Source of the DNA: Fidelibacterota bacterium
GTDB lineage: Bacteria; Fidelibacterota; Marinisomatia; Marinisomatales; TCS55
Assembly (NCBI GenBank): GCA_004124385.1
Contig: SCKN01000002.1
Location: forward strand, 1 to 64,000
DNA: 64,000 nucleotides
Direction: 5' to 3'
Position 1 is the stretch's first letter; each line of letters begins with the position of its first letter. A program made the translations under genes and the position numbers. Below the pieces are notes generated by a model. It was not told the origin of the DNA and did not search any database. It saw only the letters and a program-made list of their open reading frames with translations. Shown one piece after another: positions 1 to 64,000 of this stretch.

Positions 1-2
1 TA

Positions 3-1301
3 GATGAAGATGAAAAAGGTAATTCATCTCGCAATCACCGCAAGAACCGTGACAATATATCTGTAGATCTACATACAGGGCAGGATATCTATGTACAGAT
101 AATTAAAGAGCCCTTTGCAGGGAAAGGTCCAAGAGTAACAACTGAAGTGGCTCTTCCCGGTAGATTACTCGTATTGGTCCCGAATACCAATTATATAGGA
201 ATTTCCAAAAAGATATGGGATAAATATGAGCGTCGTCGTTTAAAGAAAATCATTAGTTCGATAAAACACAAAGGTTTTGGTGTTATTGTACGTACGGTAG
301 CGGAAGGAACAAGTGAGGATTTACTTAAAAATGACTATGATCAATTGAAATCATCGTGGGATCGTTTACAGGGGAAAGCTGAAAAGACACAAGCGCCAAC
401 AATAGTCTATGAGGACCTTGAAACTGCATCTTCAGTCATCCGAGATTTATTGACTTCTGACGTAGAAAAAATAGTCATCGATTCTAAAAAATTGTTTCGT
501 AAAACATCTCGTTACTTAGAAGATGTTTCTTCCGATATGGTAAACCGCTTGGACTTTTACCGATTAAAAACACCTTTATTTGAGGGGATGGGTATTGAGG
601 ACGAATTAGTGAAACTAATGCGCCCAAAAGTCTGGATGAAAAGTGGAGCATATCTAATTATTGAAAAAACAGAAGCCATGGTGGTTGTGGATGTTAACAG
701 TGGACGATTTATTGGTAAAAAACAACATGAAGATAATTCGTTAAAAATAAACCTAGAAGCTGCACGTGAAGTTGCTCGTCAACTGCGTCTTCGAGATCTT
801 TCGGGCCTAATAGTTATTGATTTTATTGATATGCGTGAAGAAGCGAACCGCCGGAAAGTGTATTATGAAATTCGTAAAGAACTGAAAAAAGATAGAGCAA
901 AAGTTGCTGTTTCTCCAATCAGTGATTTTGGTTTGTTAGAAATGACGCGACAACGAATTCGTTTAAGTCTTATAGACTCTATGAGTGAAAATTGCCCAAC
1001 CTGTTATGGCTCCGGCAGAATCATATCCAAAGAAACACTTATAACACGTATTGATCATTGGCTTCGTCGATATAAAAGCAAACATAAAGATTTGCGACTC
1101 AAATTACAATTGCATCCCGAGAATGCAGATTTTATAAAAGATAAGAAAATATTACGCGGACTTATGTGGCAAAATTTTGTTCATATTTCCGTCACGGGTT
1201 TAACAGAAATTAATCGCGATGAATTTCGTTTTATCCGTACAAAAGACAATCAAGATATAACAGATCACGTAGGGCTTGGTAATAAGGAGAATTCCTCTTA
1301 A
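3..1301 (+). CDS. rng: Ribonuclease E/G family protein (5'-truncated by window edge)
   Basis: Endoribonuclease of the RNase E/G family, acting in the cytoplasm on rRNA precursors and mRNA. The frame is open from base 3, so the true start lies before the window; a GTG at 147 is internal. The first visible residues are acidic/basic linker, then the end of an S1 domain (KEPFAGKGPR), then the RNase H-like and DNase-like parts. The catalytic Mg-binding motifs DVNSGRF (near base 690) and DFIDM (near 820) are both present, as is the zinc-link motif CPTC near base 990. It sits directly before rplU-rpmA, an arrangement common in bacteria. Whether it is closer to RNase G or RNase E cannot be judged without the N-terminus; no long C-terminal scaffold is present, which favours RNase G. 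Confidence 0.93.
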   Translation, partial: DEDEKGNSSRNHRKNRDNISVDLHTGQDIYVQIIKEPFAGKGPRVTTEVALPGRLLVLVPNTNYIGISKKIWDKYERRRLKKIISSIKHKGFGVIVRTVAEGTSEDLLKNDYDQLKSSWDRLQGKAEKTQAPTIVYEDLETASSVIRDLLTSDVEKIVIDSKKLFRKTSRYLEDVSSDMVNRLDFYRLKTPLFEGMGIEDELVKLMRPKVWMKSGAYLIIEKTEAMVVVDVNSGRFIGKKQHEDNSLKINLEAAREVARQLRLRDLSGLIVIDFIDMREEANRRKVYYEIRKELKKDRAKVAVSPISDFGLLEMTRQRIRLSLIDSMSENCPTCYGSGRIISKETLITRIDHWLRRYKSKHKDLRLKLQLHPENADFIKDKKILRGLMWQNFVHISVTGLTEINRDEFRFIRTKDNQDITDHVGLGNKENSS

Positions 1302-1327
1302 TTTTGCCGGCTTTTGGAGTTAAAATA

Positions 1328-1696
1328 ATGAATGTTACAGTAGAAATTTCAGGAAAACAATATACGGTCAGTGAAGGTGATCAAATTAAAGTTGCTCACC
1401 AACAATCAGAGGTCGGCGATACTTTATCATTTGATAAAGTCCTTTTCGCAAATGATGGAGAGAAAAATTTGATTGGGACCCCCATTGTTAAAGGTGCAAC
1501 CATTGAAACCAGTGTTCTAAAACAAGGACGCGAACGCAAGATTCTTATTTATAAGAAAAAACGACGTAAAGGGTATCAACGCAAAAATGGGCACCGTCAA
1601 GATTATACATTGTTGCAGGTAGATAAAATCAAATTGTCAGCAGAAAAGAAACCTGCGAAAAAGAAACCGGCAGAAACAGCTGTCAAGGAAGATTAA
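1328..1696 (+). CDS. rplU: 50S ribosomal protein bL21
   Basis: Structural protein of the large ribosomal subunit. The protein starts [14 protein letters not shown] and carries the family's basic stretch with [16 protein letters not shown] near residues 78-93. I chose ATG 1328 because the GGAG at 1316-1319 is well spaced and family members start just before the (A/V)-I-x-GGKQY region; an upstream TTG at 1304 would add eight residues not seen in the family. The product is 122 aa, with an Ala/Lys-rich tail of about 19 residues beyond the usual end. It is followed after two bases by rpmA, the standard rplU-rpmA pair. Confidence 0.97.
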
Positions 1697-1698
1697 TT

Positions 1699-1962
1699 AT
1701 GGCACATAAAAAAGGTGTTGGTAGTTCCAGGAATGGACGTGATTCAAACGCAAAACGACTTGGCGTAAAGATATCAGATGGTCAAACAATCCTTGCTGGA
1801 GGTATTATTTTAAAACAGCGTGGAACAAAAATACACCCCGGAACGAATGTACGTCGAAGCGGGGATGATTCACTTTTTTCTACAGCTGATGGAACAGTGA
1901 AATTCGGTCGCAAAGGAAGAGACAGGAAAATTGTCAGTGTTATTCCCATTCCACAAAGTTAA
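1699..1962 (+). CDS. rpmA: 50S ribosomal protein bL27
   Basis: Large-subunit ribosomal protein whose N-terminal tail reaches towards the peptidyl transferase centre. The 87-residue sequence begins [16 protein letters not shown], the unprocessed type without the cleaved N-terminal extension known from Firmicutes. The GTKIHPG motif near residues 43-49 is intact. It is the last gene of the rng-rplU-rpmA block and is followed 16 bases later by an intrinsic terminator. Confidence 0.98.
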
Positions 1963-1978
1963 CATAAGCATACTTTAA

Positions 1979-2002
1979 CCCCTGCAAATGCAGGGGTTTT
2001 TT
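1979..2002 (+). terminator. Intrinsic terminator after rpmA
   Basis: CCCCTGCA (1979-1986) pairs with TGCAGGGG (1989-1996) and is followed by six T. It closes the rng-rplU-rpmA unit ahead of mdh. Confidence 0.9.
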
Positions 2003-2061
2003 ATTTGTAATTGATTCATAGTAACTTTCACATCTCAATCATTTCACTTTAAGAGGATTTT

Positions 2062-2997
2062 ATGTCCAGACCAAAAATTTCATTAATCGGTGGCGGCCAG
2101 ATTGGCGGCAACTTGGCTCTCCTTGCTGTACAAAAGGAATTAGGTGATGTTATTATTTTTGATATTCCTAAAGCAGAAGGAATGGTTAAGGGTAAAGCAC
2201 TTGATCTTATGCAGTTACGCCCTCATGACGGTTATGATTCCAATATAACTGGTACATCTAATTGGAACGACCTTAAAGATACAAATGTATTTATAATTAC
2301 TGCTGGAATTCCTAGAAAACCAGGGATGGATCGGGAAGATCTCTTGGGGATAAATCTGGGTATCATGAAAGATGTCGCTTCAAATATAAAAGAACAGGCA
2401 CCAAATGCATTTGTAATAGTTATTTCCAACCCTTTAGATGCAATGGTGTATGCATTCTATAAAGTGTCTGGCTTTCCTAAAAATCAAGTTGTTGGAATGG
2501 CAGGAGCACTTGATTCTGGTAGATTCCGTGCTTTTATAGCTATGGAAACAGGTTTGTCTGTGCAGGATGTAACATGTATGGTATTAGGCGGTCATGGCGA
2601 TACAATGGTACCGATAACACGCTTGGCAACAGTTGGAGGTGTACCTGTAACTGATTTGATATCTCCAGAACGACTGGCTGAAATTGAAAATAGAACTCGA
2701 TTTGCAGGTGGTGAGATTGTTAAACTATTTGGAAATGGGTCTGCTTTTTATGCTCCTGCTCAATGCGCCATAGAAATGGCAGAATCATACTTAAGAGACA
2801 AAAAACGTGTTATACCTTGTGCGTCGCTTTGCGAAGGGGAATTCGGCGTTGATGGTTATTTTATCGGTGTTCCAACTGTGATCGGTTCCGGTGGTGTTGA
2901 AAAAATTCTTGAGTTTGAATTAACTAATAGTGAAAAAGCTAAACTGAATAATACATTGGAGGTTGTCAAGAAGACAGTGAGTGAAACTGGCTTATAA
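2062..2997 (+). CDS. mdh: Malate dehydrogenase (LDH-like type)
   Basis: NAD-dependent malate/oxaloacetate interconversion in the TCA cycle. The 311-aa protein has the dinucleotide-binding GGGQIGG at residues 10-16 and Asp34 at the end of the second strand, favouring NAD. Substrate-binding arginines are Arg85 and Arg91 in the active-site loop IPRKPGMDR and Arg154 in DSGRFR; the catalytic pair is Asp151 and His178 (GGHGD). Arg at the specificity position of the loop distinguishes it from lactate dehydrogenase. AGAGG lies before the ATG. It follows a terminator and so probably has its own promoter; the next gene starts three bases after its stop codon. Confidence 0.95.
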   Translation: MSRPKISLIGGGQIGGNLALLAVQKELGDVIIFDIPKAEGMVKGKALDLMQLRPHDGYDSNITGTSNWNDLKDTNVFIITAGIPRKPGMDREDLLGINLGIMKDVASNIKEQAPNAFVIVISNPLDAMVYAFYKVSGFPKNQVVGMAGALDSGRFRAFIAMETGLSVQDVTCMVLGGHGDTMVPITRLATVGGVPVTDLISPERLAEIENRTRFAGGEIVKLFGNGSAFYAPAQCAIEMAESYLRDKKRVIPCASLCEGEFGVDGYFIGVPTVIGSGGVEKILEFELTNSEKAKLNNTLEVVKKTVSETGL

Positions 2998-2999
2998 TC

Positions 3000-4481
3000 A
3001 TGAGCCCAGTTTTTAAAATTTTCTCTATACTTTGTATTTACAACTATATCTCTGCTCAAGAAATTTCTGTAACAACAGTTATTGAAGTAGAAAATTCTAC
3101 AAAATCCAAGAAAACATACTTTTCAGATTACCATGTGGATTCAAGCACGGTAAAGAATTGTGATATAATAATCATTGGTGGCAATTTGAATATTGATGGC
3201 ACAATCAATGGAAAGATAACTATAATAGGTGGGGATGTTTATTTGGGTCCCACAGCAGTTATTAATGGGGAAATTCTTGCCATTGGAGGAACTGTAACCC
3301 GACACAAGTCAGCAAAAGTAAAAGGCAAAATTAATCAATCAAATCTTAAAGAAGGCCTTTTATACAAAGAAATAGAAGATCAAGTGTTTGAAAAAGATTC
3401 TCTTAACATAGATAACTTATCATATAACAACTTGATTCATACCAATAATGACCTATTTATCCACAATCGCAATGAAGGCCTTGTTTTTACACCAATAAAC
3501 ATATACTGGGATAAAAATGGGAATTCATCTTTTGCATTAAGATTTGAATTAGGGTATCGTTTTGGTTCTAGTGAAAGTATTGGGCAATTAACATTTGATA
3601 AATCATTCTTTTCCAAAAATGTGGGGATCTTTGCTTCAATTTTTAAAAAAAGTCGTTCAGATGATAAATACCGTTTGCCTACAAGTGAAAACAGCTGGGC
3701 TTCGTTTTTAGCTCGACAAGATTTTTATGACCGCTGGGATGAAGAAGGATGGTCATTCGGTGCAGTGACAAATTTTGATCGATTAATATTTAAAATTGAA
3801 ATGAACTATGTTGACGTTGATTCAATTGGGGTTATAGATAACATATGGAGTTTAATTGAAAGTAAACGCAAAATACGTCTAAACCCTTTCCTAATTAATT
3901 CGAAAACCATTGATTACCTGCATATTACCTTGAACTTTAAAACCAAAAACTATGCACCTTTATCATCAGGTTTAGTTATTAACATTGATGGTGAACTGAA
4001 CCAAACAAATAGATCTCATCGAATTATTAGTTTAGTAAAACTAAATTGGGAAATGACAAAGGGAATCGTTTTTCGATATCAGATAATTAATGGAATCAGT
4101 GGTAATCTAAATAATTTTCGAAAATTTGGTGTTGGCGGACTTGGCTCTGTCAGTGCTTTCCCATATAAATTTCAAATCGGTGATCAAATGGTGCAAATGA
4201 ATGGAGAACTCATTTTCACCGAAGATTTTACCGATGAGTGGTTTTTCCTTAAGATATTTTTTGATGGTGGCTATGCTTGGTCCGATAATTATATGCAACT
4301 AGATGATGACAAATCATTTAGTTTTGAGCAAAATGATGTAATGGAAAAGGGAATTTCATCTGCTGGAATTGGCATTGGCAGCAGTGATCATAAAAATTTG
4401 GACTGGGCTGTAAATATTGCCAAACCATTAAATGGTAGAGAGGTTTTTGAAACAACCATTCGCTTCAATTATAATTTCTGA
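3000..4481 (+). CDS. Secreted bactofilin-like repeat region plus outer-membrane beta-barrel
   Basis: Function unknown. A signal peptide ends about residue 19 (YISA before Gln-Glu). Residues about 50-115 are a run of short turns such as GGNLNIDGTINGKITIIGG, resembling the right-handed beta-helix of bactofilin/polymer-forming proteins. From about residue 160 on, alternating aromatic/polar strands and glycine turns indicate an outer-membrane barrel ending in Phe (RFNYNF). FGVGGLGSVSAFPY near residue 378 resembles the conserved turn motif of Omp85/BamA-type barrels. It starts three bases after mdh and probably shares its transcript. What it transports, if anything, is not evident. Confidence 0.7.
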   Translation: MSPVFKIFSILCIYNYISAQEISVTTVIEVENSTKSKKTYFSDYHVDSSTVKNCDIIIIGGNLNIDGTINGKITIIGGDVYLGPTAVINGEILAIGGTVTRHKSAKVKGKINQSNLKEGLLYKEIEDQVFEKDSLNIDNLSYNNLIHTNNDLFIHNRNEGLVFTPINIYWDKNGNSSFALRFELGYRFGSSESIGQLTFDKSFFSKNVGIFASIFKKSRSDDKYRLPTSENSWASFLARQDFYDRWDEEGWSFGAVTNFDRLIFKIEMNYVDVDSIGVIDNIWSLIESKRKIRLNPFLINSKTIDYLHITLNFKTKNYAPLSSGLVINIDGELNQTNRSHRIISLVKLNWEMTKGIVFRYQIINGISGNLNNFRKFGVGGLGSVSAFPYKFQIGDQMVQMNGELIFTEDFTDEWFFLKIFFDGGYAWSDNYMQLDDDKSFSFEQNDVMEKGISSAGIGIGSSDHKNLDWAVNIAKPLNGREVFETTIRFNYNF

Positions 4482-4482
4482 A

Positions 4483-4779
4483 TTAAATATCTAGAAAAAT
4501 CTCCCCTTCCCTTATCACAACAGGGAATGATTTCAGCTTTATTGCTTCATTTGCGGCAGCACATTCTTTCTTTATATCAAATATCCACAAATGAAATTTA
4601 CATTGAACAGTCTTGTCAGTTATATATCCATCAGCGAGTGAAGCTCCCCGGTGAGGGCAGCGGTTATCCCAAGCAAAAATCTTTCCCTCCACATTGAATA
4701 CAGCAATGGGAGTATCATGAACCATGACCACTTTGGCTGATTTTTCAGGAAGATCGTTTACATGGCACACTTTTATCAT
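4483..4779 (-). CDS. Rieske-type [2Fe-2S] ferredoxin
   Basis: Small soluble Rieske protein of 98 aa, the class that includes NirD-like and aromatic-dioxygenase ferredoxins. Cluster ligands are visible: Cys41 and His43 in CPHRGA, and Cys60 and His63 in CKFHLW, with the usual spacing between pairs. The last stretch diverges from the common HGWxFDLxTG form, reading HLWIFDIKKE. It has no partner oxygenase or reductase nearby and lies last in the - strand run, about 150 bases beyond elbB, so its redox partner cannot be named. Confidence 0.88.
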   Translation of the reverse strand: MIKVCHVNDLPEKSAKVVMVHDTPIAVFNVEGKIFAWDNRCPHRGASLADGYITDKTVQCKFHLWIFDIKKECAAANEAIKLKSFPVVIREGEIFLDI

Positions 4780-4820
4780 TTAAAAAAAATTGTAATTGCA
4801 ATTTTAAATAATGGCCACCT

Positions 4821-4861
4821 CCCCACGAGACCCCTCCTTATATGAGGAGGGAATTTAGGGG
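4821..4861. repeat. GC-rich palindrome in an intergenic gap
   Basis: CCCTCCT (4832-4838) pairs with AGGAGGG (4845-4851) around a 6-base loop, flanked by an outer CCCC (4821-4824) and GGGG (4858-4861). The composition is far richer in G/C than the surrounding AT-rich spacer. No T-run follows on either strand, so a terminator is unlikely; it looks like a dispersed intergenic palindrome, though no second copy is seen in this window. Confidence 0.45.
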
Positions 4862-4929
4862 CAGTGTAAAATAATAAAGTCATACGAACTCTAAATTAAA
4901 TCCTTACTAATTACTATAATGCTTTGACA

Positions 4930-5580
4930 CTAAATCATACTCAATACTTCTGCCACCAGCTTTGAAATTCCTTCAGCCGTTTCCTTGATACTTTTGGCTT
5001 CCATATAAGCAGGAGTTGAAACAACTTTCTTTTCCATATCAATAACAATATCATCTACCGGGCATAGAATATGTTTTGCACCCATGACATCAATATCATT
5101 ACCCGTTTGTTCATCAAAACCTATGGTCATTTCTGTTTTTTCACCAAGAATTTTTGCCATCATTGCCGATGCAATACAAATAACACCGATGGGTTTTTTA
5201 TCTTCATGGACTTCTTTTGTAAGACGCATAACATCCGGATTCACTGAACATTCAGCACCGGCCATGGCATAATCACTTAAATTTTTCGCAACTCCAAATC
5301 CGCCGGGAAAAATCAACGCATCCACGTCACGGGAAGACACTTCTGCCATATCCTTTATGTCTCCCCGGGCTATACGGGCCGATTCCATAAGGACGTTTCG
5401 ATATTCATCCATTTCCGTTCCCGTATAATGGTTCACCACATGCATTTGATCAATGTTGGGCGCCATAAGTACCATTTCAGCACCGGCCTTATCCAATTCC
5501 AGCATGGTAATAACCGCTTCATGGATTTCTGATCCATCATTCACTCCGCAACCGGACAATACAACTCCTACTCTTGACAT
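4930..5580 (-). CDS. elbB: ElbB-type DJ-1/PfpI superfamily protein (glyoxalase-like)
   Basis: The 216-aa protein matches the ElbB family (isoprenoid biosynthesis protein with amidotransferase-like domain; the E. coli member has glyoxalase III activity in vitro). The start SGCGVNDGSEIHE is the family signature, and the nucleophile-elbow cysteine is Cys135 in GVICIAS. FPGGFGVAKNL near residue 91 is the glycine-rich loop of the DJ-1/PfpI fold. Its start overlaps the end of queG by 13 bases, so the two are probably translationally coupled. The physiological substrate in this organism is not known. Confidence 0.9.
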   Translation of the reverse strand: MSRVGVVLSGCGVNDGSEIHEAVITMLELDKAGAEMVLMAPNIDQMHVVNHYTGTEMDEYRNVLMESARIARGDIKDMAEVSSRDVDALIFPGGFGVAKNLSDYAMAGAECSVNPDVMRLTKEVHEDKKPIGVICIASAMMAKILGEKTEMTIGFDEQTGNDIDVMGAKHILCPVDDIVIDMEKKVVSTPAYMEAKSIKETAEGISKLVAEVLSMI

Positions 5581-6506
5581 ATTAACTCCTTTGAATTCAC
5601 TTTGATATTTCTGGATAAACCTGAAAATTTTGTTCTTTTAACTGCTGAACCTTTAAACAATTTACGAAATCCTGCTTCATCCAGTGACTGCCAATCTTTA
5701 TCTGTCCATTCGATTATTTCTTTACGCGGTTGGAATGATTCAGTAACTGAATTTTGTGAAAATTTCTGATTCCATGGACATACTTCCTGGCAAATATCAC
5801 AACCATATATCCAATCATGTAAATCTGTCTGACCTTCTGGTAATTCCCCGCGATGTTCGATGGATAAATAAGAAATGCATTTTTCTCCGTAAATCTCATA
5901 TTCTCCTAATGCATGAGTGGGGCAGGCATCAATGCACGCAGTGCACGAACCGCACAAATCTTCAATAAATGGTTTGTCGTAATCGAGTTCAATATCTAAA
6001 ATTAATTCTCCTAAAAATAGCCAACTGCCATAATCTCTGGAAATAAGATTTGTATGTTTTCCCTGCCATCCTATCCCGGCCTTCTGCGCCCACACTTTGT
6101 CCATGACCGGTGACGTATCCACACATACGACTCCTTTTATGGTATGAATCTCTTCTTTCAACCAACCTAATATTTTAAAAAGACCCGATTTCAGAATATC
6201 ATGATAATCATCTCCCCATGCATAATTACTTATTTTATACTCTGACCTTAAATCATTTTGATTATGCCCGGAATAATAATTCATTCCCACAGAAACAATT
6301 GATTTTGCTTCAGGGAAATAATTGAATATATCTCCACGTTCATCTTTCCGATTGGCTATCCATTCCATGCTGCCGTGATGCCCTTTTTGCAGCCAAGTGT
6401 CTAAATTCGCTTTTTCTTGGAGAGTGGAAACTGCAGGCGTTATTCCTACTTTTTGAAACCCAAATTCAAGAGCTTTGGATTTAAGTTTAGAAGATAATTC
6501 AAACAT
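5568..6506 (-). CDS. queG: Epoxyqueuosine reductase QueG
   Basis: Cobalamin-dependent enzyme for the last step of queuosine synthesis in tRNA: epoxyqueuosine to queuosine. The 312-aa protein has the N-terminal cobalamin-binding part, the proton-donor Asp130 in VCVDTSPVMD, and two [4Fe-4S] clusters bound by Cys185/188/191/195 (CGSCTACIDAC) and Cys236/239/243 (CDICQEVC) with Cys210. It is somewhat shorter than the E. coli protein because no HEAT-like C-terminal extension is present. It lies between a Nudix gene and elbB on the same strand. Confidence 0.95.
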   Translation of the reverse strand: MFELSSKLKSKALEFGFQKVGITPAVSTLQEKANLDTWLQKGHHGSMEWIANRKDERGDIFNYFPEAKSIVSVGMNYYSGHNQNDLRSEYKISNYAWGDDYHDILKSGLFKILGWLKEEIHTIKGVVCVDTSPVMDKVWAQKAGIGWQGKHTNLISRDYGSWLFLGELILDIELDYDKPFIEDLCGSCTACIDACPTHALGEYEIYGEKCISYLSIEHRGELPEGQTDLHDWIYGCDICQEVCPWNQKFSQNSVTESFQPRKEIIEWTDKDWQSLDEAGFRKLFKGSAVKRTKFSGLSRNIKVNSKELICQE

Positions 6507-6531
6507 ATGAAGAATTCACATTTCTATTACA

Positions 6532-7071
6532 TTACACGTGCATAAGGCGTTCAGCCCACAGTAAACCTATAATCGTCTTTACATCTGTAATTTTACCATC
6601 CCACACCATTTTTACAGCTTCGTCTAGATGTGTAGGCATGAGATCCAAAAATTCATCAGGATCTGTATTTTCAGTCGTTTTAATTAATTCTTCAGCAAGA
6701 TAGATCCACATTTTCTCACTGGCGAATCCAATGGCCGGATGAATATTGCATACAAACGTCAACTTGCCAGCCGCATATCCTATTTCTTCTTCTAGTTCTC
6801 TTCGTGCACAGATTTCAGGCGTTTCACTAGGATCCAACTTACCCGCCGGCAGTTCGATCATTTCTTCTTGAATTGGATAGCGATACTGTTTTATTAAGGC
6901 AATTTTACCATCGGGTAAAACTGGAATTATACATGCTGCTCCTGGATGTTTTATCCATTCCCGTGTAGAGGTTTTTCCATTTGGAAGTTCAACTTCATCT
7001 TTGCGTACATCTAAAAATGATCCGCTGTAGACTTGTTTTGTGGAGAGTTGTGTTTCTTTTAGCTTGGACAT
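6532..7071 (-). CDS. Nudix hydrolase, ADP-ribose pyrophosphatase-like
   Basis: Hydrolyses nucleoside-diphosphate derivatives; the layout and length (179 aa) fit the ADP-ribose/ADP-sugar pyrophosphatase group (NudF-like). The Nudix box GKLDPSETPEICARRELEEE followed by IGY satisfies Gx5Ex7REUxEExGU exactly. KQYRYP upstream of the box and PAGKLD are typical of ADP-ribose pyrophosphatases. It lies 25 bases before queG, in line with the rest of the - strand run. Exact substrate is inferred from family resemblance only. Confidence 0.88.
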   Translation of the reverse strand: MSKLKETQLSTKQVYSGSFLDVRKDEVELPNGKTSTREWIKHPGAACIIPVLPDGKIALIKQYRYPIQEEMIELPAGKLDPSETPEICARRELEEEIGYAAGKLTFVCNIHPAIGFASEKMWIYLAEELIKTTENTDPDEFLDLMPTHLDEAVKMVWDGKITDVKTIIGLLWAERLMHV

Positions 7072-7089
7072 GATGTCCTTATGAATGCG

Positions 7090-7854
7090 CTAAAAATATT
7101 CTATATAAATAATTTTCAGTTCTCTGTTGAAATAATCCACTTTATCTTTATTAAACAAGAGATTATTAAAATCCAATTCAATATGTAATCTTTCAACAAA
7201 TGTCCAGCGTATAGCCGCATTTAAATATCCCCCATTATTAAGTGCTATATCTTTTGCCTCATTGTCATTTTCATTCAATGCAGCATTATATTCAACAAGG
7301 AATGAAAGTTCAGGATTGATTTCTATATCAATTCCCATAAACAAATTTTGATCTTCATCATGATCTTTAATTTCGAGAAAATTTTGATTCACCCCCGCAT
7401 GCAATCCCATATTGCCTAAGGGTGTTGTCCAATTCTTGCTGGCAGTAGCATACATACCATAGGCTTTGGTTTCGTACCTTTCTAATATATCGTCATAAGC
7501 ACCAAACCCCTGACTGTTTAAACCGATGGCGATTCCCGGCATTGTCATTGTTTCATCTATTAATTGATATTTCAAATTCACTTCCGGATGTGGATACCAT
7601 TTTAGACTATCATCGCCGATAAGATTGCTAGCGCCAAATGACATGCCAAACTGAAACCGATCTGTGATTCCTACCTTGAGCCCAGAACTAATACCTCCAT
7701 TCTTCTGGATGCGCATATCCATGGCAAAACTACCACGAACCAATGTTCCTGCAGTGGGAATAGTAACAAGACTTGTGGGTGGCGGATACGCACTTTGGGC
7801 AAGTATTAAACTTGAAATAATGCATAAAAAGAAACACTTTTGTATAAGCTTCAT
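7090..7854 (-). CDS. Secreted outer-membrane barrel-like protein, unknown function
   Basis: Not recognised with certainty. The start is taken as ATG 7854 (MKLIQKCFFL); an in-frame TTG two codons upstream is less likely. A signal peptide ends LILA before Gln-Ser. The mature protein begins PPPTSLVTIPTAGTL, then alternates strands and turns with motifs such as KVGITDRFQFGMSFG, resembling YjbH-like or conserved hypothetical outer-membrane barrels. It ends in Phe. It lies 19 bases before the Nudix gene. About 23 bases separate it from the upstream secreted protein, so both probably share a transcript. Confidence 0.6.
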   Translation of the reverse strand: MKLIQKCFFLCIISSLILAQSAYPPPTSLVTIPTAGTLVRGSFAMDMRIQKNGGISSGLKVGITDRFQFGMSFGASNLIGDDSLKWYPHPEVNLKYQLIDETMTMPGIAIGLNSQGFGAYDDILERYETKAYGMYATASKNWTTPLGNMGLHAGVNQNFLEIKDHDEDQNLFMGIDIEINPELSFLVEYNAALNENDNEAKDIALNNGGYLNAAIRWTFVERLHIELDFNNLLFNKDKVDYFNRELKIIYIEYF

Positions 7855-7876
7855 ATGCAAAATTTACCCAAAACTA

Positions 7877-8857
7877 TTATGGAGTTGCAACGGATGGGTA
7901 AATCAATTCTCCAAAGGTATTTGTCACTAAAGATATTCGGTCGAGAGACATACTCAACACCTCTTTACTTTGCGGTAAACTGAATCGAATTCTATTGTTT
8001 TTAATCCCTACAAAAACAATATCCATAACTTCATTGTTTGTTAATTTTAAACGATCCCATTCCGTTTTAGGGATAATGGCAGGCATAGATGTTATCACTC
8101 GCTTGGATTTCAATTCTTTAATTATTATATCTACCTCATCAAGTTCATTTCCTGTTCTGGGTGGAGGCGTTGTGTATAATTTATCCTCGGGAGCCATGCT
8201 CAAAGCAACATGACTGACTTCATTTCCACTTTGGCCAAATTCCCATATCTGATGAACGTTATTCATTATATCAAAATTATACACAAATTTTCTAATACTT
8301 TTTTCATTGGGTAATGTCCGCCATTCTTCTTCCTGCAAAAAACCAAGATGATTATAACTCAAATGAATTGTCCCATATTCAATATAATTAATATTCCGAA
8401 AATTAATTTGGGAAATTTTGTCGGTGCCATTCAATATAAATTCTGTCTGCTGACCAAGATATGAAACAATGTCTGATTCAGGAATTGAATATTTTCTGAA
8501 TTCTACACTCCAAGGCTCTTGTTCGCCATAATGTATTATTTTTTCGGTTCTTCGATTTCTGTTTAAATAGAGTCTCTTTTTCAGAGCTTTTTCTTCATTA
8601 TACACAAACATTTCTTCTTTAATCAATTCATGTCGCTCATTGAGCCAGCGCTTTAAAACGGGATGTTTTTTTTCATTGAACGTGACTTCCAAATGGGATT
8701 GCCCCCTTCGATCTGTCGCAAACATGGGCACATCTGCAATAAAATCCCTGTTAGATTTGTAATATTTTACAAATGCCGTTTCAGTATCTTGCCCAATTAT
8801 TAAAGAACAATAAGATAGAATAATAATCAGCTTATGGAATGGGCTGTAAATCTTCAT
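7877..8857 (-). CDS. Secreted protein of unknown function
   Basis: No family recognised. The 326-aa protein has a signal peptide of about 22 residues (SLIIG before Gln-Asp). The body is rich in charged residues and short beta-prone stretches, with a pattern of repeated sentences such as YNEEKALKKRLYLNRNRR and YNHLGFLQEEEWR that could be antiparallel repeats similar to RHS/MORN-like text. Its start lies inside the end of the NHL-lipoprotein gene (26-base overlap), which ties it to the PorV-like/TonB operon upstream. No catalytic motif is evident. Confidence 0.6.
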   Translation of the reverse strand: MKIYSPFHKLIIILSYCSLIIGQDTETAFVKYYKSNRDFIADVPMFATDRRGQSHLEVTFNEKKHPVLKRWLNERHELIKEEMFVYNEEKALKKRLYLNRNRRTEKIIHYGEQEPWSVEFRKYSIPESDIVSYLGQQTEFILNGTDKISQINFRNINYIEYGTIHLSYNHLGFLQEEEWRTLPNEKSIRKFVYNFDIMNNVHQIWEFGQSGNEVSHVALSMAPEDKLYTTPPPRTGNELDEVDIIIKELKSKRVITSMPAIIPKTEWDRLKLTNNEVMDIVFVGIKNNRIRFSLPQSKEVLSMSLDRISLVTNTFGELIYPSVATP

Positions 8858-10163
8858 CTAATTGATTGGAAAGCCGATAACGTAAAATACGCCCTGTGAT
8901 TGTATCGCATATATACACAATCCCCCGATCATCAACTGTGATTGCCGATGGTGCTACAAGAAATCCTTTTTCTTCTATTGTGATAAATGTGTCCACTACA
9001 ACTGTATCCAGACCATGAATAACTTGCATAGTCGTGTCTACGATAAATGTTTCAACGCCGGCTTTTAGAAAAAATTTACCATTAGAATCGAAGACTTGAA
9101 CCTCTTGGGCTTCTGTATTTGCCACATAAACAAACTGATTATTATCCACTGCTACATCAGCGGGGTTAGAAAAACGATATAAATCCATAATTTCATTCAT
9201 ACCATTATCAAAAACAGATGGATAATTATTTGAGCCTGAAACTTTTCTAATTTTATGAACCGTAAAATATTCACCCGTTTGGGAGTAATAAATATTACCA
9301 TTGTAATCCACATCGATACCTGTAGGATCGTCAACAGTCCCCGCACCTGTTCCTTGGTCTGTCACTGTATGAGCAAACACGCCCCGATGCGTCCATATTT
9401 CTTCACCGTTGGATAATCTTATTAAATGTGTTCGCTGGAGATCAATTCGAATAATGCGATCATGGGGATGGTCGAGAGCAAAAATATAATTGCTTTTATC
9501 CTGTGTAGCAGAGAGCCCGCTGAAATTTGATTCTTCTGAATTATAATAAATATCATTGAAAGAATGGATTGAAAGAGCGCCATCATAAAATACATGAGGA
9601 GCTAACAAGGAATCTATCACTGCTTGGGGAGCTCCCCAATTCACATATTCAAGTACCCAATCTGCATCATTTAAATATTGAGACCATTCTTCATTAAACG
9701 CATCGATTGTAACTGACCCTGCTGCTTCATTAAAAAATGAGCCGGAAACAGCCATTTCATCGATGCCAGTTGTATTGATGTAATAATTCCATATATAAAT
9801 CTTTTGACTACCGTCAGTAAAAAACACATTCATTTTTTGATCTATATCCAAATCAATAGGAGTAATATTTAAATTTTTCAGATCATCAAACCCTTCCAAA
9901 ACTTCACCACTTTGATTAAAAACAATAATAGATTTAGTTCCAGAATCCGCCACAAACACATATCCGTTTGAAGCGACGGAAATTTCTACTGGATGCTGCA
10001 GTCCCATTTTTTCATCCCAAATCGGGTGTATAAGTAAAAATGTTGTATCTCCTGCAGAAAACTCACCATCATTATCTAGTGAGTCTGGAAGTTGCATTTT
10101 TTCCACACAAGCATTGGATAGCAAAACAATTACAAATACTAAATAAATTATTTTCAGCTTCAA
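8832..10163 (-). CDS. NHL/six-bladed propeller lipoprotein
   Basis: A probable lipoprotein: signal segment with lipobox LSNAC (Cys19), followed by a 6-bladed beta-propeller of the NHL type. Repeats are visible as PVEISVASNGYVFVADSG, PTGIDVDYNGNIYYSQ, PADVAVDNNQFVYVANT and PSAITVDDRGIVYICD. The start is a TTG: no ATG precedes the lipobox, and the TTG overlaps the upstream stop codon as TTGA, with AGGAT before it. Such propellers commonly bind partners or glycans; no ligand can be inferred here. The neighbours (PorV-like protein, TonB receptor) suggest an envelope complex. Confidence 0.8.
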   Translation of the reverse strand: MKLKIIYLVFVIVLLSNACVEKMQLPDSLDNDGEFSAGDTTFLLIHPIWDEKMGLQHPVEISVASNGYVFVADSGTKSIIVFNQSGEVLEGFDDLKNLNITPIDLDIDQKMNVFFTDGSQKIYIWNYYINTTGIDEMAVSGSFFNEAAGSVTIDAFNEEWSQYLNDADWVLEYVNWGAPQAVIDSLLAPHVFYDGALSIHSFNDIYYNSEESNFSGLSATQDKSNYIFALDHPHDRIIRIDLQRTHLIRLSNGEEIWTHRGVFAHTVTDQGTGAGTVDDPTGIDVDYNGNIYYSQTGEYFTVHKIRKVSGSNNYPSVFDNGMNEIMDLYRFSNPADVAVDNNQFVYVANTEAQEVQVFDSNGKFFLKAGVETFIVDTTMQVIHGLDTVVVDTFITIEEKGFLVAPSAITVDDRGIVYICDTITGRILRYRLSNQLDEDLQPIP

Positions 10164-11158
10164 AACGCCAATCCTAGAGACAATCGTTGAGGGTCAGATA
10201 AATGATTAAAGTTTGCGTATCCATAATCCACGCGGAGTTTTAGTTTACCAATGGGTATAATCAAACCGGCACCAAATGAAACATTTTCTTCTTCTTTATT
10301 TATTTTATATCCACCTCGCAAAAAGAACATGTTTCCATAATTGTATTCTAGACCTGTGGAAATATTTTCAGCATTATCCACTGGGTGATTTAATTGCAAT
10401 GAAAATAGAATGGATTGTTGAGCTGTCTGCCATATTTCCATAGCAGCCCCAACCCTAAAAACAGTTGGTGGTGAAAAAGATTCGAATTCAGTTGTTACCG
10501 TTTTCTCTTCACCTGTATCTGTATCTAATACATTTTTTTCAAATGTGCCATCGGGTTTAGCTTGAGGACCAAAATGAGACAAGGAAGCTGAAAAACGTAA
10601 TGACTTAAACCCAGTCCAATAAAATGTACCCATATCCAACATGGCTGTGCTCATGGTTCGTCCTGCTAAATTTTCTTCAACTTGTTTCAATGTAATACCG
10701 AAACTGAATCGATCTGTCATACGTGCGCCATACGTTAAGGCAATAAAACGATCCTGATAAACAAAATAACTTCCTGATCCGTGGGGTAAATATTCAGTTG
10801 TTTCCTCCATGGGTGCCATGTGCAATATACCAAAAGAAAATCCGGCATAATGTCGTCCACTTATATTTCGGGTAATGCTGAAAAAATCATAATTAATCTC
10901 TGCCGGCCATTGAATTCGGGAAGCTGAAAATTCTGTCTGGTCAAATTGAGCTATTGTACCTGGATTATAATAAACGGATGCAGCGTCTTGCTGTAAAGCA
11001 ACGACAGCTTCCCCCATGCCTACTGCTCTAGCGCTTACACCGATTTTTAAAAAAGTAAAAATAGAGGTTCCCACACGCTGACCGCCCAAAATGGGGAAAA
11101 AATTTTGTCCTTGAACAGCCGTGATTGAAACCAGAACTATTAGTAAAAATTTTCTCAT
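10160..11158 (-). CDS. PorV/PorQ-like outer-membrane protein (UPF0164-type)
   Basis: The 332-aa protein resembles the PorV family, FadL-like barrels that in T9SS shuttle cargo from the translocon to the attachment complex. A signal peptide ends VQG before Gln-Asn. The characteristic early segment is FLKIGVSARAVGMGEAVVAL, followed by the Asn-Pro-Gly of YYNPGT, and the chain ends LSLGLAF. It overlaps the TonB-dependent receptor stop by one base and the NHL-lipoprotein start by four. It may serve the neighbouring proteins, but two more PorV/PorQ-like genes lie at 25.8-27.6 kb, so its specificity is unknown. Confidence 0.8.
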   Translation of the reverse strand: MRKFLLIVLVSITAVQGQNFFPILGGQRVGTSIFTFLKIGVSARAVGMGEAVVALQQDAASVYYNPGTIAQFDQTEFSASRIQWPAEINYDFFSITRNISGRHYAGFSFGILHMAPMEETTEYLPHGSGSYFVYQDRFIALTYGARMTDRFSFGITLKQVEENLAGRTMSTAMLDMGTFYWTGFKSLRFSASLSHFGPQAKPDGTFEKNVLDTDTGEEKTVTTEFESFSPPTVFRVGAAMEIWQTAQQSILFSLQLNHPVDNAENISTGLEYNYGNMFFLRGGYKINKEEENVSFGAGLIIPIGKLKLRVDYGYANFNHLSDPQRLSLGLAF

Positions 11159-13974
11159 TAAAAAATAACCTGCATCCCTAATTCGAAGGTACGGGGGTTA
11201 CCATTGCGTGATGGATCATAATTGGGATTTGGACGACTTATCATGCTATAAGGAATAATTTCTCCCGGGTTATAACCTCTTCCGGTATAGGGGTTGATTC
11301 GCCTTGGAATTTGTTCATCAAACACGTTTTCAATTTCCAGAAACAATTTGTATTTAAAACCGGCAATATGAAATGTCTTATAAAGCTTTAAATCCAACGT
11401 GGTGTAGCCGCTCACGTTATCCAACCCCAATCGTTTAAATAATTCCGGAGTATATTCACTAATGTTTGCATAAGGATTATCCCCATCCCTTGGTCCCACA
11501 TAGTAAGGGACGCCATCTACATATCGAATTCCATCTTCATATTCATTTGTTCCGGGAAGGGATTGGGTATATCGTCGTCCGGAGCCAAACTCAAAACGCA
11601 TAGAAACTCCCCAATTTGCCGGGTGTGTATAATGGATATTGCTGAAGAATTGGAGTGGCTTATCCCAGCTCATGTAATTCTCACCCAGAGGTTTTTCGCT
11701 CAAAGCTCCGGCTTGGACAAGCAAATTGTCTAAGGGGGATGAGCTTTTTCCGGTAATAATCGAATAATTGAAATTCAAATCCACAAACCACCGTTCAAGT
11801 ACCCTGCTTTTCAGAATCATTTCTACTCCTCGTGCCCTGGCATAATCCGCATTGAAATACATATTGAATCGTAAATGAGCAAATTTTGGATTGGAAGGTG
11901 TAATGGTTTGAGACGTTTCATAATCAAACATATCTTTCCAATATACCTTCATTTCCAGCACTTGGTCCTCACTGAAACGGTGTTTTATACCCAATTCATA
12001 CTGAACGGTTGTTTTAGGATTTAGGTTAGGATTCCCGAAAACCTGATAAGTAGATTGGGAAACAGAATTCAACTTTGCATAGACATATTGAAATGTGGGT
12101 AATTGGGAAAAATGTCCGTAATAAAAATAAAGAACATCGTTGTCCGTCACAGGGTGAGATATGCCAAAGCGCGGGCTGAATCTACCTTTCCCCTTGAATC
12201 CAAAAAGGTCGAAAGTTTCTTCATCAAATTTTTTCCGGGCAGCATCCGTTATTATCACGGTGTTGGGATTATTGATTGCATCTTCTACATATTTCCCCGG
12301 GAACCAATAATCATAGCGCATACCGATATTTACGGTCATTCCTTCAAAGGTAATACGGTCTTGGACGTAGAATGCGCCAAAGGTGGTGTTTGCTTTATAC
12401 ATATCAAAATTGGCACCAAAACCCGATGTTCCAGCCCATGGCTCATCAATATCAAGAACTTGAATTTCTGTCAGCGTATTTTCAAATCCGCCTTTGATCT
12501 TATGGCGCTTTAGCGTGCGGTATGTCCAATCAACATCAAATCGATAGTTATCGCTGGAAATATTATACCATTCGGGTGCAAAACCGGTATCGTAAAATTC
12601 GTCGCCATATGAAATGGTAATATTCCCGTCTTGATCTATAACGGTGTAGTTGATGGGATCTAAGTCCAGGCGTTCTTTATATTCATTCCAGTGCAGGTCC
12701 TGGACGGCGCTATGTTCAAGAGTTAAAAACCTACCCATGGTGATTTCATAAAACGATTGGGTGCTCAATGTATGGGTCCAGTTCAAACTTATCAGCCGTG
12801 TTTCACGTGTAATTGTATTATAATTATCTAAAATTTTCTGGTATGTATAGGGGTAGTAGGTAGATGAAAATGCCCGGGGCATAAAAAAACCTTGATTAAT
12901 ATTCAGAGAAATATCATAAGACATACTCAATCTTTTCTTTGGATTAATTCTCCAGGTAAGTTTATAAAGAGCATGCCAGTCATTGTTTTCACGGGGGGCC
13001 AGTGCGGATAATAAACCATCTTGAGTTTCTTCACTCATCCCTGGGATTGACCAAAAGCGATGCGGATAAAGTTCCCGGGCAGTGGGTAGATTTCTGTCAT
13101 ACATTTTCCCATATCCATTAATAAAAATGGAAAATGTTCCGGGTAAATCGACACCCAGCTTAGGTAACAACCATTCAATAATCGGATCCGGTCCGCCAAG
13201 ATTAAATTCGATTCTATCGGTAGAATAATGGGTAATTACATCCTGTTCTAACCCCCAATTATCGCTAGAGTACTTGACGGTACCCTCATAATGATCCCGG
13301 CCATCCTTCAGCTTTATATTTATAATTCCGGACATGGCCTGACCATATTCTGCATCGTAGCCGCCGGTGATAATTTCCAATTCTTGGATTGCTTCCGGAT
13401 TGATAAATAGATTTCCTGAATAGCCGGAAAGGGGGTCTTTAATCGATTGGCCATCAACAATAAACATACTTTCATCAATGCGGCCGCCGCGAATATGAAT
13501 TTCATTATCCTGAGTGGATACGCCTATTTGTTCCGCCAAAATATCTTCCACACTGGAAACAACTCTGTTTGCAATATCCTCACTGGTAATGCGGACGACA
13601 CTCGCTGTTTCATCCACATCAAAGAGCGGTTTTGACCCAATGACAACTACTTCTTCACCCAACGTCAGGACTGTTTCTTCCATATTGAAATTCAGTACGG
13701 TGGGGCCACCGGATTTTACGCTGATACCCGTTTGAAGCAAAATTTTATATCCGATGATGGATGCTTCAATGTCATGCGTTCCAAATGAAATTCCGGTAAT
13801 ACGAAAATTGCCGTCCAAATCGGATGCAGCGCCATAATACGTTCCCTTAACAATGACATTAACACCGACAAGACCTTCATTGGTTTTTGCATCAATAACC
13901 CTGCCGGAAATAATTCCGGTGTTTTGGGCAAATACCATAAGTGGAATAAATAAAATAAGCCAGCGGAATCTCAT
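11158..13974 (-). CDS. TonB-dependent receptor with N-terminal carboxypeptidase-regulatory-like domain
   Basis: Outer-membrane active-uptake receptor, 938 aa. A signal peptide ends MVFA before Gln-Asn. Residues about 20-105 form the CarboxypepD_reg-like beta-sandwich (GIISGRVIDAKTNEG). Residues about 110-225 are the plug, with RITSEDIANRV, IHIRGGRIDESMFIVDG and GGYDAEYGQAMSGIINI. The remainder is a 22-strand barrel ending FELGMQVIF. The layout resembles SusC-like receptors but no SusD-like partner is present; instead it overlaps a lipoprotein gene upstream (ATGA) and a PorV-like gene downstream. The substrate is unknown. Confidence 0.92.
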   Translation of the reverse strand: MRFRWLILFIPLMVFAQNTGIISGRVIDAKTNEGLVGVNVIVKGTYYGAASDLDGNFRITGISFGTHDIEASIIGYKILLQTGISVKSGGPTVLNFNMEETVLTLGEEVVVIGSKPLFDVDETASVVRITSEDIANRVVSSVEDILAEQIGVSTQDNEIHIRGGRIDESMFIVDGQSIKDPLSGYSGNLFINPEAIQELEIITGGYDAEYGQAMSGIINIKLKDGRDHYEGTVKYSSDNWGLEQDVITHYSTDRIEFNLGGPDPIIEWLLPKLGVDLPGTFSIFINGYGKMYDRNLPTARELYPHRFWSIPGMSEETQDGLLSALAPRENNDWHALYKLTWRINPKKRLSMSYDISLNINQGFFMPRAFSSTYYPYTYQKILDNYNTITRETRLISLNWTHTLSTQSFYEITMGRFLTLEHSAVQDLHWNEYKERLDLDPINYTVIDQDGNITISYGDEFYDTGFAPEWYNISSDNYRFDVDWTYRTLKRHKIKGGFENTLTEIQVLDIDEPWAGTSGFGANFDMYKANTTFGAFYVQDRITFEGMTVNIGMRYDYWFPGKYVEDAINNPNTVIITDAARKKFDEETFDLFGFKGKGRFSPRFGISHPVTDNDVLYFYYGHFSQLPTFQYVYAKLNSVSQSTYQVFGNPNLNPKTTVQYELGIKHRFSEDQVLEMKVYWKDMFDYETSQTITPSNPKFAHLRFNMYFNADYARARGVEMILKSRVLERWFVDLNFNYSIITGKSSSPLDNLLVQAGALSEKPLGENYMSWDKPLQFFSNIHYTHPANWGVSMRFEFGSGRRYTQSLPGTNEYEDGIRYVDGVPYYVGPRDGDNPYANISEYTPELFKRLGLDNVSGYTTLDLKLYKTFHIAGFKYKLFLEIENVFDEQIPRRINPYTGRGYNPGEIIPYSMISRPNPNYDPSRNGNPRTFELGMQVIF

Positions 13975-15485
13975 TCTGCAAATTCCTCATTTAATAAATA
14001 ATCGATGAATCCTTTTGCGGAAATACCACCATCTAATACTGGGACGGAACCATTATGCATGGGAATTGAAAACAAAACAACTTTACCCGATTCAACAGTT
14101 GGTGATACCTGAAAACGACCAAGGCTGCACACATTGGGTGAATCAGTCCACTCATCAGATCCATCACCTTCTTCCATATTATACAGACTTTTTATTGAAC
14201 TGAATTCACTTGAGTCTGGTTCGAATCCTTTTACTCGAATCGCAACCAATTGAGAAAGAGCTAAATCAAGACTATCTGAAATTTCAGATTCTAGGATGGT
14301 CCCTTGAAAAAGTCGCCCAGAAGGATTTATCACTGAAGTAGATTTTATTGGAAACCATGTAAAAGTAGAATCTTTAAGTTCAGGTGCATTCATCAACAAA
14401 TGACCTCCATCCATAACGTAATTAAGCAAACTGCTTCCTGCTTCATGGTACGTTTCTACACCTGTATATGCAGAATACCAAATTACTTTATTGAAATACT
14501 TGAGGTTAGCCGATACATCGCTACTTGAATAAGGTAATTCCTTACCAATTTCCCATATAGAAAACTGATCTGCGCCTATTATGGTATCCAATATTGATCT
14601 GTACCAGTCCTGGGCATTATTTTGACTGTCTTGAGAAAAATCATCTACTAACAACACATCACCATTTACAGCCATGACTCGCCAAAATCCCGGTTCATTG
14701 GGGTTGGTGCCATCAGGAAAAAAAACGATATCGCTTTCAGCGCCTGCAATATCTATCGCTTGGATATAAAAGCGATGATAACCGGGCTCAATGTCTGTCA
14801 GAGTAATACTGGAATAAGCTGCCGCGTCCAATTGGATCCAGCACGTATTACAGGTATCGTCCAGGGCGTAATAGATATCGATGACTGTTTCAATACCATC
14901 CTGGTCTATAACATCCCAGACGAAGGTCCGTGTAGGGAACGTTAAACTGGTATCACTTTGGATATCATCTACGAAAGGATTGCTGCGATAACGAAAACTG
15001 ATCTCCGGTGCAGAATTCATGATGGGCAGGGTCAATTTTGCTGGAGTTGCATCGGCTAAACTATCATTATCTACTGCAACAACTTCAAAACTGAAAACAC
15101 CAAGATCCGTTCGAATCGGTACATAAAAAAGGCCTTCTTCTTCAGCGGTAAAGGTCCATATAGAATCAGAACTCCACTTGTATTTATAACCAATTATATT
15201 GCCATCCCGATCCTCACCCCACCAATGAAGATGTTGTTTACTCGTGGTTATGGATGTGAATGCATGATCAAGCGTATCCCACACCATTCCCGGCAATGGT
15301 TCTTCATCAATGGCATATGTGAACTCCCCACTTGTTGAATCGTAATGAGCATATATTGTATCATTGGCGATTAATGATAAATATGTTTCAGGTGATTCAT
15401 TTTCATGGGAAATAGACGGATCCTCATAATCCCAAAGAGAACATGAAAAAAAGATGAAAAATGAAATAGGTCCCAGGCGGTGCAT
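13971..15485 (-). CDS. Large secreted lipoprotein with Ig-like and GATase-like regions
   Basis: Function unknown. The 504-aa protein starts with a short hydrophobic signal ending in a possible lipobox FFSC (Cys15). Residues about 60-250 look like two Ig/fibronectin-type beta-sandwiches (for example HLHWWGEDRDGNIIGYKYKW). Residues about 270-500 begin DVLLVDDFSQ and contain VIWYSA and LLNYVMDGGHLLMNAPEL, resembling class-I amidotransferase-like folds without the catalytic triad. It is the first gene after a terminator and overlaps the TonB-receptor start by ATGA, so the two are co-expressed; as a lipoprotein next to a receptor it may assist uptake. Confidence 0.7.
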   Translation of the reverse strand: MHRLGPISFFIFFSCSLWDYEDPSISHENESPETYLSLIANDTIYAHYDSTSGEFTYAIDEEPLPGMVWDTLDHAFTSITTSKQHLHWWGEDRDGNIIGYKYKWSSDSIWTFTAEEEGLFYVPIRTDLGVFSFEVVAVDNDSLADATPAKLTLPIMNSAPEISFRYRSNPFVDDIQSDTSLTFPTRTFVWDVIDQDGIETVIDIYYALDDTCNTCWIQLDAAAYSSITLTDIEPGYHRFYIQAIDIAGAESDIVFFPDGTNPNEPGFWRVMAVNGDVLLVDDFSQDSQNNAQDWYRSILDTIIGADQFSIWEIGKELPYSSSDVSANLKYFNKVIWYSAYTGVETYHEAGSSLLNYVMDGGHLLMNAPELKDSTFTWFPIKSTSVINPSGRLFQGTILESEISDSLDLALSQLVAIRVKGFEPDSSEFSSIKSLYNMEEGDGSDEWTDSPNVCSLGRFQVSPTVESGKVVLFSIPMHNGSVPVLDGGISAKGFIDYLLNEEFAE

Positions 15486-15497
15486 ACTTTAAACAAT

Positions 15498-15523
15498 ACA
15501 GGGGCGGTTAATACCGCCCCTGT
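15498..15523 (-). terminator. Strong hairpin after the OB-repeat secreted protein
   Basis: ACAGGGGCGGT (15498-15508) pairs perfectly with ACCGCCCCTGT (15513-15523), loop TAAT. On the - strand it lies 10 bases after the stop codon at 15534 and is followed by ATTGTTT, a weak U tract. It probably ends the transcript arriving from sprA and neighbours. Confidence 0.75.
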
Positions 15524-15533
15524 GCAGTGTTGT

Positions 15534-16352
15534 TTATCTTACCAGAAGCATTTTGCGGTGAGCAATAAAATCGCCTGCTTTAATGCGGTACACATACATT
15601 CCTGAGGCAACGTCTGTTCCTGCATCATTTAAGCCATCCCAGTTAATGATATGATGCCCAGCATCCATTCTGTCAGAAACCAGTGTTCTCACCTTCCGAC
15701 CTAACACATCATAAACCATGAGTTTCACATCAGAATTTTCAGCTAATTGAAAACGAATCCGTGTTTCTGGATTGAATGGGTTTGGGAAGTTGGGATAGAG
15801 AGCAAATTCCCTGGCAATGCCAGCAAAATCATCATCAATCCCTAACTGACCTAGATCTGCCATGTCCCTGATTTGGATCTTGTAAGTACCAAAACTGAAA
15901 TTGAAGATACCTGACACATTGGTCAGGGTAGTTCCTTCTTCTAATCCGCTCATGAAGCTGTTTGCTTCCATGGTTGCCATATCATCATCAATGAGACATT
16001 CAACGCCGGAACCATCAACCACAGACCAATCGAATGAGTTCACTGATGAAACAGTCACATTACCAATTGAAACTAATACACCTTCGTAAGATTCTACTTC
16101 ATCTGCATCTTGAGCTAAATCAGATGTACCAACTGCGACAGCTGACATACTGTTTCCAGTACTTTCGACAGTAACAGATGAGATATTAATGAGCTTGGTA
16201 TTATTATCGTATTTAAAGTGCCATTCCGGATCATATTCTTCCACGGTTCCGGTAATGGTTACTTCATCTCCTCTTGTCAGTTCAGAATCATCCCAGCCGT
16301 CAAAGATTATTCCACTCCATGCACTGACATATTTGAATAGCATAGGCTCCAT
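15534..16352 (-). CDS. C-terminal fragment of OB-repeat secreted protein, T9SS sorting domain
   Basis: Third piece of a gene spanning 15534-19961. The true reading continues from the central fragment: near 16331-16335 an AAA run seems to hold one extra base, after which Val-Ser-Ala-Trp-Ser-Gly-Ile-Ile-Phe continues the repeat in this frame. The first Met codons are therefore not a real start. It contains the second half of the last OB-like repeat (GDEVTITGTVEEYD), another OB-like unit, and a C-terminal FlgD-like/T9SS type A sorting domain beginning FALYPNFPNPFNPETRIRF and ending FIAHRKMLLVR. The sorting domain predicts export through the T9SS and surface attachment or release. Confidence 0.75.
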   Translation of the reverse strand: MEPMLFKYVSAWSGIIFDGWDDSELTRGDEVTITGTVEEYDPEWHFKYDNNTKLINISSVTVESTGNSMSAVAVGTSDLAQDADEVESYEGVLVSIGNVTVSSVNSFDWSVVDGSGVECLIDDDMATMEANSFMSGLEEGTTLTNVSGIFNFSFGTYKIQIRDMADLGQLGIDDDFAGIAREFALYPNFPNPFNPETRIRFQLAENSDVKLMVYDVLGRKVRTLVSDRMDAGHHIINWDGLNDAGTDVASGMYVYRIKAGDFIAHRKMLLVR

Positions 16353-18306
16353 AACCAGAATAATACTGAGCTGTATCAGCGGTTACAATTCCTGTAATTG
16401 TAACTTCACAACCATCATAGGGAGAATCTCCAGATCCCCACTCGGTGAACTGAATATCCTCAATTGAAAGATCACCGTCTTTACTCAGGTAACCAAACTG
16501 GTTTTCATCTATGTCGTATGGAAACGTACTGGTTTTGGATTCGTCCTGATCGGTACCGTCATCAGTAGCAGAAATATAATAATTAACACGCGCGCCGTCT
16601 ATTCCGGTAGCAGGTATGTTACCATCGTATGTATCACCAGCCCCAGCCCAATTCAAGGGCGCTGACTGATAGGCTCCACCATCAACTGAATACATGATTT
16701 CAGCAGAAGCAATCGCTGAATTATCAATTATATCAGCATATACAACTACAGCATCACTAGGACCAGGAGTACATGGAGTTCTGGATGCATCCGAAATAGT
16801 TGGCGGACCAGCGCCATACTCAATATCAGACATATAGAGCGGTACCAGCTTATAAGCAGTCGAATCTACATTGGAGCCATAATGATGATAAACCCAGCCT
16901 TCGATTGAACTAATAAATGTTCCTACAGGAGGAGGCCCGACAGCATCATAATGAACTTGAATGCTGTCAGAATCATCATCCACCAATACGCCACCGGAGC
17001 CATCATCCACTTCAAATATTTCGAATGGCAGATCATTATTGGTTACAAGACCTTGTTCTATCCGAACGGTTACATTACCCCATTGTTCTGCCGTTGTTGG
17101 CCAGCGTAAATCGCCTGACTCTATTAATTCCGGCTCTGGCAAATCTACACCTACAGCCAAAATATTAACAGGTTCAGTAATAAATAGTTCTGTCATATTC
17201 GCTGGGCCTGTAGAATATTCGTATACATAACCTGTTGCTTGAATGCGATCGCCTTCATAGAGAACAGGGAATGCTGAACCGTCCTCATCATAACACATGA
17301 TTGAACTCCATGGACCTCCGTTCTCATCCTGGAAATTAAACTTAACGCCATCACCGGCATAACTCAATCCTGTGGGCATGGTGACAATACCTTCTACAGT
17401 AACCGTATCTCCATACATGTAGGAAATATCTGATTCTTCATCTTCACCAGCGGCAATTAAATCACTATAAAGTACCTGCTGGATACGCTGCAAACGAACT
17501 GGGGCTCCATCTGCTTCCACCACATCGCGAGCCAACCTGGGTTCAAGTTTTGCATTATTATATGTGTAAGTCATAACGCCGGCAACTCCAGCCAATGCCT
17601 GCCCGCTTTCAGGGAAATAATAATAATCCCAAATATCATCTACACGCAGGGAATTTGTCCCATCTGTAACTGACCATTCACCATTACCAAGATCCGCATT
17701 GTCAACTGTCACACCGTCAACCTTTACTAAACAACCTTCGTAGGCTTCCGCTTCTGTTCCACCTGTCATAATCTGTCCGGGTGTAACAACAGACGGACTG
17801 ATCATATTGACAGCAGGTCCGTGAATGATGACTTCGGTTACATCCACTATTTCAGTTAAGCCATAGTATTCATCAACGGTTCCGGTAACAGTAACGCTGT
17901 CGCCTTCAGCAACGGAATGTACTGTACCTGCTGATGTTGAGAAATCAAAACCGTCCCAGCCATCATATTCAAAACATACAATCCCGTTCCAGGGCCCTAC
18001 GGCATCCTGCACATAGAGATAGCGATTACTGCTGCCGCCCCAGAACTCTGCCGTTACCACACCGCTGATAGTGACCGTGGCCCCATCCAAAGGACTGGCG
18101 TCATCCGTTCCTGGATCACTGACATATTGAATATCATAGATTGATGTAATTGCACCACCTGAAGGAAGAACTGTATATGAATATTCATCATCCGATGAGC
18201 TTGAATTGCCTTCATTATCTACAGCAAAAACAGAGTAAGTAACTGTTGTTCCAGCTGCTTGAGCAGGAATCGTTCCTTCGTATGTATCGCCGGATGTATT
18301 GGTCAT
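16300..18306 (-). CDS. Central fragment of OB-repeat secreted protein
   Basis: Second piece of the same broken gene. Near 18321 one base appears missing (ACT followed by TAC needs an additional T), which moves the reading out of the upstream frame; the protein text joins smoothly as Tyr-Thr-Val-Val-Thr-Met-Thr-Asn. The fragment holds several copies of a unit of about 100 residues, each starting like VTISGVVTAEFWGG or VTVEGIVTMPTG, with a VQD or FQD strand and a closing GDSVTVTGTVDEYYG or similar. These resemble the OB-fold domains found on extracellular nucleases (YhcR/DUF5689 type). Ig-like units of the form SAEIMYSVDGG lie between them. Confidence 0.7.
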   Translation of the reverse strand: MTNTSGDTYEGTIPAQAAGTTVTYSVFAVDNEGNSSSSDDEYSYTVLPSGGAITSIYDIQYVSDPGTDDASPLDGATVTISGVVTAEFWGGSSNRYLYVQDAVGPWNGIVCFEYDGWDGFDFSTSAGTVHSVAEGDSVTVTGTVDEYYGLTEIVDVTEVIIHGPAVNMISPSVVTPGQIMTGGTEAEAYEGCLVKVDGVTVDNADLGNGEWSVTDGTNSLRVDDIWDYYYFPESGQALAGVAGVMTYTYNNAKLEPRLARDVVEADGAPVRLQRIQQVLYSDLIAAGEDEESDISYMYGDTVTVEGIVTMPTGLSYAGDGVKFNFQDENGGPWSSIMCYDEDGSAFPVLYEGDRIQATGYVYEYSTGPANMTELFITEPVNILAVGVDLPEPELIESGDLRWPTTAEQWGNVTVRIEQGLVTNNDLPFEIFEVDDGSGGVLVDDDSDSIQVHYDAVGPPPVGTFISSIEGWVYHHYGSNVDSTAYKLVPLYMSDIEYGAGPPTISDASRTPCTPGPSDAVVVYADIIDNSAIASAEIMYSVDGGAYQSAPLNWAGAGDTYDGNIPATGIDGARVNYYISATDDGTDQDESKTSTFPYDIDENQFGYLSKDGDLSIEDIQFTEWGSGDSPYDGCEVTITGIVTADTAQYYSGYGAYAIQICQCMEWNNL

Positions 18307-18308
18307 GG

Positions 18309-19961
18309 TTACAACGGTGTAGTTGTTCCATCATGATAATCCAAACTAGCACTAGCAATGGTTCCATCATCTGTTATTGTTGCCGATATGGTTACATCAT
18401 CCGCATCCGTTGGTGCAGTTGGATTCATAGTTACATCAGCAATGGTCGGAACAACCGCGCCTACTGTCACGAAGTCAGTATAATATCTTGGTAGCACCTG
18501 GTAGTCACTAGACTGGCCGACGACGGCTGTAACAATGAAAGGTTCCTGTGGTTGCGTTTGGCCATCGATATCTGTATCCGAATCAATCTTCATGGTGATC
18601 GTAGAGGTCTCATTATCATCTGTAATGGTTAAATAACCCGAAGAACCTTCATCAGGCCAAGTTCCAGAAGTGATAGAAACACTCTCAATGACAATTATTT
18701 CTGATTCATAATCCTCACCATTAGTTAAAAGTGTAGCTACAGTCACTTCCTGAGCATCTGGCAAGGTATTCCCTGAACTTAGTACTGTAATATCATCTGC
18801 ACCGCTGGGTGAAATTTCCAATAATCCATTATATTCTACAATTGTACCGGTAACTTCAACTTTATCACCTAAAGCCAAAGTTGCAGGTGGATCAATTGCT
18901 GATGAAGAAGCATAAACTACGATGCCAGCTGTAGAATCCTGAATTGTATAGGACGTATAATACCCGCCAAAATTGGGTGAAGTGACAATTCCTTGTACAG
19001 TCGCTGATGAACCAATGGGGTAAGCTCGGGCTTCAGCAATAGTGATTACATTTACAGTTGGCTGTGGTGCAACTGTAAATGTAACTGTATTCGCCACATG
19101 TGGGCTCAAGTTTGCATGACTGTCATCTACCAGCCAAATAATAAAAGTATGAGAGGCCTCTGACAAACCTGTCAATGCAATATCACTGGTCGTATACTGC
19201 ATAACAGTTGTTCCACCATCCAATGCATAGTGTATATGTCCGTCTCCACTGCCCGCTGCTGCTACTGTAAAACTGCTAACATCAAAGGACACTGTTACAT
19301 CAGGGGAATAAAATGTTTCTCCATCCATTGGGCTTGAAATTGCAATTGCAGGGTCTACGTGTGGATGTGATCCAAGATAATCCCACGTATTTTGGGCATA
19401 TACTATCCATTCCGAATCATCAGTTGTCGTTCCAGCTGAAGATGTCCAGTCTGTATTACCGCTTGTAACTGTAGCCTTTCTAACTAATGTATGATCTTTG
19501 GTCGCATCAGTAACTCCAGCTACATCCCAACCAGAACCCGGGTCTCCACCCATTTCACCAATTATATCAATAATTGTGTATGTATCAGCTGTGGCCCCTG
19601 CAGCTGTAAGAGCAAAAACATCATCACCATTACTTAAATAGGTAAAGGTTTGATCTCCTTCTGCTGCAATTGCTGCATCTGCGCTTCCATGATATACAAC
19701 AAATACATCACCATCGGTTATTATTGTTCCCGAAGCAAATGTTACATTATCTGGATAATCCCATTCATCTGTAGTATTACATCCATTACTACAACTCGAA
19801 AGCGAATATCCGCTTAAATCCACGTCTGTGCCTGTTCCGTTATAAATTTCAATATATTTATTATTACTGCTTCCCTCAGCGTATTCTGAGAAAAACAAAT
19901 CTGTCGTTTGACCCAAGGCCAAAGAACAAATTGTTATAATCATAATCGTTAATCGATTCAT
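18309..19961 (-). CDS. N-terminal fragment of OB-repeat secreted protein with lamin-tail domain
   Basis: First piece of the broken gene, with the real start: ATG 19961 after AGGAG-like sequence GGAGTTC. A signal peptide ends LALG before Gln-Thr. Residues about 25-190 form a lamin-tail domain (LFFSEYAEGSSNNKYIEIYN, then SGYSLSSCSNGCNTTDEWDY). Ig-like text and one OB-like repeat (GSSATVQGIVTSPNFGG) follow. It ends early at 18309 because of the frameshift. With both indels corrected, the gene would encode about 1475 residues; the two shifts have opposite sign and cancel. No catalytic domain is evident, so it is likely adhesive or a nuclease accessory protein. Confidence 0.75.
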   Translation of the reverse strand: MNRLTIMIITICSLALGQTTDLFFSEYAEGSSNNKYIEIYNGTGTDVDLSGYSLSSCSNGCNTTDEWDYPDNVTFASGTIITDGDVFVVYHGSADAAIAAEGDQTFTYLSNGDDVFALTAAGATADTYTIIDIIGEMGGDPGSGWDVAGVTDATKDHTLVRKATVTSGNTDWTSSAGTTTDDSEWIVYAQNTWDYLGSHPHVDPAIAISSPMDGETFYSPDVTVSFDVSSFTVAAAGSGDGHIHYALDGGTTVMQYTTSDIALTGLSEASHTFIIWLVDDSHANLSPHVANTVTFTVAPQPTVNVITIAEARAYPIGSSATVQGIVTSPNFGGYYTSYTIQDSTAGIVVYASSSAIDPPATLALGDKVEVTGTIVEYNGLLEISPSGADDITVLSSGNTLPDAQEVTVATLLTNGEDYESEIIVIESVSITSGTWPDEGSSGYLTITDDNETSTITMKIDSDTDIDGQTQPQEPFIVTAVVGQSSDYQVLPRYYTDFVTVGAVVPTIADVTMNPTAPTDADDVTISATITDDGTIASASLDYHDGTTTPL

Positions 19962-19981
19962 TATGAACTCCTTTTTTTTAT

Positions 19982-22129
19982 TTATTTAATGATTAAAAAT
20001 TTACCTTCTTTTATAACACCATACGACACACTTTTTATATCCAGATTTTCAACAGTGAATAAATACAATCCCGTAGCTGTGGCTTGATCATGACGTGTGA
20101 TAAGATCCCAGGCATGTTCTCCACCGCTGAATTGAGGATTTTTTCGATCATTAATATTTTGAATATCGCTCCCAATGTAATCACTATCATGGTTAAGTAT
20201 ATCTACGAGATCACCCGCCAAAGAAAATATTCTTATTTCTGCTTTTTCCGGTAGATTTTGGAACCAAATTTGTCGACTGCGACTGCTAAAACCGTCCCAT
20301 TCCGCTTGACCTCGATAGGGATTAGGATATACACTCGGTTTGCCTGCCCAGTCGCTTGTAGGTTTAACTCCCGGATAAACGTACTGACGATTGGCATACA
20401 CTGAACTTTCTAAACTTTCTAAATTTGCATTCGGGTCACCGCGATCGTAGGCTGTAACGGCATAATAATTCAGCCAACCATTTTTTACATCATTATTTAC
20501 AAATTTATACTGATAAAAATTTCCATCTACTTCAAGACTGTCTTGTTCGCCAAATTCATTTACAATCCTTATGAAATCAAAACCAGTATTATAACCGATA
20601 TCCATATAATCAGTGTGGGCTAAATCAAATTCACCTAATAAGGTAAATTCTTTATCCACTTCACTCAATGTTTTCCGAGCACCATATATACGATACCCTT
20701 CAAAATCCTGTTCACGGCTAATAGGGTCTGTAAAAGATTCTGTATTATTCTGCCAATAGATTGTTACTTGTTGGTCACCAACTTCTACAGCAATATTCGG
20801 AACGGGTGGAGGTTCCGGTAGAATATAACGCGTTATTTTACCGTCTCCATTCAGATCTTCGCCTTCATCAAGAATATTATTACGATTAGCATCTTCCCCA
20901 TCAAATGCTTTTTGCGCCCAATCATTATTAACATGAAGATTCGCTCGGCGGGCGGGCGAATCATCTGTTGTTCCGCTCCAACGGGCACATATAATCGCCA
21001 TAATTATATTACAGGAATCGCCAGGCGGTAACTCCCATTGGGATGAATCTTCATTCGACGGTGTACTACCAAAAGGACCGGCGGAAAAAAGAAACATCCA
21101 GCTATTCGGATCTGAGGGATATCCTTCGTCAGTGTAATCGATACCAGTTCCTTTGGGAACATTCGATATCATGGCATCATAACGGTCAATATCTAATAAG
21201 GGCATGCCATATTGGGGATAATCTGAATTATTTGTACTGGTCCAGACCCATTGGCTATAATGGGATTTTACATAAGGCCGAGGGACTGTTCCACCCAACA
21301 AGGATACACCAATATAGGATTCTGCCCAGCCGTCATCGCCATCGGCATCGTACTGATAAGCAATGTCCCGAGTAAACCCCGAGGCATCCGCTGACTGATC
21401 GAAACCGTTCAAGTTATCATACCAGGTAAAGCCTCCCCCCGGTTCATATTTGTTGGTGTAATTCATATTAGCAACAGAAGCATCCATCCATAAACCTGTA
21501 TAAATATCCTTAATTGTTTCATTGGATGAATTATGAATTGTGTAATTCAAAATAACAAATGCATCCGCAAAAGTAAAATTCCAAGCATACGTTTCTAATC
21601 GAACATCAATGCCCAAAGGAGTATGATTGGGTATATCATAATCATCTGTAGGTGTAACACCATAATCTTTAAAGTCCATAATAAAATCTTGATGTGATAC
21701 TGCAAAAGGTGAAAAATATTGGGCCATGGAATCCAGTGAAGTAGATGAAATTGACGAGCGAATTTTTACTCCGGAGTTTGCAAAATATTCAAATCCCTCC
21801 TGACCAGATTCAAACACTCCATCTACAATTGCTGTGGATACTCGGCGCTCACCATTTACTTTTCCGCCAATCCACAAACCGGCATACGAAAAATGCTCCA
21901 CCTGTTCCCGGAGTATTTCTGTTTTTTGTTTATACTCGCAAGAGGGTTGAATGCGACCGTCTATTTTATTCCAGCCATTTCCCAAAACACCGAAATTAGT
22001 TACAGCTAAACCCAACTGACCTACAGATGTATATTTATCATAAACATCATCAGCAAATTGAGCATGGACTGAATTTTGTAAACCCATGATTAGGATTAAA
22101 AATGCGAAATGATATCTATATTTTTTCAT
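19982..22129 (-). CDS. Large secreted protein with FlgD-like C-terminal sorting domain
   Basis: Function unknown; the type is frequent in Marinimicrobia/Calditrichaeota-like genomes. The 715-aa protein has a signal peptide ending VHA before Gln-Phe. The middle part is aromatic-rich beta structure with an EF-hand/dockerin-like calcium loop near residue 417 (DANRNNILDEGEDLNGDG). A fibronectin-like segment starts near 450 (PNIAVEVGDQQVTIYWQNN). The last 110 residues begin KPSVYPNPYRGQAEWDG and include IRIFSLAGDLVD and GLYLFTVEN, a FlgD-like/T9SS sorting domain variant. It lies 20 bases before the OB-repeat gene. Confidence 0.75.
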   Translation of the reverse strand: MKKYRYHFAFLILIMGLQNSVHAQFADDVYDKYTSVGQLGLAVTNFGVLGNGWNKIDGRIQPSCEYKQKTEILREQVEHFSYAGLWIGGKVNGERRVSTAIVDGVFESGQEGFEYFANSGVKIRSSISSTSLDSMAQYFSPFAVSHQDFIMDFKDYGVTPTDDYDIPNHTPLGIDVRLETYAWNFTFADAFVILNYTIHNSSNETIKDIYTGLWMDASVANMNYTNKYEPGGGFTWYDNLNGFDQSADASGFTRDIAYQYDADGDDGWAESYIGVSLLGGTVPRPYVKSHYSQWVWTSTNNSDYPQYGMPLLDIDRYDAMISNVPKGTGIDYTDEGYPSDPNSWMFLFSAGPFGSTPSNEDSSQWELPPGDSCNIIMAIICARWSGTTDDSPARRANLHVNNDWAQKAFDGEDANRNNILDEGEDLNGDGKITRYILPEPPPVPNIAVEVGDQQVTIYWQNNTESFTDPISREQDFEGYRIYGARKTLSEVDKEFTLLGEFDLAHTDYMDIGYNTGFDFIRIVNEFGEQDSLEVDGNFYQYKFVNNDVKNGWLNYYAVTAYDRGDPNANLESLESSVYANRQYVYPGVKPTSDWAGKPSVYPNPYRGQAEWDGFSSRSRQIWFQNLPEKAEIRIFSLAGDLVDILNHDSDYIGSDIQNINDRKNPQFSGGEHAWDLITRHDQATATGLYLFTVENLDIKSVSYGVIKEGKFLIIK

Positions 22130-22148
22130 GTTATACCACGGTTAAATA

Positions 22149-22200
22149 CAGCAGATGAGTCCACCTGCTGAAAAATGCGCCCGCCAAGTTAATATTGGCG
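22149..22200 (-). other. Two small hairpins between adjacent genes
   Basis: CAGCAG (22149-22154) pairs with CTGCTG (22165-22170), and CGCCAA (22182-22187) with TTGGCG (22195-22200). They occupy the 98-base gap between two same-strand genes. There is no T-run, so an intrinsic terminator is doubtful; transcript processing or stability is possible. Confidence 0.3.
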
Positions 22201-22227
22201 TTGAGCGAAGTCAATTAAGACTCGTAA

Positions 22228-23958
22228 TTATTTCAATAAAATAAGCTTTTGTGTTTGGATTGATTTACTATTGGACAATTGTACAATATACACTCCGCTG
22301 GGCTGTCTGGATGCATTCCAGGTTATTTCGTGGTTTCCAATGGGGATTTCACCGTTTATCAATGTTGCAACCACACGACCAGTTATATCAAATATACGTA
22401 GAGACATTGCATGAAACGTCTCTACAGAAAATTTGATTGTCGTAATAGGATTAAACGGATTGGGAAAAGATGGATATAGAACAAATGTTTGCGGAATCCC
22501 GAAATCAAAATTACTTGCGGTGGATAATGTATCATCCCACGCTCGCCCAGGTGTTCCCAAATCACCTGATCCATATTCCACTTCTGACATGGCCCAGCTC
22601 GTATCTACAGCATTATCGTAAGTAATATTTTTTAAATACATGGACGCTCCCGAAGAATAGGGAAAAGATGAATTGTATTCGATTACATCCACAATCCGAC
22701 CTTCGGCATCAATAAGTTTTATCTCATCTTCACTGTTGGCCAACTGAAAACCAGAATATACATAATCTGCATCATAACCTCCGTTTACCGCACTATCAGT
22801 ATTACGGCCAAATACAATATACTCACCCGAATCAATGCTTATAGAAGTAACGTTATGTTCATTACTACCGTTATCAAGCAATAACCATCCATTCATAGAA
22901 ACTGTAGACGATCCAGCGTTGTATAATTCAAACCATTCACCATAACTATCAGATACTGCTGATGGATTTACCATCACTTCTGTAACGACAACATCGTAGG
23001 GAGAGGGATCTCCACCGGGGAATTGGAATGAAGCAATTACAGGCAAATGATCAGATGCATCATGAAGTGCATCCGCCATGGCATCATTTACAGATGCATT
23101 ATTCCCATCATTGATGGCTTGGTTACAATGATTCCCATCATTGCCAACGGACCAATAGGTATCTTCCACATAATTCATTTCGTATGTTTCATTCAACACA
23201 GCAGCGGACACAAAAATCCAATCGAAGCGATCATCCATACCACCATAGCTACCACTCCGGGAAGATTGTGTGTGAACATCCGAATAAGAACTATTATTAT
23301 GCCAATGTCCTATACGATTTACGGGATCAAATAATCGGCCATCGTTATCGCTTCCTGCTCCAGTCAACATTTCAAACGCTGGTTCGGATGATGAACTATT
23401 TGAGTAAATATTAAAATCTCCTGTTACAATAAAATGGCTTCCTTCAGAAAGATTATTTAAATAATCACGCAATATTGTTGCTTCAGTTAATCGTGTTTGA
23501 GGGTTAGACCCTCCTGAACTGGCTTTAAAGTGGACACCATACACATTGAATTGCACCCCGGAATCATTATGTTCCATGACCCATTCTACAACATCACGTA
23601 ACCCAGACGATTGAGCAGTGCTAACAACGCTAGTACTAATAAATGAGAAAACATCGTGGCGATAATAAAGGGCTATATCTTGGCTTGCACTTTGGTTGGT
23701 AAAATTAGCTCCGGACCATGCTCCGGATTCAAAAACATCTAAAACATCTGATAGAAAATGGTTGTAACCGGTTTGCCCCGTCACTTCTTCAGCTATGATT
23801 ATATCTGGCTGTACGTATTCTAAAACAGTAACATAATCATCTTCCCGGTCATTTTCGTTTTCATAATTAAGCAAATTATACGTCATAAAGACATGATCAG
23901 ACTGACCAACTATTTGACTCAATAATAATACATAAAGGATTGTAATTCTTTTTATCAC
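22228..23958 (-). CDS. Secreted endonuclease/exonuclease/phosphatase-family nuclease with lamin-tail and T9SS domains
   Basis: Predicted extracellular nuclease or phosphodiesterase of 576 aa. The start is GTG 23958, overlapping the asparaginase stop as GTGA. A signal peptide ends QIVG before Gln-Ser. The EEP domain spans about 20-310, with MTYNLLNYEN, the metal-binding Glu in IIAEEVTG, VTGDFNIYSN and the terminal ASDHLPVIASF. A lamin-tail domain lies at about 315-440 (VTEVMVNPSAVSDSYGEWFE). The C-terminus, starting FVLYPSFPNPFNPITTIKF, is a T9SS sorting domain. It probably degrades extracellular DNA or a nucleotide derivative, which would suit an organism with a purine-degradation cluster, although that link is speculative. 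Confidence 0.88.
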   Translation of the reverse strand: MIKRITILYVLLLSQIVGQSDHVFMTYNLLNYENENDREDDYVTVLEYVQPDIIIAEEVTGQTGYNHFLSDVLDVFESGAWSGANFTNQSASQDIALYYRHDVFSFISTSVVSTAQSSGLRDVVEWVMEHNDSGVQFNVYGVHFKASSGGSNPQTRLTEATILRDYLNNLSEGSHFIVTGDFNIYSNSSSSEPAFEMLTGAGSDNDGRLFDPVNRIGHWHNNSSYSDVHTQSSRSGSYGGMDDRFDWIFVSAAVLNETYEMNYVEDTYWSVGNDGNHCNQAINDGNNASVNDAMADALHDASDHLPVIASFQFPGGDPSPYDVVVTEVMVNPSAVSDSYGEWFELYNAGSSTVSMNGWLLLDNGSNEHNVTSISIDSGEYIVFGRNTDSAVNGGYDADYVYSGFQLANSEDEIKLIDAEGRIVDVIEYNSSFPYSSGASMYLKNITYDNAVDTSWAMSEVEYGSGDLGTPGRAWDDTLSTASNFDFGIPQTFVLYPSFPNPFNPITTIKFSVETFHAMSLRIFDITGRVVATLINGEIPIGNHEITWNASRQPSGVYIVQLSNSKSIQTQKLILLK

Positions 23959-24932
23959 ATCATCTCCACTTCTATTGAACCCACGTTTAGATTTCGATGG
24001 TTCTTTAATGTTATTTTTGTATACTTCTTTAATTCGTTTAATTCGTGAGTCGAAAGCAAATCTAATTCTTTTAAAATAGACATCATTGCAATAGGTGAGC
24101 AGCGTTGATTGCCATCAAGAACTTTTAATGCAATACCATACACTTCACCGCCCTCATCGCGAATTCCCAAACCCCGCACCGCTTCACCACCTACTTTTGT
24201 AATCGCTCTGCCAGACATGATTGATATAAAATCTGTGTCAAAACGATCCGTCCCTGCAACCAGCATCGGATTAGTTTCCATAGCATCATAGAGAATATTT
24301 AGTTCATCATATTTACCACTGGCAAACTTTTGGTACATTAGTGCAATATTATACAGAGGCATAAATGGAACCGGCGCACTGCAACCATCTATGGCCAAGG
24401 GAAAATCGTTTAACTCTGAATATGTTTTCACTTGTTTCATAATGGCTTGCTGAACGGGGTGGTCAACGTGCGTGTATCCATTTGGGTCACTCTTTAAATG
24501 TTTTGCCAGGCTTAACATACCTGCATGTTTTCCGCTGCAATTATTATGCAAAGCTGTAGATTTTTGAGATTGTTGAATTAAATCTTTATTTGATTTTTTA
24601 TCATAAGGCGCATGACTTCCACATTCATAATACGATATATCAAACCCTAGCTTTTCCAACATCCCTCTGGCTGTATTTACGTGAATATCCTCTCCATTAT
24701 GAGAGGCACACATGAGAGCCAATTCTGAAGAAGAAAAACCAACAGCTTCCGTAGCTCCAGCAACCGTAGATGCTGATGCTTGAAATGGTTTTAAGGATGA
24801 ACGGATACAGGTTAAATAATGTGAATCTCCCCAGTTTCGGACAATACTACCTTTCCCATCCACCACAACTGCATAAGCAACATGCATGCTTTCAATAAAA
24901 TCACCCCGCATTATTTTGCACATAATTGACAT
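23955..24932 (-). CDS. L-asparaginase II family protein
   Basis: The 325-aa protein matches the thermolabile asparaginase II family (Rhizobium etli AnsA type), which hydrolyses asparagine to aspartate and ammonia. Typical motifs are MRGDFIESMHVAYAVVVD at the start, SLKPFQA, CASHNGED, HNNCSGKHAGML, DGCSAPVPFMPL and GTDRFDT. There is no signal peptide, so it is cytoplasmic. It sits three bases after the deacetylase-like gene and overlaps the nuclease gene by four bases, an operon link to envelope proteins that has no obvious metabolic logic. Confidence 0.9.
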   Translation of the reverse strand: MSIMCKIMRGDFIESMHVAYAVVVDGKGSIVRNWGDSHYLTCIRSSLKPFQASASTVAGATEAVGFSSSELALMCASHNGEDIHVNTARGMLEKLGFDISYYECGSHAPYDKKSNKDLIQQSQKSTALHNNCSGKHAGMLSLAKHLKSDPNGYTHVDHPVQQAIMKQVKTYSELNDFPLAIDGCSAPVPFMPLYNIALMYQKFASGKYDELNILYDAMETNPMLVAGTDRFDTDFISIMSGRAITKVGGEAVRGLGIRDEGGEVYGIALKVLDGNQRCSPIAMMSILKELDLLSTHELNELKKYTKITLKNHRNLNVGSIEVEMM

Positions 24933-24935
24933 AAG

Positions 24936-25778
24936 TTAATTCACCACTTCAGAAACAAATACGAATTCATAATTTGCAGCTTTGAGTTTTGGAATCTCTT
25001 GTTGCAATACATTCAACGTATTTTTTTTAACATGACCAATTCCGACTGCGAAGCCGTATAATTTAGATTTTTCTGCAAGTAAATACAGTTGCTGATGAAT
25101 GGCCTTTTCATCTGGATTATTATCTAAAAAAACATGTCTGCGTCCTGTAAGTACGCCCAACATACGCATGGTGCTTTCAGCTTGAGTTTCTTTGGTTGTG
25201 CGGCTGTCAAGAAAATATTTTCCATGGCTTTTTAAAACAGTCCCCATCACATTCATCACCCGTTTGTTTGCAGACGCTTTTGACCCTTGATGATTGTTCA
25301 TACCCACAACCTCTGGTAAGTGTGATAAAACCTTTTCCATCCGCGCTTCAATTTCTGCACTGGTCATGGACGCTTTGATAATATACTCATCTTCCCCGAA
25401 GCTTGGAACAGTCGTTCCCAAGGGCATATGAGCTATAACTTCATATCCTGAAAGTGATGCCTTTTTAGACATGGTTTGACTGAATTCATGACCAGGAATA
25501 ATTGAATATGTCAAATGAGTGTCCATTAGTAAAAACCCTTCAGAAATTTCATCATTCCGATAACCAAAATCATCAATGATAATAGCAATTTTACCAACGC
25601 TTTCCGCAATTTCTTCTTCAACAGGGTCTATGTCCGGCATCTCTGTAACAGGCGATTTTTCAAGTATGTTTATTTTATTAAATGTGCCAACCATTACACT
25701 GATAAGGACTAGTACAATGAATAACAGAAAGACAATCAGAACTTGATGACGATCACCCTTATTTTTTTGATTGGCCAT
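24936..25778 (-). CDS. Divergent polysaccharide deacetylase family protein
   Basis: The 280-aa protein has one N-terminal membrane anchor (about residues 12-32) followed by a divergent polysaccharide deacetylase domain (YibQ/DUF610 type). Recognisable segments are IAIIIDDFGYRNDE, LTYSIIPG, VIAHMPLG, GMNNHQGSKAS and FLDSRTT. In this family the NodB-like barrel is kept while the metal-site pattern differs from ordinary deacetylases; the function is not established. It lies two bases after a PorQ-like gene and three before asparaginase. Confidence 0.85.
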   Translation of the reverse strand: MANQKNKGDRHQVLIVFLLFIVLVLISVMVGTFNKINILEKSPVTEMPDIDPVEEEIAESVGKIAIIIDDFGYRNDEISEGFLLMDTHLTYSIIPGHEFSQTMSKKASLSGYEVIAHMPLGTTVPSFGEDEYIIKASMTSAEIEARMEKVLSHLPEVVGMNNHQGSKASANKRVMNVMGTVLKSHGKYFLDSRTTKETQAESTMRMLGVLTGRRHVFLDNNPDEKAIHQQLYLLAEKSKLYGFAVGIGHVKKNTLNVLQQEIPKLKAANYEFVFVSEVVN

Positions 25779-25779
25779 A

Positions 25780-26643
25780 TTATGGCAATTGAATTGTTAG
25801 ATCAATCATTTGGGGCATTCCTAAATTTTGTGAACCAAATCGTACTCCATAGTTTATTCTATACATTCCAAACTGCAAACCCAGTCCTCCTGAAATTTCA
25901 GTAACGCTTTCTGCAAGTTTGCTGCTTAAACAAAATGAAAGACTTTTCCATTTTGATACTGTAGACACATAAAATACACTTCCGTTTATTAAGTTGGACC
26001 ACTCGCTTGTTATAGCAATATCATTTTCTAATTGATCAATTTCATATTTATAATTTGCTGTTGTAATAAACCTTAATGGCAATTTTGGTTCTTCGTTTCG
26101 TAATGCAGTCATTTTCCCAATGTTCAAAATTGCAGTCCCAATATTAATACGGGAAGATATATTTCTTGTAATTCCAATATCCACAGCTAATCCACTGCTA
26201 TTTTCTGTATAAAGATCAATTCGTACGTAACGCAATACTGCTCCAATATCCATCCCAAGCCATTCTTTACTAAATGATCCACCTAATGAAAAGCCACTAG
26301 TACCATACGTAGCTAGTGGATTATCAGTTGGTCTTTCGGATCTTAATTCTAAATCATCCAGATTAACATATTTCAAATCGAAGCCGTATGATATTTTTTG
26401 CCCCGGAAACGAAACTTTAATTGCCGATATTTTGGAATCAGCTAACCACGACCCATACGAAATTCCCATTGTTGGGGTAGGGCCATTTATAAAATGTGTT
26501 GCAGGATTAATACTATACTTTTGAATAGCATTGGATCCGAGTGCCAACTCAAAACCATTGGAAGGTGTCGCTAAAAATTGAGTGCCTGTGCCAGATAATA
26601 CAGACGCAATGAATAGAAGAGAATATTTAAAAATAAAACGCAT
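25780..26643 (-). CDS. PorQ/PorV-like outer-membrane barrel protein
   Basis: A 287-aa exported protein resembling PorQ-type members of the PorV group. The N-terminal hydrophobic stretch (about 20 residues) is a probable signal peptide, with a Gln near the likely cleavage point (GTGTQFLA). ALGSNAIQKYSINPATHF matches the family's early conserved Asn-Pro segment, and the rest alternates strands and turns. It overlaps the end of the adjacent PorV-like gene by 17 bases. Two such genes in tandem downstream of sprA and a T9SS cargo suggest a secretion-related role. Confidence 0.7.
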   Translation of the reverse strand: MRFIFKYSLLFIASVLSGTGTQFLATPSNGFELALGSNAIQKYSINPATHFINGPTPTMGISYGSWLADSKISAIKVSFPGQKISYGFDLKYVNLDDLELRSERPTDNPLATYGTSGFSLGGSFSKEWLGMDIGAVLRYVRIDLYTENSSGLAVDIGITRNISSRINIGTAILNIGKMTALRNEEPKLPLRFITTANYKYEIDQLENDIAITSEWSNLINGSVFYVSTVSKWKSLSFCLSSKLAESVTEISGGLGLQFGMYRINYGVRFGSQNLGMPQMIDLTIQLP

Positions 26644-27571
26644 AGGTTATTATATGAGCCATTCCAACAGGGAATTCTACAATCATCGCATAATCCAGAA
26701 AAGCATCATTCTTTTTTATAAATGAGAAATTCATTCCTGCACCTACTCCAATTCGTCCATTTCCATAACCTCCTCGGAAAAAATAATTCTTTCTATATGT
26801 ATATTCAACTCCTGCACGAATCGTCTGACCTAAATACCCATATGTTTCATCCATTTTGTCACCGGCTATTATTCCAGCATCACCTGTAAAATATAATTTC
26901 CCCTTTTTATAGGTCATTCCTAACCTGTAAATCGTTGGAAAAATATCTCTATATGGTGCACGATCATCATCAAATACGGAACTTGTATTCCATTGGTAAT
27001 ATGAATTCATATCCTGAATCATTAAACCAAATGTCATTCGTTTGCCTGGACGTAAAAGAATACCTATATCAAACCCCGGACCTTTACCGGTTAAATCACT
27101 TTCATTCATCGGCAACTGGTTATATAAAATCTTTACATTGATCCCAACACTTATCCAAGGCTGAAGACGCTGGGCAAAACTAATATAGATAGCATCTTCT
27201 GATGTAGACAGAGTTTGAGTGGCTTCACCGGCAGTTGTTCGACCATCAATACCATCTACTCCAGCACTCACCCACGCAACTCCCAAACCGGCAGTCGGAG
27301 GCAAATGCGTTGCAATGCTGCTGGCAATAAACTTGCGATCCAAACCTAGAGAATGATACGAAAAGGATGCCTGTCGTTTTTCTAAATATGCAACACTGGC
27401 CGGATTATGATATGCGGTAAATCCGCGATCTAATTCGGCTGTAAACCCACTGCCCATGGCCATGGATCGAGCAGAAGTCCCCATGCGCAGAAATGAACCT
27501 GAATATCCTGCATAATCCGCCGCATGCAAAGATAATCCAGTGATGAATATTATGTAAAATAATCGCTTCAT
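26627..27571 (-). CDS. PorV/PorQ-like outer-membrane protein (UPF0164-type)
   Basis: Member of the PorV-like family. Start chosen at ATG 27571 (MKRLFYIIFITG), which overlaps the preceding stop as ATGA; an upstream TTG/other start at 27595 would spoil the signal peptide. The signal peptide ends SLHA before Ala-Asp, one of the few exported proteins here without Gln at +1. The family segment SFLRMGTSARSMAMGSGFTA is followed by AYHNPAS; the barrel closes at Phe. It directly follows a T9SS-sorted propeller gene, whose product could be its client. Confidence 0.82.
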   Translation of the reverse strand: MKRLFYIIFITGLSLHAADYAGYSGSFLRMGTSARSMAMGSGFTAELDRGFTAYHNPASVAYLEKRQASFSYHSLGLDRKFIASSIATHLPPTAGLGVAWVSAGVDGIDGRTTAGEATQTLSTSEDAIYISFAQRLQPWISVGINVKILYNQLPMNESDLTGKGPGFDIGILLRPGKRMTFGLMIQDMNSYYQWNTSSVFDDDRAPYRDIFPTIYRLGMTYKKGKLYFTGDAGIIAGDKMDETYGYLGQTIRAGVEYTYRKNYFFRGGYGNGRIGVGAGMNFSFIKKNDAFLDYAMIVEFPVGMAHIITYAFYF

Positions 27572-29226
27572 TTCACAACAATGAGTTTGAGCCAATGATT
27601 ACTGGCGGCGGCATTTATGTTTTGGGAATATTTCAGTTTTATAAAATAAACACCGTTGTCTACCAAACGTCCATTAGAATCTTTACCATTCCACTTGATA
27701 GATCCAGTCTCTGGCTTTAGCCTGTTTAGAGTTGCACTATACACATTTTCCATAGCAAAATTGTAAATGCTCATTCCAACATCTGGTGAAACAATATCTC
27801 CCAGATGGAAGCGAACATACCCATCTCCGTTTAACATATTATGTGAATTCGGAGAAAAAGGGTTCGGATAAGCATAAATATTTTCAGGATCATAATCCGC
27901 TCGATATATTTCCCAATTACTACCATCCAAGTCCGATGACCTTGCTACACCGTCACCGGTTCCAATCCATAATGCCGGGCCGTTATAATATGCTCGTTCA
28001 TCCAATACAACCGAATATACTTCACTGGATAAAGTTTCATCGCCTTGTAAAGGCGTCATATTCTTTGCCGGCTTGAATAAAGCCCAGTTTTGCCCATCAG
28101 TAGTTTTCCAAAGACCTTTTTCAGATGCTGCAAATACGAGAGAATCTTTTGCATAAACATTATACACTCGTTCACCAATCAATGCCGTGTGCCACGTATC
28201 ACCGTCATTCAATGTATAACTTACACCGCGCTGTTCTGTAGGATCATCGGCATTCATCGTTGCGGCCCAAATAATTCGCTGACCATTCCAATATTGTCGG
28301 GCAATACTTACCACAAAGTTTCCAGATAAATTTTCAAATGGATACGCATAATGCTGCCAATCAATACATCCTTGGCTGCCAAATATTCCACGATTAATTC
28401 CATTGGCAGTTCCTACCCAAACGGTATCACTATAAGCTAAAACAGAAAATGCTTTATGGTTATGATTACCGCCATCAATGGGGTCTCGTGGATTCATATA
28501 AAAATTCTTTAGAATTTTTATACCGTCTATCATTTCGTAGGAGGAATCAGCACATGTAATTAACATAAGCTGATCATCTTGAGGGACAGGAACGCGTTCC
28601 CAACTGCCATCAGAAATTGTATAACGCCTTAATCCTCCCGCCCAACTTGTAATCCATACATAACCTTTACCAATTGATGCATCATAAGAAACATTATATT
28701 GTGCAACCGTAATAGGTAATCCTTGGATAAAACCAATTCCACCCCAAGGAAATATTTCAGCGTCAGCAAAATCTATGGGCTGATCATAGTAAGTCCAAAC
28801 CGGATTTTCTACAGTTGAATTAGATGTATAAACAACACCTTTGCCGATTGGGAAATCATTTTCACTGCTAGCAAAAGCAGCAAAAACTGTGTCATTTCGA
28901 ACCGCTATAGCTGATACACCACCTTCAGGGAAAAACCCTCCTGTGTTAGATCCATTTGTCAAATTTGAGATGGTAAAAAATGTTTCTATATTGAGCGAAT
29001 CTTTCACTCTGGAAAGCCCCCGGCCAGTTCCCAACCAAACCCAGCTTGTATCGCCTTGCAAGCGAATTTCCGAAACAACATTGCTTAATAACCCGGGCTG
29101 GGATGTATCCGCAGCTGCTGTGGTTTTTGAATAATTTACATTCGGAACCCTGAATTTTACTGGATGTGTCGCTTGAGCGGATAGAAATGTGAACAGAATT
29201 GATAAACTAATTAAAATGCGTTTCAT
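27568..29226 (-). CDS. Secreted beta-propeller protein with T9SS sorting domain
   Basis: A 552-aa exported protein. The signal peptide ends FLSA before Gln-Ala. Residues about 35-440 hold repeated propeller blades of the two-component-regulator/BNR type, e.g. VWLGTGRGLSRVKD, VWVGTANGINRGIFG, GLWKTTDGQNW and LWIGTGDGVARSSD. The C-terminal 100 residues begin YAYPNPFSPNSHNML, contain MSIYNFAMENVY and GVYFIKLKY, and end LIVVK: a T9SS type A/FlgD-like domain. ATGA overlaps occur on both sides (lipoprotein upstream, PorV-like gene downstream). Ligand or enzymatic role is unknown. Confidence 0.82.
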   Translation of the reverse strand: MKRILISLSILFTFLSAQATHPVKFRVPNVNYSKTTAAADTSQPGLLSNVVSEIRLQGDTSWVWLGTGRGLSRVKDSLNIETFFTISNLTNGSNTGGFFPEGGVSAIAVRNDTVFAAFASSENDFPIGKGVVYTSNSTVENPVWTYYDQPIDFADAEIFPWGGIGFIQGLPITVAQYNVSYDASIGKGYVWITSWAGGLRRYTISDGSWERVPVPQDDQLMLITCADSSYEMIDGIKILKNFYMNPRDPIDGGNHNHKAFSVLAYSDTVWVGTANGINRGIFGSQGCIDWQHYAYPFENLSGNFVVSIARQYWNGQRIIWAATMNADDPTEQRGVSYTLNDGDTWHTALIGERVYNVYAKDSLVFAASEKGLWKTTDGQNWALFKPAKNMTPLQGDETLSSEVYSVVLDERAYYNGPALWIGTGDGVARSSDLDGSNWEIYRADYDPENIYAYPNPFSPNSHNMLNGDGYVRFHLGDIVSPDVGMSIYNFAMENVYSATLNRLKPETGSIKWNGKDSNGRLVDNGVYFIKLKYSQNINAAASNHWLKLIVVK

Positions 29227-30053
29227 CAGTACACAACCAATGTTGTTATGAATGGCTCGGATAATATACCTGAATAATCCCTGGCATAAAAATACGAAGT
29301 ATATGTACCCAATGGATTGCTGGAATCGATAATGATATAACGTGAATATTTTCCATCTTTTGCAACATCATCCCACAAATACATGGAGAAATCCTTATTC
29401 CCATCATCATATAATGAAATTGGGCTACCGCTGGAAAATGTGCTATCCGGTTTTTGAAACATCAGGTAACACGTTTGTACATCCTCGTGGCCATCAGGAT
29501 CTGTTAGTGTAACAACAAGTGTCCCCACAGAAACACTGTCAGCTCCAGGTCGCCGCATAGAATCCGGCATACTTACAGATAATATTATAGGTCCTTGATT
29601 TCCAGTTTCATACATTAGCATCTTGCTTTTGATCAAAGTTCCATATTGGGCTAAAAATTTTGTATATACATTTCCCGTATTTGTCGGTTCAAGAACAAAT
29701 GTTACATTATTTGAATCATTACTTATTCTGATTGAAAAAACTCCATCATCCGAAATAATATCACCAGCGATTCCCCAATCATTTAAAACCAACGTATCTG
29801 CTGTGTGTGTAGTATCAAATCCAAAATATAGAGCTTGGACAGCTTGAAGCTTTTTACCCAGATAAGACGATTCCACTTGAACACTAAAATATAGATTATT
29901 CAAGCCCTGATGATAATTAAATTGCAGATCATTTAATGAATCAGTTTCATCATCGGTGAAATCACCGCCTGGACAGCCCATGATAGATAAAAGCAGCCCC
30001 ATCAGTAGCCAAAGGGTTTTACGCATGGAAAAAAAGTAATGCAGTTTTATCAT
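29226..30053 (-). CDS. Secreted lipoprotein with Ig-like domains
   Basis: A 275-aa lipoprotein of unknown function. ATG 30053 overlaps the stop of the glutaminyl-cyclase gene (ATGA); an internal ATG at 30026 (MRKTLWLLMG) gives a more ordinary signal peptide, and either start is possible. The lipobox is SIMGC, followed by PGGDFTDDETD. The body contains two beta-sandwich regions; LVLNDWGIAGDIISDDGVFS and YDDGNKDFSMYLWDDVAKDG resemble the choice-of-anchor/Ig units often seen in FCB surface proteins. It is co-transcribed with the propeller gene. Confidence 0.75.
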   Translation of the reverse strand: MIKLHYFFSMRKTLWLLMGLLLSIMGCPGGDFTDDETDSLNDLQFNYHQGLNNLYFSVQVESSYLGKKLQAVQALYFGFDTTHTADTLVLNDWGIAGDIISDDGVFSIRISNDSNNVTFVLEPTNTGNVYTKFLAQYGTLIKSKMLMYETGNQGPIILSVSMPDSMRRPGADSVSVGTLVVTLTDPDGHEDVQTCYLMFQKPDSTFSSGSPISLYDDGNKDFSMYLWDDVAKDGKYSRYIIIDSSNPLGTYTSYFYARDYSGILSEPFITTLVVY

Positions 30054-30958
30054 TCGATTCCATATATATGATTGGTTAATAATGTACCCACTTGGGCCAA
30101 GCTAACCGGCGAACATTTATCCGGTGTATCCTCTTGAGTGTGCCAATAATTATCCCTTTTATTGGGATAATCAAAATCAATAATATCTATAGACTGAATT
30201 TTTGCAAATTCCCAAAGAGGCACATGGTCATCAAAAATTGAATAGCCCAAAGTCTGATCAAAAGCCGGTAAATTTAATTTATTCGCTAATTTCCATAGCT
30301 TTCTGGTTAAACGTGGAGCATTACGATAAGATAATCGCTCGATGGGAAGATGGAGATTTTTATCCCCAATCATATCAATGATTATTGCGTGATCTGGTTT
30401 GGGAATAGGTAAGTTTTTGGCAAAAAACTGGGAACCCTGTGCATAAGATCTATCTTCACCAGACATGCCGAGATCTTCACCATCAAAGAAAATAATTGTA
30501 ACACCTGTCTCCGATGGTTTTTCTTTTAATATATGAGCAATCTCTAAAAGAACAGCCACACCACTCGCTCCATCATTCGCGCCCAAAAGTGGTTTGTTTT
30601 GATTTGTCAGTTCTGTTTCCTGGTCTGACCACGGCCGCGTATCCCAATGTGCCCCAAGAAGAATTTGTTTTTCTGCATTCAGATTAAATCGCGCAATAAT
30701 ATTTTGCAAATTATAATTGTCTCCTCTATGGGGATCATTATAATTGAAAGGTTGTATCCAAACAGTATCTGCAGTTGATTGCATTTGCTGCAATAAATAG
30801 GATAGGCAGTCTTTATATCCTTTCGAACCGGGATTTCGTGGACCAAATGAACATTGTTTTTCTAAATACTGGAAGGCGTTTTTACCAGAAAATTCCGGTA
30901 CTTTTTTCCCACATCCAATACTTACCAACATAGCCAATATGATTAATATTTTTTTCAT
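30050..30958 (-). CDS. Glutaminyl-peptide cyclotransferase-like M28 lipoprotein
   Basis: Predicted glutaminyl cyclase (QC), converting N-terminal Gln of exported proteins into pyroglutamate. I chose ATG 30958 (MKKILIILAM), preceded by GGTAGAAG; it gives a signal peptide with lipobox SIGC (Cys16). The M28-type zinc site is visible: HWDTRP near residue 104, Asp129 in GANDGASG, Glu161 in FFDGEDLG, DMIGD further on, and the His of YWHTQEDTPDKC near the end. Those motifs match the QC branch (animal QPCT, Porphyromonas QC) better than aminopeptidases. It lies 42 bases after sprA, and most exported proteins in this window have Gln at +1. Confidence 0.85.
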   Translation of the reverse strand: MKKILIILAMLVSIGCGKKVPEFSGKNAFQYLEKQCSFGPRNPGSKGYKDCLSYLLQQMQSTADTVWIQPFNYNDPHRGDNYNLQNIIARFNLNAEKQILLGAHWDTRPWSDQETELTNQNKPLLGANDGASGVAVLLEIAHILKEKPSETGVTIIFFDGEDLGMSGEDRSYAQGSQFFAKNLPIPKPDHAIIIDMIGDKNLHLPIERLSYRNAPRLTRKLWKLANKLNLPAFDQTLGYSIFDDHVPLWEFAKIQSIDIIDFDYPNKRDNYWHTQEDTPDKCSPVSLAQVGTLLTNHIYGIE

Positions 30959-31000
30959 TCTTCTACCGTTAACCAGTTGCCAGTTCACCTCTCACTCATC

Positions 31001-34000
31001 TTAACCGCTAATTGCAATATTTATATCAAACCCGAAATCACGGTCAATTTTCTTGCCAGTTGTTTTTGATTCTGATTCTCTGTATTCATATAAAATACCA
31101 CCGCTTATTTGGGAACTGAATGAATATGAAATACGCAAAGACGTTTTCCAACCGGAGTTAAAAGCTGTTTGACCAAACTCTGCTCCGCCATTTCTACTGC
31201 CCAATGTTTCACTCTCATTCATATCGAAATTAAGCGTGAAGTTTACAGTATTCTGGATATGCCAATCATCCATCATTGGCAACGGAATTGTAAAACCACC
31301 ACGATGGCTGTAATTACAACTTGCTGTCCACGATTTTTCATTTCTCACATTCAAACCATTTGCTTCATCTTGAACAGATTTAGAAACATTATGACGAATA
31401 TTCATGGAGATACCTTTTTTCAAATTCATATTCAATCCAAAAAGAGGTGAAAAGCTAATATTCTTCCTTACTGCAAGTTGATCATCAGTGTAGTTATTAA
31501 TGAATTCATTAAGCGTGAAAAGTGGCATGGCCGGTCCATCAAAATTTTCAAATTTCCATGAACGTGCTTCTTTGCCATTTACGGCATGTTCAATACTTGC
31601 TGATCGTGCAATTTTTTTAATGAAAGGCCATTTCTCCACTCCGGTCCAACGCAAACTCCAACCAAAGAACGGGATGCCTTTTTCTAACTTTTCTCCCCAA
31701 AATATATGATCTCTAGACATGGAACGTTGCTGAATATTTGATGCACCGATAGTCGTAGATATGTTTTGCGCATACTTCATGGATGTAGAAATATTACGAG
31801 TAAAATTCAAACCTGAACGTATAGAAAAATCTCGTTTATGATCCCACGAACCCAGATCAGATCCGATATTATCAGCATGTTCCAATCCATGTTCCGGCAG
31901 CCATCCAAATTTATATCCGGTGGGGACTGTTCCTTGCACACCGTATCCCATGCGGTTGAGATTTTCTGTATATGATATACTAATAGGGTTTACCTTTTTT
32001 ACGATGCCATGCAATGCCGTCAGAAAAGCATTTTCCTTCTGTTCAGGTTTCGTTTCTTTTATTTCTTCTTTTTTGACTTTAGAACGACCTCTTCGTCTTG
32101 AACTCCCCAGTCGTCTTATTGATTTCGTAGGCGGTTTATAAATCAATTCAAATATTTGCGATGGTAAAATATTTACGCTGGAAGAAAAACGAAATTGAGT
32201 CGTAATCTTTGCACCATCGATTATGCTGGCACGCGGTTTATTCCAACTATAAGCAGCATTATGGCTGAAATTTGGTTTCAACCAAGAAAATATTTGGGGG
32301 TTAAAAGACGTATTGAGTGTTTCATTTATTTTTTCCACAACACCCGGGTCCATTTCTTTTAGAGCTATCCAGGCATACCCGCGAAAATCCTTCAAATCAC
32401 TCGTAATGGTTCTTTTATATTTTGTTTTCAATTTGTCTGTTAAACTATAATCCAGCGAAAATTGTCTGTTTAATCCAAAGGCATAATTTTCAGAACGAGC
32501 ACCAACTCGTTTCGTCGTTTGGGAAAATGTTTCATTCATTTTAACACTGGTATTAAATGCTGTAGGTGAATAATAAACATTCATGTCTCCCAGCTTGTCT
32601 CCCAGCCAAGGAACGTCCTTCAGCCATTTAAATGGTGTAAAATAATTATCTCTTCTAAAGGGATAAGAATAGCTAACTGAACCAGAATATTTTTCATTTA
32701 ATACTTCTGAATTAAGCGAATTAGAAGAAGAGGATTGAGAAGCTGAAAAACTGGGTTTAATCTTATCGAGAGTCGCTTTAATAAATTTGTTATCGGATTT
32801 ACTGGATTTTGTCAAAGAGGTACTGAAAGAAATTCCCTGACTTTTAATCATTATGGAATCAGGAACATTATTCTCATCAACTAATATATCAGAATCTGGA
32901 AAATATTTTGGCTTGTTTTCAGATTTTGAAAAGGAAGCATTCAAAGGAATACTCACACCCCACGTTTTTGGCAATAATTTGTGGAACTGAATATTAGTGT
33001 TCACCCGGAAATTTTCTGTATTTGTATTACTACCCAATCTCTGTTGTAAAATATGAAAATCAGCATCTTTTTTACTGTATGAAATTGTAGATGAAGCCAA
33101 GTCTGCTAAATTGAATTTGGATTGCAACCGCATGGCAATACCACGGTCTTTTTTTACACCACTTAATCGCATTTCATCCAGCCATACTTCACCCGTAATC
33201 GGTACATTCGCCTTATTCGTAACACCAACAGTAAAATATAAAATGCTCGAGAGTGAAGGCTTCCCCTTTATGCGTATTTTTTTACCTGTTTCAAATCCGT
33301 CTTCATCTGTAAAAGTATAAAGTCTTTCGTTTTCTAAAACTTCATATAAATCAGAATCACGATACTTTTTGACTGATGATGAATCCTGAAGTTTTAATTT
33401 AGTCAGCCAGTTCAAATCTATTTCAATCGAATTTCTGCCTTGAGACTCATCCCAACCACTGTATACTGGTTGCACAAATTCATAGTAATTATCTCCTTGA
33501 CCAAATCGAAGAAAAAATTCGACATCCGTTTCTTCCTTTCCAATCCAAGGACTCGGAGTTTCACCATATATATACATTTTCATCTTGTCATACGTCAAAT
33601 AATTCACACCTGATTTTTTCATCAAACTTTTCATTGCACCTCCGCTATACCCAACAGGCAAATCAGTAAATTTCATCACCAGCGATTGTTCTTTTGATCG
33701 GATATCGTTCAATCTGTCATATTCCCCTTTTACACCATCCGGAGGAGTATAATTATCATTGTCTTCAGTATTAATAACGGAAATAGAAAAAACACTATCT
33801 GCATTTTCTTTGGAAAATGTATTGGATGAATCCTGTGCTATGCCAATCTCCTGCCATACATTTCCGACTAATTCTATTTTTGCAATACTAACATTGATGT
33901 TTTCTTCATCAGAAACAACTAATCGCATATAACGAATTTCTGTCCATTCCGGGCTCATGCTCGAATCCACTCTGCTGAAATGATTCAAAGGAATACGATA

Positions 34001-37000
34001 TAATTTCCAACCGGTATAATTTCCATCGGATTTTTTTGTCCGGCCTGCCAAGTATGTTGTATCTGTAAGAAAAAAGGATTTGGTAAAATATTTATTCACC
34101 CGCTGCAATTCAGTTGATCGATCAAAGCTTTCTGAATCAGGATATTTTCCTGCATCGAGGGCATTTCCTTCAGTCCCGTTAATTTTTGAAAAATCAGAAC
34201 TTCCTTCTTTGTACGACCAATTGTCATTATTTGGGTCGTTCAAATTGCGATCTTGACCCGTATAAACCAAATCTGCCCAAAAGGGGTCATCCACAACATC
34301 TACATAAAATGTGTCAATACATCCTCCCCAACCATCTTCATATTCATCCAAACAGCCGTCGAGTCCAATATCTTCACCATCATCTAAAAGAGTATTCCCA
34401 TTCATACCTGCTTCTGGGATATCCTCAGTATCTACTAAACCATCCCCATCGCGATCTTCACTTATTCTTCCTAAATCAATAGTTAATTTCCCATTTTCTC
34501 CATAAAGCCATATTTCGAAAAACTTTGTTTGAGTTTGGTCGTGATCGCCAGAATATAAACGTGTTGTTATTCCAGACCATAAAGAATCCTGCAATAAACC
34601 ACTATGCAAATCTTTAAGCCGATAATTTAATTTCAAAATATCTGTCGTTTCATTTTGGGCGCGGATAGATGTTGACTGGTTTGGCCATATATCTTTTGTC
34701 CGAACTTGAACAAAGGGGTTATACCAGATTAGTTTGGCTCGATGACGTTGATTGAGCTGACCATCATGATCTGAAGCAAGAGGTGCGGATGATTCTCGCC
34801 AGTACCTCCGTTGAATCGGGATGGATGTTGTCCGTTTTGATCCTTCGAAATCATCAATAAACGCTACACCATTTGGATCACCTGTAAATGTATTATTGAT
34901 TGGATTTGGATTTGGTAAAACTTGGGCTATTTCTCCCTCGATTGAAAATGAAGACATTTTTTCTGTTTCAATGATGGGTAACCGGTCTAAGGCACGAGTT
35001 AATCCATCGAAATCATATTGAAAGCGCCCATTTATATCCCAAATAAAATTGCGCATTGGTTCATATCCCACTTCAATTTTTTCATTCATTATAGACTGGT
35101 TATAATACAAAGCAGTCACACCAATAAATGATTTATCACCCAAATCCATCTGAGCGCGTGTTCCAATAATTGTTTTCTTATCAAAGGAAACCAGTTCATG
35201 TTTGTCGAACAATATTTTTAGGTTTGCTTCAGGGCTAATGTCTGTATTTAAAATAAGTGTACCGCTAAAATAATCGACCTGATAATCCTGTCCCCGTTTA
35301 AGTTCAATACCATCAAGAAAAACCTGATCACTGCCTTCCACAATCATAAAACCCAAGTTAATGGTGGAACTTGTATTAGAATATGCAACTTCTATTTCCC
35401 AATGCTTGTCCCGGGTAAAATCACTTATAAGCGAAGATGTATACATTTCTCCTTTTCCCAAGACACCTTTTAAATCAGGATTGGTATTGCCTCCTTCTAA
35501 TGAATCATTTGCAAAAGGATGGAACATGGGAAAAAATAATTCACCCGTTTGAAGGCTAACAATATTGGGATTTGACATATCTATTAGATTATCACTTTTC
35601 AATTCATTTGATGTGTCAACACTATCCATTCCGAATTGTGTAATATACTCAACTCCATTTGGATCATAATACTTATCCGGCTGGAAATCCGTATTCCAAA
35701 TCTTTACACTAAACCCTTCCGGATTAATATTATTGGCACCCATGTAATAAACATTTTTAAACATAAGATCCCATAAATCATGAGAGGGCGTCAGGCTTTC
35801 CGGCTTAATCATTTGTAACAGCAGTGTGGAATCATTATCAGACACACCATGACCAACAGCCATAACTGTATCAATGATATTATCTCGATTATTAGCATCG
35901 AGCTCCACAATTAAATAATGGCAAGCGATTACTTTATCAGCTGATCTGTTTCTTAAACGCAAATACCCCAAATCTCTGCTGATTGAATAATCCATTCCTT
36001 CTTCAAGCCGTTTGAATTTCACATTATTTCGATCATAATCTGATGGATTATTTATATCCACCATGGCAGAACCCGGTTCTGAAGTGGGGTCAGTGGAATT
36101 ATCCATACGATATAATTCAAAATTACGTACCGCATAGCGCCCAATGCGATGGAGACCGCCTTTCAGTGGATAAAATGGCGGTATATATTGGATATTCTTG
36201 GATTGACCCATATACTCCGTTGGCTGATTCTGGACGCCATTGCGATACAGTGTGTTAATAAAGAAATATTGATATCTTATATAGTCATAATCATTGATAC
36301 GCTCAGTTTGTGCATCACTTGTTCCTTCGTATTCCAGCTGTTCCTTCTTAGTCTTTTCTATTGAGGCAATCATGGTAATATCTATAGGGCCCAGTTTTGA
36401 AACTGCTTTTAAACCGAAAAGACCTTTATTTTTTCCCGAAAATGTGACATACTGGGTAGAGGGTAACGATAATGAAATATTCCCGGCATCAATCTTCTGG
36501 ATAATATCATCTTCAGCTCCTTCATAGGAAATACGAATATTGTTTTCCCAGTCAAAATCTCGTTCAGAGTCATTATCCATTAACACAGTAATGCGATCAC
36601 CAATTTTTCCTTCCACATTCAAATTTTGTTTTTGGTCAAATACGAGATGTGTGTTTTGAGATTCAGCTAAACTAGACCGTATTAATTCCTGATCTTGGAA
36701 AACCATTTTTCCTGAAATATTTATATTTCCTCGCACACGTAATGAAGCTGTGCCCAGAGCGCCCATGTCCACTAAATCGAATGTGATGCCTTTGCCGCCT
36801 CGCCGAGATGTTACTGCTACATCTTCACTCCCAATTGACACCTTTTCTGAAAATATGATTCGTCGTTTGATGCTAATCATATTATTAAAATACCAATCCA
36901 TTGGAGCCGTGAAAGGGATTCGAAAAATTTCATCATCAATATATTCAGTTAATGTGATGTATTGCCAATCGCGATCAATATGTACTTCAATATCTCGTTC

Positions 37001-37219
37001 TCCAAAATCAGCTTTTATCCATCCTAAAGGAGTTAATAAAGTATCAGAAAGCAAGCTTAAGGGTTTTGGAATATCCGGAAATGCAGGTGTGATATAATCT
37101 GATACAAAAATGAACTGATCCCGTGAATTTTGGACGGACGAATCCCATTGACCCTCCTGGGCATAGAATGCCGAGGAGGCCATAATAAGTATTAATATGA
37201 CCGCAAACCCTTTATGCAA
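31001..37219 (-). CDS. sprA: SprA, T9SS outer-membrane translocon protein
   Basis: The giant barrel (2072 aa) that forms the T9SS protein-conducting channel. Signal peptide ending FYA before Gln-Glu. Conserved SprA segments include GKIGDRITVLMDNDSERDFD, ISYEGAEDDIIQKIDAGNIS, LSLPSTQYVTFSGKNKGLFG, FIDDFEGSKRT, GEVWLDEMRLSGVKKDRGIA and many barrel strands thereafter. It is a few hundred residues shorter than Bacteroidota SprA/Sov proteins but no end seems missing. The start is TTG 37219, with AGGAG seven bases upstream; there is no suitable ATG before the signal peptide. It leads a - strand run containing QC, PorV/PorQ-like proteins and T9SS cargo. Confidence 0.93.
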   Translation of the reverse strand: MHKGFAVILILIMASSAFYAQEGQWDSSVQNSRDQFIFVSDYITPAFPDIPKPLSLLSDTLLTPLGWIKADFGERDIEVHIDRDWQYITLTEYIDDEIFRIPFTAPMDWYFNNMISIKRRIIFSEKVSIGSEDVAVTSRRGGKGITFDLVDMGALGTASLRVRGNINISGKMVFQDQELIRSSLAESQNTHLVFDQKQNLNVEGKIGDRITVLMDNDSERDFDWENNIRISYEGAEDDIIQKIDAGNISLSLPSTQYVTFSGKNKGLFGLKAVSKLGPIDITMIASIEKTKKEQLEYEGTSDAQTERINDYDYIRYQYFFINTLYRNGVQNQPTEYMGQSKNIQYIPPFYPLKGGLHRIGRYAVRNFELYRMDNSTDPTSEPGSAMVDINNPSDYDRNNVKFKRLEEGMDYSISRDLGYLRLRNRSADKVIACHYLIVELDANNRDNIIDTVMAVGHGVSDNDSTLLLQMIKPESLTPSHDLWDLMFKNVYYMGANNINPEGFSVKIWNTDFQPDKYYDPNGVEYITQFGMDSVDTSNELKSDNLIDMSNPNIVSLQTGELFFPMFHPFANDSLEGGNTNPDLKGVLGKGEMYTSSLISDFTRDKHWEIEVAYSNTSSTINLGFMIVEGSDQVFLDGIELKRGQDYQVDYFSGTLILNTDISPEANLKILFDKHELVSFDKKTIIGTRAQMDLGDKSFIGVTALYYNQSIMNEKIEVGYEPMRNFIWDINGRFQYDFDGLTRALDRLPIIETEKMSSFSIEGEIAQVLPNPNPINNTFTGDPNGVAFIDDFEGSKRTTSIPIQRRYWRESSAPLASDHDGQLNQRHRAKLIWYNPFVQVRTKDIWPNQSTSIRAQNETTDILKLNYRLKDLHSGLLQDSLWSGITTRLYSGDHDQTQTKFFEIWLYGENGKLTIDLGRISEDRDGDGLVDTEDIPEAGMNGNTLLDDGEDIGLDGCLDEYEDGWGGCIDTFYVDVVDDPFWADLVYTGQDRNLNDPNNDNWSYKEGSSDFSKINGTEGNALDAGKYPDSESFDRSTELQRVNKYFTKSFFLTDTTYLAGRTKKSDGNYTGWKLYRIPLNHFSRVDSSMSPEWTEIRYMRLVVSDEENINVSIAKIELVGNVWQEIGIAQDSSNTFSKENADSVFSISVINTEDNDNYTPPDGVKGEYDRLNDIRSKEQSLVMKFTDLPVGYSGGAMKSLMKKSGVNYLTYDKMKMYIYGETPSPWIGKEETDVEFFLRFGQGDNYYEFVQPVYSGWDESQGRNSIEIDLNWLTKLKLQDSSSVKKYRDSDLYEVLENERLYTFTDEDGFETGKKIRIKGKPSLSSILYFTVGVTNKANVPITGEVWLDEMRLSGVKKDRGIAMRLQSKFNLADLASSTISYSKKDADFHILQQRLGSNTNTENFRVNTNIQFHKLLPKTWGVSIPLNASFSKSENKPKYFPDSDILVDENNVPDSIMIKSQGISFSTSLTKSSKSDNKFIKATLDKIKPSFSASQSSSSNSLNSEVLNEKYSGSVSYSYPFRRDNYFTPFKWLKDVPWLGDKLGDMNVYYSPTAFNTSVKMNETFSQTTKRVGARSENYAFGLNRQFSLDYSLTDKLKTKYKRTITSDLKDFRGYAWIALKEMDPGVVEKINETLNTSFNPQIFSWLKPNFSHNAAYSWNKPRASIIDGAKITTQFRFSSSVNILPSQIFELIYKPPTKSIRRLGSSRRRGRSKVKKEEIKETKPEQKENAFLTALHGIVKKVNPISISYTENLNRMGYGVQGTVPTGYKFGWLPEHGLEHADNIGSDLGSWDHKRDFSIRSGLNFTRNISTSMKYAQNISTTIGASNIQQRSMSRDHIFWGEKLEKGIPFFGWSLRWTGVEKWPFIKKIARSASIEHAVNGKEARSWKFENFDGPAMPLFTLNEFINNYTDDQLAVRKNISFSPLFGLNMNLKKGISMNIRHNVSKSVQDEANGLNVRNEKSWTASCNYSHRGGFTIPLPMMDDWHIQNTVNFTLNFDMNESETLGSRNGGAEFGQTAFNSGWKTSLRISYSFSSQISGGILYEYRESESKTTGKKIDRDFGFDINIAISG

Positions 37220-37223
37220 AGGG
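37208..37223 (-). promoter_or_regulatory. Hairpin over the sprA start codon
   Basis: On the transcript CCCUUU and AAAGGG form a 6-bp stem with loop GCAU. The UUG start codon (37219-37217) sits at the stem-loop boundary, and the AGGAG lies just upstream. Such a structure could limit initiation on this rare start codon; this is inference from sequence only. Confidence 0.4.
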
Positions 37224-37300
37224 GAACTCCTATGATAGTTATTTTCGGTGTTTTCAGCCCCAATTTACGGGGGTCAATCCGATAGCGGTAGGTCTATAGA

Positions 37301-37912
37301 TTATTCTCCTATTGTTTTATTTGTGCTCCAATGAGCAAATAAAAATTTACACAGTTTTTGTAGTGCCAGTCCACGATGACTTATTCTATTCTTTTCTTCA
37401 GTAGAAAGTTCCGCAAATGTACACTTCGTTTTAGGAATATAAAACACCGGATCATATCCAAATCCGTTAACTCCTTTTGGGGTTTTTGTTATAATTCCTT
37501 CAATCGTCCCTTCGGCAGTAATTAAATCATCACCGTCAACAAATGTAGTGACAGTTCTAAATCTCGCTGTTCTGCTTTCTTCTTTAATAAATTCCATTTC
37601 CTTCAAAAGTTTATTTACATTTTCTTCATAGGATACGTTTTCTCCTGCATAACGAGCAGAATATACTCCCGGTGCACCCTTAAGAGCATCCACCTCCAAA
37701 CCTGTATCATCTCCGATGGCAGGAAGACCTGTTATTTCATTTACAATACGCGCCTTAAGCAAGGCATTCTCTTCCAAAGTCTTTCCTGTTTCAGGAATTT
37801 CACCTATTTCAGGAAAGTTATCGAGAGTAATGACATCCACGCTTAAATTTTTCAGCATTACTTTCATTTCTTCCATTTTATGGATATTATGAGATGCGAT
37901 TATTATTTTCAT
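37301..37912 (-). CDS. rdgB: dITP/XTP pyrophosphatase (RdgB/HAM1)
   Basis: House-cleaning enzyme that hydrolyses non-canonical purine nucleotides (dITP, XTP) to monophosphates. The 203-aa protein has the family start IIIASHNIHKMEEM, TGKTLEENALLKAR, the active-site GDDTGLEVDAL, GAPGVYSARYAG, the GFGYDPVFYI loop, and the specificity motif SHRG near the end. It lies 81 bases upstream of sprA on the same strand and next to a tRNA in the opposite orientation. Its role against hypoxanthine/xanthine nucleotides is compatible with the nearby purine catabolism, but RdgB is universal so the proximity may be chance. Confidence 0.95.
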   Translation of the reverse strand: MKIIIASHNIHKMEEMKVMLKNLSVDVITLDNFPEIGEIPETGKTLEENALLKARIVNEITGLPAIGDDTGLEVDALKGAPGVYSARYAGENVSYEENVNKLLKEMEFIKEESRTARFRTVTTFVDGDDLITAEGTIEGIITKTPKGVNGFGYDPVFYIPKTKCTFAELSTEEKNRISHRGLALQKLCKFLFAHWSTNKTIGE

Positions 37913-37922
37913 ATGGGTTGTT

Positions 37923-38034
37923 AAAAAAGCCGGTGAAAATAGATTCTCTCAATTGAAGCTACAAGGATTTTAAATTAGGTCAGTTTGCGATTGCATGAAG
38001 GATATTTTCGCCGGTAATTTCACCAGCTTTTTTT
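37923..38034. repeat. Long-arm inverted repeat upstream of rdgB and the tRNA
   Basis: AAAAAAGCCGGTGAAAAT (37923-37940) and the near reverse complement AATTTCACCAGCTTTTTTT (38016-38034) flank about 75 bases. On the - strand the second arm ends in a U-run just before the rdgB start, like a leader terminator. It may also form the smaller hairpin GCCGGT/ACCAGC with a T-run on the + strand. Function uncertain. Confidence 0.35.
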
Positions 38035-38048
38035 ATAAGTAGATTTGT

Positions 38049-38121
<73 letters not shown>

Positions 38122-38130
38122 CTTTGACAA

Positions 38131-38158
38131 AAGGACTCTTTGTAAAAGAGTCCTTTTT
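38131..38158 (+). terminator. Intrinsic terminator after tRNA-Phe
   Basis: AAGGACTCTTT (38131-38141) pairs with AAAGAGTCCTT (38145-38155), loop GTA, and is followed by further T. It ends the tRNA transcript ahead of the purine cluster. Confidence 0.88.
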
Positions 38159-38263
38159 CATTTATTAATTTCAAATGAAGGTTATATTCATAATTAATTT
38201 TAAAAATAATGAACTAATACGGTTTGATGAATATTCCATAAATTCAATAAAAATATATTTACT

Positions 38264-39283
38264 ATGAATCACATATCTATACATAATTTCATTGAAGGCA
38301 TCCCCAAAGCGGAACTTCATTTACATATTGAAGGCACATTTGAACCGGACCTCATGTTCGAAATTGCCCGCCGAAATAATATTTCCATAAACTTTAAATC
38401 AGTAGATGAATTGAAAAAAGCATACAATTTCAATAATCTTCAGGAATTTTTGGATATTTATTATGCCGGAGCAAGTGTTCTTATCTATGAACAGGATTTT
38501 TATGATTTGACTTGGGCCTATCTCACCAAAGTTCACGAGCAAAATTTGGTTCATACCGAAATATTTTTTGATCCCCAAACCCATACGGACCGTGGCATTT
38601 CCTTCGATACGGTTATTCAAGGAATTCATAGCGCATTAGAAGATGCTAAAGAAAAACTGGGAATCAGTTCCCAATTAATCATGTGCTTTTTACGCCACTT
38701 GGATGAAGTTGCTGCGTTTGATATATTGGAGCAGGCTTTACCTTATAAAAAGTGGATTGCTGGGGTGGGATTAGATTCATCCGAGATGGGACATCCACCG
38801 TCAAAATTTGAGAATGTTTTTTCAAAAGCATTGGATGAAGGGTTTATCACCGTGGCTCATGCAGGCGAAGAAGGTCCTGCGGCATATGTGTGGGAAGCAA
38901 TTAATCTATTAAAAATATCCAGAATTGATCATGGGAATCGATCTTTGGAAGATGATCAATTAATTAAGCATATTGCGGAAAAACAAATACCGCTTACCGT
39001 GTGCCCTTTGTCTAATCTGGAATTAAAAGTAGTTGACGATTTAAAAGATCATCCCATGCTTCAATTAATGGAAGCCGGATTAATGGTCACCATAAATTCG
39101 GATGATCCGGCGTATTTTGGAGGGTATTTGAATGAAAACTATATCCAGATTGCGGCTGCTTTAAATCTCTCAAAAAAACAAATTACCGATTTAGCTAAAA
39201 ATAGTTTTAAAGCCAGTTTTCTCTCCGATGTTGAAAAAGAAAAATTGATAAACCAAGTTGAAGACTATTATCAAAATAATTAA
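38264..39283 (+). CDS. Adenine deaminase (adenosine-deaminase-like, type 2)
   Basis: Predicted to deaminate adenine to hypoxanthine. The 339-aa protein belongs to the adenosine deaminase superfamily: zinc ligands His19 and His21 in ELHLHIEGT, His and Glu of VAHAGEEG, and Asp of INSDDPAYF. The segments YYAGASVLIYEQDFYDLTWA, EIFFDPQTH, GLDSSEMGHPPSKF and CPLSNLELKV are the pattern of the adenine-specific Aah1/Ade branch, not of true adenosine deaminases. It starts the purine-degradation cluster, is followed immediately by guanine deaminase, and supplies hypoxanthine to the Xdh enzyme encoded downstream. Confidence 0.85.
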   Translation: MNHISIHNFIEGIPKAELHLHIEGTFEPDLMFEIARRNNISINFKSVDELKKAYNFNNLQEFLDIYYAGASVLIYEQDFYDLTWAYLTKVHEQNLVHTEIFFDPQTHTDRGISFDTVIQGIHSALEDAKEKLGISSQLIMCFLRHLDEVAAFDILEQALPYKKWIAGVGLDSSEMGHPPSKFENVFSKALDEGFITVAHAGEEGPAAYVWEAINLLKISRIDHGNRSLEDDQLIKHIAEKQIPLTVCPLSNLELKVVDDLKDHPMLQLMEAGLMVTINSDDPAYFGGYLNENYIQIAAALNLSKKQITDLAKNSFKASFLSDVEKEKLINQVEDYYQNN

Positions 39284-39763
39284 ATGAATATAGATCAACA
39301 AAAAGTATTCATGCGCGAAGCCATTCGATTATCCATGGAAAATGTTCAATCTGGCAACGGGGGACCATTTGGTGCCGTTATTGTAAAAAATGGAAAAATC
39401 ATTGCAATCGGCGTGAATAAAGTGACAAAATCTAATGATCCGACTGCCCACGCCGAAATAAACGCCATCCGGAATGCTTGCAAAACACTGGACTCCTTTC
39501 AGTTAGATGAATGTGAAATATATTGCAGTTGCGAACCCTGTCCTATGTGTTTAGGTGCCATCTACTGGGCACGGCCAAAAGCAATTTATTTTGCCAATAC
39601 TAAAAAAGATGCAGCAGAAATAAATTTTGATGACAATTTCATTTATCATGAAATGAAACTACCCTTTCCTGAACGAAAACTGCCTACCATCCAGTTATTA
39701 CGGGATGAAGCACAATCTGCTTTTATACAATGGCAGGAAAGTGATGACAAAATAGATTATTAA
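39284..39763 (+). CDS. guaD: Guanine deaminase (cytidine-deaminase fold)
   Basis: Hydrolytic deamination of guanine to xanthine. The 159-aa protein has the zinc site His56-Ala-Glu58 (HAEINAI) and Cys86/Cys89 (PCPMC), and the Bacillus GuaD-type stretch IYWARPKAIYFANTKKDAAE that sets it apart from tRNA adenosine deaminases and riboflavin deaminases. It begins with the base following the adenine deaminase stop codon and overlaps xdhA by one base. With its neighbour it funnels both purine bases towards xanthine dehydrogenase. Confidence 0.92.
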   Translation: MNIDQQKVFMREAIRLSMENVQSGNGGPFGAVIVKNGKIIAIGVNKVTKSNDPTAHAEINAIRNACKTLDSFQLDECEIYCSCEPCPMCLGAIYWARPKAIYFANTKKDAAEINFDDNFIYHEMKLPFPERKLPTIQLLRDEAQSAFIQWQESDDKIDY

Positions 39764-41160
39764 TGATTGAATTTATTCTCAATAATAAACCCGTAAAAAC
39801 AGATCAACCCAGCGGTTCACTGCTTCTTGATTTTGTGCGGTATGAGCAATCACTTATAGGGACCAAAATTGGATGTAGAGAAGGTGATTGCGGCGCGTGT
39901 ACTGTTCTTATTGGTGAATTGATTGATGGCAAACTAAATTATCGACAAGTTACATCCTGCCTAACACCGCTCGGAAATGTGCAAGGAAAACACGTGGTTA
40001 CCATTGAAGGGCTTAATATGGAATCATTAAGTCCCGTCCAGCAATTCATGGTGGATGAAAGTGGATCTCAATGCGGGTTTTGCACAACGGGATTTGTTGT
40101 ATCGCTCACCCAATTTTGTTTGGCCAATTCAACGCCAAGTTATAAAGATGCCATTGCTTCAATCGACGGGAATATTTGCAGGTGCACGGGATACAAACCA
40201 ATTGAAAGGGCCGCAAAGCATATTACTGAATCCCTGACTGACAAAGATCAAAATGAAACCCTGGATTGGTTAATCGCACAAAAATTCATTCCATCATATT
40301 TCAACCAAATTCCTGAAATGCTAAATGCATTACCTAAAGGGAATCATGATTCCCAAAACGGAACGCTTATGGGCGGCGGCACCGACCTTTATGTACAAAA
40401 ACTTGACCAATTAATCGATCAAGATGTGGATCTTATTTTAAATACGCATGGTATCAATAATATTGAAATCGAAAATGACAGTTGTACCCTTGGCGCTGGA
40501 TCAACCGCTACAGATTTACTTGAATCGGACATTTTTAGTTCTGCCTTTCCCCGACTCAAGAAGCATATAAAATTGGTGGCATCTTCGCCTATACGGAATA
40601 TGGCAACAATCGGCGGTAACTTTGCAAATGCATCACCCATTGGAGATTTTACTGCTTTTTTTCTGGCACTGAACGCCAAAATAAAATTGACAAATAAGGA
40701 TCAAAACAGAACCATTTATTTAAAAGATTTTTACAAAGGGTACAAAGATCTGGATAAGTCGACCGATGAAATTGTTTCCACCATTTCATTTAAACTTCCA
40801 ACACAAGACAGCCATTTTAATTTTGAAAAAGTAAGCAAACGAATTCATCTTGATATTGCCAGTGTAAATACGGCAATTCAAATATCCATTTCCGAAAATG
40901 AGATTACACAGACACATTTATCAGCCGGTGGAGTGGGTCCTATTCCTTTGTATTTGCGTGAAACGTGTGACTTCCTTTTGGGCAAAACACTTTCACCGGA
41001 AACTGTTCAATCAGCCAATGAAATACTACAATCAGAAATCAATCCTATAAGTGATGTGCGAGGATCTGCAAACTATAAACGATTATTACTTCGCCAACTT
41101 TTTTACGCCCATTTTATTACACTTTTCCCAGACCAATTCACCTTGGATTCACTCAAATGA
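39763..41160 (+). CDS. xdhA: Xanthine dehydrogenase, Fe-S and FAD subunit
   Basis: Electron-transfer subunit of the Mo-dependent xanthine dehydrogenase. Residues 1-75 bind the plant-type [2Fe-2S] cluster (Cys38, Cys43, Cys46, Cys66). Residues about 80-160 bind the second cluster (Cys104, Cys107, Cys139, Cys141). Residues about 178-345 are the FAD-binding domain with ASSPIRNMATIGGNFANASP, and about 355-460 the CO dehydrogenase flavoprotein C-terminal domain. The Fe-S and FAD parts are fused (465 aa), like E. coli-independent XdhA of Rhodobacter. ATGA overlap with xdhB supports one transcript and coupled translation. Confidence 0.95.
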   Translation: MIEFILNNKPVKTDQPSGSLLLDFVRYEQSLIGTKIGCREGDCGACTVLIGELIDGKLNYRQVTSCLTPLGNVQGKHVVTIEGLNMESLSPVQQFMVDESGSQCGFCTTGFVVSLTQFCLANSTPSYKDAIASIDGNICRCTGYKPIERAAKHITESLTDKDQNETLDWLIAQKFIPSYFNQIPEMLNALPKGNHDSQNGTLMGGGTDLYVQKLDQLIDQDVDLILNTHGINNIEIENDSCTLGAGSTATDLLESDIFSSAFPRLKKHIKLVASSPIRNMATIGGNFANASPIGDFTAFFLALNAKIKLTNKDQNRTIYLKDFYKGYKDLDKSTDEIVSTISFKLPTQDSHFNFEKVSKRIHLDIASVNTAIQISISENEITQTHLSAGGVGPIPLYLRETCDFLLGKTLSPETVQSANEILQSEINPISDVRGSANYKRLLLRQLFYAHFITLFPDQFTLDSLK

Positions 41161-43421
41161 AAAATATTGATTCCAAAGGACATGTAACGGGGAAATCCAT
41201 TTATCTGGATGATATTCCCCTAATTCAGGGAACGCAATTTGGCGTTGTGTTTGATTCACCTATCGCCCACGGCACCATTACATCTGTTGATTATTCCAAA
41301 GCACTTGCGATTCCCGGCGTTATTAAAATAATTACCCATGAAGATATTCCTGGCGAAAACCAGATTGGCGGTATTATCCCCGATGAACAATTATTCTCAT
41401 CTACCGAAGTCCATTTTGTGGGACAACCAATCGCACTCATTATTGCAGAATCGGATCAAATTGCCTTTGAAGCACGGAAATGCATTGAAATTAAAATTTC
41501 AAAAAAGAACATAATTGTTGATCCAAGAGAAGCCCAACAAAAGGATCTATTAATTATTCCACCCCGAACATTTGAATTGGGTGACACGGAAAATTCGTGG
41601 GAAAATTGTGCTCATATTTTTGAAGGACAAGCAGATTCAAATGGACAAGAACATTTATATATCGAAACCCAGGGCGCCTATGCGATTCCAATGGAAAATG
41701 GACATATTCGAATTTCATCTTCAACCCAAGGACCTACAGCTGTTCAGCGAATAACGGCAAGAGTATTGGGTGTAGGTATGCATAAAATTGAAGTGGATGT
41801 TGTTCGAATCGGGGGTGGTTTTGGCGGCAAAGAAGATCAAGCAACGCCATGGGCCGTTATGGCAGCATTGGGTGTATCCATACTGAATTTACCAGTGAAG
41901 GTGGTTTTAAGCCGGTTGGACGATATGCGAATGACGGGCAAAAGACATCCATACAGTTCCGATTATAAAATTGGATTTTCTAAAGATTTAAAAGTCATGG
42001 CTTATGAGACGACTTTCTATCAAAATGCTGGCGCGGCGGCTGACTTGTCCCCTGCCGTCATGGCAAGAACTCTATTCCACGGCACCAATTCTTACTTTAT
42101 TCCCAACGTGAAAATGACTGCCTATTCCTGCAAAACCAACTTGCCGCCAAATACAGCCTTCCGTGGATTTGGTGGACCACAGGGCATGTTTGTTATTGAA
42201 TCTGCTTTATCTCATGCAGCAAAGGAGTTGGGCATTTCTAAACATAAATTACAAAAAAATAATCTCCTTATAAATGGAGATGAATTCCCCTATGGCCAAA
42301 TTGCAGATGGAGTGGAACTGAATTCTATTTGGCAGGAGATGGAATCAAAATTTGATATTGGATCCATTGAAAAGGAAATGGATGAATTCAATTCAAGTCA
42401 CACAGATGTAAAAAAGGGGTTCTCCTTGATGCCTGTGACATTTGGAATATCCTTTACAAAAACACCCATGAATCAAGCACGGGCGCTGGTCCATATTTAT
42501 ACAGATGGTAGTGTGGGTGTGAGTACCGGCGCCGTGGAAATGGGACAGGGCGTCAATACGAAAATGCTCCAGATTGCAGCACACGTTTTTTTGATTGATC
42601 CAAAACGAGTTAAACTGGAATCAACCAACACAACGCGGGTTGCGAACACATCTCCTTCTGCTGCCAGTTCCACTGCCGATCTGAATGGAAAGGCGTTACA
42701 AAAAGCATGCAATACATTATTAGAACGACTCAAAACCTGTGCCGCTGACCATTTGGGTGTTTCATCCAAGGATATAACCCTGAAAAATGGCATGGTTTAT
42801 ACGAATGAAAACCCGACAGATTTAACGTGGGAGCAACTTGTGATGATGGCTTTTTTAAAACGCATTTGCCTAACAGAAAATGGACATTATGCCACGCCAA
42901 AAATTAACTTCGATATGAAGAAAGAGAAAGGACACCCTTTCGCTTATCATGTTTATGGCTTGGCCTTAACCCAAGTGACCCTTGATTGTATTCGCGGGAC
43001 CTATGATTTTGATGCAGTAAAAATTGTTCATGATTTTGGTAAAACAATGAATCCAAGTGTGGATTTTGGTCAGGTTGAAGGCGGACTGATTCAAGGCATG
43101 GGTTGGATGACCATGGAAGACCTTCGTTATAATAATGATGGACAATTAATGTCCAACACGCTTTCCACCTATAAAATTCCGGATATTTATTCTGTGCCAA
43201 AAACGGTAACCATTGAACCGCTTGAAACCAATGGAAATGACATGGCAATCCTAAAATCGAAAGCTGTGGGCGAACCGCCACTCATGTATGGAATCGGTGC
43301 ATATTTTGCCATCGATCAGGCCATCAAATCGTTCAATCCAAATTTTAATTCAACTTTTGATGCACCCTTTACCCATGAAAAAGTACTTATGGCTTTATAT
43401 GGCTCTTTAGTTTCTGAATGA
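41157..43421 (+). CDS. xdhB: Xanthine dehydrogenase, molybdopterin-binding subunit
   Basis: Catalytic subunit oxidising hypoxanthine to xanthine and xanthine to urate. The 754-aa protein begins KGHVTGKSIYLDDIP (aldehyde oxidase/xanthine dehydrogenase hammerhead domain to about residue 110). The Mo-cofactor region has IGGGFGGKEDQA near 220, NTAFRGFGGPQGMFVIE near 325 and GAVEMGQGVNTKMLQIA near 460. The catalytic base is the Glu of KAVGEPPLMYG, about residue 706. Sequence length and motif order match XdhB of the two-subunit bacterial enzymes. It overlaps both neighbours by four bases. Confidence 0.95.
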   Translation: MKNIDSKGHVTGKSIYLDDIPLIQGTQFGVVFDSPIAHGTITSVDYSKALAIPGVIKIITHEDIPGENQIGGIIPDEQLFSSTEVHFVGQPIALIIAESDQIAFEARKCIEIKISKKNIIVDPREAQQKDLLIIPPRTFELGDTENSWENCAHIFEGQADSNGQEHLYIETQGAYAIPMENGHIRISSSTQGPTAVQRITARVLGVGMHKIEVDVVRIGGGFGGKEDQATPWAVMAALGVSILNLPVKVVLSRLDDMRMTGKRHPYSSDYKIGFSKDLKVMAYETTFYQNAGAAADLSPAVMARTLFHGTNSYFIPNVKMTAYSCKTNLPPNTAFRGFGGPQGMFVIESALSHAAKELGISKHKLQKNNLLINGDEFPYGQIADGVELNSIWQEMESKFDIGSIEKEMDEFNSSHTDVKKGFSLMPVTFGISFTKTPMNQARALVHIYTDGSVGVSTGAVEMGQGVNTKMLQIAAHVFLIDPKRVKLESTNTTRVANTSPSAASSTADLNGKALQKACNTLLERLKTCAADHLGVSSKDITLKNGMVYTNENPTDLTWEQLVMMAFLKRICLTENGHYATPKINFDMKKEKGHPFAYHVYGLALTQVTLDCIRGTYDFDAVKIVHDFGKTMNPSVDFGQVEGGLIQGMGWMTMEDLRYNNDGQLMSNTLSTYKIPDIYSVPKTVTIEPLETNGNDMAILKSKAVGEPPLMYGIGAYFAIDQAIKSFNPNFNSTFDAPFTHEKVLMALYGSLVSE

Positions 43422-44404
43422 CTGCCAATCCTAAAATCTCCTACTGGAAAAAAGTTTTATCCTTATTAAACGAAGAACAAAATGTGTTTTTAGCCATGGT
43501 TGTACATCATACCATCCACTCTCCCGGCACAACGGGCGTCAAATTGTTGGTAGCGGAAAATAAAAAAATGATGGGAACAATCGGCGGCGGCATTATGGAA
43601 CATACTTTGGTAAATCGGGCACAGGAAATTTTATCCAATGGACATTTCATCCCGAAAATTCACACACTCAACCATCAAAAATCCGGAACGGATGAACAAT
43701 CGGGAATGATTTGCGCCGGAAAACAAACCAATCTGTATTATGTATGTGAACCAAAAAAAGATGGTAAAACTGTAGGAAAAATAATCCAAATTTTGAATGA
43801 AGGTCAGTCCTCCATACTATCAATTTCTCCAGAAGGTATGACGGTACATAAACAAAAATTAAATGATTACGAATTTCAATATAAGTTGATACAAGACGAA
43901 CATAATTGGCACTATCAGGAACAGCTGAAGAACTTTAATCGAATTGCAATTTGGGGTGGCGGTCATTGTTCATTGGCATTATCCCGGATCATGAATAATC
44001 TTGGGTATGATGTGGTTGTATTTGAAACACGGGAAAATATTTCTACTTTAGATCAAAACACATTTGCGGATTCGGTTCAAATATTAGATGATTTTAAAAA
44101 AGCGGCATCTCAAATAAATTTACCTGAAAAAACCCAAGTTGTAATCATGACAACCGATGTGAAGTCTGATGTTCGTAGCTTATTGGGCATTTTGGATAAA
44201 CCATTCCCTTTTATTGGTATAATGGGGAGTCAGGCAAAAATTTCTGAAATTAAAAGACGGTTGAAAAGTGAAGGTATTCCCGAGCAACAAATTTCTCGAT
44301 TGACCGCTCCCGTTGGGTTACCAATGGTGAGTAATACGCCGGAAGAAATTGCTATCAGTGTAGCAGCTCAATTATTACAATTAAGATTTGAGATGACCAG
44401 CTAA
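43418..44404 (+). CDS. xdhC: Xanthine dehydrogenase accessory protein XdhC
   Basis: Chaperone that binds and sulfurates molybdenum cofactor and inserts it into XdhB. The 328-aa protein has the N-terminal XdhC/CoxI domain (AMVVHHTIHSPGTTGVKLLV, then GTIGGGIMEH) with a Cys in SGMICAGKQ, and a C-terminal Rossmann-like domain starting IAIWGGGHCSLALSRIM near residue 172 and ending with PVGLPMVSNTPEEIAISVAA. It directly follows xdhB, and precedes allantoinase by one base. Confidence 0.93.
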   Translation: MTANPKISYWKKVLSLLNEEQNVFLAMVVHHTIHSPGTTGVKLLVAENKKMMGTIGGGIMEHTLVNRAQEILSNGHFIPKIHTLNHQKSGTDEQSGMICAGKQTNLYYVCEPKKDGKTVGKIIQILNEGQSSILSISPEGMTVHKQKLNDYEFQYKLIQDEHNWHYQEQLKNFNRIAIWGGGHCSLALSRIMNNLGYDVVVFETRENISTLDQNTFADSVQILDDFKKAASQINLPEKTQVVIMTTDVKSDVRSLLGILDKPFPFIGIMGSQAKISEIKRRLKSEGIPEQQISRLTAPVGLPMVSNTPEEIAISVAAQLLQLRFEMTS

Positions 44405-44405
44405 A

Positions 44406-45755
44406 ATGGCATCAACTCCAAATTTAGCAATCACCAGTCAACGTGTGATCACTCCACAAGGAGAAAGAGCGGCGGCAATTTTAATCCGTGGTGAAAAGAT
44501 TTTAGATATTATTTCTATTTCAGAAATTCCTACTGATTGTCCCGTTGAAGATATGGGAAATAATGTAGTCATGCCTGGACTTGTGGATACACATGTCCAT
44601 ATAAATGAACCGGGAAGAACCGATTGGGAAGGGTTTGAAACTGCCACAAAAGCAGCTGCGGCCGGTGGTATCACTACCCTTGTGGATATGCCTTTAAATT
44701 GCATTCCTGTCACTACAACCGTAGATGCGCTCAACCAAAAAATTGTAGCCACGCAAAATCAACTTTGGATCGACTGCGGATTTTATGGCGGTTTAATTCC
44801 CGATAATATTCAAGATATCGAACCGTTGGCCGATGCGGGTGTGTTAGGATTTAAAGCTTTTTTGAGTCCTTCCGGTATTGATGAATTTCCAAATATTTTA
44901 GAAAGTCACCTTCGAGAAGCGTTACCCGTTTTATCTAAAAAAGGAATCCCGATTTTGGTTCATGCAGAATTGGAGAATGGAACAGCCCAGTCCGAAGAGA
45001 ATAAAACCTATAAAAGTTTTCAAGATTCCAGACCAAAATCTTGGGAAAATAATGCGATAAAATTACTCATACAGTTATGTAAAGAATATAATGCGCGAAT
45101 TCATATTGTGCATCTATCATCCGCTGATATTTTAGCTGATATTGCTCAAACGCGGAATGATGGCTATCCCATTTCTGTTGAAACATGCCCCCATTACCTT
45201 CATTTTGCATCCGAAAATATTTCTGATGGTGATACACGATTTAAATGTGCGCCACCGATTTGGGAAGGTGAAAATAGAGAAAATCTCTGGCGTGGATTAG
45301 AAAAAGGAATGATTAATTTTATTACATCGGATCATTCGCCCTGTACGCCGGAATTAAAAAACATGAAAGCGGGCAATTTTGAAAAAGCATGGGGCGGGAT
45401 TTCATCCATTCAATTTACACTTCCCGTTATATGGACCGAGTGTAAAGCGCGCGGATTCTCCATAGATCAGCTCATTAATTGGATGAGTACGGCCCCCGCA
45501 ATATTCATTGGCAAAGATCAACAGAAAGGTCAGATTTCACCCGGGTATGATGCTGATTTAGTATGTTGGAATCCGGACGAAAAATACATTATCCAAAAAG
45601 AAGCTATTCATCACAAAAATAAATTAACGCCCTACGAAGGTGAATCTCTTTATGGTGTTGTGAATACAACTTTTCTTCGGGGACAAAAGGTATATGAAAA
45701 TGGAGAATTTTTAGGAAACCCAACAGGGAAGATAATTTTAAAAAATAATGGATAA
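44406..45755 (+). CDS. allB: Allantoinase
   Basis: Zinc amidohydrolase opening the hydantoin ring of allantoin to allantoate. The 449-aa protein has the metal-binding His-x-His in DTHVHINEPGRTDWEGFETA (near residue 62), the carboxylated-lysine segment LGFKAFLSPSG near 156, the metal His of LVHAELENG and IVHLSS, and the catalytic Asp in TSDHSPC near 318. NEPGRTDWEGF is specific to allantoinase as against dihydroorotase or hydantoinase. It overlaps the allantoicase gene by eight bases. Confidence 0.93.
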   Translation: MASTPNLAITSQRVITPQGERAAAILIRGEKILDIISISEIPTDCPVEDMGNNVVMPGLVDTHVHINEPGRTDWEGFETATKAAAAGGITTLVDMPLNCIPVTTTVDALNQKIVATQNQLWIDCGFYGGLIPDNIQDIEPLADAGVLGFKAFLSPSGIDEFPNILESHLREALPVLSKKGIPILVHAELENGTAQSEENKTYKSFQDSRPKSWENNAIKLLIQLCKEYNARIHIVHLSSADILADIAQTRNDGYPISVETCPHYLHFASENISDGDTRFKCAPPIWEGENRENLWRGLEKGMINFITSDHSPCTPELKNMKAGNFEKAWGGISSIQFTLPVIWTECKARGFSIDQLINWMSTAPAIFIGKDQQKGQISPGYDADLVCWNPDEKYIIQKEAIHHKNKLTPYEGESLYGVVNTTFLRGQKVYENGEFLGNPTGKIILKNNG

Positions 45756-46725
45756 TACATTGATTGATCTCGCTTTAGAATCAAATGGTGGTCGTACCTT
45801 ATTGACCAGTGATGACTTTTTCGCACCCAAAGAAAACTTATTAAAACCAGGTCGTGGCGAATTTATTGAAGATAAATATACGGACCATGGCAAATGGATG
45901 GATGGATGGGAATCTCGCCGTAAACGAACGGAAGGCAACGATTGGTGCATTCTGCGGTTGGGAAAACCTGGCATCATTTCTGAAGTAGATATTGATACCC
46001 ATCATTTTGTGGGGAATTTTCCATCTCATGCATCTATAGAAGCATGTACCATGCCTGAATATTCCGGATTAGATGAATTAATTGAAACGGGCGAATGGAT
46101 TGAAATTTTACCCAAAGTTGAATTAAAGGGCAATTCCCAAAATAAATTTGGTATTTCGAGCGACCAAACCTTTACCCACCTTCGACTCCATATTTATCCC
46201 GATGGCGGCGTGGCAAGATTCCGAGTTTATGGGAACCCTAATCATTCCGACAAAAACGAAAATAAATTAATCGATTTTGCACTGGCTGATAATGGCGGAG
46301 AAATGATTTCCTGTAGTGATATGCATTTTAGCCATATGGAAAATTTAATAAAACCCTCCACAGGTATCGATATGAGTGATGGATGGGAAACTAAACGACG
46401 ACGCGGGCCGGGGTATGATTGGTCAATTTTAAAATTGGGCTCTCCATGTAACATCGAACTCGTTATTGTTGATACTCTCCATTTTAAAGGAAATTTCCCC
46501 GATTCATGTTCGGTAGAAGGATGTAATGAGTCCGATAAAACCAATGATTTATTTATCGATGAAAACATGGAATGGATGGAACTATTGCCCAATTCAAAAC
46601 TGGCTGGAAATCAGGAAAATGTTTTTATCCTAAACCAGCATTCGCCAATCACCCATATTCGGTTTAATATTTTTCCAGATGGCGGCGTAAGCCGATTAAG
46701 GATTTTAGGCCGTAAAGCATCATGA
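45748..46725 (+). CDS. alc: Allantoicase
   Basis: Hydrolyses allantoate to ureidoglycolate and urea. The 325-aa protein is the usual internal duplication of two galactose-binding-like units: first NGGRTLLTSDDFFAPKENLL with GWESRRKR and DTHHFVGNFPSHASIEAC, second NGGEMISCSDMHFSHMENLI with GWETKRRR and DTLHFKGNFPDSCSVEGC. Both conclude HLR/HIRFNIFPDGGVSRLRI-like. It lies between allantoinase and the OHCU decarboxylase with overlaps on both sides. Use of allantoicase, not allantoate amidohydrolase, means urea rather than ammonia is released here. Confidence 0.95.
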   Translation: MDNTLIDLALESNGGRTLLTSDDFFAPKENLLKPGRGEFIEDKYTDHGKWMDGWESRRKRTEGNDWCILRLGKPGIISEVDIDTHHFVGNFPSHASIEACTMPEYSGLDELIETGEWIEILPKVELKGNSQNKFGISSDQTFTHLRLHIYPDGGVARFRVYGNPNHSDKNENKLIDFALADNGGEMISCSDMHFSHMENLIKPSTGIDMSDGWETKRRRGPGYDWSILKLGSPCNIELVIVDTLHFKGNFPDSCSVEGCNESDKTNDLFIDENMEWMELLPNSKLAGNQENVFILNQHSPITHIRFNIFPDGGVSRLRILGRKAS

Positions 46726-47225
46726 CAATTGAATCATTAAATTCACTAACAATTTCTGAAGCAAATGAACAGTTTGAATTATGCTGTGGCGCCGAAATTT
46801 GGATTCAAAAAATGAATCAGAATCGTCCATTTCAGGATGAAGATGAAATCTATGAGAAAGCGGAATCAATTTGGTTTTCACTTTCATCGGAAGATTGGTT
46901 AGAAGCGTTCACCCATCATCCAAAAATTGGCAATATTGATTCCTTACGGAAAAAATTTCAAAATACAAAATCAATTTCCGAGAATGAACAGTCTGGTGTA
47001 GATAATGCAACAGAAAGCACCTTAAATAATTTAGCTGAATCAAATCAATTGTACGAAGAACAATTTGGTTTTATTTTTATTGTCTGTGCCACAGGAAAAT
47101 CTGCCGATGAAATGTTGGCACTCATAAAAATAAGGTTCAACAATAATGCAGAAACAGAAATGCTAAATGCGGCCAAAGAACAAAATAAAATCACACAACT
47201 ACGATTAAAGAAACTATTATTATGA
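46722..47225 (+). CDS. uraD: 2-oxo-4-hydroxy-4-carboxy-5-ureidoimidazoline (OHCU) decarboxylase
   Basis: Converts OHCU stereospecifically to (S)-allantoin. The 167-aa helical protein has the catalytic His66 in THHPKIG, the family start SLTISEANEQFELCCGAEIW, and QLYEEQFGFIFIVCATGKSADEML later, where the Gly-Phe-Ile-Phe-Ile-x-Cys segment forms the substrate pocket. ATGA overlaps on both sides. With HiuH and PuuD encoded downstream it completes urate to allantoin, keeping the stereochemistry needed by allantoinase. Confidence 0.92.
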   Translation: MTIESLNSLTISEANEQFELCCGAEIWIQKMNQNRPFQDEDEIYEKAESIWFSLSSEDWLEAFTHHPKIGNIDSLRKKFQNTKSISENEQSGVDNATESTLNNLAESNQLYEEQFGFIFIVCATGKSADEMLALIKIRFNNNAETEMLNAAKEQNKITQLRLKKLLL

Positions 47226-48658
47226 AATCATCATTTACGCCCGAAAATATTGGCGATATTAATCAACACCTTAAAACTGCAAACGCCCGTTTTAGTCAAA
47301 ACTATCCAGGCGAATCATCCAAAAGACAACCCGTCCATACCGTTTATGGCGGTGCCCATATTTTTAAGGAAGGAACAGCCATGAAAATGGGTGTTTCTGC
47401 ATTAAATCATATCAAGGCATATGCGCCAAATTTTGTGGAATTTGCAAAAATACTTGAACTAAAAGGGCATGATCAACTTCCAAATTCCCAAGAAGGTATT
47501 TCTACCCTTGAAAATTATTTCATAAACGAATTATCTGAAGGTAAAGAAGAACATTTTGCATTTATTGCTTATACCGTATATCAACGTGTTTTAGAAAAAT
47601 TATCAAGAGAAGCGGTAGAAGATTTCCGAATTGACTTTGAAGATGGATATGGAAATCGACCAGAGGAAGAAGAAGATAATCATGCGATTTTAGCGGCTGA
47701 AGAAGTCGCCAAAGGCATGGCTTCAAATTCACTTCCCCCATTTATCGGAATCCGAATAAAACCATTAACGGAAGAACAAAAGAATAGAGCCATTCGAACA
47801 TTGGATATATTTGTTTCTACCCTTTCAGAAAAAACAAACGGGACTCTACCCAATAATTTTGTAGTCACAATTCCAAAAGTCACAATCCCAGAACATGTTA
47901 CCGCCATTGTTCAATTATTTGAAATATTAGAAGAAAAAACAGAACTGGCTTCGGGGGCACTCAAGTTAGAATTAATGATTGAAACACCACAATCCATTTT
48001 AGATAAAAATGGAAATTCTGCATTACTAACATTGGTAAATGCTTCTAATGGTCGGTGTGTTGGCGCACACTTTGGTGTCTATGATTATACGGCATCTACC
48101 AATATTACAGCCGAGTATCAAAGTTTAACCCATCCAAATTGCGATTTCGCACGACATATGATGCAGGTTGCATTGGGCGGTACTGGTATACGCCTTTCCG
48201 ATGGTGCCACCAATATAATGCCAGTGGGCCCTCATCGTCCCAGTGATGGAAATCCATTAACAGATCGTCAAATAGAAGAAAACAAATCCGTGGTGCATCA
48301 TGCATGGCGATTGAATTTCAATAATGTAAATCATTCTTTAAAACATGGCTATTACCAAGGATGGGATTTACACCCCAGTCAATTACCTTTACGATACGCG
48401 GCGGTGTACTCCTTTTTTCTGGATGGATTGGCTTCCACATCATTACGGTTAAAATCATTTATGGGCAAAGCGGCTCAAGCAACATTGATTGGCGATGTAT
48501 TTGATGATGCAGCCACAGGACAAGCATTATTGAATTATTTTCTACAAGGTATTAGTTGTGGTGCTATTTTAGAGAAAGATGCAGAAAAAACAGGACTCAC
48601 TCTGGATGAAATTCGTACACGATCATTTAAAATGATTTTAGAAGGGAGACAATCATGA
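47222..48658 (+). CDS. HpcH/HpaI aldolase/citrate-lyase-like protein (DUF6986 type) in purine operon
   Basis: Function unproven. The 478-aa protein belongs to the PEP-pyruvate TIM-barrel superfamily, most like the DUF6986 group sometimes named phosphoenolpyruvate kinase. Acidic metal-binding text is present in RIDFEDGYGNRPEEEEDNHA, then IGIRIKPL, the family Glu in LKLELMIETPQSIL, and GRCVGAHFGVYDYTASTNI, which recalls the acidic site of malyl-CoA/citrate lyases and malate synthases. It is embedded between uraD and hiuH with ATGA overlaps, so it very likely acts in purine catabolism. Since the cluster would yield ureidoglycolate and then glyoxylate, a glyoxylate-using aldol reaction (malate-synthase-like) is my preferred hypothesis; it is not shown by sequence. 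Confidence 0.72.
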   Translation: MKSSFTPENIGDINQHLKTANARFSQNYPGESSKRQPVHTVYGGAHIFKEGTAMKMGVSALNHIKAYAPNFVEFAKILELKGHDQLPNSQEGISTLENYFINELSEGKEEHFAFIAYTVYQRVLEKLSREAVEDFRIDFEDGYGNRPEEEEDNHAILAAEEVAKGMASNSLPPFIGIRIKPLTEEQKNRAIRTLDIFVSTLSEKTNGTLPNNFVVTIPKVTIPEHVTAIVQLFEILEEKTELASGALKLELMIETPQSILDKNGNSALLTLVNASNGRCVGAHFGVYDYTASTNITAEYQSLTHPNCDFARHMMQVALGGTGIRLSDGATNIMPVGPHRPSDGNPLTDRQIEENKSVVHHAWRLNFNNVNHSLKHGYYQGWDLHPSQLPLRYAAVYSFFLDGLASTSLRLKSFMGKAAQATLIGDVFDDAATGQALLNYFLQGISCGAILEKDAEKTGLTLDEIRTRSFKMILEGRQS

Positions 48659-48993
48659 CATGTAAAATTACAACCCACGTTTTGGATTTAGTTCAAGGGA
48701 GACCGGCTAACAATATTCCTGCTGTGCTGGAAAAATTAGGTGATTCCTACACATGGAAATCTATTGGAAAAGGCACAACAAATGATGATGGTCGAATTGA
48801 TGATTTAATTGGAGAAAATGATTCAATTTCAAAGGGGACCTATCGCTTAACATTTGATGTTTCATCTTACTTTGAACCGAATAGTTTCTACTCTTCAATT
48901 CCAATTATTTTTAACATTACAGATACCAATCGCCTCTATCATGTCCCTTTATTATTGAGCCGATTTGGATATTCTACTTACAGGGGAAGTTAA
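48655..48993 (+). CDS. hiuH: 5-hydroxyisourate hydrolase
   Basis: Transthyretin-related enzyme that hydrolyses 5-hydroxyisourate to OHCU. The 112-aa protein has the catalytic set His8 (ITTHVLDL), Arg47, His96 (YHVPLLLS) and the C-terminal Tyr-Arg-Gly-Ser, which is diagnostic for the hydrolase versus transthyretin. No signal peptide is present, so it is cytoplasmic. It overlaps the aldolase-like gene by ATGA and lies three bases before puuD, the enzyme that makes its substrate. Confidence 0.96.
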   Translation: MTCKITTHVLDLVQGRPANNIPAVLEKLGDSYTWKSIGKGTTNDDGRIDDLIGENDSISKGTYRLTFDVSSYFEPNSFYSSIPIIFNITDTNRLYHVPLLLSRFGYSTYRGS

Positions 48994-48996
48994 TAA

Positions 48997-49818
48997 ATGG
49001 AGTGGTATACATATACAGTTTCCGAACTCTTGAATCTCGCATTTCGGTGGTTTCACATCGTAGCCGGTATCAGTTGGATTGGGCAAACGTATTTATTCAA
49101 TTGGATGGAACGAACACTGCCGTTAGAAATTGATGCAAATGCAGATGAAAATGTGTCAGGCCAACTTTGGATGGTCCATGGTGGTGGATTTTATTTGGTG
49201 GAAAAACAAACCAAGCCCAAAGTAATGCCCCGCACACTCCACTGGTTTAAATGGGAATCCGCATTAACATTTTTGAGCGGATTTTTTCTACTCATAATTG
49301 TCTATTATATGGGCGGGCTTATGCTGGAACCGGATTCAGAAATGAGCGACTTAACCGCAAGTTTAATTGGAATAGGTGTATTAATTATCGGATTTGGTAT
49401 TTATCGACTATTGTGGTCATCTCCATTGGGTAAAAATGAATACATTGGCGCAACCATTTCTCTTATTCTCATTATTGGTTTATTCGTTGGGATGGATCAA
49501 ATATTCAGTTCCCGTGCTGCCATGTTTCATATTGGCGCATTATTAGGTACCATCATGGCGGCCAATGTTTGGATGATTATTCTGCCTGCACAACGAAAAA
49601 TGATTGCCGCTGTAGAGAACAATCAACAACCGGATATGTTATTGGGCGCGAAAGCAAAAAACTGTTCAAAACATAATACGTATATGTCAATCCCCGTTAT
49701 TTTCATTATGATTAGTAGCCACTTTCCGGTAACCACTTACGGCAATACGGACAACTGGCTTATGTTGGGGATATTTATTCTTATTGGCTGGGCAGCAGCA
49801 AAATGGATGAGGGGATAA
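48997..49818 (+). CDS. puuD: PuuD-type membrane urate oxidase lacking cytochrome c domain
   Basis: Integral membrane protein of 273 aa, predicted to hydroxylate urate to 5-hydroxyisourate and pass electrons to the respiratory chain. It has about eight membrane segments; the family signature is WFHIVAGISWIGQTYLFNWM near residue 18, then GGGFYLVEKQ and MFHIGALLGTIMAANVWMII. The well-studied Agrobacterium-type PuuD continues into a C-terminal cytochrome c domain; here the protein ends KWMRG with no CxxCH, and none is encoded nearby. It is the last gene of the purine operon and the only urate oxidase candidate in it. Confidence 0.88.
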   Translation: MEWYTYTVSELLNLAFRWFHIVAGISWIGQTYLFNWMERTLPLEIDANADENVSGQLWMVHGGGFYLVEKQTKPKVMPRTLHWFKWESALTFLSGFFLLIIVYYMGGLMLEPDSEMSDLTASLIGIGVLIIGFGIYRLLWSSPLGKNEYIGATISLILIIGLFVGMDQIFSSRAAMFHIGALLGTIMAANVWMIILPAQRKMIAAVENNQQPDMLLGAKAKNCSKHNTYMSIPVIFIMISSHFPVTTYGNTDNWLMLGIFILIGWAAAKWMRG

Positions 49819-49899
49819 TATTTCTTGATTCATTGGCAACGAATTACTTTAATTTCGCATTGAATAGTTTATTTGTTAAACCAAAAACAAAACTGTAAA

Positions 49900-50103
49900 A
49901 TGTCTAAATCATTACTTCTCACTATATCATTATTATTTATAATCAGTTGTTAGGATGATCTTTTAGATTCATCCGTGACTAAATCAGTCAGCAATGAAAA
50001 CTTTAAATCATCAATGACTATTTCTGATGACATAGTTCATGAAGATGATGAAAATCATGTCGATGAGTTTGATGAAGAAGAAAATAGCGATGATGATGAT
50101 TAA
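49900..50103 (+). pseudogene. Small acidic lipoprotein gene with an amber codon after the lipobox
   Basis: ATG 49900 opens MSKSLLLTISLLFIISC, a good lipoprotein signal with Cys17, then a TAG at 49951-49953, then 49 further in-frame codons to TAA at 50101. The downstream part is Asp/Glu-rich (HEDDENHVDEFDEEENSDDD). A GAG-to-TAG change would explain it, since acidic residues after the lipid-bearing Cys are typical. Either a nonsense mutation or a base error; as it stands only a 17-residue peptide is made. No strong ribosome-binding site is seen. An intrinsic terminator follows. Confidence 0.55.
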
Positions 50104-50130
50104 TTAGTTCTTCATTGCTCCTTTAATATT

Positions 50131-50164
50131 AAAGAACCCTGCAAAATTGCAGGGTTCTTTGTTT
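50131..50164. terminator. Intrinsic terminator after the small lipoprotein gene
   Basis: AAAGAACCCTGCAA (50131-50144) pairs perfectly over 14 bases with TTGCAGGGTTCTTT (50147-50160), followed by GTTT. The A-rich 5' arm makes it potentially functional on both strands. It separates the purine cluster and lipoprotein from the permease transcript. Confidence 0.88.
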
Positions 50165-50208
50165 ATTGACAACAGTTAATTTCCACCACTATCTTCTTAC
50201 CCTCAATT

Positions 50209-51564
50209 ATGCAACCAAAAAAACAACTTTCATTAAAACGTGATCTAGGTCCCATTTCAGGCTATGCAACCATTATTGGTATATTGGTTGGTGCAGGAAT
50301 CTTTCGTGTGACTGGCGAAGCGGGAGCTGTTGCAGGATCCGCTGTTCCCTTAGCGTATCTTCTTTTTGCACCAATCGTATTATCCACAGCAATCGCATAT
50401 AGTGTATTTATGTCGACTCCCTTGGGCATGCGTCCAGGCGGTGCGTATTTACATATTTCCAGAACATTTAATAATTACTACTTGGGCTTCATTGCAATGT
50501 GGATGAAGCTGGTAGCATTTGTGGGTGCTATTTCATTCATGTCCACTAGCTTCGGGGAATATATGACCTATTTTCTGCCACATCATGATCCTCGCATGTG
50601 GGCAACGATTGTTTTACTGTTTTTTTACGGTGTTAATATTATTGGAGTTAAATATTACGGACAGTTTCAAACTGCCATGCTGATTGTACTCATAATAAGT
50701 ATACTCATTCTTGTAATCCCGGGTATACCAAAAATAAATTATTCCAATTATGATCCTTTATTACCAAAAGGTTTTGATGGATTACTTGCAGCTATGCCTA
50801 TGCTTTTTTTCAGTTATGCAGGGTTTGAAACATTGGCACAAGTGTCAGGAGAAACAAAAGACCCTACACGTACTCTTCCCATGATTTTTATAAAAGGGGT
50901 ATTAGCTTCCGTTTTCATTTTCTTTATAATGTCTTTTGTTGCTTTCGGAGTCCTACCAGCCGAAACGTTGGCAACATCCAAATCTGCTATGGCTGATGTT
51001 GCTGCACAATACCTTCCACCCTGGGGTTCTTCAATAGTTGCGATTGGTGCAATGAGTGCTTTTTTAACCAGTATTAACGGATCCATCCTTGTCCCCTCAC
51101 GTATGTTATTTGTTTTTAGTGAAGACAAACTTATGCCAAATTTTTTATCAGCTATTCACCCCAAATGGCGTACCCCATATATTAGTTTAATAATTAGCGC
51201 AATAATTTGTACAGCACTCATATGGTTGCAATCTTCGAGATATTTAATGAATGCTGGTTTAATAGGCATATTTATTATTTACTGTTTTCAAGGTATAGCT
51301 TTAATGGCTTTACCAAATGTAAATAAACGTCTTTATAATTCTGCACGAGTTCAATTACCGAAATGGCTATTATATATTATTGGATCTATATCGGCATTAT
51401 CCATGGCATACTTTATTATTTTAACTATAATGGATGTATTAACATTCACAATCATTGGACTAGTTATTGGAACGACTTTATATATTTTGGGTAGGCGCCA
51501 AGGTAAAAAAGAAGGATTTGATTATGATGCGCGCATGGAACAAGATTATCATTTATTAGATTAA
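50209..51564 (+). CDS. APC-superfamily permease
   Basis: Amino acid/polyamine/organocation-type transporter of 451 aa with about 12 membrane segments. The first segment carries the family motif ISGYATIIGILVGAGIFRVT; SYAGFETLAQVSGETKDPTR near residue 203 is the conserved region of TM6 and the loop after it. GSILVPSRMLFVFSEDKLMP near 290 is also typical. The substrate cannot be deduced. It precedes the AhpD-like selenoprotein gene by eight bases, so they are probably co-transcribed. It is separated by a terminator from the purine operon. Confidence 0.9.
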   Translation: MQPKKQLSLKRDLGPISGYATIIGILVGAGIFRVTGEAGAVAGSAVPLAYLLFAPIVLSTAIAYSVFMSTPLGMRPGGAYLHISRTFNNYYLGFIAMWMKLVAFVGAISFMSTSFGEYMTYFLPHHDPRMWATIVLLFFYGVNIIGVKYYGQFQTAMLIVLIISILILVIPGIPKINYSNYDPLLPKGFDGLLAAMPMLFFSYAGFETLAQVSGETKDPTRTLPMIFIKGVLASVFIFFIMSFVAFGVLPAETLATSKSAMADVAAQYLPPWGSSIVAIGAMSAFLTSINGSILVPSRMLFVFSEDKLMPNFLSAIHPKWRTPYISLIISAIICTALIWLQSSRYLMNAGLIGIFIIYCFQGIALMALPNVNKRLYNSARVQLPKWLLYIIGSISALSMAYFIILTIMDVLTFTIIGLVIGTTLYILGRRQGKKEGFDYDARMEQDYHLLD

Positions 51565-51572
51565 ATGGGGAA

Positions 51573-52121
51573 ATGATGACTTATATAGATACTATAAAAA
51601 TAGAGGATGCCGAAGGAATCGTTAAACAGGAATATGATAAAGGTATTCGTCGGTCCGGTAGAGTGTTTAATATTTTAAAAATTATGAGTCGCAGCCCGGA
51701 TACATTAAAAATATCAATGCGGATGTATTTGACAATCATGTATGGGGAATCAGACTTATCCCGAGCCCAAAGGGAAATGCTGGCTACAGTTGTATCGCAA
51801 ATCAATCAATGCCATTACTGAATAGAATCCCACGGGGATGACTTCCGTGATGAAGTCCATAATGAAGAACTAGCAAACCATTTGAAACACGATTGGAAAA
51901 TGGCTGACTTGTCTCAAAAAGATAAAACACTATGCTCATGGGCCGAGAAACTAACCCTAACTCCAGGGAAAATGGACGAATCAGATGTACGTAGGTTGGA
52001 AGCAACTGGTTTTTCTCAAAATGCCATTAGTGATGCGGCACAAGTGATTGGTTATTTTAATTATATAAATCGAATTGCAGATGGATTAGGTGTTGATTTA
52101 GAACCTGACATGGTAAAGTGA
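51573..52121 (+). CDS. Predicted selenoprotein: AhpD-like/carboxymuconolactone decarboxylase family, peroxidase-related
   Basis: A 182-residue protein if the TGA at 51819-51821 is read as selenocysteine. The N-terminal part (YIDTIKIEDAEGIVKQEYD, then LSRAQREMLATVVSQINQCHY) is typical of peroxidase-related AhpD-like proteins, where the next residue is the second Cys of CxxC. Here that position is TGA, giving Cys80-His-Tyr-Sec83-Ile-Glu-Ser-His87, the C-x2-U-x3-H form of the AhpD active site. The same frame continues for 99 codons of family-like sequence to TGA 52119. A hairpin with a G in its loop lies 24 bases after the TGA. Start: ATG 51573 or 51576, preceded by GGGG. Expected role: thiol-dependent peroxide reduction. 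Confidence 0.82.
51838..51860 (+). promoter_or_regulatory. Candidate bacterial SECIS element
   Basis: GACTTC (51840-51845) pairs with GAAGTC (51852-51857), extended by AT/AT with one bulged C to eight pairs. The apical loop is CGUGAU, beginning 24 bases after the UGA with G in second place and GU in the loop, which fits the loose rules for bacterial SECIS hairpins. An alternative stem CACGG (51831-51835)/CCGTG (51845-51849) is possible. Confidence 0.6.
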
Positions 52122-52222
52122 GTTCAATGTTGGAAATTGCTTATTATTAAATATTAGTAATAATGTGATTTATATCAACATGTTAAAAAGAGTATTGTTT
52201 TTAAACTAATAATGAGAAAATC

Positions 52223-53086
52223 ATGAAAAGACTTTTTACATACATGTGCTTTATATCTATAATTTTATCTGAACCTATGGCCCTTAAATTATCAGGTTCG
52301 TATTATGGTCGAAGAGGAAACTTGGACTATCATTATTATAAAGGTTCGTTTTCACTCTCCAAATATGGGCATATTCAATTAGGTGGTTTGTCTTTACCTG
52401 ACACCGAATTTTTATTTGCGGCTGATAGAGCTAAATCAACTTATGAAAAAGAACCTTACGAAGATAACGGTAGTGCAATTTTAAAAGTTGACTTATTTGC
52501 AAATCAGACGTTTTCTCCCTTTATTTTTGCTGAATTGGAATTTGATTCGCTTTACGCCTTGGATAAAAGAGCCAATATTGGATTAGGTGGGAAATATCGG
52601 TTTGGGCCCTACTTTTCCATCAGTTACGCAGCTCTTTTTGAAGAAGAAGAATATTCTAATGTTGATACATCAGCTACACTTTATAGACACTCTTTTAGAC
52701 CTAAATACAAACGATATTTTGAGAAATTAGGTCTTTTTATTGATTGGCAAATCTTTTATAAACCTCGATTTGATGATGCTTCAAAGTATCTTTTAAAAAA
52801 TATTATAGTCTTTTCATTTCAGACATTTCATGATGCTTTAACTCTAGATATAAATTATGAATATGATTACAATTCTAGGTACGACGTAGAAAAGGTAGTT
52901 AGGAGCTACCAATATTCTATTGATGATTCTCTTGGGTATTATTTTGTTGTAGATTATACTGAATATTATGGTACAGATATTCCTTTTATTTATTCTACGG
53001 ATTCAGATGGTTACGTGATGATTCCAAGTGAATATTTTAAACCAGAAGATTATACTGTTTCCATCGGCCTTACATTTTCATTCTAA
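52223..53086 (+). CDS. Secreted outer-membrane barrel-like protein, unknown function
   Basis: No family firmly recognised. The 287-aa protein has a short signal peptide (to about residue 17, SIILS before Glu-Pro). Many alternating strands follow with Tyr/Phe and Gly, e.g. KLSGSYYGRRGNLDYHYYKG, ANIGLGGKYRFGPYFSISYA and LTLDINYEYDYNSRYD, and the chain ends GLTFSF, an outer-membrane barrel pattern. It lies 18 bases before the M14 peptidase gene and probably shares its transcript. A DUF481-like barrel is one option. Confidence 0.6.
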   Translation: MKRLFTYMCFISIILSEPMALKLSGSYYGRRGNLDYHYYKGSFSLSKYGHIQLGGLSLPDTEFLFAADRAKSTYEKEPYEDNGSAILKVDLFANQTFSPFIFAELEFDSLYALDKRANIGLGGKYRFGPYFSISYAALFEEEEYSNVDTSATLYRHSFRPKYKRYFEKLGLFIDWQIFYKPRFDDASKYLLKNIIVFSFQTFHDALTLDINYEYDYNSRYDVEKVVRSYQYSIDDSLGYYFVVDYTEYYGTDIPFIYSTDSDGYVMIPSEYFKPEDYTVSIGLTFSF

Positions 53087-53104
53087 TTTTAATCAGGAAA
53101 TAAA

Positions 53105-55900
53105 ATGATAAAATACTCTTTCTTATTATTTGCAATGTCAATATCGCTTTATAGTCAAGTTATGCGAATAAACGATACCTCCGGATTAGGCGATTATAAA
53201 TTACCTTTTTACTCAAACGGTACGTATAATAATGAAGTCCAATCCCCAACAGAATTTTTAGGGTTCAAATTAGGATCTAGACCTGTTCGACATTGGGAAA
53301 CAAAAACGTACTTCGAATATTTAGATGCCACAGTTGAAAATGTATCTTTGCACAGCTATGGACAGACTTACGAAGGTCGGGAATTGATTTATCTTATAAT
53401 TACAAGTGTGGAAAACCATAATAAACTAGAAAAATTGAGGAAAAATATTAGCAAACTTGCAGATCCTCGTACTATGAATCGTAAAGAGAAAGTTGAAAAC
53501 ATAATAGCAAAAACGCCAGCTGTTGCTTGGATGGCTTATGCAATTCATGGGGATGAAATCTCTAGTGCAGACGCTGCCCTTCAAGTTGCCTACCAACTTG
53601 CTGCAGGGACAGATGAACAGACACAATTAATCCGAGATAATGTAATTGTGGGTATTGATCCCATGGAAAACCCAGACGGTCGTGAACGTATTTTAGCACA
53701 ATATCAACAATGGCAAGGTGCTGTGCCCAATTCTGATTTACAAAGTTTGAATCACCGCGGTGTATGGCCTTGGGGACGAACTAATCACTACCTTTTTGAC
53801 TTAAACCGAGATTGGTTCGCCACTGTTCATCCGGAAACACGAGGTAAAGTCCAAGCAATTTTAGATTGGAAACCGCAATTTCTGGTAGACTCTCATGAAA
53901 TGAGTGCTTATGATACGTATTTATTCAACCCTCCTCGCGAACCGTTTAACCCTTATTACCATAAAGTAATTCACAAATGGTGGGATCGTTTCGCAAATGA
54001 CCAAGCGGTTGCTTTTGATCAATTTGGCTGGAGTTATTATACCCGGGATTGGAATGAGGAAATATATCCAGGTTATGGTAGTTCCTGGGGTATTTATGCA
54101 GGAGTGGTAGGTATTTTGTATGAACAATCTCGTACGTCGGGCCAACAAGTGAAACGCCCAGACGGTTCAATAACAACATTCAGAGAAGCGGTTCACCACC
54201 AGTTTATAAGTTCTATATCTAACCTATCCACTGTAGCCAATCACCGAGAAGAATTACTAACTGATTTTTATGAAATTCGTAAAGCCAGTGTAGAGAGCAG
54301 TCCTAATGAGGCATTTGTTTTCCCTTTTAATAACAACTTGGATCGCTTGGATGATTTTGTAGAAACATTACAAAGACAATCGATTGAAGTATATACAACT
54401 GAAAAAAATTTAAAATTATCATCAGCAAAATCTCATGAAAATAAAATAGTCAAAAACGTAGTTGTTAAAAACGGGGCAGTAGTGGTTAAAGTGAATCAAC
54501 CGTTGAAAGCTTTGATTCAGAATATTCTTAATTTTGATATTCGACTGGATACTAAATCAATGGAAAAAGAACGTCATGAAGTGTTAAAAAATAACGGTTC
54601 TACACTCTATGATGTTACTGCATGGTCCCTTCCATTAGCCTTTGGGCTCGAAGGTTATCATACAATGAATTTCCCACGTATAAATTTGGAACCGTATTCA
54701 AAATTATCTGGAAATGGACACTTATTAAATTCAGAGGCAGACTATGGATTTATAATAGATGGTTCTGAAGATGGCATTTATATTGCAATTTCAAGATTAA
54801 TGGAACAAAACATAAAAATCTATGCTATTGAGGAAACAGTGCAAATCGAAGGGAATAATTATTCGGCGGGCAGCATTCTTATACGCAAACAATCTAATCC
54901 AGAATTAGATAATGAATTACTTCGAAAGGTTGCACAAGAAAGCGAAATAAATATTGTAGGCATAGGAACAGCTCTTGCAGAAAAAGGACCGGATTTAGGT
55001 GGCCGTAAAGTGAATTTACTTCAGGAATCACGCATTGCATTAGTGGGCGGACCGCCTACGAGCGCTTATAGCTTTGGTGCAATATGGCATTTGTTGGACT
55101 CTCGTTTAGCTACACGAACAACACTTTTAAATTATATGGATTTACGTAGAACTGATTTAAGAAAATATAATGTACTGGTTATTCCTTCATCACGGGGCAG
55201 TTCAATAAAACAAGTGATTGGCGAAAACGGATTAAAGAAACTGAAGGACTGGGTAAGCGATGGCGGGACACTCATTGCCTTGGGCGGGACAGCCAATTCG
55301 CTGGCTGATTCAGCAACAGGGTTGAGTAGCGTAAGGAAAAAAAGAAATATTCTTAAAGAATTAGATAGTTACAATTATAATCTAAATCAATATCAATCAG
55401 CATCTGAAATTAGTGTAGATAGTTTAGAATTATGGGAAGGAAAATCAGTTGCTGATGATAAAGAAGCAAATGAAAAGCAGGAGAAATCCACTTATAAAGA
55501 TCTAAAATCTAAAGATAAACTTGGGCGAAAATTGAGCCCTCAAGGTGCAATCTTGAGAGTAAACCTCGATCCTGACCACTGGCTTAATTTTGGCTGTGGC
55601 GATATGGTCCCTGTTTTGTTTAATACATCAACTGTATTAATGACAAAAGATCCTGCTGCTACACCAGCAAGATTAGCACCTGAAGAAGATTTACGATTAA
55701 GCGGTTTATTATGGCCGGAAGCAAAAGCCCGAATTGCGAATGGATCGTGGGCTACACGTGAAAGATTGGGAAATGGTCAAGTTATACTTTTTGCCACGCA
55801 ACCCAATTTTAGAGGATATTTCCGAGGATCTGAACGACTATTGCTGAATGCAATATTCTATGGGCCGGGATTAGGTGCCAATGCTACCGTTAACTGGTAA
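53105..55900 (+). CDS. Secreted M14-family zinc carboxypeptidase
   Basis: A 931-aa exported metallopeptidase. Signal peptide ending LYS before Gln-Val. The M14 domain covers about residues 45-380: zinc ligands are His and Glu in AIHGDEISS (near 150) and the His of VDSHEMSAYDTYLF; NPDGRER lies between and VVGILYEQSRTS supplies the probable catalytic Glu region. The large C-terminal part (about 500-930) contains an amidotransferase-like flavodoxin fold (RIALVGGPPTSAYSFGAIWH, VLVIPSSRGSS, LKDWVSDGGTLIALGG). This M14 plus GATase-like arrangement is known from FCB bacteria. Its 3' end overlaps a convergent HAD gene by 30 bases. Confidence 0.88.
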   Translation: MIKYSFLLFAMSISLYSQVMRINDTSGLGDYKLPFYSNGTYNNEVQSPTEFLGFKLGSRPVRHWETKTYFEYLDATVENVSLHSYGQTYEGRELIYLIITSVENHNKLEKLRKNISKLADPRTMNRKEKVENIIAKTPAVAWMAYAIHGDEISSADAALQVAYQLAAGTDEQTQLIRDNVIVGIDPMENPDGRERILAQYQQWQGAVPNSDLQSLNHRGVWPWGRTNHYLFDLNRDWFATVHPETRGKVQAILDWKPQFLVDSHEMSAYDTYLFNPPREPFNPYYHKVIHKWWDRFANDQAVAFDQFGWSYYTRDWNEEIYPGYGSSWGIYAGVVGILYEQSRTSGQQVKRPDGSITTFREAVHHQFISSISNLSTVANHREELLTDFYEIRKASVESSPNEAFVFPFNNNLDRLDDFVETLQRQSIEVYTTEKNLKLSSAKSHENKIVKNVVVKNGAVVVKVNQPLKALIQNILNFDIRLDTKSMEKERHEVLKNNGSTLYDVTAWSLPLAFGLEGYHTMNFPRINLEPYSKLSGNGHLLNSEADYGFIIDGSEDGIYIAISRLMEQNIKIYAIEETVQIEGNNYSAGSILIRKQSNPELDNELLRKVAQESEINIVGIGTALAEKGPDLGGRKVNLLQESRIALVGGPPTSAYSFGAIWHLLDSRLATRTTLLNYMDLRRTDLRKYNVLVIPSSRGSSIKQVIGENGLKKLKDWVSDGGTLIALGGTANSLADSATGLSSVRKKRNILKELDSYNYNLNQYQSASEISVDSLELWEGKSVADDKEANEKQEKSTYKDLKSKDKLGRKLSPQGAILRVNLDPDHWLNFGCGDMVPVLFNTSTVLMTKDPAATPARLAPEEDLRLSGLLWPEAKARIANGSWATRERLGNGQVILFATQPNFRGYFRGSERLLLNAIFYGPGLGANATVNW

Positions 55901-56542
55901 GCTATTCTGTAAATACGATTTAAACTCAAATAAATCATTAAATACAAAAGCTCCTGTATCTCGTAAACGGGTATAGCTGGTATGCCCTTGAGCAACCAAC
56001 ACACACTTTATTCCCATTGCATTAGCAACTTCAAGATCATGAAGCGTGTCCCCCACCATGAGTACTTTGTCGGGATCATATTCCATTTCATTAATCCATT
56101 TCATTCCTAGAGTTGTTTTACCAGAAGCATAATGATTATCAATCCCCAAGACCTTTATAAAATAGTCTTTTAATTGATGATAAATGACCCAATCGTCTAC
56201 ATATTCTTGTTTCCCGGCAGACAGTATAGATTGCGTAATCCCTTCTGTCTTTACAAAATCCAGCAAATGGATTACTCCTTCATGTAGTTTGGGTTCATGA
56301 AAACGAGAATTATAATTTTTAATAAATTCTGATCCCGAAATTGTGAATGGTTCTTTTTCAAAATCAAATCCAAGTTTTAAATAATACTTTTCTACAGGGA
56401 AGCAGAAAATTTCCAGATATCTATTTTCATCAATTACAGGGAGATTTCTTAATAAAAGGGATTTATTTATTGCGTCTACACATAGCCAGCGATCATCAAG
56501 CAGTGTGCCATTCCAGTCCCAAATTATGTGATTTAATTCCAT
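55871..56542 (-). CDS. HAD-superfamily hydrolase, phosphoglycolate-phosphatase-like
   Basis: A 223-aa HAD phosphatase. Start taken as ATG 56542 (MELNHIIWDWNGTLLDD); the longer TTG reading adds four residues. Motif I is DWNGTLLDD, with the nucleophile Asp and an Asn in place of the usual second Asp, as often seen in PGP-like bacterial proteins. Motif II is ILSAGK, motif III the Lys of KTTLGMKW, and motif IV VGDTLHDLEVA. The C-terminus DTGAFVFNDLFEF is typical of Gph-like members. Substrate uncertain. It is convergent with the M14 gene and divergent from the Nudix gene. Confidence 0.85.
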   Translation of the reverse strand: MELNHIIWDWNGTLLDDRWLCVDAINKSLLLRNLPVIDENRYLEIFCFPVEKYYLKLGFDFEKEPFTISGSEFIKNYNSRFHEPKLHEGVIHLLDFVKTEGITQSILSAGKQEYVDDWVIYHQLKDYFIKVLGIDNHYASGKTTLGMKWINEMEYDPDKVLMVGDTLHDLEVANAMGIKCVLVAQGHTSYTRLRDTGAFVFNDLFEFKSYLQNSLPVNGSIGT

Positions 56543-56597
56543 AGACGCTATCAAACATCGGGCAGATTAATGAAAAAAACGATAACTTTTACCCGCA

Positions 56598-57230
56598 ATG
56601 GAATTAAATAAATTATCCCAAAAGCTGCAAAACAGTTTAGAAAGCAATTTGCCCGGTAAAAATGAACAGTACCGAATGCTTGTTAAAGCTAAACAGCCAT
56701 ATATATTTGATAATACGGAAGAGGATGCGATTCAATCAGCCGTTTTATTACTGATATATGAAGAAAATGGGAATATCTGCTTTATGTTGACCGAGCGGAC
56801 ACAAACGGTTGAACATCATCGCGGGCAAATTTCATTGCCGGGCGGAGCACAGGAACCAGATGAAAATCTATCGGATACAGCGTTAAGAGAAACAGAAGAA
56901 GAACTTGGTATCTTGGTTGATAATATCAAAATCCTTGGGGCATTAACTCCTTTGTTTGTTAGTATAACTGGTTTTATGATTTATCCTTTTATAGGAGTCA
57001 CAACTGTACCATTAAATGTAATTCCTGAACCGAGTGAAGTAGCAGCTGTATTTTCTGTTAATATGAATGATCTTATAAATGATACAAATATGAAAACTGA
57101 AAGTAGAATTCTTCGTGGTTATGATGTGGATATCCCTTATTTTTCATTGTCAGGACATAAAGTCTGGGGCGCAACAGCAATGATATTATCTGAATTTAAA
57201 GCAATTTTAAAAGAGGCAATGAATGCATAG
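56598..57230 (+). CDS. Nudix hydrolase, CoA pyrophosphatase-like
   Basis: A 210-aa Nudix enzyme of the coenzyme A pyrophosphatase group (NudL/YeaB). The characteristic sequence HHRGQISLPGGAQEPDENL precedes and enters the Nudix box, which reads G-x5-E-x7-REUxEExGU as GGAQEPDE...RETEEELGI. LLTERT-like CFMLTERTQ upstream belongs to the same signature. It overlaps the ROK kinase by eight bases, so the pair is co-expressed; the link between the two activities is unclear. Confidence 0.9.
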   Translation: MELNKLSQKLQNSLESNLPGKNEQYRMLVKAKQPYIFDNTEEDAIQSAVLLLIYEENGNICFMLTERTQTVEHHRGQISLPGGAQEPDENLSDTALRETEEELGILVDNIKILGALTPLFVSITGFMIYPFIGVTTVPLNVIPEPSEVAAVFSVNMNDLINDTNMKTESRILRGYDVDIPYFSLSGHKVWGATAMILSEFKAILKEAMNA

Positions 57231-58104
57231 AATTGGAATTGATCTTGGCGGAACTAAAATTGAAGGGATTGTTATCGATGAAAATAATAATCCTATCCAT
57301 CGGAAAAGGATCCCAACAAATCGTGATGAAGGTTATGAAGCTATTGTTAAAAGAATTTCCGATTTGGGCCTTGAATTATTAGATAACTCCAATGGTGTTT
57401 ATCAGATTGGAATTTGTACTCCTGGATCAATAGACCCAACTGAAGGTGTGATGAAAAACAGCAATACTATTTGTCTCATTGGCAAACCATTGCAAAAAGA
57501 TTTAGAGAAAGAATTTGATATCCCAGTTTTAATGGAAAATGACGCCAATTGTTTTGCTCTTGCGGAAACAGTATTGGGAGCAGCAAAAGGTTGCAGTGTT
57601 GTATTTGGTGTCATAATGGGCACAGGCGTAGGAGGCGGAATTATTTTAAATGGGAAAATACACAGAGGTCCAAATTTTATTGCTGGAGAATGGGGTCATC
57701 ATGTTCTAGATCCACAAGGGCGAGATTGTTACTGCGGCAACAAAGGGTGTACAGAATCATATATCAGTGGGACAGCTCTGGAAAAAGAATGGTCTGAATT
57801 AACAGGAGAAACCCACAGCGTAACTGATATATTAGATAATGGTTTGTATAAGAAACATCCTGAATGGAAAGAAGAATTTATTAATAATTTTGGCAGAGCT
57901 TTAAGTCATATAATAGATATACTTGATCCTGATTGCATTGTCCTCGGTGGTGGTCTTTCAAAAATCGACTTTCTTTATTCCGAGGGGATTAAAGCGGTTC
58001 AGCGTGAAGTGTTTAGCGACTATATCCTGACACCAATATTGAAAAATAAACTTGGAGATTCTGCAGGTGTATATGGGGCAGCCCTTTTGAGAGAAATTCA
58101 ATGA
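57223..58104 (+). CDS. ROK-family sugar kinase
   Basis: A 293-aa ROK (repressor/ORF/kinase) protein without a DNA-binding domain, hence a kinase. It has the phosphate-binding IGIDLGGTKIEG at the N-terminus, catalytic Asp in ENDANCFALAE near residue 107, GTGVGGGIILNGKIHRGPNF, GEWGHHVLD, and the zinc motif CYCGNKGCTESYISG near 168-182. ROK kinases of this sort phosphorylate glucose, fructose, N-acetylglucosamine or N-acetylmannosamine; GEWGHH and the CxCGxxGC form are common to all. It overlaps the next gene as ATGA. Confidence 0.9.
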   Translation: MHRIGIDLGGTKIEGIVIDENNNPIHRKRIPTNRDEGYEAIVKRISDLGLELLDNSNGVYQIGICTPGSIDPTEGVMKNSNTICLIGKPLQKDLEKEFDIPVLMENDANCFALAETVLGAAKGCSVVFGVIMGTGVGGGIILNGKIHRGPNFIAGEWGHHVLDPQGRDCYCGNKGCTESYISGTALEKEWSELTGETHSVTDILDNGLYKKHPEWKEEFINNFGRALSHIIDILDPDCIVLGGGLSKIDFLYSEGIKAVQREVFSDYILTPILKNKLGDSAGVYGAALLREIQ

Positions 58105-58361
58105 ACTTTGGTCAATGGCTTAATTCATTAACATGGATCGACCACATCGTAATTTTATTCATTTTTTCTGCCTGCGGATGGTTGGCGCATTTAACGATGA
58201 AAGGCTTCAGAAAACTTGTGGATAAAACACAAAATAGTCCTTATTCAGAGGAATTTCGCTCAAGCCCCTTTATATTATTTGTAATAGCTGTTCCTTATAC
58301 GATAATTCTTTATAAACTAATTGGAGTCTATATTATAGAGCTTTTTAAATCTACTTTTTAG
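58101..58361 (+). CDS. Small membrane protein
   Basis: An 86-aa protein with two predicted membrane segments (about residues 14-33 and 56-79) and a polar linker between them. No family recognised. Its ATG overlaps the ROK kinase stop (ATGA), so it is translated from the same message; its 3' end overlaps the convergent SDR gene by 11 bases. The function cannot be inferred. Confidence 0.7.
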   Translation: MNFGQWLNSLTWIDHIVILFIFSACGWLAHLTMKGFRKLVDKTQNSPYSEEFRSSPFILFVIAVPYTIILYKLIGVYIIELFKSTF

Positions 58362-59202
58362 ATTTTTTGCGCATAGCATCCATAGCTTTCCAAGCCATTT
58401 TTGGCATTTTATCAAGGTCGTTAAATTGGCCTGCACCTTTTAACCATTCACCCCCATCAATTGTAACCACTTCACCATTAATATAACCTGCTTCATCGCT
58501 GATTAAATAAGATGCAAGATTTGCCAATTCAATATGTTCCCCAAAGCGTTTGAGGGGGATACGATTTTTCATTTTTTTCTCAATACCAAGTCCCGGAGGT
58601 GCCAATCGACTCCACGCTCCTTTGGTTGGGAATGGCCCCGGTGCAATGGCATTTGATCGAATGCCGTACTTCGCCCATTCTACTGCAAGAGACCGCGTAA
58701 TGGCTAAAACACCTGCTTTAGCCGCCGCTGACGGCACCACATAACCAGATCCGGTCCAAGCATACGTTGTAACAATATTTAATATTGAACCGCCGCCGTT
58801 TGCGATCATTTCTTTCCCAACGGCATGGGTACAGTTGAACGTGCCATGCAGCACAATATCAACAACCACTTTGAATCCATTCGGGGATAAATTTTCTGTT
58901 GGGCTAATAAAATTCCCAGCTGCATTGTTCAATAAAACATCTATTGTCCCAAATTGCTTTTTGGTTCTATCTACTAAAGTCTGAACACTTGCAACATCTC
59001 GAACATCACAAGTCAGCCCTAATACTTCCGCACCTGTATTTCGTAATTCATCAGCCGCATCTTGTATTACCTGCTGTCTCCTGCTTGCAATGACAAGGTT
59101 TGCACCTAATTCACCAAAGCGGGCTGCCATAGATTTTCCTAGTCCACTACCACCACCTGTTATTATAATTGTTTTTCCCTTTAATAAATCTTCTCTAAAC
59201 AT
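58351..59202 (-). CDS. SDR-family oxidoreductase, 2,4-dienoyl-CoA reductase-like
   Basis: A 283-aa classical SDR. The cofactor motif ITGGGSGLGKSMAARFGELG is followed by an SRR-type Arg pair (ASRR) that favours NADPH, then CDVRD and LLNNAAGNFISP. The active site has PSAAAKAG: Ser replaces the usual Tyr of YxxxK while Tyr of TTYAWTGSGY is nearby, as in DECR-type 2,4-dienoyl-CoA reductases. NAIAPGPFPTKGAW and the GEVVTIDGGEWL end also fit. Predicted role: removal of double bonds in unsaturated fatty acyl-CoA. It has no beta-oxidation neighbours here. Confidence 0.85.
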   Translation of the reverse strand: MFREDLLKGKTIIITGGGSGLGKSMAARFGELGANLVIASRRQQVIQDAADELRNTGAEVLGLTCDVRDVASVQTLVDRTKKQFGTIDVLLNNAAGNFISPTENLSPNGFKVVVDIVLHGTFNCTHAVGKEMIANGGGSILNIVTTYAWTGSGYVVPSAAAKAGVLAITRSLAVEWAKYGIRSNAIAPGPFPTKGAWSRLAPPGLGIEKKMKNRIPLKRFGEHIELANLASYLISDEAGYINGEVVTIDGGEWLKGAGQFNDLDKMPKMAWKAMDAMRKKSKK

Positions 59203-59485
59203 GTGTAATCATTTCCTGTTATTGATTTATATAATCCGTTACAGTCATAGCTTTATCAATTAAACTAAACATTGTGAAGATTACCAATATAGATAAACTT
59301 GGTTTACTTGAAGTCATCTGACTATATTTTATTCATATTATGTATTTAGAAAATAGATTAATCCGTACCCATTAACAACCAGTGACTAAAGAAAGCCAAA
59401 ATACAGTCCATTCTATTCTGGATTCAATTTTAACATTGAAAAAAAATTAGCAATCAATATTGACTGAATTGGTATATAATTTATT
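59203..59485. other. Divergent intergenic region
   Basis: Spacer of 283 bases between the SDR gene and the transporter fusion. It must hold both promoters. Next to the transporter, TATAAT lies at 59475-59480, five bases before the GTG start, which would place a transcript start at or near the start codon. I see no hairpin, repeat or additional gene. Confidence 0.5.
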
Positions 59486-60229
59486 GTGAGTTTCTTATCT
59501 AAAATATTTGATGTTAAAAAAGGTGAAGGACGGCCCTTTTTAATCCTATTCATTCACTTTTTCTGTTTTACTGCCATGGGTATAACTGCTGGTTCAGCCC
59601 GAGATGCATTTTTCTTAAGCCAGTTTGAAAAAACATTTTTACCTTTAATGTTTGTAGCCATTGCTATTGTCATGGCAGGTGTTATCCCTTTTTATACAAA
59701 AATAACCCGTGGCAAAGACTTGACTACGGTTATAATGTTTTCAGCATTGATTTTTGCAGGTAGTTTAATTCCATTTACATTTTTGCTGCAGGATTGGCTT
59801 ATTCCAGTTTTATACATTTGGGTAGAAATAATAATAGTTCTTTCTATAATTCAATTTTGGATTCTTTCTGGAGAAGTTTTTGATGCCCGGCAAGCTAAAC
59901 GACTTTTTGGATTGATCAGCGGCAGTGGAGCCATTGCATCTATGGTTATCGGTTCCAGCATTAGTCCATTCGTCCAAGCCTTCGGATCAGATAAACTTCT
60001 TTTAGCTACTTCCTTCTTTATTGGAGCTACAGCTGTAACATCCACGATGATTCGCCCACATCGTATGCTTTTAGATAGTGGCCCTGCAAAATCAACTGCC
60101 AAGCAAAAAGAAAAAAGTAAAATCAAATTTGATGGGTATTTGGTTGCGCTAACTATAGTGATTTGCTCGATGGCTTTTATATCAAAATACGTGGATTATC
60201 AATTTAAAATTATTGCATCAAATACGTAA
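59486..60229 (+). CDS. NTT-type nucleotide transporter fusion, N-terminal part (ends at in-frame TAA)
   Basis: First part of a gene reaching to 62629. GTG 59486 gives MSFLSKIFDVKKGEGRPFLI, the usual start of ADP/ATP-translocase-like (NTT/Npt) proteins. Six to seven membrane segments follow; GSARDAFFLSQF and DARQAKRLFGLISGSGAIAS match the family. The coding ends at TAA 60227-60229, yet the same frame continues with Gln-Ile-Gln-Asp-Glu-Leu-Val-Ser-Phe-Phe-Gly into the next part, so this is one gene with a nonsense codon. No ribosome-binding site is obvious at the GTG. Confidence 0.75.
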   Translation: MSFLSKIFDVKKGEGRPFLILFIHFFCFTAMGITAGSARDAFFLSQFEKTFLPLMFVAIAIVMAGVIPFYTKITRGKDLTTVIMFSALIFAGSLIPFTFLLQDWLIPVLYIWVEIIIVLSIIQFWILSGEVFDARQAKRLFGLISGSGAIASMVIGSSISPFVQAFGSDKLLLATSFFIGATAVTSTMIRPHRMLLDSGPAKSTAKQKEKSKIKFDGYLVALTIVICSMAFISKYVDYQFKIIASNT

Positions 60230-60247
60230 CAAATACAAGATGAACTA

Positions 60248-62629
60248 GTGAGCTTTTTTGGCATGTTCTATGCTGTGACTGGGGCTGCAGCCTTTATTGT
60301 GCAGTTTTTTCTCACGGGTAGAATTTTGTCTCGATTTGGTGTTTTAATTGGCATGTTAATATTACCACTTGCTCTTTTTGCTGGATCAATTGGCTTTTTA
60401 ATGATTCCAGTTTTAGCTGCTATTTTTATCCCAAAATTTGCCGATCAGGTTTTCAAATTCACTGTCAATAATACTACTGTACAGCTATTATGGCTTCCCG
60501 TTCCTCCCAAAACCAAAAAAGAGAAAAAACCGGTTATCGATGGTAAAATAAAAGCATTCATTGAGGGGTTTGCAGGGTTATCAATATTTATTGTAGCAAA
60601 ATGGGTTCCACTTAATTTTTTGAGTATAGCGGTGCTAATAGTTGCTGGAGCTTGGATTGTTTACACGTTTAAAATAAAGACCGGATATGTTGCAGTATTG
60701 CAAAAAGCAGTTGAAAAACGACAATTGAATTTTGAAGAACTTGAAGTGGATGTAGCTGATCGCGCTATGGTAGCCACGATTGAAAAGGCGCTTCACGCAG
60801 AAGAAGAAGTGAAACAGCTGTTCGCCTTGGAATTAATTGAAGACATTCCTCTTTCTCCATGGGCAAAAACTCTGAATGAACTTTTTCACGGAGAAAATCT
60901 TGAAGTTAGTAAAACCATTTTGAAAATATCTGCAAATAATTCAAAAGTGGTTTCAGATGATGAATTAATAGAAGCTTTACAGAATCATGATTTTGCAGAT
61001 ATCGCCATCAATATTGCCGGAATACGAAAGTTAGCATCTGCAGTACCTAATGTGGAGGCATACTTATTAGATGAGGATCCTGAATTACAAATAACTGCAG
61101 CTGCTACTTTACAATTCATGGAATCAGAAAAAGCAGAAGAAGCAAGAGAATTGATCCAAGGGAAAATGAGTAGTAAAGATCCAAAAATTCAAGCTATGGC
61201 CATTAAACATTTATCAGACCAAAACAATATACTTACACATAATTTACTTTTGCAATTTCTGAAAGATCCTTCAGAAATAACCAGTAATTCTGCTTTAGTA
61301 GTTGCGGCGAAGCGAAAAAATGATGAATTGATTCCCGCTATCATAACAAATCTGGATAATCCAAAGACTCTCCCCACCGCTCGGGATACATTACAACAGT
61401 TTTCAGAAGAAACCGTCATCTCTGAATTAACGACCGTTTTAGCGGATGAGAAAATTGATCAAAATCTGTTGCGCGGTATAGTTGTTACATCAAAAGTATT
61501 TAGATCAGATGAAATTATCGATGCTCTAATTGGATTATTAGAGCGCAATGATAAACGTGTAATTAGCGATATTATTGATACTCTTCTTTCAATGGCTCGT
61601 CAAGATCCACTTGCTGAAGAATATGCGGACAGACTTAAACTAGAAGTGAAAAAAATATCGAAACATACTTATCGATTAATAGATTTTTTGAATAGTGTTG
61701 AGCACGTTGACAAAGAGCATACACTTAATGAAGTGATTCAGCATGAACTATCAAAGCAAGTTCCCAACCTTTTAAAATTAGGTATTATAGACACCCCAGC
61801 AACACCTGTAGAGTCTTATTTACAAACAATAAAAAAACAAGATCAGCGGCAAATGCCATTTGTTTTGGAAGTGCTGGACAATATTTTTGAAAGAGAAGAA
61901 AAAGAATTAATAACACCTTTTGTTGAAGGACTTACCACAGAAGAATTATCGAAGATTGGTGAAAAACATTTTAATGAAATACCCATTAGTTTGGAAAAAC
62001 ATTTAAGTATAATGATTTCAGGTGATAAAGAATGGGCATCAGCAGTAGCAACAGATTTTACATTAAAACATAATCGAACGAACGTATTAAAAAATATTGA
62101 TTGGGATAAAATTGTCGGCTCATTGGCTTTGAAAGAAATCATATCCAAGTATGATGATATCGTTCGAGATAATGATCAATTACAAAAGTTCAAATTAAAT
62201 AAAGAGGAATTAGCCATGTATTCTACATTGGAAAAAACAATCCTGTTAAAAACAGTAAACCTTTTTCAAACAATCCCCACCGAAGATTTATCTAAAGTGG
62301 CTCAAATTGCTGAAGAGGAACAGTTTAATGCAAATATTCCCTTATTTGCCGAAGGTGATTTTGGTGATTCATTATATATTATCGTAGAGGGTGATATTAA
62401 AATCCATAAAGGTGATCGTCATATCGCTTTATTGGGCAAAGGAGCTTGTTTGGGTGAAATGGCGTTATTGGATCATGAACCACGATCTGCAGATGCAACA
62501 TCAGAAACAGATGCAACGCTATTAAAAATTACTCAGGAAGATTTTTATGAAATTATGAGTAGTAATATGGAAATTATGCAGGGAATTATAAAATTATTAA
62601 CAGGGCGTTTGCGGGATGCCATCAATTAG
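60248..62629 (+). CDS. NTT-type transporter fusion, C-terminal part: membrane half, HEAT repeats, cNMP-binding domain
   Basis: Second part, in the same frame as the first and 18 bases beyond its TAA; the GTG at 60248 is not a convincing start. The first 140 residues are the other half of the NTT membrane domain (FFGMFYAVTGAAAFIVQFFL, PKFADQVFKFTVNNTTVQLL). Residues about 170-640 are helical HEAT-like repeats (for example PNVEAYLLDEDPELQITAAA). Residues about 665-790 are a cyclic-nucleotide-binding domain with the phosphate cassette LGEMALLDHEPRSADA. Whole fusions of this kind occur in FCB bacteria; the cNMP domain might gate transport. As written, only truncated products are made. Confidence 0.78.
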   Translation: MSFFGMFYAVTGAAAFIVQFFLTGRILSRFGVLIGMLILPLALFAGSIGFLMIPVLAAIFIPKFADQVFKFTVNNTTVQLLWLPVPPKTKKEKKPVIDGKIKAFIEGFAGLSIFIVAKWVPLNFLSIAVLIVAGAWIVYTFKIKTGYVAVLQKAVEKRQLNFEELEVDVADRAMVATIEKALHAEEEVKQLFALELIEDIPLSPWAKTLNELFHGENLEVSKTILKISANNSKVVSDDELIEALQNHDFADIAINIAGIRKLASAVPNVEAYLLDEDPELQITAAATLQFMESEKAEEARELIQGKMSSKDPKIQAMAIKHLSDQNNILTHNLLLQFLKDPSEITSNSALVVAAKRKNDELIPAIITNLDNPKTLPTARDTLQQFSEETVISELTTVLADEKIDQNLLRGIVVTSKVFRSDEIIDALIGLLERNDKRVISDIIDTLLSMARQDPLAEEYADRLKLEVKKISKHTYRLIDFLNSVEHVDKEHTLNEVIQHELSKQVPNLLKLGIIDTPATPVESYLQTIKKQDQRQMPFVLEVLDNIFEREEKELITPFVEGLTTEELSKIGEKHFNEIPISLEKHLSIMISGDKEWASAVATDFTLKHNRTNVLKNIDWDKIVGSLALKEIISKYDDIVRDNDQLQKFKLNKEELAMYSTLEKTILLKTVNLFQTIPTEDLSKVAQIAEEEQFNANIPLFAEGDFGDSLYIIVEGDIKIHKGDRHIALLGKGACLGEMALLDHEPRSADATSETDATLLKITQEDFYEIMSSNMEIMQGIIKLLTGRLRDAIN

Positions 62630-62948
62630 GAGAAAATAATTCCTTCGTCTTTTCATCAAGTTTTTCTTCAACCACTTCACCCACTTTTTCTTTCATAGAT
62701 TCACTGATTTCACCTGCTTTTTCAGAGATGGATTCTCCTGCAGATTGGACGCCTTCCTTAATCCTTTCCATATCTACTTCTTCGCCAGTCCAAACAAGAT
62801 AAGCTACATATATAACCAAAATCGCAGCCATAACTAACACAAGTTTTATCAATTTGCGAATAACACCGAATAATATTACAACCGCCAATACGACTGCGAC
62901 CGCCAGATAAACTGGATTTTCAATTAGTGCTTGTATAATAGCATCCAT
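62622..62948 (-). CDS. Small membrane protein with amphipathic tail
   Basis: A 108-aa protein with two membrane segments at about residues 12-28 and 31-51, followed by a long charged amphipathic helix rich in Glu/Lys (ERIKEGVQSAGESISEKAGE and onward), perhaps a coiled coil. No family recognised. It overlaps the stop of the upstream metallophosphatase gene by one base and the end of the convergent transporter gene by eight bases. Likely co-transcribed with the metallophosphatase. Confidence 0.7.
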   Translation of the reverse strand: MDAIIQALIENPVYLAVAVVLAVVILFGVIRKLIKLVLVMAAILVIYVAYLVWTGEEVDMERIKEGVQSAGESISEKAGEISESMKEKVGEVVEEKLDEKTKELFSPN

Positions 62949-63859
62949 TATTCAGATTTTTGATGTTTTAGTTTGTTACGGTTTATATGACCAGTCTCAT
63001 TTTCGTATGCATTTATTAGTTCCATAATATACGGATCATCTGGCATGATGAGAGTCATAGTTTCTATTCTAGCAGATTTGGTTTTTATATTTTTGTCATT
63101 ATCAAATTGAACTTCAACAACACCGATATAGTATCCTTCTTTTCCAGCCTGTACGACTAAACTTCCATTAACAACATCACCTGTATCCAACTTTGTTTGT
63201 GTATGACTGCCCACAATAATATCTAAACCGGTAATTGATTCTGCTAATGAAACATCATTATCATAACCTTGATGAGTTAACCCAATAATCAAATCCAGAG
63301 AATCTGAATATTCATTTATAAATGCACTAATTGACTCTTCAGGGTTTTCCAGTTTAATACTTTCTTTAATTTCTTTCGGATAAAATCGAAAAACCTTGGG
63401 ATTGATTATTCCCACTATACCAATTTTATAGTCTCCCCGGTTAATAATGATGTGGCTTTCTAAACCATAATCAAAGTGATTTGAAAAATTAGCAGCCAAA
63501 AATGGATGGTTTAATTTTTTTGCATATAATTTAAAATTTTCCCGTGATAACTCTTGATCACCAGCAAGGACTGCATCATAAGGTAATGAATTATATGCAT
63601 CAATAATCAGGCTATCCAAAAATGGATGATTAGTGACTGAAAAGAAATCTCCTGCATCTACTACAATTGTATTTGGATGCTCACGTATAAAATTATGAAT
63701 AAAAACAGACCTCTTTTCAATTGCCCCAAAAGGATGATCCGGGCAATAACAATTTTCCAGTGCGCCATTGGTATTATTGGTATGTAAAATATATAACGTA
63801 TTGTCTGCAAACATTACATTGGAGATAATCAGGAGCAGAATTAGAATAAATTTCCTCAT
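62948..63859 (-). CDS. Secreted UshA-like metallophosphatase variant
   Basis: A 303-aa exported protein with the calcineurin-like fold of 5'-nucleotidases but lacking the C-terminal nucleotide-specificity domain. Signal peptide ending VMFA before Asp-Asn. The normal first metal motif (D-x-H) is replaced: the text reads LHTNNTNGALENCYCP with a Cys-x-Cys. DAGDFF keeps the second motif, while the usual GNHE is GDQE. GLTHQG and GSHTQT keep the last His motifs. The pattern LExCxC...GxxxxR recalls a distinct UshA-like group found near multihaem cytochromes in other bacteria. Catalysis is therefore uncertain. Confidence 0.75.
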   Translation of the reverse strand: MRKFILILLLIISNVMFADNTLYILHTNNTNGALENCYCPDHPFGAIEKRSVFIHNFIREHPNTIVVDAGDFFSVTNHPFLDSLIIDAYNSLPYDAVLAGDQELSRENFKLYAKKLNHPFLAANFSNHFDYGLESHIIINRGDYKIGIVGIINPKVFRFYPKEIKESIKLENPEESISAFINEYSDSLDLIIGLTHQGYDNDVSLAESITGLDIIVGSHTQTKLDTGDVVNGSLVVQAGKEGYYIGVVEVQFDNDKNIKTKSARIETMTLIMPDDPYIMELINAYENETGHINRNKLKHQKSE

Positions 63860-63922
63860 GACATTACTTCAAATTGCCGTAAAAGCATGTAGAATTCAAG
63901 AGAATTTTTCCTAAACTCAATC

Positions 63923-64000
63923 ATGTTGAAAACGATTATAATTGCTGTCATCATCGCCGTGTTTCTTTTTTTCACAAGTGCCTTCATTGCATTGAAAATG
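63923..64000 (+). CDS. Membrane protein, N-terminal fragment (cut by window end)
   Basis: ATG 63923 opens a frame with no stop to the end of the window: MLKTIIIAVIIAVFLFFTSA, then FIALKM. This is a single hydrophobic segment after a short basic start, either a signal anchor or a first membrane helix. There is no clear ribosome-binding site. It is divergent from the metallophosphatase gene. Too short to classify. Confidence 0.45.
   Translation, partial: MLKTIIIAVIIAVFLFFTSAFIALKM

Follow-up and report, generated by a model that had tools for sequence, protein, structure and literature searches.

Does the in-frame UGA at positions 51819-51821 bring a short gene to a premature end, or is it read as selenocysteine (Sec) within a longer one? 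We addressed this question in a stretch of 64,000 nt (the window) from a genome of 2.09 Mb that is 96.8% complete, and whose close relatives are recorded as Ca. Neomarinimicrobiota or Marinimicrobia (also given as Fidelibacterota). The original prediction held that the frame stays open through the TGA and for 99 codons beyond it, that the TGA stands at the second Cys of a CxxC motif, residue 83, with a His four residues on, and that Sec is inserted there.

An AhpD-like frame that continues through a TGA

The gene lies at 51573-52121 on the plus strand. Read through the TGA, its translation has 182 residues, with U83 placed within QINQCHYUIESHGDDF and followed by 99 codons, and the real stop codon is a second TGA, at 52119-52121. 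Translation under table 11 alone ends after 82 amino acids; annotation pipelines would end the gene at residue 82, losing part of the active site. The sequence GGGGA just before the ATG resembles a ribosome-binding site, and the gene may instead start at its second ATG (51576), which is the starting point in most homologues.

The length of the read-through says little on its own: the window holds 24 further frames (25 with this one included) that run through a TGA to a comparable length. By inspection, these others resemble either antisense frames of genes or extensions past a gene's stop. The stretch downstream of the TGA is open in only 0.08% of mononucleotide shuffles. We take homology across the TGA, not frame length, as the decisive evidence for the read-through frame. 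The protein scored 142.3 bits against the "peroxidase-related" model TIGR01926 of the NCBIfam profiles (cut-off 81.8 bits), with residues 11-178 aligned across the TGA, and it also matched the Pfam family PF02627 (CMD). Alignment of the read-through frame to peroxidase-related proteins, which had been proposed as a check, extended over its whole length and put the TGA at the second Cys, so that the predicted frame, motif and residue numbering all proved right. The (seleno)protein model NF041238 (AhpD_rel_CFYUT) covers a related domain and shares the CxxU motif, but it is 357 positions long, and the window protein is not a member because its score of 73 bits is far under the curated cut-off of 175. 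There was also a weak match to PF04636 (sestrin; 28 bits), a likeness that recurs among the structure matches.

An AlphaFold2 model of the protein (pLDDT 95.6) has the AhpD-like all-helical fold and an E-x11-C-x2-C/U-x3-H centre. Its best PDB match was 6k40, the D. radiodurans AhpD-like protein DR1765, followed by 3c1l, 2pfx, 2oyo and 2prr; Sestrin2 structures and the debrominase Bmp8 were more distant. The likeness to 6k40 is near whole-length (E 6e-29, TM 0.92, CxxC centre aligned), at ~33% identity, and 6k40 has Cys, not Sec. In the homologue alignment, residues E68, C80, Y82, 83 and H87 vary hardly or not at all, and Glu68, Cys80, Tyr82, Sec83 and His87 align with the relay of PA0269 and M. 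tuberculosis AhpD. That relay consists of Glu, Cys, Tyr, Cys and His in PA0269, which has weak H2O2 activity, and His replaces Tyr in the M. tuberculosis protein (PMC3141380). The latter (Cys130, Cys133) shares the spacing of Glu, Cys, Cys and His with the window protein, suggesting that the two may work alike (PMC3141380), but it has His, not Tyr, between its Cys residues, uses Cys only, and carries the catalytic helix pair at a different position in the chain.

Conservation of the TGA and of a hairpin downstream

We read codon 83 across 93 homologous loci, codon by codon. It was TGA in 86 of the 93, a proportion that is not the family-wide frequency because the loci were chosen by similarity to a Sec query, which favours Sec members; some of the 93 are also one record taken twice, and the distinct proteins number 81 (76 Sec, 5 Cys). 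Five intact homologues had TGC or TGT, and none of the intact loci had anything but TGA or Cys. The remaining two loci, L036 and L049, could not be interpreted: both come from genome G038, where an orthologue (C20:2718-3261) is split by a frame change near the TGA, perhaps through assembly error or gene decay, and their apparent Cys codons were set aside as belonging to a single broken gene. The other half of the CxxU pair, the thiol residue Cys80 (TGC at 51810-51812 in the window), was encoded by TGC or TGT in every locus covering the position. TGA-bearing loci came from about eight phyla (Fidelibacterota, Verrucomicrobiota, Planctomycetota, Chloroflexota, Myxococcota, SAR324, Actinomycetota and Acidobacteriota). 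A phylum-wide search gave matches in 68 of 245 genomes, with TGA in 63 of the 79 matches listed. By contrast with our sample, Cys forms outnumber Sec forms in the GOS data, 902 to 299 (PMC2398784).

In a tree of the 81 proteins, the five Cys sequences fell together on one side of a single branch, and the Sec and Cys groups of this sample are thus one change apart; with its long branches and thin Cys sampling, the tree does not fix the number of origins. Nonsynonymous divergence was low and alike on both sides of the TGA, with synonymous sites near saturation. Against locus L022, for example, pN was 0.124 before the TGA and 0.091 after it, and pS was 0.77 and 0.54, respectively. Judged from these comparisons, purifying selection acts with equal strength on the parts of the protein before and after the TGA.

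A bacterial SECIS search had been suggested as a further check, and a conserved SECIS-type hairpin is present. It lies at 51840-51857 on the plus strand (GACUUC-CGUGAU-GAAGUC), with an upper stem of 6 bp, a loop of 6 nt with G at its second position, and a distance of 24 nt from the UGA to the loop. A published bSECIS model specifies an upper stem of 4-16 bp, a loop of 3-9 nt, G in the first two loop positions and a distance of 16-37 nt from the UGA, and the hairpin agrees with all of these constraints (PMC13188914). A stem of at least 5 bp was found at the same position in 64 of 68 main-group orthologues, and the mean hairpin score was 14.9, compared with 9.0 in synonymous-codon recodings. 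Cys homologues had no hairpin at the corresponding place. Across two alignments, standard pairs made up 92.4% and 97.0% of pair cells, falling to 20-55% when the partner was slid by 1-3 columns, and the covariation score was reached by none of 500 shuffles in either alignment. Columns 25 and 36, for instance, form a C-G pair in 17 sequences and a U-A pair in 12, with Leu CUC accompanied by GAG and Phe UUC by GAA. With these data, the AhpD-like family gains a SECIS backed by covariation.

The hairpin was assessed by comparison because Rfam models gave nothing: RF00031 (SECIS_1), a eukaryotic-type model, matched neither the genome nor any of the controls, and when the region around the TGA was scanned permissively against Rfam, only chance hits and no SECIS match came back. 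Folded as a single sequence, the hairpin region of the window was not significantly more stable than shuffles (z -1.34). The SECIS signal in these sequences stems from comparison, not from single-sequence folding energy. A hairpin nearer the UGA, predicted in the window at 51827-51839, was rejected; it is absent from most orthologues. A divergent group of Sec paralogues has its own hairpin, closer to the UGA, with the loop at ~17 nt.

Selenocysteine machinery and the reading of the UGA

If Sec is inserted, the genome should carry selA, selB, selC and selD, and a search for them found all four. selA (C1:437641-438987, 518 bits) and selB (C1:435791-437623, 363 bits) are neighbours, tRNA-Sec with anticodon UCA lies at C5:297184-297275 (60.7 bits), and selD is at C11:16125-17048 (locus L058, 1501-2424; 410 bits). 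Many SelD proteins contain Sec, encoded by an in-frame TGA; the selD found here carries its own, within GSGUACK, and is itself a predicted selenoprotein. Among 61 genomes (the source genome and 60 relatives), selA scored above the cut-off in 50 and tRNA-Sec was found in 48. One relative, G022 (93% complete), has tRNA-Sec and a TGA-bearing paralogue (L035, C55:1973-2503) and gave no selA match, probably because of an assembly gap. A complete Sec apparatus, together with a predicted selenium enzyme, is thus documented in Ca. Neomarinimicrobiota, an uncultured and largely marine phylum.

We are highly confident, on the evidence of sequence comparison, that the UGA at 51819-51821 is the Sec codon of an AhpD-like peroxidase-related protein, with insertion directed by the SECIS and carried out through SelA, SelB, SelD and tRNA-Sec. 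The conserved TGA, the hairpin and the Sec machinery make Sec insertion, as first proposed, a very well supported reading. SelA would charge tRNA-Sec with the selenophosphate made by SelD, and SelB with tRNA-Sec would decode the UGA as Sec under the direction of the hairpin, with its loop 24 nt further on; the second UGA (52119) would terminate translation. Sec83 would take the place of the second Cys in the AhpD proton-relay site (Glu68, Cys80, Tyr82, Sec83, His87), where its selenolate would probably attack either a hydroperoxide or some partner in oxidised form. The oxidised Sec83 would then be resolved by Cys80 to a selenenylsulfide, which a dithiol donor would reduce again. Sec insertion itself, the substrate and the electron donor are the parts of this explanation that we infer.

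A lone genome with one TGA would look the same if the codon were a true premature stop in a pseudogene with a decaying 3' part, or a wrong base introduced by sequencing or assembly. However, the identical TGA occurs in dozens of species from several phyla, purifying selection extends past it, and a sequencing error at 51819-51821 is very unlikely because independent assemblies carry the same codon; taken as a whole, this explanation has almost nothing left to recommend it. Reassignment of UGA, or its reading as another amino acid such as Trp, Gly or Cys without selenium, would fit a column that is Cys in non-Sec homologues. UGA is, however, an ordinary stop here, with TGA ending 14 of the 45 ORFs in the window, this gene among them, and the genome has the complete Sec apparatus and a SECIS-type hairpin after the UGA, so that we regard reassignment as highly improbable. 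Decoding of UGA as Sec competes with termination in known systems, and a truncated form of 82 amino acids could accordingly be what chiefly functions under selenium scarcity, the full-length protein being made in small amounts by read-through. Set against this are selection on the part after the TGA as strong as on the part before it, and the position of His87 and the C-terminal helices, which are encoded after the TGA; such a role for the truncated form is very unlikely.

A further alternative opposes only the functional part of our explanation and accepts the Sec reading: the selenoprotein may not be mainly a peroxidase, and may instead act as a reductase, of disulfides or of the dehalogenase type, or work as partner to the neighbouring amino-acid permease. 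AhpD-fold proteins differ in activity, with Bmp8 (a debrominase) and Sestrin2 among the fold matches, the H2O2 activity of PA0269 is weak, and the gene is paired in a conserved manner with an APC permease; among solved structures, on the other hand, the closest relatives are peroxidase-related proteins that share the CxxC-x3-H centre. We consider this alternative unlikely, though a serious one. A role as peroxidase or in thiol redox chemistry, in which Sec is the probable attacking group, seems to us the more likely, because the relay residues match and because DR1765 needs its CxxC for H2O2 resistance: D. radiodurans mutated in DR1765 is sensitive to H2O2, and variants altered at the Cys residues of the CxxC complement the mutant poorly (PMC8945050). 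The substrate is a guess, because the peroxidase activity of AhpD-like proteins is weak or untested.

The catalogued family and a permease neighbour

The prediction also stated that a few Sec-containing AhpD-like proteins had been reported, and these in fact form a catalogued family (PMC1088965, PMC2398784, PMC13188914), of which the window gene is another member. AhpD-like CxxU selenoproteins were represented by 27 sequences from the Sargasso Sea in 2005 (PMC1088965), ranked fourth in size among the GOS families in 2008, with 299 sequences (PMC2398784), and appear as a TIGR01926 CxxU entry in a 2026 catalogue (PMC13188914). The entry AhpD-like 1 (TIGR01926 / COG2128, CxxU) agrees with the window gene in the TIGR01926 model, the CxxU motif and marine occurrence; an assignment to Neomarinimicrobiota and a permease pair were not found in the passages on it that were consulted, and the window gene is placed in the entry via TIGR01926. 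Our literature search, of incomplete coverage, found no work linking selenoproteins with the name Neomarinimicrobiota, and the few papers combining selenocysteine with Marinimicrobia are apparently, from their titles and abstracts, on other subjects. The window gene leaves knowledge of genetic code expansion unchanged.

An APC-family amino acid permease gene (PF13520; 50209-51564, plus strand) lies 8 nt upstream of the Sec-AhpD gene. In most Neomarinimicrobiota orthologues the permease is 3-27 nt upstream (counted from where its alignment ends), at locus L086 it is 2.1 kb away, and at loci L023 and L026 no match was found upstream. From gene order, the two appear to be a tight pair conserved across Neomarinimicrobiota; in other phyla, as far as inspected, the immediate neighbours are not conserved. 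We found no mention of the pair in the available text of the selenoprotein papers, and within that limit it is an addition not found described elsewhere. A divergent second Sec-AhpD lineage (~42-49% identity; loci L034, L035 and L045-L048, around 1500-3400) has its own in-frame TGA, and in several genomes a different APC permease follows it. One speculative and rather doubtful possibility is that in Neomarinimicrobiota Sec-AhpD and the upstream permease form a dedicated module, in which the Sec enzyme protects, regulates or processes the imported substance; if so, the pairing would have arisen or been kept twice, because the second lineage precedes a different APC permease.

Sestrins, which sense leucine in eukaryotes, contain an AhpD-like domain, and this common fold bears on the possible module with the amino-acid permease. 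The window also contains a purine degradation cluster (38264-49818), with genes for an adenosine deaminase-like protein, a cytidine/guanine-type deaminase, xanthine dehydrogenase subunits, XdhC, an allantoinase-like protein, HIU hydrolase and a membrane-type urate oxidase. A link between Sec-AhpD and this cluster was dropped because, among the loci compared, only the relative of the same genus (L062) showed it; the permease, by comparison, is widely kept. A very long ORF of 2072 amino acids occupies 31001-37219 on the minus strand.
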